Source: Smittium culicis
Taxonomy: Eukaryota; Kickxellomycota; Harpellomycetes; Harpellales; Legeriomycetaceae
DNA length: 32,207 bases
Assembly: GCA_001970855.1 (NCBI GenBank)
Contig: LSSN01002308.1
Span: forward strand, 1-32,207
Direction: 5' to 3'
Under the pieces are notes generated by a model that saw only the letters and a program-made list of their open reading frames with translations, was not told where the DNA came from and did no database searches. Below are positions 1-32,207 of this stretch, piece after piece. Position 1 is the first letter of the stretch. The number at the start of each line of letters is the position of its first letter. Made by a program: the position numbers and the translations under genes.

Positions 1-378
1 AAAAAAGTTTTTCTTGGACAAGCCAATAGGATTAGAGAATCTAATAAATTTTATTTCTCATCTGCTCTTCACTCTTTTTACCCCATTTCTAAATAAAATT
101 GAATATAACCATCAAACGCGTAGTTTATAGACTTTAACTTATAGATTCAAATTTTTTTACCTTGCCAAGAGCTACATTTTGGTATAAATTTGGTCTCTGT
201 AGATAAAGTTTAACTATTGCAATTAAATTGTAAGTGCCCAAGTTTGGTGCACGATATTAATTAACCAAATCGAAAAAAAAAAAGTTTTTAGTCACAGAAT
301 TTGTCGAATTCGATTATTTCGACTAATTTGTGACACAAAATAATCTGCAGACGAAAAATCGAGAACAAGAAAACATGA
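1..378. other. AT-rich segment, no gene seen
   Basis: No open frame, RNA gene or repeat is recognisable here. It lies directly upstream of the decayed reverse transcriptase in that element's reading direction, so it may be its older, unrecognisable 5' part. That is inference from position only. Confidence 0.4.
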
Positions 379-1640
379 CTGTCTTATATCGAATATAGTA
401 AGGTCAACGACCCCACATTGCCCTTACTGCATAAACTGCGATCAGTGTACATTGGGGGGAAACTCCTCAATATGATCAAGGGAATGTATGATGCCCCGAA
501 AATCACAGTTAGAGTTGGAAATGAAGTTTACAACATAGCCGAATACCTCTGTGGAATGCGTCAAGGGTGCTCATCCTCTCTGATACTCTTCGAATTTTAC
601 ATCAAAGATATAATCAAGAGCTTAAGAGGTGTGCGGGTGCCTTTAATCACCATACGTATACCAGGACTACTATTTGCTGAATATTCTATGCTATTGAACG
701 AGTAATCAGCCGATTTACAAGATTCAATGAACAACATTACCGAATGTTCGATCACTCGATAAATGGCTATCAATTCATCCAAGTGCACGATAATTACGAT
801 AAGCGGGAAGCTGAATACTGATATAATCCTTCAGATCTAAAAATTCAACTCCGCCGACCAGAGCACCTACTTGATATATATTATGAATATAAGTGGAACG
901 TATCTGAGAATATCAAAAACTAGAATAATAATGTCAGGAAGACTGTATACGCTGCATACAGCTTCCTGAGACGTACTGATGTTCTTAAAACCATCAAATA
1001 AATGGATCGCCGACCTCATAAATTGCTTATGAAAGCCAGATGGCAACCTGAGTGATGGGGAGTACCCGGAAGTTCAAAAAACTCTACTATCAAGATTCTA
1101 ACTACCAGAAAATCATTAGGATAGTCGAACGGAAACGACTAAATAACCGTCTTTCATTCACGAATGAACATGGGATCGAAAAATCGGTAAAAATAGAAAC
1201 TTGGTTTACTGTAAAGAAATTTATTTGGACCTGAAGCTTGTCATTCAATTCATTGGTAAATTTCACGTGGGCACATCCTGGACTATCTAGAACCTATTCA
1301 ACATGATAAACACAGACAAAACCTAAAATATATTTCCACTGCTGCAAAATGTATCTGATAAAACGATCAAATACACACTTTTGATCTTTAGCTGTCATGA
1401 AATCACAGAATACTGACGATCGGCCGGTTAGTAACTATGAAAATCAGCTCTGAAGAAATTTCTTACTTTCTAATTTAAACGAATCTCGATTTGAACTAGT
1501 TGGTGAACTCATTTTTGGGGGGGTTCTTAATAATCTTTGAGACAGCTTCAAGCTGGAAACAGTCAATTTTTTGAACGAAATACTCGTGCTCTGAAAAATT
1601 TTACTGCAAATTATAGCTGATTCGCAAGGGCCTTTCAATC
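379..1640 (+). mobile_element. Decayed LINE-type (non-LTR) reverse transcriptase remnant
   Basis: This is a broken non-LTR retrotransposon ORF2. The best part is 379-702 (frame of 418). It reads like the RT palm of fungal LINEs: a relic of the KAYD motif-A region near 400-411, then a GGKLLNMIKGMYDAPK-like block, GMRQGC at 553-570, and an IPGLLFAxx block at 661-684. The catalytic FADD box is FAEY here (673-684), so both key aspartates are lost. A TAA at 703-705 interrupts it. Homologous reading continues (W-to-stop before MAINSSKC near 766-790), changes frame near 888-893 (KWNVSEN..., VYAAYSFLRRTD), and changes again at 1052-1234. A weak C-terminal zinc-knuckle-like remnant (QNVSDKTIKYTLL, SCHE) lies near 1333-1416, and a vague block lies near 1490-1540. 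No poly-A tail or target-site duplication could be defined, so both ends are approximate. The element is non-functional. Confidence 0.82.
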
Positions 1641-1649
1641 AATGTACAG

Positions 1650-4600
1650 AGAATATATTAACAGTTAAAGCGGAGAGCAATTTTCAGATATAAATTATTT
1701 AAAACAAGATTTTATTTAATAAAAAAATTAAGAATTAAAAATTTTAACTATTTTTAACATCTTTTAAATTATATTTAAATATTAATTTATAAATTTATTT
1801 ACCCATAAGTTTTATTAATAAGTGATATTATTAACTTTATGATTTATGATTATCTAAAATAGATAAATAAGTAATGGAGTGAGTAAATTATATGACATAA
1901 AGATATAAATTTTAAATAATTAGAAATATTTTTTATATTCCAAACAATATTAATCATTGATATATTACTAGAAATTACATGTTTAATTGATAAATATCGA
2001 AACGCAAAATAAATGAATATATTTTTACTCAATCTTAAAGAGAAATATAATTTACTAATTCTTATAGTACTATTTATGGAATATAGTATTATAAATTACA
2101 TCATATATTGTTTATGAAGTTTTCAGGAGAAAAATCAAATGATTTATCATAAAATATTTTTAAGGTAAATGTCTGCATTGCACTTAATTCAGTATTAAAA
2201 TCTTATTTTAAATATATGAAAATATTTCTAAAAATATGATATTCAATATAAAAAACGAAATTAGCTGGTAGTTATAAATTATATTTTTGCTTTAAACATG
2301 TTTTTAGTATATAATATTGCATTTTTTTACTATGGATATTTATTATAATATTAATCTAAGAATAAATCTATGGTATTTCATTTTTATTTAATCCTTAATT
2401 GCTATATATTAATGAAGAATGAATCAGTTTGTTAATTTATCTCATATGAGTTTTGAAAAACTTTATTTCAATATGAATATTTTATTTTAAAAAATTACAA
2501 ATTTTATAATAATTATTACAAAATAAAAATAATATTGACGAGAAGATTAATTTTAAGATTAATTAATGACAAAATTTAGATGTTATTTAGGTTAATAAAA
2601 ATTTCGCTATTTCGATTTTTAATTGTGACGCAGAAGATACTCAATGTCAAGTATAAACAAAGATTAAAGTATTACGCACTATGAAACAAATTATATATAT
2701 CAAAATTATGCTATATATTATAATGAATTTTAAAATATATAAAAATCATCAAATAATACATTTTTATTTAAAAAAAAAGAAACCTGAAATTAATATAAAT
2801 AAATAAAGTTTAAATTAATAAAATATATCAAAGTTAAAATAATAATATAATCTCATGAATTATTTTGAGAAAGCTCCAAGAAAATAATTAAACTTCTAAT
2901 ATAGTATTTTTAAAATGGTAAAAAATTTCAAAATTAATTAATGACGTTCAGAAATTCTCATATTACAAAAATATCTTACTTTTGTTTGTATTTTTAAACT
3001 CTTTCTTAAAATTACTTGACTTATTTTCATTTTTCTGAGCTTATAATAAATCTGAATAAATCACCTAATTTTCACTTCAAAGAAATAAATACTTCTCTAT
3101 TTTTTTTAGATTAAAATAATGCTATTTATTTATATTTGAATTTTACATGTAATTCCATTTAAGAAATCCAATATTAAGTATGTGAATATGCTTTAAATGA
3201 TACTCATTAGTAATAATGAAGTTATGTGACTATTACCAAGTGATGCGATTAAAAAATTGCATTTACAATTATAACCAGAACATTTGTAATATTATAGTTA
3301 AACTTATGAAAATAATATTAAACGTAATTAAAATTCGATTCAAGCACTTTATTTTTAGTTTTATAATTTAATCTAAAGATTTTCACAATTTCACATATTA
3401 TATGTTTTTATTTTTTTCTTGTTTAAAATATCCGCATTTTCCTCTACAAGAAAAAAAACATCAGTAATTAATTCCATAGTACTAAATATCTGAAAAATAT
3501 CTTCTATAGTAGGTTGTTGTGGAGTTTTTAGACTATAAACTATTATACTTAAATTTTAGAATTTCGAGACGAAAAATAGACTAAAAAGGCTAAAAAGTTA
3601 TTATAAATACCTAGTATAACTAAATCTTAAATCTGATTCAAAAAATCTCATTTTTATTGCGTTTTTTAATAATATTATTTTTAATTTTTAAATATGGTCA
3701 TAATCAAAACTATTTTTACCTGGGATTTTTTAAAATTAAACTTAGTTCAATTTCAGTAGAGATTATTTTTAGGCTTGTATTGGTGAATAAATATTTTCTA
3801 CTAAAGCTGATTTATATCGCTTTATTCTTGATTCATAACAAATAAATTAATTTGTGATGTTTAATAATTGCTTATAATAGTCATATATGTTATGAAAATA
3901 AGACAATTTTTCTCAGCATTTTTCTTCACGGACAAAAAATTTATATATATTATTGATATTAGATATAATAAATTTTTTGAAAACACACAATGCTTGTTTG
4001 ATAAAAATTAATGCATTTAATTGATCAATTATTAGTTATTGGTAAATATATACGGTAAGCTTGATGTTTTACTTATCTAAATTTATTATAATATTAGAAC
4101 GCTTGATTAAGAATGGAATGAAATTTAAGAATGCAATGGGTAGATAATTTATCTAATTTTTTAGTGGTTTATATAAATTAGATTCCTATTTAAAATGATT
4201 TAATAATATTTTAAAGAGTGATATCTTTTTTTTCAATGTATTTAGAATAAAATTTTCAAAAAAAAAACAAGACAATTAAAAATTACAATTTCAAGATAAT
4301 ACAGAAATAAAAAAATGAATCTATTAAATTTCTCAAGAAAATAATGTCCATTAATTAAGTTGGAAAAAAAACTATACCTAAGGTTTAATTACAATAAAAA
4401 TACATAAATGAAAAAACTTATAAAAAATTAACGAAATAGCAAAATATTTTAATATAGTTTAAATTTAATCTGAAAATATTGTTATTTTTTATTCAGGAGT
4501 TACATATTTTTTAGTTAAGATATGTTAATATCAAGTATTTCCAACGATTGAAATTTAAAATCGATTTTATAATAGCAAGATTCTCATCCATAAATATATA

Positions 4601-6690
4601 TTCGTATTTACAAAACAAGTCAATGTGACTCAAGGTAGATTAGATAATGGTATTATTCAACTAAATTTTGGCGGCACTAAATTTCTTTAATTCTAGTTTT
4701 TATATGATTACCTTGGTTAAAGTTGGTTCTATTATCAAAAATACTTCAAGAAAAATATTTTTAATTTATTCTTTGTAGTAATTTCAGAATTATTGTATAT
4801 TTAAAAAACAAATTTTTTATAGCAAATAAATATTAAATTTCGCGCAAATCTATCAGCATGATAATTAATAAAATCTAATCCAAATCGTTCTTCTATGTGT
4901 TATATGTATAAAAGTAAATCTTTATATATATATTTTTAGAATAAAATTAATTATATATCGATATTTATTGAGTATATACCTTTTTTATTAAAATTCATAA
5001 TGTAATTTTACTTTTTTTATATTAAAGCTGTAAAGTTTATGGCGACTTTACTTATAATGTCTAATTACTAATTGGTATGTAATTCAGTTCTATAATTTTT
5101 ATTTAATATTATAGGAAAATGAGAAATAAAATTTTCTATAATCAGCTAAGTTTAGAGATAATACTAATATAAAATCCAAGCGTCTACCAAATTATTGTAG
5201 CTTAGTTTTAAAATAATAACTGACCATACTTTTAGTTTTAGCGCTTTTATTTACATGATGGTCGAATAATTTGATCAAAGATCGGGTTTATAAATTTAAA
5301 ATGAATTTCGTTGTTAATAATATATTTACGCAATAAAATTCAAATATAATGTGCCATAGTGCTAAGCTCTTAACTATTTTATATTTAAATTTAAATAAAT
5401 TGAAGTTTTATTTATAGCTTAAGAATTTTTTCTTCTTTCAGGTTTTAGGCCTACGAAAGATTAGTAAAAGACTTTTTATTAATAGTGAAATTTAGGGAGA
5501 TCAATAATTCAAAATTTTATATTCTACTAATATTACCATTTACCATTTACTACTATTAATCTATTTACCCAATTTTCAATATTATACTATTGTTTTAAAT
5601 TTTATTTTAAAACAATGATTTTAATCCATATATTATGTTTAAAAGCTTATTTCGTTAAATTAAATTAATAGATTTTTGATATAAAAAGAGGCAGTTTTTG
5701 CTTAGTGTTAAAAAACAAGACTTTTTTTATAAAAATGATTAAAAAAAATCAAATACTAAAGATTCATAAATTTAAATCAAGTTTAATCCAACCAAAATAT
5801 GCGAATTTTATTTTCCTTAACTGCTTGGTTTAAAAATTATGGCTACAATTATATGACACTGGGAAATTATACCATTAAAAATAATAATATGAAGGTTGCA
5901 TGCCAATATAAAAAATAATTTATGCAGAAAAAGATATAATCAAAATATTGTGCAAAAGGTGGTTTTTATTTAATTACACCAGTTTATAAAAGTATTTCTA
6001 ATATAGATACAGTAATAATTTCTAACTATGTTTTCATTTGAACATTTATCACTAATGAGAAAAAACATATATTCAGGTATATAATATTAAAGCGCGAGTC
6101 GATATAATTTAATTAAAAAGAAATGAATAGGATCTTATGTAGATTGGTTTGTGTCTATAAATAACCGAGTGAGATCTATTTTAAGGAATTTAAAATATTT
6201 AGGTTTGTGTATGTGATTATGCTTTTGGACTATAGACCATAATAGTCAACATATAATGTGCATATTTATAGACTAGTGTGCATGCATATCTGAGCATATT
6301 AAGATTTGCGTTTGAGATTTGCTTAGCATAGGTCGAGAGTTTTCCATTATCAGTGTTTTGGTTGGAGGCAACTTGGTCTGTAGATATTTGCGGAAAGATC
6401 TATCAATAGCTATTGGCTTATACCTGCGAATTAACATCTGGTTGGATTAAAATTCATAGATATTCGCCAATTATATAATTTTTAATCACTCATTAACGAG
6501 GATATGCGATACTATTGGCGGATAATTAGTACGCGGGGATTAAATAGCTTTGTGTAAATACTAAGAGATTGTTTACATTGAAAAATAAGTGATAAGTTTG
6601 CGGAAAATTATTGAGGCAATAGACATAAAAGCTTCCATTGAGATCGACTTGTAACTTAAAGAGTTAGCTGAGCCTTTTTTTAGTTATTGA
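1650..6690. other. AT-rich gene-free region, including upstream DNA of the PP2C gene
   Basis: About 5 kb of strongly AT-rich sequence. The only open frames are about 60 codons long, of extreme composition (Ile/Phe/Tyr/Lys/Asn), with no family resemblance and no splice-compatible neighbours. Composition becomes less extreme from about 6100, with a TATAAATAA at 6156-6164. That could be the core promoter of the phosphatase gene about 530 bp downstream, but a 5'UTR that long makes the link weak. Small inverted and direct repeats occur (for example TTAATTAATGAC near 2559 and near 2933), at a level expected from base composition. I see no RNA gene. Confidence 0.6.
5589..5616. repeat. Perfect 11-bp inverted repeat (hairpin)
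   Basis: ATTGTTTTAAA at 5589-5599 is matched by its exact reverse complement at 5606-5616, with a 6-base loop. It sits in gene-free AT-rich DNA about 1.1 kb upstream of the phosphatase gene. In sequence this AT-rich it may be chance. Confidence 0.5.
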
Positions 6691-6691
6691 T

Positions 6692-8533
6692 ATGTATCTT
6701 GGTAATGTTCTAAGTCGTGGAGTTTACTTTTCTCCGTCAGCTCTTCCTGCCAGAATTCTTTCTTTAAATATAAATCCTATCTCTTCCAACAAAATTCTTC
6801 ATCCTCTCCGCACTTTTAGTTCTTGTATCGTTTCTAAGCAGAAAAAAACTTCTCCACTTGGTATAAATACCTTTTCAAAATCTTCAAGATTCCTTTTTGT
6901 AAGCGAGAATTCCACCTTCAAAATATCTTCTGCAAAAATGGGACTAGTTCAAAGAGGATTCAGTAGCAACAAGTCTGATTCCAACGAAACTGATAACCTT
7001 AAACAAGATGACTCTAATAAAGGAAATGCCGCGAAAAAATCCAATTCTTATCTAAAAACTTTAATTTTTACTGGTTTAAGCGCTTCTTTATTAGGGTATT
7101 TATACTATAGTAGTTCTTTGAAACCCATAAACAAATTAAATGATTCATCAAAAGACTTCTCTTCCGTTTCAGCACATCTCGATCAAACTGACATTACTCC
7201 GCTCTTAAAAGAGGTCGAAAAACTACGTCATATAAGTTTAAATAAGATTTCTGAAATGCTAGATAATGGCGTTTCTCTAAAAAAAGCTGTAAAATCTGTA
7301 GAGCCACTTTCTGACGAGCTCATTGCGTCGATATACAAAGAAAAGGAAAATCACTCTATCCTTCATAATGTAAATAACAAGAATCAAAAATTAAAGCTAG
7401 ATATTTACTCAAACCAAGTCAGTTCAAATTCGCCAATTGAAGACTACATCATCTGGAAAGATATTAAGAATGCTGACAGCGGAAATTATATAAATAAACA
7501 GTTTTTCGGTGTGTTTGATGGGCATGCTGGATATATGTGTGCAGAAAAAATATCTAATCTCTTCCCCTCGCTTCTTGATACGGCCTATGCTGTTTCAAAT
7601 AATTTGCTTAACCCTAAAGATTCAATAAAAAATTCTGATTCCATAGAGTCCAGAATTTCTACAAAGATCAACAGCTACTCCTCTAGCAACCCTAATACCC
7701 TAAAGGACAATGAAAACGCAATCGTTTTATCTTCCTCTTTCGAATTAATGGACGAAATCGTCGTCTCTGACTCACTGAATAAGTTTTTGAGTCTAAAATC
7801 TGATGACGAAAAATCAAAAGAGTTTCACTCTTTACTTGGCCCCGCTGTTTCCGGAAGCTGTGGAATTGGATTAGTTTTAGATCAAAATGATTTGTCAATC
7901 ACTGTTGCTAACGTCGGAGACAGTAGAGCCATTCTAGGATCCAAGCTTAATACTGGTACTTGGAAATCAGTTGAATTGAGCGTTGATCAAACTGCTGATA
8001 ATCCTACTGAACTAAATCGAATAAAGAAGGAGCATCCAGGCGAAGAAAATACCGTCATTCAAAGAGGACGTGTCCTTGGTGGCCTTATGCCACTCCGTGC
8101 TTTTGGTGACTCGCGCTACAAATGGAAGCTAGATCATCAAAGGCTTCTCTTCCCTCTCCTTCTTAAAAATGGCCACAAGTATGCTACTACCCCAAAAAAT
8201 TACCTTTCTCCACCTTACGTAACTGCCAAGCCAATCATCGTTAAGCATAAAATTTCAAAGGATAATGATAAATTCATTGTCATGGCTACTGATGGTCTAT
8301 GGGACAGACTTTCTAATGAACAAGTTGTCGAGTTTATTGGAAAATGGATAGATGAAAATGGCCCTATCACCCAAAAGAATAATCCTTCTTCAAGTCTAAT
8401 CAATTATGCTCTAAAATATAATTACAATGAAAAATATGACGATAAAAGACCTAACCACCTCTTAGCAATCCCTTCCCCAGTTAGCAGAAGATATCGCGAT
8501 GATATCTCTGTATTTGTTGTTGTTCTAAACTAA
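6692..8533 (+). CDS. PTC5: Mitochondrial PP2C-family Ser/Thr phosphatase, Ptc5/PDP-like
   Basis: A 613-residue metal-dependent protein phosphatase. Metal- and phosphate-site motifs appear in order: SPIED (E250/D251), FGVFDGHAG (D276, G277), SGSCG (387-391), NVGDSRA (408-413), VDQTADNPTE (431-440), RAFGDSRYKWK (469-479), SPPYVTAKP (506-514), MATDGLWDRLS (531-541) and the final RDDIS (D603). The KWKLDH...SPPYVTAKP pattern and the length fit the yeast Ptc5 / pyruvate dehydrogenase phosphatase group, whose known role is dephosphorylating the PDH E1-alpha subunit. The N-terminus is Arg/Ser-rich with no acidic residue before E73. QRGFSS (87-92) looks like an R-3 processing site. One hydrophobic segment (about 121-142) could anchor the protein in the inner membrane, as in Ptc5. 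An Asn/Ser-rich insertion (about 305-345) follows the DGH motif. The start is the first ATG after an in-frame TAG at 6665. There are no introns. PDH as substrate is inferred from the family. Confidence 0.92.
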   Translation: MYLGNVLSRGVYFSPSALPARILSLNINPISSNKILHPLRTFSSCIVSKQKKTSPLGINTFSKSSRFLFVSENSTFKISSAKMGLVQRGFSSNKSDSNETDNLKQDDSNKGNAAKKSNSYLKTLIFTGLSASLLGYLYYSSSLKPINKLNDSSKDFSSVSAHLDQTDITPLLKEVEKLRHISLNKISEMLDNGVSLKKAVKSVEPLSDELIASIYKEKENHSILHNVNNKNQKLKLDIYSNQVSSNSPIEDYIIWKDIKNADSGNYINKQFFGVFDGHAGYMCAEKISNLFPSLLDTAYAVSNNLLNPKDSIKNSDSIESRISTKINSYSSSNPNTLKDNENAIVLSSSFELMDEIVVSDSLNKFLSLKSDDEKSKEFHSLLGPAVSGSCGIGLVLDQNDLSITVANVGDSRAILGSKLNTGTWKSVELSVDQTADNPTELNRIKKEHPGEENTVIQRGRVLGGLMPLRAFGDSRYKWKLDHQRLLFPLLLKNGHKYATTPKNYLSPPYVTAKPIIVKHKISKDNDKFIVMATDGLWDRLSNEQVVEFIGKWIDENGPITQKNNPSSSLINYALKYNYNEKYDDKRPNHLLAIPSPVSRRYRDDISVFVVVLN

Positions 8534-8771
8534 TCATTTAAACTCCAGATTTTCCCCCTAAAATATTTCTTTTTCTAATATATAGATAAGCGATATACAT
8601 TTTTACATATCAATACTTGTTTGGTTTGTAGTTATTATTGATAAAGTTTTTAATGATAAAAAAATTTAAAATAAGATAAAATGTAGCTAATATATGAATA
8701 TAAATATAAAAATAGAATAATTCTAACAGTTCTAAGATCAAATAGTAATAAAAAAAAATAGCTAAACGTTT

Positions 8772-11700
8772 CTATTTTTCAATTAGTCTATTTAGCCATA
8801 AATACAGTGCATTTAAAATGCCTGAATTTAATAATGTAGTACTAGGTGTTATGTATTCGAAATGATCAGGTTCGTGTGTTGTATCTGTGCCGTTAAAAAG
8901 TGAATTCTTGTTATTACCATTTTCAGCTTTTTGGTTAACTACAAATAATCCACGGTTATTCAAATACACTTCCAGCTTTTTTCTTGACATTGGGTTATAC
9001 CCAATTGAGCCTGGGTAAAGAGGGTTGAAGTCCGACTCGTATTTTACAAGAAACGGACTAACTGGAGCATATCTTCTGAATAAGTCATCCCAAAACAAAT
9101 ACCATGCGAATCTTAAAGGATGTGGATTAACAAGAGGAGGCGAAACAGTATTTTTATTTTTATTAGTTTCTGGTTTTCGGAATCCAATCGCTTTAATCTT
9201 TGATGCTTTAGGATGTCTTTTGTTGGTTTGGTAGTTGATTTGCTTATGATCAAATATCTCGTTTATTTGTGGAATATTAATTTTATACTTGATGCTATAG
9301 TTATTAATAAGAGAAGGATTGTTAATATTACCAGTATAATCTGTAAGGGGTTTAAGCGTATCGCTAATAACAATATTTTTTAGACCTAACAAGTCAGTTA
9401 GTGCTTCTGGATCAAAAGGTGTAACTGATGGATCCCGAGGATGGAAATATGGCCGTATAGCATCTAATCTTTCGTATAGTGCTCTGAGGTCGTCATAGTG
9501 ATCGTTGATAAGATTTTTTAGACTTTGAGATTTTTCAAAAAGCTTCAAGATATAAACAAGCTCATGATAAGTTGGTAAAGAGTCTAATAGTGGCAATGAG
9601 TTTTCTGGCGTGGGCTTTGCTAAGTGACTGTAGTCTGGGTTACAGACAGATTGGTAATTATATCGAAGGTCGTTAAATAGTGAATCTCCATTTTCGAAGT
9701 TGTTATCTTTTAAAGAAGCATCAGTAGAAATATCAGTAAACGGTCCAATGTGAGACGATTCTTTAAAACAGGCAAACATTGAAGCTGCAATATACCAAGG
9801 TATAGACTCTGAGCTTAAAACATCATCTTGATCGATTTCAAGAATATCTTCATTTCCTTTTTGGATTTTATGGTCTACGTACCTAGAAAGGTTTTTACGT
9901 TTTTTTAATTTACTTTTTGCCAAGTTAGATAGGCTACTAGATAATACCGGGGACTTGATTGTTATTCCTTTAGTTGCTGGAGCTAGTTGTGGATGAGGAG
10001 AAAAAATAAAGTTGGTAAAGAAGTAGCTCAAGCCGTATTGCTTGTCAGAAAATTCGTATTCAAATTGAGATCTCCATAGTGAAAACCCGTCTTGAATCTT
10101 TTTAAAGTTTTTCAAGATTATCTCTTCATTCTCTTTTAGCAAAAAATATGTACTAAGTGACATAGTAAAGTCAGAGTTAATACCAAGAATCTTTGACTGA
10201 ATCTTAGATAATATCTGATATCTGTTGTTTCCAATATCCCATAGATTTGTCGATAATAGGTCAATATCTTCTCTTTTAATTTTCGGGTTATATCTCATGT
10301 AATTGTTAGCGCCATTATTTGGAACCATTTCGCTAACCACGCTGGCAGCCTCAGCAATAGATCCAGTTTTATTTGTAGGAATGTTATACGCGCTACTATT
10401 TTCGTTATGAGCATGGGGTGTGGTATTTGGAATATTACTATTTAAACCTTGCAAGCTAGTATTATTATTTAGCTCGCCTTTTTCAGATTCGAAATTGCTG
10501 TTTCTTATAATTTGGTTTTTGAAAAGATTAAAAGTAATGTTATCTTTATAATCAAATCCAGATTCTGCATCTTCTTTGTAGCCCAAATTAAGCCCAGATA
10601 AGATCTGGTCTTTGTAGCTATTCATAGATTCCATAGAAACGATTTCCCCCCTGTGGTTTATAACCATTTTTGTTGAATCGATAACATCGATTTTTACCAT
10701 AAATCCTGCGCTTGTATTAACCAAGTTGAAAATTGGGTTAACTCTAATATTTTTGGTATTTTCGTAATGGTGTCTTATTATAATCAGTTTGGCTTTAAAG
10801 ATAATGATTTTTTTAAAGCTACTATCAATCCCATCAATACTATTATCAAGCAAAGATATCTCTTGACTCCCTTCAGGCACACTATTTGTATTTTCGCCTA
10901 ATATCGATTGAGAGTTTTTGAGATCGTTTTCATCAAACGAAAAAGTAATAATTTCATTTTCCAATGATCTGAGCGATAACCTTAACCTTTTTCTGTCAAT
11001 GACTTCCGGGTTTCTGTTTTGTTGTAAGTAAATGTACCAACCAGAAAAGCTTCCAATACGAATAACATATCCTGGAGCTTCATCGTAAATGAAATACAAT
11101 ATAAATGGAAATGGGGTTACATATGCTTTACCAAACCAAGACTGTATTTTAAACTTTGTCTCTCCAAAGTCGTTATAGTCAACTATTCTTATTCCTGATT
11201 TATTAAAAGATTGGTTGGTGTGGTTAGATTTGGGCCGGTAATTAGAACTAATATCCATGGTTGCTATTGATTGATCAATGGGTATTCCTAATAAATTTTG
11301 GATTTCCAAGTCGTTAGATGGAGATAAAAAGTCTTGGTTTATGCTATTATAAACCTCCTTATAATCCTTAAAATTAGAGAGATCTGGGAAATAATTTTTT
11401 AATAAGGTTTGAGGAGGTTTGAAGTACATATCAGGTCCACAAAAGCTTGAGATTATCGCATTTTGTATATCGCGACACTCTGATGGAGTGTGTATTATGC
11501 GATCCAAACCAAATTTTAGATAGTCGCCATATAATTGATTGTCATTGTCGTTATTTGCTTGATAAGAATTATAACTTTGGTTAGCCTCTTGCTGATTATA
11601 GTTTTGATATCCTTCTGCTTGATAATAATTTTGGGTTGGTTGCGGGAAACTTATATTCTCAGATTGATCAGGGACATTGTTTTTGTTATATGGGTTGATA

Positions 11701-14700
11701 TTTTTTGTTGTAATAGGAGTAATAAGCTTATCAATATTATCCAAAAGTAACCTCTCTACAGTGCTGTTAAAGTAGTCCATGTAGCCTGTACAATTTAAAA
11801 TAAGTAAGTTTTCTAAGTGTCGCTCCGGAATATAGCCTTTGTACCCAACGTTATAAGGAGTTCTGATATTGACGTTTGAGTTCCCAGTGTTAGTGTGGGA
11901 AGATTCAAGCATTTCATTAGGCAGTTTTGTATTAGCGCTGTTTTCACCATAAACAACTTGGGTATTCAAGCTATTCGCTAATACCAAATTGAGCTCTTTT
12001 AAAACATCTTGATCAGAGTTAAAGTGGTGGTTGTTATGTTTATAGCCACTTACTGTAAACTGGTATGGATATACATCTAGGCGCTCATACCCTGCGCTAT
12101 TTCCTTCAATGCTGTTAATACTAACATGATGTGGTGCTATTAATGGGGGTAGTCTATTGTCCCGAGATGCCAAAAGAATAGCAGACCAAGTATCTTGCCA
12201 TATCCTTTCAACAGCGAGTCTATGTAAATTTAGATCATCAACCGAATTGGATGTCAAAATACCAGGAGAAAATTCAATTACTTGGAAAGAATCTTTGAGA
12301 AATTTTTTTGATATACTAAACGAACTCGAATCTCCAATAAATGGACCATAAGTCAGTAATTTTGCCATATATGAATTGCGATCAAATACAATCGGGTTAT
12401 TGGAATCGGCAGAATTGTTTATATTGCTTCTAAAATTATTTTTATTTAATTCGTTGTTATCAGAGGAAGAAAGTTCGCTGTCAATAGAGTTAGAGTCGAT
12501 TGTTGGAGAAGGTACATAATAAAATTTTTGATAGCAAGAGTTAGCAAATATGAGTAGCATAAATAGGATTGAGGAAAAGAAGATGACGCAAATAATGATA
12601 AAAAGAAGAGAAAAGAAGCTTGATTGATCAGAGTTTACAGGATCGCGAGAATCAAAGTAGCTACTGCCATTTTTAACAAGGATCCATGCAATAAACGAAA
12701 GAAATGATAATACCAACAATGTGAAATTTGAAATGAGTCCAGAAAAGTTTGCACTTGCATCAAAATAAGGCCGTTTTTTACAGAATGAGTGGAAGAATAA
12801 ATATGTTACAAGAATTATCAAAAGTTGTCGAAAAATATCAATTGATTCTACTTTCACTCTCAGTATTACTCCAGATAAATAATCAGTTATATGTAAAGAA
12901 GGCTTCGACCAGCAGTTTAAGCTGGAGAAAATTGCACATATCAATACTAAAGCGAACTTATAAGACATAGTATTTACAAATTCGCCGAGGTAATCAGGGT
13001 ATACATTTTCGTACAAGAATGAAAATTCAGATTCGTCATTATATAAGAGCTTTTCGTGAAGCTGAACCGCTGCGACTTGTTTAATTTTATTATAGAGTTC
13101 GTCATCTAAGTGCTCTGCTTTAATTTTTTTATACTGGCTGATCGGGTTAAAGTGCCCTAATTTTTGAAGTTTTGATTTTAGAGTGTCATGGTGTTTTTGA
13201 TAATCAGCGTTTTCTTTATTTAGCTCATCTAATAACAAAAGTCCAATTGGTGTTGAAGAAAGTGATGCAAACGGCGAGTTTATGAAAACCGAGTTAACTT
13301 TAGGAATTGATTTAATGATAATATTTTTGACGCTTCTTGGGAAATAAATTCCTAGGCTAAAAATGCATAGTAAGCTAATAAAAAATAATATAAATGTATA
13401 GTTGAAGCCATTAGTTGCGCCAGAGTTAATGGAGTCGTTGGAAATAAAAAAGTTGGTTTTATAACAGACCTTATAGGTAATGGTATCAGTTGTAAATAAT
13501 GCTTTGTAGATATTAACGTTCCAAAACTTAATTTGCCAAGTAATTAACTCAAAACACAGTTTCAAAGTTGGGAGATATAAGACATACATTACAAAAAATG
13601 CAAATTTTCTTCTAGAAATTTTATCAGGTAAGCTTTCACCAGAGAGAAAAGAATAAAAAGAAGTAAGAAATCTTTTTATAAAGTTTAATGATTTTGCAGC
13701 ATAGAAACGGTTAGAAAACGGGGATGAAAAAACATTCATAAATGGCATGTTTGATTGAAATGTTATAACGTTTAAATTTTCATTAGGGCCTTCGAATTTA
13801 TTAGACTCGAATTTTTCGTCAAATTCACCTAGAAAGATTTTTTTAGCTGAACCAGAATCGTATGTTTTAGCCGATCGTATAGATTTTTTGTTAAATTGGG
13901 TAGGTAGTTCTGAGGCAACATTTGATTGTAGTATATCATTAATTTGTTGTTTTACTTCTTTAAATAGCTCCTTTTCGAATTCAGGCGAGTTAAATAAGTT
14001 TTCAACATTTTTTGACCAACCACTTCCATCACTGCTAAAAATGTTGGCTTTTAGCTTAGAATCAGCCAGATTATCAAGCTCACTTTTCACGGTGCTATTA
14101 TATATTTTATGAGATGAATTTTCTGAAGTATTACTGAAAAAGTAAACAAAGGAATTCCTGAAAGACTTTTGGAAATCTCTAGAGTCCGATTTTAGTATAA
14201 TCCAATAGAAAATCATGAGTATAGTAACAAAAGAGAAAGATATTAAGAAATATGGACCATATTCTAGATTGTAAGAAATTAGGTCTGGAATCATAAAACC
14301 AAAAATATGGATGGGATATAAAAACAGCTGAAACCAAATATTAGAGTTACCAAACGGTTTAGGAGAGTCAAGATTTGATGGAAATTTGAATAAAGATGAA
14401 TCATCGATTGATGATTTAAAGTAATGAATTCCAATAGGCCCAACAATTAGTGCTAATATTTGAAAGAAATCTATAAGATTTAGAGAATGTATAAACACTC
14501 TGTCAATTCCCGGACCGCTGTGAATTTTGTTTTTTTTGGGTATACCTTTTGATTTTTCATTATTGTGGTAAAAAGCGAGAGTTTTAACAACAAGTTCCTT
14601 TATATTTTTGGTCTTGTTCTTAAGCATAGGCAATACAGAAAATGGAGATGCTAGTGTCAAAGATTTAGCAAAATTCCAAGAAGTTCCTGCTCCGCCCAAA

Positions 14701-17700
14701 GATACTTGAGGCGAATGTAAAATAATTTCAACCGCAAGATTAGAAATATGGCTAAATGGTGGAAACATTGTAAATTTTTTACTAAATGTACTCTGATCGT
14801 CAACTGTTACAGAATTTTCAGAGTTTTGGATATCAGAGCCTGCATTATCTGACGCTAGATCAAAGCTAGCTAGATTACGCTGCCTGACATTTTTTGTTTG
14901 TTTTTTATCTGGTTTATTTGAAATCCCTGCCTTTGTTTGGTTGATAATATCAATGGAATAACTTTTGCTCATTTCAATTCCGGGAGTCTTGTAAACTTCG
15001 GGATCAAGAACAATTTCGGGCGCTCTTTTGAACTTTTTTAGCTTAGAAAAACTAGCATGTCCTAAATTATCAAGGATTCTATCTAATTTTTTGAACTCCA
15101 TTCTATTTGAGTTAGGAAGAATATATTCTGGGTCAATATCTAAAATTTTTGCGGTTTTTGTAGACGCTAGAAGCCCAGCATCTGTTTTGTTTACACCTGA
15201 TAACATTGAAAAGCTACGAATTTTTTCTTTTTTAGGACCAGAATAAAATAAGTTATTAAAATCAATAAAAAGGATTTTTTTTGATAGCGAATTAGAAGAG
15301 TAGTACCACGATCCTATTGGAAGAGGAGAAATTCTAAAAATTCCTTTAATGGGATTTTCTTTGCTTTTAATCTTGTTAATGATGTAAATCGCAAAGATTA
15401 AAGCTCCACCTATCAATAGCTTGCCCAAATTTAACCAAAAACCACTACCTGACTCTTTAGAATCTTTTTTAGGTGGCGATGAGGAGTTGTTATTATCGCT
15501 TGGGGCATTGTTTTGTTGGTTGTTTGAAGAACCTGCACCTTCGTTGTTTTCATTTTTTTTAGAGTTTAATAAACTTCCTGCGCCAAGCATCCCTAGGGCA
15601 GCAGCTAAAGGACCTAGAGAAGTATATTTCGTTGAAGCTGCATTTAAAAGGTGTTGACCATTATCAACGTTAAAAATCTTTCCAAAAAATCCATTTCCCC
15701 CCGAGGGTTTGGATGAAGCTTGAGGAACACTTTCAGTATTAGCTGAATCAACCTTTGTAATATTTGGAATTTCCGAGATAACACTAGGAGCGTAATTAGG
15801 CTTATTAAAATTGTTTGGGTTATAACTAGATGTATGTTCTGGAAATACTGAATTTAGTTTGTTCAAGTTATGCGGGTTAATGGATGAAATTTTGAAAGGA
15901 TTCAAGTTTTCTTGTTGGATATAATTGTTTGGATCTGGATAGTCCATCCTAAAATTTGGGTCAATCATAGCAAAAATGTTTTGATGTGGCTTGTTTTCAG
16001 AGTTAGGTTCGTTATTGTCAGGAGATATGTATTTGGAGAAACTGGGCATTTGGATTCTGTTATATACATTTTGGGTTGGGTGTGTGTTTGAGTTGTGGCT
16101 TTGATTTTGATTAATGGAGCCCAAGGAATGCGATGGAAGGGTTGCAGGGAATGCGTAGATGTTTTGATGCGAGTTAATATTACCAGCATTTTGGTTTGAT
16201 GTAGGAATGAATTCATTTTTCACGTTTAAATTATTAGAGTCTTTGAGTTTATTTGAGCTATGTAGTGAAAAATTGCTAGCTGATAATTTATGAGAGTTAT
16301 TTGGGTTATTCGCGTTGTTGTTGAAATCGTGTATTTGAGTTGGTATATTTGAGTTAGCAGTTTCAGGATTATTATTTCTGTATGGAGAACCGAGTTTTTG
16401 ATGAGGTGGAATTATTAGAGTGTCAATGTTAACTTTAGCGATATCAGAGAATCTTTTTTGAAGTTTACCCATTTCCTCCTCAGTCATAGAGCTGTTAAGA
16501 GAACTACTAGTAAAATTGTTTTTAGTACCGGCTTGGATTTGATGTGTCGCAGGAGAGAACTTTGGTAATTTCTGCTTTGAAGGATCCTGGCTAATATTAT
16601 TTGCAGTTTGGTTTAAGGCAAGCAGCTTATTTACGGGCTTTTGAGAATTTTGGGTTCCTCCGCCTAAAATAGTTTGCCTAGAATTTGAAACTGAATTCAT
16701 ATTGTATAACAAGTTGTTATTTTGAGAATCATAATTATTGTTAAAATCGCCAGCTTCACCACTCTTTTTACTCAAGAATAAATTCTGCATGGGAATGTTA
16801 TCTTTAATATCGCTTTGAGGCATAGAGTTTTCATTCAGCAGCCCTACTGTAGATATTGGCCGGTTTTTAGTTTTTGATTTCGAGATGCGAAAAATCGACC
16901 TTACTTTACTTAACGCTTTTCCCCATATTGATTCATCTTGATGTCTAGCCTTAGAATAAGAGTTCATGTCCGCGCCTATACTTTGAACAAGGATGTCGTT
17001 ATCTTGGTTACTTTCACGAGAAAGTCTAACTGAGTTAAGCTCGCCTTCAACTCTGCCATAATTACGGCTATCTTTTCGTACTCTATGGTATGGCTTGGTA
17101 GAATTTTTATTTAATTTTGGGTCCTTGCCATTTTTTTTGGTTGAATTAAAAAAGTCGCTGTCAAAGAAGCTAGTATTGTCATAAGTAGCAGAAATAGCAG
17201 TTCTGGGTGATATGGGCACTACTTTCTTTCTGCGCTGTTGATTATCTTTAGATTGAATAGGATCTAAGGTGCTACCTTGAAGAGGCTGAGTATGCTGAAC
17301 AGAGATTTTGTCGTTTCTAGAGTTTAGTAAGTTACTCTGGTTTACAATTTCAGCAGGATTTGATTTGCTTCTTTCTCGTGAACCATTAATTTTGTTTGAA
17401 GAAATATTTGAGCGATTAGGGTTTGATAAAACTACATTATTGGGTGATGCTTTAAATGGACGAGAATTAAATGAATTCGGTACTGGAGGGACAGAAAATC
17501 TATTAGAGTTGGCGAATTGATGTTGGGCGTTGGAGTTGTAAAGATTATTAGGGCTAGGGTAGCTAACTGAATCAATAAATTCACTATTTTTTTCTCCAAT
17601 TGGTAGATTAGAAAGATTTACTGGAATATTATTAAAGTTATTTGGAGGAGGATTTTGGTTTGAACCGTTTATATTATTTCCACTGTTTATTGGAGGCGAA

Positions 17701-20700
17701 AAATGGTTTTGAGATAAATGAGTATTCGGAATATTGGGCAGACGAGAAAAGTCAGCAGGTTTGGTGTTATACGAAGGATAGCTTTCCCTTTTGTTTTTTG
17801 GAGATTTAATGCTAGATCCAGTTTGGATTGATGATAGCAATTCAATATGGTCTTTGTTAACAATACTTTTATCGAGTTGAGAAGATTTAGTAGCTATTGG
17901 ATGATATCGAGGGAGGTTTTTCAAATTGTCAATAGGCTTAATTAAGGGTGAAGTATTTTTTTCTAACGAGTCATCATCGTTGCTGGTAGAGGCAGTTTTT
18001 AATGCGGTGCTATAGCGCAAAGATGAAGGCGTTTTGGGTTGATTTGTATATTTAGAAATATTTAAATTAACAGAAGGTAAAGGCTTTTGATCAGTATTGG
18101 TAGAGGGGGTGAGATCAGGAGGCTGGATAGGTTTCGAGTTTGGTATAGCTGGTAGGGCAGCATATTTAGGTTCTTGTTTTGATTCAGTATTTTGGATTTG
18201 ATTTGGCGAATGAGGGTATTTTTGAAGGATAGTTTGATCGTTTTTGTTTTGATCGTCATAAAGATATCTCTGTTTGCTTTTATCAGTATCTTGGTTTGAA
18301 TATGAGTGAATTTGAGAATGGTCTAAACTAGTTTCAGGTTTAGTTTTAATAGGGCTTTCAAAATTTTTGGAGTTGATTTGGAAATCTTTTTCGGTAGGAG
18401 GATTATAATTATTTTTGGGTAAAGGACTAGGCGGTAAAGAATCGGTTTTATTCGGAGGACGTTTATAGCTTACAACTGGTTCAAGTTTTAGTATGTTGTC
18501 ATTGTTTGGGAGAGCGTAGGCATTTTCAATATTATTGTTGATATTTGATGGAGGTTGAAATTGATCTAACGTGACAATATTCTTACCTTGATCAAAAGTA
18601 GGATTTATTTTAGTTTTTGGAACAAATTTATTGGTTTTAGGAACCTTTGAAAAGTCTTCATAGTAGGGTAAAGGCTCGAACATGAGAGATGGTTTTTTCC
18701 TGCTTTCTAGAAATGCTTTTGGACTATTAGACAATTTTGACAGGCCAAATCCTTGAAACTTAGAATCTAAATTAGGGATATTCATAAGCCTACGTAATCG
18801 CTTGAATTTATTTAAAACTGATTTAATTGAGGGTCTTTTGTTTGATTTGAAAGCTGGTCTTGTTTTTGGAAAATATGGTGACATAAACTGTGGAGAATTT
18901 GGGTTTTTAACTAGCTCAGGAAAGAAGTGATTGCTTGGAAATGAATAAACGCGTTTATTTTTATTCTCGGAATTTCTATTGCCTCTTGGTTTGGCTTTTC
19001 TAGATTTAGCTAGTCTGATTGACTTTATAGTTTTAGGTAAAGGCTGGTTCCACCAATTTCCAGTCGAGTCAATTGAAAAGTTCTCAGATATTTTGGAGTT
19101 TGAATAGTTTGAGCTGTTCCTGCGTTTTGGCAAATTTGAAAAGTTTGAACTGTTTTTAGGATTTGGTAAATTTGAGTGATAGATAATCTTATCTGGGTTG
19201 AAGTTCCTTGAAGGCTTATTGCTAGTATAGTTACTGTCAAACTTATTGAAAAATGATTTTCGCTTAGGTTGGTTGAAGTAAGGGTAGGCTAATATCTTAG
19301 AATCCTTGCTGTTATTTTGCTTAAGGTTATTAAATACATCGTCTATATCAAACCCACTGTCAATAGAATATCTAGAATTAGCTCTGTTGATATTTTTTGG
19401 TTTAGCTGACCCCGGATTGAAATTTAGATCATTGAGATTGTAGGAATATAGGCTGTTTGAAGAGACTGTAGACCTTTGATTAATAGATGCTTTGCTATTT
19501 TTTTTATCATTGTATACTGGACTGCTCAAAGAGCTTGAGCTGTTTTCAGGAATTTTTGAGTTAGAAGTGTTAGAAGAATTAGAGGTTGAAGTTGATAAGG
19601 ATAAAGGTTTTTTTTTTTTAGAGTCTTCAGAATTAGATCGAGAGCCAAAGTCGTAAATAGATGATTGGTTAAAACTGCTATCATTGTTGCTGGGAGCCTG
19701 ATAGGAGTTGCTATCATTCGAATCGATGCTTGTTGGGTCTTGCGAACTATTGCTTGGACCATCATAATTTAAATTAGCGAAATTGTCGTTATAGAACTGA
19801 TTATTTTTTTGAAAATTTAAACTTACATTTTGGGATGTACTGATATCTTGCGGGCGATCCAATGCGCCTTCATACGAATATGAAATAATAGGGCTGTTAC
19901 CTAAGTTTAGAATGTTTTCTCTAACGGACTTGTCGTTATATAGCTTTTCATTTTCAGTCGACATTGCAAGAAGCTCTTTTTGTGCTCTTCTAATAAGTCT
20001 GTATCTCCATATCTGTCTAGTTTTACTTGAAGATTCCCAGTCAGATACTGGCGATTGGCTTGGGTCAAATCCATTTGCTGAAGAGGAGTTGGTTATATAC
20101 TTTAGCATATTCGTAGTGTTCGCCATAACAGGGGCATTGAAACCGAGTGGTGGTCTCTGGAAAAGAGATCCTTTTGACCATTTTTTAAGCTCTGAAATAG
20201 GAGTGATACCTAAATCCATATAAGGGCTATTAAGAACATCAGCTTGTTTTTTATCGCTCATGTCAACATTATTATCGGTAGGTTTTGGTATAAGATTAAA
20301 GTTGTTTTGATGAACGCCGCTATTGATATCGGAAGTCTTCAAATTGTTTCTTGATGGATGTTCAGAATAATCATTTGAATCTTTTAAGATTTTTTGGGAT
20401 TGAATTTTAGGCACACCAGTTATTGGAATACTAGTATGGTTATGTGTAGTATACACATCTTTGCTGTTACCATTTTTACTAAGCACCGAGGATAACTTTC
20501 CATTGCTACTGGGTCTTAACCCATCTTTATAGTTCTCAGCGTGCATAGCTATAGAATAATTTTGAGGATCTTTGGTATCAGCGTTTGATTTGCTTGAAGA
20601 GGCCTGAGAATTAGAAGAAATTTTAGAACCTGCGTGAGAAGACAAGGCTTTAGAAACCTTGTTTTTTTCAGCTAGAGATGATTCGACCCACATTTCGATG

Positions 20701-23700
20701 TTATCAGGATATTTTGGAGCTGGGCTATTTATCAAGTAATTTTGATTTCTGATCAGTGGTGTATTAGGATTGACGGGACTATTTATGAAAGGTGAAGTAT
20801 CAGCAAGAACTCTTGAAATACTGTCTGTAGTTTCTGTTTCTGCGATTGATTTCAAAATTGATATGGGTTTTTGGGGAGATAAAATCTGATGAGTATCTCT
20901 AGGATCAACAGAAGTGTCATTACGTGGGGCATCTTTAGTGTTTTTAGAGATAATTTCATTCGGAATTTTAGATTTACTGGTATGTATTGAATGATTTGTT
21001 GGATTAATTACATTCATAAACAGGGATTGATCTTGGCCAAGATTAGTAGAGAGTATTTTATTATCTTGAGACTGTGAACTATTGGCAAAGTTATTGATGG
21101 AATCTAAATAAGATTGGTCATGCACTTCTGTTGTGTTCAGATTTTGAAAGCTATTTTTATCAATTTTGATATCATTTTTGTTAGAGTGATCCTGAATAGC
21201 AGGAGTTTCATGTATATTTTCTGAACTGGGAACAATTTCAGATTTATTAGAAGCTTTGTCGCTATTATTTGAAATGCTTCGATTTTGAGTTTTATTATTA
21301 GTGGGCGTAATCTGCTCAATAGGTTTGGTAGATTGAAGTTTAGAGCTTGAGGTAGAAGATGTAAAGCTGGCTGACGGAGTTAGTTTTTGAATTTGGGGTT
21401 TTGAGGACGATAATTCGCTCTTTGATAAGTTAGACTCGATTATGTCGCGTGTTTTTGAAACGACTTGAGTTTTGATGAACTTTTGGGATTTTCTCTGACC
21501 TCTTTTAAGAATTTCGGATTCAATCTTTTTTTGTAATTGATCAGCTACATTTTTTTCCCAGTTTTCACTAGTAGATTTAACGTTTATTGAGATAGGCGGG
21601 ATTTTTGCCTTTGATGGAGATATAACGATGTTTGAAGAAACGATGGCACTTTGAGAATCAGAAATTATGCTGGAGCTCTTATCTTTTAAGCTATTAGAGG
21701 AAGTAATGGGCTTGGATTCAGATTGACTAACTTTTAAATCAGCAGACTTAAATTCTAATGACGGGGCAGGGGATTCTATATTGCTCTTTAGTGAGCTGTG
21801 CTTCGAAGATTTATTACTGTTTTTGATTTTCAGCATAGATAAATCTTGTTGGATGTTGAAGTTCTTATCGTTAAAGCTTTCAATTTTGGAGACTTTAGAA
21901 GATGGGTAGCTCATTCTTGAAGATTTTTTTGATCCTTTTTTGCGAGATTTTGATGAGGCAATTGAGGAAGTAGTTGAATTGATGTTACTTTTTTGGATTT
22001 CAATTTGTTTTAGAAATATCTTTTGTGAGCTAAGCCTTGAAACTGCGTCGCTGTTCTTTGATTCTGAGTTAGCATTTGAAAAGGGAGATACATTCTGTGA
22101 TGCAGGTATGTAATTCTTAGAGTTGGATGAAAGTGGGTGGCTATGATTTGATTTAGGGGTAATTTCTTTTGGATACGATTCAGGGGCATGAGCAATTTGA
22201 ATTGGGGTTTTGGGATTGTCTATTTGATTTGGATCTAAAGTAAGGTCTCTTTGTAACTCAATTTTGTTGGAGGCGAAAGAAACGCTTTGAGAGTTTTTAG
22301 ATTCCGACAAATGGGATTGTGATTTAGAAATCTTTGGGTGATTGGAGTCATTTTGGTGTTTTTTTAGAGATGAATTATATGATTTGGGTGAAATATCAAT
22401 TGAGATTTGGCTAGCTTTTTGGGAAGGGTGAGAATCACTATTTAGAGGGTGACTAGGGTGTTTTTTTGAGTTTTGTGATATGTTTGAAGAAGATGGAAGT
22501 CGGCTTAGAGAAGATTTGAAAGAATCTGAAGAGCTTTCAGATGACGAGTTATTTGGCGGGTGTAGTGGATATGTACCGCTGATGATAAGGGGATTGATTT
22601 TTTGGTTTGAGAATAGGTTTGATTGCTGGTTTAGAGCATGATCAATAACGGGGATATTAGGGACATCATTTGATGGGGGTGTTGGAATTCTGGGACTAAG
22701 ATAAGATTGAGTATTAGATTGAGGGTTTATTTCTGGGTTTTCGAGTTTAGAATGGGGATCATCTTTGTTTTCAGGGACGATAGAATTATTTTGGAGAGGT
22801 AATGGTAATTTAGGTAATGGGCGATTAGGGATTGAATGAATTGGGGTTTTACCTATTAAATTATCTTTGTTATCGGGAATATCATTATTTCTTAAGGGTA
22901 AAAGATGGGACATGTTGTTGTTATTAAAATTGGATTGGGTGTGGCTTGATGATGCGTCGCTTAACCGCTTTCTTACAGGGGCAGATGGTAGTGGTTTGAA
23001 GTACTTTGAGTTAATGACATTTGAGGGGTTTGATTTTGATTTGCTGTGGGAAAACGGGTGATTTAAAGTACTTTTTTTTGAATCTGAGTGAACAAGATTA
23101 GAATTCTTGCTTATAATATCGTTTAGGTTATTAATTTGGTTTTGATATTTGAGATTATTGCGATTATCAGAGGCAGAACTTGAGCTATGAGATTTGGTTG
23201 ACGTAGCAGTAGGGAGTGCACTGCTGTTGATTTTTTGGTGTGTATCTGCGCTTTTAGTATTATTGAACAAAGTATGTTGTTTGGAGGTATTATCGTGGGG
23301 GATATTAGAGGTAGATGATATATTCAAAAGTTGATTAAAGTTAGAATCGTTTGGGTTTGGGAATGAGATTTGAGGGATATTTGGATTATTTGAATTTGGA
23401 CTTGGGATAGAGAAAGAGGACGAAGAGTTAAAATAGTTGTTATTGACTTTGAAAATTCCAAGCTCAGCGAGTTGGTCGGTACTTGCAGTATGCTGGGTAT
23501 TTAGGTTGCTATTAAAACTTTTATTAGAAGAGTTATATGTCATCGAAGCCTTGTCAGAGTTTGCATCGGGGCCAGGAATTTTAGAGACATGGTTTCCAAG
23601 TAAGTAGTTCATGTATTCACTTTGTTCAGAATTTTCTTGTTTGTTCATTAGGATATTATGATTATTTTGGAAGTTATTATTGAGAAACTGATGTTGAAGC

Positions 23701-23993
23701 AACTGTTGTTGTTGTTGTTGGATTATTCGCTGCTGCTGATCGTTCTGAAACTGTATCCGTTGTTGTGTTTGCTGTTGGCTTTGTTGTCGAAGCTGTTGTT
23801 GGTTTTGAGGGGGATATGAGGTGATTTGGTTGATGGGGTCTATAGGGTAGGCAGGATACAGGGGTGCATTGTATTTTTTCTGATTTAGCGGGATATTGGT
23901 AGTGGTTGAGGGTTTGGGAATACCTTGGTTGGTATTTTCTTTGTTATTGCTAGCATTTGAGCTGCCACTAGACTCAGACCTTGAGCCTGGCAT
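8772..23993 (-). CDS. Giant 5,073-aa multi-spanning membrane protein with a huge disordered N-terminus; family not recognised
   Basis: One uninterrupted frame of 5,073 codons, ATG at 23993 (first ATG after an in-frame TAG at 24069-24071), TAG stop at 8772-8774. I do not recognise the family. Residues 1 to about 2,850 are Ser/Asn/Pro/Lys/Gln-rich and probably disordered. They hold a Gln-rich tract (63-102), a proline motif PLPSAPVRKR (334-343) resembling an SH3 ligand, a possible helix (about 806-850), a less simple island with aromatic and basic residues (about 1257-1345), and a basic cluster (about 1650-1740). Hydrophobic segments suggest helices at about 2858-2876, 3175-3193, 3219-3236, 3248-3266, 3464-3484, 3532-3551, 3678-3695, 3719-3736, 3755-3773 and 3793-3817. 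Residues 3830-5073 alternate folded-looking sequence with Asn/Ser-rich loops, including a Gln/Asn/Tyr-rich tract (about 4112-4158). The last about 110 residues (FAWYLFWDDLFRRY onward) look well conserved in character. There is no clear signal peptide. A membrane-anchored scaffold, channel or sensor are all possible; none is shown. Confidence 0.93.
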   Translation of the reverse strand: MPGSRSESSGSSNASNNKENTNQGIPKPSTTTNIPLNQKKYNAPLYPAYPIDPINQITSYPPQNQQQLRQQSQQQTQQRIQFQNDQQQRIIQQQQQQLLQHQFLNNNFQNNHNILMNKQENSEQSEYMNYLLGNHVSKIPGPDANSDKASMTYNSSNKSFNSNLNTQHTASTDQLAELGIFKVNNNYFNSSSSFSIPSPNSNNPNIPQISFPNPNDSNFNQLLNISSTSNIPHDNTSKQHTLFNNTKSADTHQKINSSALPTATSTKSHSSSSASDNRNNLKYQNQINNLNDIISKNSNLVHSDSKKSTLNHPFSHSKSKSNPSNVINSKYFKPLPSAPVRKRLSDASSSHTQSNFNNNNMSHLLPLRNNDIPDNKDNLIGKTPIHSIPNRPLPKLPLPLQNNSIVPENKDDPHSKLENPEINPQSNTQSYLSPRIPTPPSNDVPNIPVIDHALNQQSNLFSNQKINPLIISGTYPLHPPNNSSSESSSDSFKSSLSRLPSSSNISQNSKKHPSHPLNSDSHPSQKASQISIDISPKSYNSSLKKHQNDSNHPKISKSQSHLSESKNSQSVSFASNKIELQRDLTLDPNQIDNPKTPIQIAHAPESYPKEITPKSNHSHPLSSNSKNYIPASQNVSPFSNANSESKNSDAVSRLSSQKIFLKQIEIQKSNINSTTSSIASSKSRKKGSKKSSRMSYPSSKVSKIESFNDKNFNIQQDLSMLKIKNSNKSSKHSSLKSNIESPAPSLEFKSADLKVSQSESKPITSSNSLKDKSSSIISDSQSAIVSSNIVISPSKAKIPPISINVKSTSENWEKNVADQLQKKIESEILKRGQRKSQKFIKTQVVSKTRDIIESNLSKSELSSSKPQIQKLTPSASFTSSTSSSKLQSTKPIEQITPTNNKTQNRSISNNSDKASNKSEIVPSSENIHETPAIQDHSNKNDIKIDKNSFQNLNTTEVHDQSYLDSINNFANSSQSQDNKILSTNLGQDQSLFMNVINPTNHSIHTSKSKIPNEIISKNTKDAPRNDTSVDPRDTHQILSPQKPISILKSIAETETTDSISRVLADTSPFINSPVNPNTPLIRNQNYLINSPAPKYPDNIEMWVESSLAEKNKVSKALSSHAGSKISSNSQASSSKSNADTKDPQNYSIAMHAENYKDGLRPSSNGKLSSVLSKNGNSKDVYTTHNHTSIPITGVPKIQSQKILKDSNDYSEHPSRNNLKTSDINSGVHQNNFNLIPKPTDNNVDMSDKKQADVLNSPYMDLGITPISELKKWSKGSLFQRPPLGFNAPVMANTTNMLKYITNSSSANGFDPSQSPVSDWESSSKTRQIWRYRLIRRAQKELLAMSTENEKLYNDKSVRENILNLGNSPIISYSYEGALDRPQDISTSQNVSLNFQKNNQFYNDNFANLNYDGPSNSSQDPTSIDSNDSNSYQAPSNNDSSFNQSSIYDFGSRSNSEDSKKKKPLSLSTSTSNSSNTSNSKIPENSSSSLSSPVYNDKKNSKASINQRSTVSSNSLYSYNLNDLNFNPGSAKPKNINRANSRYSIDSGFDIDDVFNNLKQNNSKDSKILAYPYFNQPKRKSFFNKFDSNYTSNKPSRNFNPDKIIYHSNLPNPKNSSNFSNLPKRRNSSNYSNSKISENFSIDSTGNWWNQPLPKTIKSIRLAKSRKAKPRGNRNSENKNKRVYSFPSNHFFPELVKNPNSPQFMSPYFPKTRPAFKSNKRPSIKSVLNKFKRLRRLMNIPNLDSKFQGFGLSKLSNSPKAFLESRKKPSLMFEPLPYYEDFSKVPKTNKFVPKTKINPTFDQGKNIVTLDQFQPPSNINNNIENAYALPNNDNILKLEPVVSYKRPPNKTDSLPPSPLPKNNYNPPTEKDFQINSKNFESPIKTKPETSLDHSQIHSYSNQDTDKSKQRYLYDDQNKNDQTILQKYPHSPNQIQNTESKQEPKYAALPAIPNSKPIQPPDLTPSTNTDQKPLPSVNLNISKYTNQPKTPSSLRYSTALKTASTSNDDDSLEKNTSPLIKPIDNLKNLPRYHPIATKSSQLDKSIVNKDHIELLSSIQTGSSIKSPKNKRESYPSYNTKPADFSRLPNIPNTHLSQNHFSPPINSGNNINGSNQNPPPNNFNNIPVNLSNLPIGEKNSEFIDSVSYPSPNNLYNSNAQHQFANSNRFSVPPVPNSFNSRPFKASPNNVVLSNPNRSNISSNKINGSRERSKSNPAEIVNQSNLLNSRNDKISVQHTQPLQGSTLDPIQSKDNQQRRKKVVPISPRTAISATYDNTSFFDSDFFNSTKKNGKDPKLNKNSTKPYHRVRKDSRNYGRVEGELNSVRLSRESNQDNDILVQSIGADMNSYSKARHQDESIWGKALSKVRSIFRISKSKTKNRPISTVGLLNENSMPQSDIKDNIPMQNLFLSKKSGEAGDFNNNYDSQNNNLLYNMNSVSNSRQTILGGGTQNSQKPVNKLLALNQTANNISQDPSKQKLPKFSPATHQIQAGTKNNFTSSSLNSSMTEEEMGKLQKRFSDIAKVNIDTLIIPPHQKLGSPYRNNNPETANSNIPTQIHDFNNNANNPNNSHKLSASNFSLHSSNKLKDSNNLNVKNEFIPTSNQNAGNINSHQNIYAFPATLPSHSLGSINQNQSHNSNTHPTQNVYNRIQMPSFSKYISPDNNEPNSENKPHQNIFAMIDPNFRMDYPDPNNYIQQENLNPFKISSINPHNLNKLNSVFPEHTSSYNPNNFNKPNYAPSVISEIPNITKVDSANTESVPQASSKPSGGNGFFGKIFNVDNGQHLLNAASTKYTSLGPLAAALGMLGAGSLLNSKKNENNEGAGSSNNQQNNAPSDNNNSSSPPKKDSKESGSGFWLNLGKLLIGGALIFAIYIINKIKSKENPIKGIFRISPLPIGSWYYSSNSLSKKILFIDFNNLFYSGPKKEKIRSFSMLSGVNKTDAGLLASTKTAKILDIDPEYILPNSNRMEFKKLDRILDNLGHASFSKLKKFKRAPEIVLDPEVYKTPGIEMSKSYSIDIINQTKAGISNKPDKKQTKNVRQRNLASFDLASDNAGSDIQNSENSVTVDDQSTFSKKFTMFPPFSHISNLAVEIILHSPQVSLGGAGTSWNFAKSLTLASPFSVLPMLKNKTKNIKELVVKTLAFYHNNEKSKGIPKKNKIHSGPGIDRVFIHSLNLIDFFQILALIVGPIGIHYFKSSIDDSSLFKFPSNLDSPKPFGNSNIWFQLFLYPIHIFGFMIPDLISYNLEYGPYFLISFSFVTILMIFYWIILKSDSRDFQKSFRNSFVYFFSNTSENSSHKIYNSTVKSELDNLADSKLKANIFSSDGSGWSKNVENLFNSPEFEKELFKEVKQQINDILQSNVASELPTQFNKKSIRSAKTYDSGSAKKIFLGEFDEKFESNKFEGPNENLNVITFQSNMPFMNVFSSPFSNRFYAAKSLNFIKRFLTSFYSFLSGESLPDKISRRKFAFFVMYVLYLPTLKLCFELITWQIKFWNVNIYKALFTTDTITYKVCYKTNFFISNDSINSGATNGFNYTFILFFISLLCIFSLGIYFPRSVKNIIIKSIPKVNSVFINSPFASLSSTPIGLLLLDELNKENADYQKHHDTLKSKLQKLGHFNPISQYKKIKAEHLDDELYNKIKQVAAVQLHEKLLYNDESEFSFLYENVYPDYLGEFVNTMSYKFALVLICAIFSSLNCWSKPSLHITDYLSGVILRVKVESIDIFRQLLIILVTYLFFHSFCKKRPYFDASANFSGLISNFTLLVLSFLSFIAWILVKNGSSYFDSRDPVNSDQSSFFSLLFIIICVIFFSSILFMLLIFANSCYQKFYYVPSPTIDSNSIDSELSSSDNNELNKNNFRSNINNSADSNNPIVFDRNSYMAKLLTYGPFIGDSSSFSISKKFLKDSFQVIEFSPGILTSNSVDDLNLHRLAVERIWQDTWSAILLASRDNRLPPLIAPHHVSINSIEGNSAGYERLDVYPYQFTVSGYKHNNHHFNSDQDVLKELNLVLANSLNTQVVYGENSANTKLPNEMLESSHTNTGNSNVNIRTPYNVGYKGYIPERHLENLLILNCTGYMDYFNSTVERLLLDNIDKLITPITTKNINPYNKNNVPDQSENISFPQPTQNYYQAEGYQNYNQQEANQSYNSYQANNDNDNQLYGDYLKFGLDRIIHTPSECRDIQNAIISSFCGPDMYFKPPQTLLKNYFPDLSNFKDYKEVYNSINQDFLSPSNDLEIQNLLGIPIDQSIATMDISSNYRPKSNHTNQSFNKSGIRIVDYNDFGETKFKIQSWFGKAYVTPFPFILYFIYDEAPGYVIRIGSFSGWYIYLQQNRNPEVIDRKRLRLSLRSLENEIITFSFDENDLKNSQSILGENTNSVPEGSQEISLLDNSIDGIDSSFKKIIIFKAKLIIIRHHYENTKNIRVNPIFNLVNTSAGFMVKIDVIDSTKMVINHRGEIVSMESMNSYKDQILSGLNLGYKEDAESGFDYKDNITFNLFKNQIIRNSNFESEKGELNNNTSLQGLNSNIPNTTPHAHNENSSAYNIPTNKTGSIAEAASVVSEMVPNNGANNYMRYNPKIKREDIDLLSTNLWDIGNNRYQILSKIQSKILGINSDFTMSLSTYFLLKENEEIILKNFKKIQDGFSLWRSQFEYEFSDKQYGLSYFFTNFIFSPHPQLAPATKGITIKSPVLSSSLSNLAKSKLKKRKNLSRYVDHKIQKGNEDILEIDQDDVLSSESIPWYIAASMFACFKESSHIGPFTDISTDASLKDNNFENGDSLFNDLRYNYQSVCNPDYSHLAKPTPENSLPLLDSLPTYHELVYILKLFEKSQSLKNLINDHYDDLRALYERLDAIRPYFHPRDPSVTPFDPEALTDLLGLKNIVISDTLKPLTDYTGNINNPSLINNYSIKYKINIPQINEIFDHKQINYQTNKRHPKASKIKAIGFRKPETNKNKNTVSPPLVNPHPLRFAWYLFWDDLFRRYAPVSPFLVKYESDFNPLYPGSIGYNPMSRKKLEVYLNNRGLFVVNQKAENGNNKNSLFNGTDTTHEPDHFEYITPSTTLLNSGILNALYLWLNRLIEK
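19104..19175 (-). repeat. Tandem 36-bp duplication inside the giant gene
   Basis: Two adjacent 36-bp units, 19140-19175 and 19104-19139, match at 28 of 36 positions. They encode two 12-residue units, residues 1607-1618 (SNLPNPKNSSNF) and 1619-1630 (SNLPKRRNSSNY), followed by the start of a third (SNSK). The duplication is in frame and lies just ahead of the basic cluster. Confidence 0.85.
19608..19619 (-). repeat. Coding A12 homopolymer in the giant gene
   Basis: Twelve consecutive T on the + strand give A12 in the mRNA, read as four lysines in SKKKKPL. The long frame stays open across it. A run this long in coding sequence is a recognised site for polymerase slippage and for sequencing error. 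Confidence 0.8.
23688..23807 (-). repeat. Glutamine-codon-rich tract (polyQ-like) near the N-terminus
   Basis: Residues 63-102 of the giant protein are mostly glutamine, broken by Arg, Ser, Ile, Leu and Asn. The DNA mixes CAA and CAG codons, so it is not a pure trinucleotide array. Such tracts are commonly disordered and self-associating. Confidence 0.85.
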
Positions 23994-24188
23994 AGCAGAG
24001 TAATTATGTCTATTCTCCCTTTGAAAGCAGAGAGATATATTAAACGGGATACGAGATAGAGGTAAATGCTAGATCGAATAAGCAGTGTAGGCTCTAATGG
24101 AGAGTAGTATAAGTAATGGATACAAAGAATATGTAAAGAAATAATGAAAAAGGAAAGGGTTTAGAGATATACAGATTATAAAAAGCAA

Positions 24189-24217
24189 CTTTTATATACG
24201 AGTAAAGCCCCGGCTTT
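24189..24217 (-). promoter_or_regulatory. Candidate TATA box and adjacent inverted repeat upstream of the giant gene
   Basis: On the - strand TATATAAAAG (24189-24198) matches the TATA consensus and lies about 195 bp upstream of the giant gene's ATG. Just beyond it is the inverted repeat AAAGCC-CC-GGCTTT (24204-24217), unusually GC-rich for this spacer. A weaker AATATATC (24033-24041) lies closer to the start. No transcript evidence is available, so the assignment rests on motif and position. Confidence 0.4.
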
Positions 24218-26090
24218 TTTTAGTTTTTGTGTTGTTATTAAATCATCGAATTTATCAATATGGCTAAATTAAACGTACATAAGATTTAAATAATTCTTTA
24301 TTTTATTTTTTTGGGAAAAAAAATTTTTGTAGATTTTCAGACACTTTGATTTTATTGGCAGCATATTGGCGTTTTGGTTTATTAGACACATATATTTTTT
24401 TCAGCTTTTAATTTCCAAATTTAAAATAGCAAAGCGCGTAAACATTTCATTAAATATTTTCTACAGATATACTGCTGCTATATTTGAAAAAGTTTAGATT
24501 CTATGCGTCTTCCACTACGCGGGCTATTTATAGATCAATCATTCTTACAAACATGGACTGCACTTTTGTTAAAGCTTTATACTTTTCTGTTTAATTTTAT
24601 TCCTAAATGCCCTTGCTAATATCGCGCTAAACATATACTCATGCTCATTAAGTTGCGTTTTGATTATTGGTATGTATTGGGCTGCTTATTTAATATATAA
24701 TTTAAAACTAATTTAATTAACAGCTCATTTATTGCTAAATAATGATCTGATGAATATGCTCTAAAAGATACTATGTAAATTTAGGATGTGTGCCTTATAG
24801 CTCAAATCTAATGCTTCTTACAACGTTTTTTTTTTAATTATAATAGCATCTCTAATCTGTACAGTTTCTACTTGATGAGATTTCTGCTATAGCTTTAAAA
24901 CAATTCCATCCAACTTTATACATCTAGCTAATACATATAGCTAATACATCTAGCAAACATTTCTAGCTAATAAATCCGGTCAGTATATCTTGCTAATAGA
25001 GTATGTAAATTGAGCGAGTATAGCCATTTGGTTTTATTATTGTAATACATCAAACCCTAAATGCCAATACCAATCTCGTTAAAGAACTTGTAGCATTCAT
25101 TATGAACCTATCACGAACGCCAATTATCTTCGTTTTCTGGCTTTTACTATATTTATATATTTTTTTATAAGCCTTTGTGACTATTTGTTTTTTGTGACTA
25201 GCTTTCGCTTTTTTTATTAGCTAAAAGTGGATATAATGTAATTACTAAAAAAAAAAAAATAAGGTGTCGATATAACTTGGGAATTTAATTGAGTTTATTG
25301 GCTTGTATCTGTTTACTATTTATCGCTTTTCTTGTTCTATTTTCTCCTAAAACTGTCAATAACCTCGCACTAGCATGCTTTTTTTTTTTTTTTGTAGCGA
25401 ATTACCTTTTATACTCAATATAAATAAACATGACTAGCAAATAGCATCTCGCTCATTTTCTTGAATTGTAAATAACATAAGCGAATAATTTTATATTACT
25501 TTATCAACATATCTTGACCTATTTTATGGGATGATTTAAACTTGCTCTCATTAACCCATTCGCGCCATTAAAACTGTATTTGGTCTTCATTAAATATAGC
25601 CAATTATATCTAATAATCGAGGCTCATTTTCCAGCTACTTTTATTTATTGGCTTAATAAATTCTTAAAGCAAATAGGTCGTTTTTATAAAAATAATTTGC
25701 AAATAAAATATGCACGTAGCCAAAAGATGTTTCATGGGAATAGAATAGCTGCAAAATTAATTATATGATTCGCTTATGGTAATTATCATTTGCTGCTAAT
25801 ATACAAAAGCCCAAAAATTGTATAATGCTAAGATTCAATATACTTTTATTAAGTGTAGTTGGCTACATTTGGAAGATCAAAACCAGTTTACTGCTCATGG
25901 AAAGTTTAGATGAATGTAGTATACACTCAATGAAAAAGTGCGCATTTAGTTTAGTTTGCATAATAAACAAATATCGAAATTTAAAACAATTTTATAAATA
26001 TATTTTTAGACTTGATACAATTAGTGTAGAAAATAAGGTATAAAATAGATATAGCTATCATTATATCCTGGCTGCTATTTAAAGGTTGGT
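24218..26090. other. Intergenic region between the giant gene and the SDR gene
   Basis: Both flanking genes are on the - strand, so this is the upstream DNA of the giant gene and the downstream DNA of the SDR. It holds the 13-bp minisatellite (24921-24998), scattered GCTAAT words (near 24614, 24734 and 25794), an A run near 25246-25258 and a T run near 25379-25394. Two open frames of 62 and 72 codons (25580-25768 and 25825-26043, +) show no family features, and I do not accept them as genes. Confidence 0.6.
24921..24998. repeat. 13-bp minisatellite, six units
   Basis: Six consecutive 13-bp units with the approximate consensus CATCTAGCTAATA: 24921-24933, 24934-24946, 24947-24959, 24960-24972, 24973-24985 (the most diverged, AATCCGGTCAGTA) and 24986-24998. 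The period is exact throughout with no insertions. It lies about 930 bp upstream of the giant gene's start codon. Confidence 0.85.
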
Positions 26091-27398
26091 TTATGGCTTG
26101 CGGTGAGTGAGCGTAGCAGACGCTTGGCCATTAGGGAATACCGTCATACTGGAAATTTCGACGTGTGAAGGCCTAGAAGTCGTAAACATGCACAGCTCTG
26201 CGATATCTTGAGCTGTTAATGGATCGATTCCTCTGTAAATCCCATCTGCCTTTTGCTTATCCCCTCTGAACCTGATAACTGAAAACTCTGTCTCTACCAT
26301 CCCGGGATCTATTTGCGTGAGCCTGACACTTGTCTCCACTAGCTCGCATCTCAATGCTTGTGATATTGCCCGGACCGCAAATTTGGATGCGCAGTAAACT
26401 GATCCGTTCATATACGCCTCTTGCCCTTTTTTATTAAATTATTTATTTATTTATTTATTTCGAGTTTTTTTTACAAACAATAAAATGTGCTTTTAGTCGA
26501 ATAATATATCATTCAATTATAATATATCATTATTAATCACATCTCTATATAATAAAAAAATCTCAAAAATTACCTGCGATTGAGCCTATATTAACGATAT
26601 GGCCGTTAGTTCGCTTCAAGACTGGTAGAACTTGTTGCGTGCAATAAATAAGCCCCTTGACATTTGTATCCAGCATAGTATCAATATCTGCTGCTGAATA
26701 CGTCTCCAACGGCTCAAGCCCAACAACAAGTCCCGCATTGTTGATAAGAATATCAATATCCTTAAACTCATCTGGTAATTCGCTAACTACCTGCTTCACA
26801 TTATCGAGATTCCTCACATCAAGCTGCGCAGTATGGACCTTTAAGCTTTTGTTTTTTGACTTGAGCTCCTGTGATATTTCATTCAATCTCTCAACCCTTC
26901 GACCAGTAATAACCTATTTTTCATAAAATGCAATCAAAATTAAATAAAAAAATCCTTTAGTATTATATATTAATAAACTGCTTCCAAAAGCTATAAAAAT
27001 TAAAAAAAAACGTTTCAAAACTTACTATTTTAGCTCCTGAATTTGCATAATTGTACGCACAGGCTCTACCAATCCCTGAAGTTGCGCCAGTTCTAAGATT
27101 TGCCAATACAGCAAAAAAAAAAAAAAAATTTAAACTATATTTATATGTCTTTTTTTTCAATTTTAGGATTCTTTAACTGTTTTATAATTATTCTAATATA
27201 CTATGCTTGTGTTGGTTTAATTTAACGCTTTGCTTACATGAATACTGTCTTATTTTTTAGCCTTGAGAATGGATTGAACAAGTCATTGTTGCTCGAGTAA
27301 AACTTTTTGTTGATGTACTCGGCGCTTGAATCGCGTGTGAAAAGTGATTTTAAATTAACAGATATTTTTGTATTGAAAGCCGACTTTAGCCTAAACAT
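26091..27398 (-). CDS. Short-chain dehydrogenase/reductase (YMR226C-like), four exons, probable mitochondrial presequence
   Basis: Assembled as complement(join(26091..26425, 26574..26913, 27026..27092, 27238..27398)), 903 nt, 300 aa. The introns (145, 112 and 148 bp) start GTAAGC, GTAAGT and GTAATT, all end in AG, and their phases match. The product is a classical NAD(P)-dependent SDR: cofactor loop TGATSGIG (55-62), GRR after strand 2 (80-82, which favours NADPH), NNAG (134-137), and the catalytic set N160, S187 (in GSIAG), Y200 and K204 (YCASK), then DPGMVETEFS (229-238). Overall pattern, including GQAS near the end, follows yeast YMR226C, which oxidises 3-hydroxy acids and L-allo-threonine/serine-type substrates with NADP. 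The first about 45 residues (MFRLKSAFNTKIS...) are basic and hydroxylated, with KFYSS (32-36) as a possible cleavage site, so mitochondrial import is likely. The start is the first ATG after in-frame stops. The substrate is not decided by sequence. Confidence 0.91.
26441..26460. repeat. (ATTT)5 microsatellite in the third intron of the SDR gene
   Basis: Five ATTT units on the + strand, inside the intron at 26426-26573. It lies 14 bp from the 3' splice site and on the coding strand contributes the A-rich sequence before the acceptor. Confidence 0.85.
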
Positions 27399-27640
27399 AG
27401 TACCTTGATGTTTTAAATGTTGACGTACTTGAATTCCTTTTTGCTATATATATTAAACCTATCTGTTTTTGCAGTGAAATATAGTTCGGTTGCTTCTTTT
27501 TGTTTTTTGTTTTTTTTTTTTACAACCTTTCGAGTTTCTATAAATGTAGACTTTTTTTCTACAAAAGTTCTCTCCCCCATTTGATGTTTCGAGTCTTCCC
27601 TTTTTCTCCATTCTGTAACTTTTTTTTTTTTTTGGCTCAG
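27399..27640 (-). promoter_or_regulatory. Probable SDR promoter region with TATA-like box and long pyrimidine tract
   Basis: On the - strand TATATATAG (27444-27452) lies about 50 bp upstream of the SDR start codon. Beyond it, about 27494-27640 is strongly T/C-rich on the + strand (purine-rich on the coding strand) with several T runs, interrupted by a small hairpin, TGTAGA (27545-27550) with TCTACA (27558-27563). The assignment rests on position and composition. Confidence 0.4.
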
Positions 27641-30600
27641 TACTCCACTTTTAAACTACAAAAGCTAGCCAACCAATTGCCTAGCTTTAAAATCTCTAAT
27701 TTTACTTCGCTTCTTGTCTAATAAAAAAATCTACCTACTATTTTTTTACCCTTTGATTAAAAATAATATATTGACTCGCCCTTAAAATTACTCCAAATAG
27801 AATGTCTATATATAAGTCACTAGCGAATTACATCATGATACTTTAATTTTAGCTTCATTGAAAACAAAAAGCTAAATGAATCTAATTTCAACAATTTCTA
27901 TAATTTCTATAATTTTTTTAGTTTTTTTTAAAGCTTCTATATTATTATAAAACAGCAAACCCTATTATCACTTCCAATAATTATATCTCAAGCGATTTTA
28001 TCCTCCCATTAGCCTTGGTTTAATGTTGAGATTTTATAAAATACCAATTTTAATTTCATAGCTGTTATTGATAACTATGATTAAATATATTTCGCTATAG
28101 ATGTTTTGAATTGGCATAAATGCATTCTTTAAACTCCAATAAATTAATATTTCTTTCTAAATAGTTATATACTATAACTCTCTACCTTTAAATAACCAGA
28201 GCGCTCTCATCATCCTACAATGAAAGTTTAGCAATTTAACTGATTAAAATTATATTAAATAATCTATATTAATTGTTAATTGAATTACTATCACTATCTA
28301 AATATTGCTTTTTATTTCGTTATATTCTAATTTGCTATATTTTAAAATAAATTAACGAAATTTGTTGATCCAATAATACATTTCAATTTATGGTATACTT
28401 TTGTAAATACTAACAGCTCGATTCTCACATTTCACGGTGGATAGCATAATCAAGTTGGATAAGCTTTAAAGTAACTGAAAAAGGCTAAAAATTTGATATG
28501 TACCGCTAGTAAATAAAAAAGCGGAAATAATTATCTATTTAATGTAAAAGGTAAAGAAACTAATATAAATCAATGGTAGAAACTAAAAATTGATGCTTGT
28601 GGTATTTTTTACTCGCTATATGAACGAGCCCTCGTATTAGTATAGGTGTTCATCATCCAAGATTGTATATACGTACAAGAATTTATCAACTACTGCCTCC
28701 ATTTACTGTTAATTATTTGAGCATTAAATAAATTCTAACAAAATGAAAATAAAAACTTTAATTAAAAGTTATTATTTTCAATAATTGTTCAAGTTATCAA
28801 GTCAATGGCTAAATGCTTGTAAAATTTAATCGAGAAAACTTTAGAAAAGGGACAATTAAAGATTTAAATAGCATTTAAAAATTTTTTTACCTGCAAGTTT
28901 CGAGTGCAGCGCTTTATACTGCTACGAATTGACTCTTTAAAAATATTCCCTTTCATATTTGAACTCTAGTAGTAATTAATAACATTTAGATTCCCTTTTA
29001 TTTTCGGACTCGATTCATCTTTTTTTCCTAATAGATCTCAATTAATATAAACTTTATTGTCCTTTTTTTTCCAAGTTTCTATCATTCGCTTTCTTAATAT
29101 ACTTATTACTTGTTTTCTAAGTGCTATAACTTAACTAGTGTTTATTTTTATATATGTAAATTTTTCTAAAACCTAGACTAATTTTTTTTAAATAATTTAT
29201 TATGAATATATACTAAACGTTCATTTAATTTTTAATAAACGTCAGTTTACCCTGTTTTTCTTTATTAAATGTATAGAAAAGAATATTTATATATAATATT
29301 ATCATCATTCTGATTTTTAACTATTTTTTTATTTTTTTATTTATAAATAATTAATATTTTTTTGGCAAATAGAGATAATTCTAATTTTTTTCAAATCTTC
29401 TATATCTTAATTTAAAAATCAGATTACTAAACCTGCGGGAGGTATACTCGAGCTCATAGTTAAATTATAGTAAATTAAAATAAACTTATATATAATTGAA
29501 GATAGAATACTTTAGTACAACGATGAAATGGAAGTTTAAGTCAATAAATCGTTTTCAAGGTCTTAAAAAGCTATTGATAAATTGTTTTAAGGTATCTATG
29601 GTATTAATGGGTCATAATTATACCTCTAAATGGCACAAGTTTTTAAAATAAATTATTTAGCTATAAGGAGAAATTAATACCTTCAATAGCTAAACTTCAC
29701 TATAAAAATAATATTTCTATAGAAAATAGATTGAATAATCTTATTTAAAATACCCCAAAGATGGTACAATATAATTATGCGCTATCATTTTTTTAAAAAA
29801 AAGAAATTTTAAAATAGTTTAAATTACTACTTAATTTTCTATAGAGTGTATTGTTTGGTATGCACATTACATCAGTTAAAAAAGTTTCAATAAAGTGCAC
29901 CTCTGTTATATCATCTCAAATATAACTAGCATGTAATGAAAATTATCAAAAAATAAAATAAGTAGTGGTATCTAAAAAGAAAAAATAACGAAATTTTCAA
30001 TTAGTATAATCAAAATAATTATTTCAAGCTAATTAAGATTGTGAAAACATTTTCACAAACTACATACATTTTGAAAAATAGTAAATACTATTATTATGAG
30101 ATTATATATTGATTAAATAATGCAAAATCATTTATTCATATATTTAATATGGAAATGAAAAATTTTTAAGCTTTATTTTAAATTAAGTATAACAATTCGA
30201 AATTTAAATTATTAAATAGACTTGTACAATTAACTATATTACTAAAAATAATAATTTACTGATTCAATGAAAAAATTTTTTTGGTTATATATTTTTCGAC
30301 AAACTAGGGTACAACTATCGCCGAGTAAATTAATACTAAATCTGGGATTCTTTTATCTGTAAATGTTACACTAGAAATATGAAGTTAATTCGGAAAGATG
30401 AAATAATTTGAATTTAATGATAGTTTAACCTAACAAAAAAAATAATACTTTGAGATATCGAGGTCCTTGACTTTTATCAAGACAGTTTAAAATAGTAAAT
30501 AGTTATATAGTGTATAAAATGTTATAATAAGCTTTTCGGTTCTAAATATAAATCTAAAAAATTGTTTTTTTACAAGATAGTTTATCGATAAAAAATCTAT

Positions 30601-31429
30601 AAAACAGCTAATATGTACATATATGTTGTTTTTTTTTCCAATAAAGAATATGTTTTAGTTTCTCTTGGTTCATTCTTTTTGATATTATATATATAAATTT
30701 TTTGTAAAAATTCATTGAGACTAGATTTAAACTATTGATAAATAAAAAATATTTAAAATAATATAAAGACTATATAAAAAATCTATTGTAAAAAATTATT
30801 AGTCATTGTATTATTTTAATATATTTTCAATCAATTTTTTCTATATTTAAACGCTTTAAAAATTAATCGCTTTGTTATAAATGTTATTATTTAATTGAGA
30901 TGAATTTTTTTTTTGAGAGTTAAAAAATAATTCTAAGAATTTGAATTCAAAATAAAAATCATTATTTTGAATTCATAATTTTGATATTTCTTGGAACTTT
31001 GAAATTAAGTTGATGGAGACTATTACAAAATATTGGTGTATTTTTTTAGTTTTCAGTTTAAAAATTATAATAATATTTTTTAGATTTCAAAAGTTATAGA
31101 GTACATTAGTATAAATGTAAAAATTACTTTTTAATTTAAAAATACAAACACACAATTTTTTATTTATTATAGCTGAACATAATTAGAATAGATTAGAATT
31201 TAGATCAAATATGTTATTCTAAATATACAGTAAATTTTACTTTTTTAAGGAATTAATAAATAATCTTTACTCTTCTAGGTTAAATTCTTTTAATGTCCAA
31301 ATTTTTTTAGTCAAGAATCTCGCTTAATATATTATATAACGTGTAAAATATTTATTTTTATAGTTTTCTGGTAGATTCAATGATCTTATGAGAAATTTAA
31401 ATTCATTTTTTCATGATACATTATGTTTT

Positions 31430-31432
<3 letters not shown>

Positions 31433-31460
<28 letters not shown>
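31433..31460. repeat. (TA)14 microsatellite
   Basis: Fourteen uninterrupted TA units in AT-rich intergenic DNA. Likely length-polymorphic. Confidence 0.95.
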
Positions 31461-31463
<3 letters not shown>

Positions 31464-31660
31464 ATAATTATAGATGCTTCTCTACTTAATTCTGACAGAC
31501 AATTTCATGTGCTTTATAAACTCCAAACCTATCAAAAAATAATTCTATCGTCGTTTGAAGCTACAATTCCTTAGTTTTTTTAGAATATAAAACCATAGAT
31601 GAGAAAATAGTATACTTGTAATTTTTTATTTATTTTAGCATAATTGACCTTCATAGTGTG

Positions 31661-31673
31661 GCATAATTTATGC
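31661..31673. repeat. 13-bp perfect palindrome GCATAA-T-TTATGC
   Basis: Two 6-bp arms around a single T. The half GCATAATT also occurs alone at about 31638-31645. No gene is nearby, so a regulatory role is not supported. Confidence 0.6.
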
Positions 31674-32207
31674 ACGAGTCAAAATTAAAAATATTTTGAT
31701 ATTTATGAAAAATAAAAAGATGATTTTTTTAGATTTTGAGTACCTTTTGAAAATATCAAAATTTTCTAGTGATCTGAACCTAAAATGTTAATTGGTTTTT
31801 ATTCAATTACATTAAGGTTTAATAGCTTAAATCTTCACTTAATCTCATATATGTGAAATTTGACTAAATGGAAACTTTTTTTCAAGCTATATAGGAGCAT
31901 TAGCCAATACATTGAATTTGAAAAAGATAGTAAATTGCTGAATTAATTATGAATTATTTAATACACATAATTTATAATCTTTACTTTTATATAATTAATT
32001 ATGATTGAAATATCCATAAGCAAAATGATACTCTTTAGACCTATTATTCACTAATTCCATTCTAAAATATTTCAGTTTTTTTATTAAGAATAATAAAAGG
32101 ATATTTTTGTGATTTTGATAACTTTTGCACATAATTTATTTAATGACCAAGGTGTTAATATTAAAATTAAATTCTTATTATTTGATTTTATCTATTTATT
32201 AAAATCA

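What the first reader, a model, noticed from the sequence alone, without database searches (positions are those of the whole stretch)
8772..23993. A 15.2-kb single-exon gene for an unrecognised 5,073-residue membrane protein
The frame is open for 5,073 codons in AT-rich DNA, where stops should be frequent, so it is under strong coding constraint. The neighbouring SDR gene has three introns in 1.3 kb, yet this one has none. I can match no part of it to a known family: the hydrophobic core and the last 1,250 residues look folded, but show no motif I know.
Basis: partly seen in the sequence, partly recalled or inferred. Interest (0 to 1): 0.75.

Follow-up and report, generated by a model that had tools for sequence, protein, structure and literature searches.

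The report
Giant undescribed membrane protein of fungi
A single uninterrupted 15-kb gene in an insect-gut fungus encodes a real, conserved, very large membrane protein that fits no described protein family tested here and whose job is still unknown.

Summary
Confirmed: an open frame of 5,073 codons, on the MINUS strand, 8772-23993; chance about 10^-187 at window composition. The gene is deposited as hypothetical protein AYI70_g6532 of Smittium culicis. The deposited model removes a 63-nt "intron" whose 21 residues align with S. mucronatum coding sequence, so the single-exon reading is better.

It is not an orphan: relatives occur in Furculomyces, S. mucronatum, a second S. culicis entry and 16 Coemansia clusters. 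The last 1,998 residues hold 169 invariant columns across 15 proteins. Anatomy: cysteine-free Ser/Asn-rich tail (1-2830), 8 family-averaged hydrophobic segments, conserved C-terminal part. 280 residues of a Coemansia homologue's C-terminal part fold confidently but match nothing in PDB. No Pfam, NCBIfam or PDB sequence family.

Best mechanism (inferred, 0.33): a membrane-anchored scaffold or sensor whose tail recruits SH3 proteins through a recurrent [KR]PLPxxP motif (9 of 10 tails). Topology evidence is mixed. Relatives outside Harpellales and Coemansia could not be tested well. Function remains open.

The parts
8772..23993 (-). Single-exon gene, 5,073 aa (P0001); deposited as AYI70_g6532
15504..23993 (-). 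Residues 1-2830: low-complexity Ser/Asn/Pro/Lys-rich tail, no cysteine, no hydrophobic segment, presumed disordered and cytosolic
   Evidence: composition; 0 Cys and first hydrophobic segment at 2854; disorder and sidedness inferred
22977..22997 (-). Residues 333-339 KPLPSAP, class-I SH3-ligand-like motif
   Evidence: S. mucronatum has KPLPYIP in a similar context; the motif occurs in 9 of 10 tails; chosen after viewing the sequences
22803..22823 (-). Residues 391-397 RPLPKLP, second SH3-ligand-like motif
16847..16909 (-). 63-nt stretch removed as an intron in the deposited model; most likely coding (residues 2362-2382)
   Evidence: aligns with S. mucronatum and, less closely, Furculomyces residues; exact boundaries are my reading
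15378..15434 (-). Residues 2854-2872: hydrophobic segment seen in P0001 and Furculomyces, not in the two Coemansia members tested
14985..15137 (-). Residues 2953-3003: juxtamembrane motif shared with Coemansia
   Evidence: hhalign probability 70, E 4.1e-5
12546..14480 (-). Residues 3172-3816: membrane region with 8 hydrophobic segments in the average of both clades (3172-3192, 3249-3267, 3467-3485, 3533-3551, 3672-3690, 3720-3738, 3754-3772, 3794-3816) and a doubtful one at 3216-3235
   Evidence: family-averaged hydropathy; flanking charges; the deposited Furculomyces protein lacks the 3672-3690 segment
10050..11474 (-). Residues about 4174-4648: equivalent (with Harpellales insertions) of the domain predicted with confidence in the Coemansia homologue
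   Evidence: model m8f0b1dd5bcd8 residues 101-380, mapped through alignment A3; no fold match
8946..9119 (-). Residues 4959-5016: conserved C-terminal block (FAWYLFWDDLFRRY ... FNPLYP), 51% identical to Coemansia over 59 residues

Best explanation
The gene encodes one giant polytopic membrane protein of an undescribed family shared by Harpellales and Coemansia. SHOWN: one continuous conserved gene; a long low-complexity cysteine-free tail; about 8 membrane-type segments; a conserved C-terminal region with one confidently predicted domain; no known family match. INFERRED: tail and C-terminal part both face the cytosol, the protein is anchored in the plasma or an internal membrane, and it works as a scaffold or sensor: the tail recruits SH3-domain proteins (polarity, actin or osmostress type) through the recurrent [KR]PLPxxP motif, while the membrane core and the C-terminal domain sense or bind a partner or ligand.
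For: Single gene and coding constraint. Conserved family; 169 invariant columns of 2,617 in 15 proteins. Membrane segments. Topology: 4 K/R on the left of 3467 and on the right of 3267 and 3551 in P0001; 0 left against 4 right at the last segment of Coemansia P0010. Tail: 0 Cys in 2,830 residues, no hydrophobic segment before 2854. SH3-like motif: [RK]PLPxxP in 9 of 10 tails examined, 1-2 copies against an expectation of 0.0-0.1; 16 of 20 PLPxxP preceded by K/R against 11% background, and one in the same alignment column in 7 of 7 Coemansia tails. KPLPPLP is the canonical type-I Sho1-SH3 ligand in yeast Pbs2 (PMC12505296, passages).
Against: No interaction, localisation or expression data. The motif was picked after seeing the sequences, the tails are related so copies are not independent, and Furculomyces lacks it; general class-I and class-II SH3 patterns are not consistently enriched. 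Flanking charges are mixed: P0001 2854-2872 has 3 K/R on the tail side and 5 on the other; the loop after 3672-3690, outside in my topology, is the more positive side in Coemansia (3 against 1); the last segment of P0001 is 1 against 1. At the stricter cut-off the two Coemansia sequences tested show only six segments, and the deposited Furculomyces protein lacks one of the eight. The membrane region did not fold confidently. No known scaffold family matched.
Confidence: 0.33

Rival explanations
1. The membrane core is an ion channel or transporter, and the giant tail and C-terminal domain are its regulatory parts.
Confidence: 0.25
2. It is a very divergent member of a described or wider fungal family that the present searches cannot reach.
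For: The Coemansia-query search failed to return the known Harpellales relatives, and scored only the 1,521 candidates sharing most words; one search scored only 7,991. No AlphaFold DB library was available.
Against: Pfam (24,736 models), NCBIfam, PDB sequences with a profile, and PDB folds with a confident domain gave no family.
Confidence: 0.25
3. It is a surface or wall-associated giant protein with the Ser/Asn-rich tail outside the cell, like a fungal adhesin or wall-stress sensor.
For: 68 N-glycosylation-type sequons in residues 1-2850, though such a composition gives many by chance; the charge difference at 2854-2872 (3 against 5) slightly favours an outer tail; gut commensals are said to rely on adhesion anchors (PMC5954228, abstract).
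Against: No hydrophobic segment before residue 2854, so no signal peptide seen; tail has no cysteine; SH3-like motif recurs; the family also occurs in Coemansia, which is not an insect-gut commensal (recalled).
Confidence: 0.11
4. The frame is an artefact: several genes joined, or a degenerate or mis-assembled region.
For: S. mucronatum is annotated as two proteins: P0004 matches residues 114-348 and 1049-3469 by BLAST, P0022 matches 3577-3660 and 3804-5070, so about 107 and 143 residues of the membrane region are missing. P0021 matches only 3767-5073.
Confidence: 0.03

Closest known systems
Hypothetical proteins of Harpellales and Coemansia (BB559_005759, AYI68_g3881 + g3880, AYI69_g9174, H4217_001769 and others)
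   Same: Homologous along the membrane and C-terminal regions; Furculomyces 35% over residues 2714-5071, P0021 89% over 3767-5073.
   Different: Named only as hypothetical proteins; Coemansia tails are shorter and align with the Smittium tail only in short motifs.
Fungal osmosensor/scaffold systems of the Sho1-Pbs2 type
   Same: A signalling protein using a [KR]PLPxxP class-I SH3 ligand (Pbs2 KPLPPLP, PMC12505296 passages).
   Different: Sho1 is a four-TM protein (PMC4411306, abstract start in the listing) and itself carries the SH3 domain; here there are about 8 segments, the ligand motif rather than the domain, and no sequence relation.
TRP-type channels
   Same: Several membrane segments followed by a C-terminal part.
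   Different: No Pfam match; short gap between the last two segments.

Membership tests
Undescribed family (this gene and P0003-P0022) | Conserved membrane region plus C-terminal WQDTWSAI, ERHLEN, GPD.Y, FG and FWDD..RRY blocks | tested here: met
TRP-type channel | Pore loop between the last two transmembrane segments | tested here: inconclusive
   About 23 (Smittium) or 11 (Coemansia) residues between the last two segments, but limits come from hydropathy alone and no model of this part is reliable
TRP-type channel | Match to a Pfam TRP model | tested here: not met
   No such match listed at E up to 10 in 5 members (HMMER filters drop most above 0.1) or up to 1 in P0003 and P0005
Pecanex | Match to the Pfam Pecanex C-terminal model (name recalled) | tested here: not met
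   not listed
Sho1 osmosensor | Four transmembrane segments and an SH3 domain | tested here: not met
   8 averaged segments, no SH3 match in Pfam
Wall-stress or mucin-type sensor (features recalled) | Signal peptide, Ser-rich exterior part, one transmembrane segment | tested here: not met
   No hydrophobic segment before residue 2854 and several after it
SH3-ligand scaffold | Physical binding of an SH3 domain through the motif | not testable with these tools
   Only the motif's recurrence was counted
Any solved fold for the C-terminal domain | Significant structural match to a PDB chain | tested here: inconclusive

The most novel reading that the evidence does not exclude
A fungal membrane-protein family that no library tried here describes: a giant disordered cytosolic tail with SH3-ligand motifs, an 8-10-segment membrane core, and a cytosolic domain of a new fold, kept since the common ancestor of Harpellales and Coemansia and therefore serving a core cellular role such as osmotic or cell-wall sensing.
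Probability: 0.28. Interest if true: 0.68.

Novelty: new variant of a known kind. Interest (0 to 1): 0.45.

Why it matters
A 15-kb uninterrupted reading frame in an AT-rich genome proves to be a conserved gene shared by gut-dwelling Harpellales and Coemansia, yet it matched no family or structure library tried. Its membrane core and well-predicted cytosolic domain are concrete targets for asking what large, apparently non-enzymatic membrane machinery early-diverging fungi have. It also shows automatic annotation going wrong on giant genes: a false intron in S. culicis and a gene split in two in S. mucronatum.

Tried and rejected
Early guesses from memory (Pecanex, Meckelin, TRP, a wider Dikarya family) found no support in Pfam or PDB sequences; the Dikarya guess rests on recall only and could not be tested. 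The first structure model (1,130 aa, A2) was poor, pLDDT 48, and its fold matches are noise. Fold searches of the better model found nothing significant in PDB, in VIA-align's second look, or in predicted viral proteins; absence from these lists does not show a new fold. Bacterial/archaeal and viral contigs: 21 and 44 pattern matches, none confirmed. The own genome searched with tail DNA gave, besides itself, two weak matches on C1440 (71% over about 100 bases, not inspected). NCBIfam listed three weak families, each in 1 of 13 members, best E 0.0082 'SWFGD domain'. Family-averaged hydropathy also listed 4295-4313 just over the cut-off; I took it as strands of the confident domain. Literature: five locus names in 0 papers; I saw only the listed rows (15, 15 and 10 of 268, 2,215 and 42 papers) and none was about this family. 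Read: outline with abstract and section 6 of PMC5954228, passages of PMC12505296; the others only as listings. PHROGs and PADLOC were not searched. After re-checking the calls I lowered the best explanation from 0.37 to 0.33 and the novel case from 0.30 to 0.28, and raised the surface rival from 0.08 to 0.11, because the flanking charges are mixed and Furculomyces lacks one segment.

Full report
OBSERVATION. The window is contig C1297 of a 56.3-Mb assembly. Its protein is deposited as 'hypothetical protein AYI70_g6532 [Smittium culicis]' on a contig of the same length, 32,207. The frame runs from 23993 to 8772 on the minus strand, 5,073 codons. It is far beyond chance: about 10^-187 with the window's base composition and 10^-152 with its own; the other five frames hold 238-662 stops. 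It begins with ATG, with an in-frame stop 26 codons upstream. A protein search of the held assembly with the last 1,619 residues found only itself; that assembly is smaller than the published ones (77.12 and 71.05 Mb; PMC5954228 section 6), so single copy is likely but not certain.

INTRONS. The deposited protein has 5,052 residues and differs only by the loss of 21 residues, 2362-2382, i.e. a 63-nt in-frame GT...AG stretch (boundaries are my reading). In S. mucronatum these residues align closely (SKVRSIFRISKSKTKNRPISTVGLL against TKLNNIFHFSKPKKKGRPISTIGLL) and in Furculomyces loosely. The neighbouring gene is indeed a split short-chain dehydrogenase.

FAMILY. Three protein searches returned, besides the gene itself: Furculomyces boomerangus 4,952 aa; S. 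mucronatum 3,245 aa (AYI68_g3881) and 1,318 aa (AYI68_g3880); S. culicis AYI69_g9174 (1,308 aa, residues 3767-5073, 89% identical); and 16 Coemansia clusters. The two S. mucronatum proteins have consecutive locus tags and the same longest contig length (18,769). By BLAST they cover residues 114-348 and 1049-3469, and 3577-3660 and 3804-5070, leaving about 107 and 143 residues of the membrane region in neither. One gene, broken in annotation, assembly or fact, is the simplest reading. Furculomyces is 35% identical over residues 2714-5071. Across 15 proteins (P0001, P0003, P0005-P0017; the partial P0004 and P0018-P0022 and the deposited copy P0002 were left out) the part from MFPPFSH to the end has 169 invariant columns of 2,617. 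The search is not sensitive: the Coemansia-query search did not return the Harpellales relatives, so absence elsewhere in fungi means little. Prokaryotic and viral contigs gave no confirmed relative.

KNOWN FAMILIES. No Pfam family passes its cut-off in the three pieces of P0001, in P0003 or P0005, or in five members scanned at E up to 10; the best was a meaningless E 0.025. (P0011 alone has USP8-dimer-like and rhodanese-like stretches, just below cut-off, at its own N-terminus.) NCBIfam listed three weak families, each in 1 of 13 members. PDB sequences gave nothing below E 0.75 for the single protein or E 1.6 for the profile.

ANATOMY. Residues 1-2800 are Ser 16.7%, Asn 14.0%; residues 1-2830 have no cysteine and no hydrophobic segment. 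Tails of three Harpellales and seven Coemansia align significantly only at residues 2953-3003 (hhalign probability 70, E 4.1e-5); a stretch near 1247-1339 is suggestive only (E 0.11). Averaged over both clades at a cut-off of 1.1, eight hydrophobic segments are shared. At the stricter single-sequence cut-off of 1.6 the two Coemansia proteins tested show six. P0001 and Furculomyces have one more at 2854-2872; 3216-3235 is doubtful. The deposited Furculomyces protein lacks the 3672-3690 segment, which may be a false intron or a real difference. Flanking charges are mixed. For a cytosolic C-terminus and tail: 4 K/R to the left of 3467 and to the right of 3267 and 3551, and 0 against 4 at the last Coemansia segment. 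Against or neutral: 3 on the tail side and 5 on the other side of 2854-2872; more charge after than before the 3672-3690 segment; 1 against 1 at the last P0001 segment. Without a signal peptide a 2,850-residue tail should stay cytosolic (established knowledge), which with a cytosolic C-terminus needs an even number: 8, or 10 here if both extra segments are real. This is inference.

MECHANISM. The one functional clue is a motif. [RK]PLPxxP occurs once or twice in 9 of 10 tails tested, expected 0.0-0.1 by shuffling; Furculomyces lacks it. Not counted: P0007, P0008, P0013-P0015 (taken as close relatives of counted ones; not measured for all), P0011 (fused model), partial P0018-P0020, and P0021-P0022 (no tail). 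Of 20 PLPxxP sites in the ten tails 16 follow K or R (background 11%), and in 7 of 7 Coemansia tails one lies in the same alignment column. I noticed the motif before counting it, and the tails are related, so the numbers are descriptive. In yeast, KPLPPLP of Pbs2 is the type-I ligand of the Sho1 SH3 domain (PMC12505296, passages). The broader class-I and class-II patterns are not consistently enriched. I therefore favour a membrane-anchored scaffold or sensor that recruits SH3 proteins, at 0.33, over a channel or transporter (0.25): the last two segments are only about 23 or 11 residues apart, short for a TRP-type pore loop, but segment limits are approximate.

VERDICT. The result is a conserved undescribed family, not an orphan, with a gene model better than the deposited one. 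Its function stays open, and wider fungal relatives could not be excluded.

Noticed in passing
window 379-705 (+): A 108-residue open piece resembling a reverse transcriptase (Pfam RVT_1 E 0.0023, below the cut-off) amid stops: probably a decayed retroelement.
   Followed up: partly
window 6692-8533 (+): Intact 613-aa PP2C-type phosphatase, E 5e-43, convergent with the giant gene.
   Followed up: partly
window 16847-16909 (-): Deposited gene model AYI70_g6532 removes a 63-nt stretch that is conserved coding sequence in S. mucronatum.
   Followed up: yes
P0004 and P0022 (S. mucronatum AYI68_g3881, g3880): Probably one gene annotated as two; about 107 and 143 residues of the membrane region are in neither model.
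   Followed up: partly
P0003 (Furculomyces BB559_005759): The deposited protein lacks the hydrophobic segment equivalent to P0001 3672-3690: false intron or real loss.
   Followed up: no
P0011 (Coemansia sp. RSA 990), residues 173-539: Model starts with a USP8-dimer-like and a rhodanese-like stretch, just below the Pfam cut-offs: perhaps a neighbouring gene fused in the annotation.
   Followed up: no
window 26091-27443 (-): Short-chain dehydrogenase gene in several exons.
   Followed up: partly
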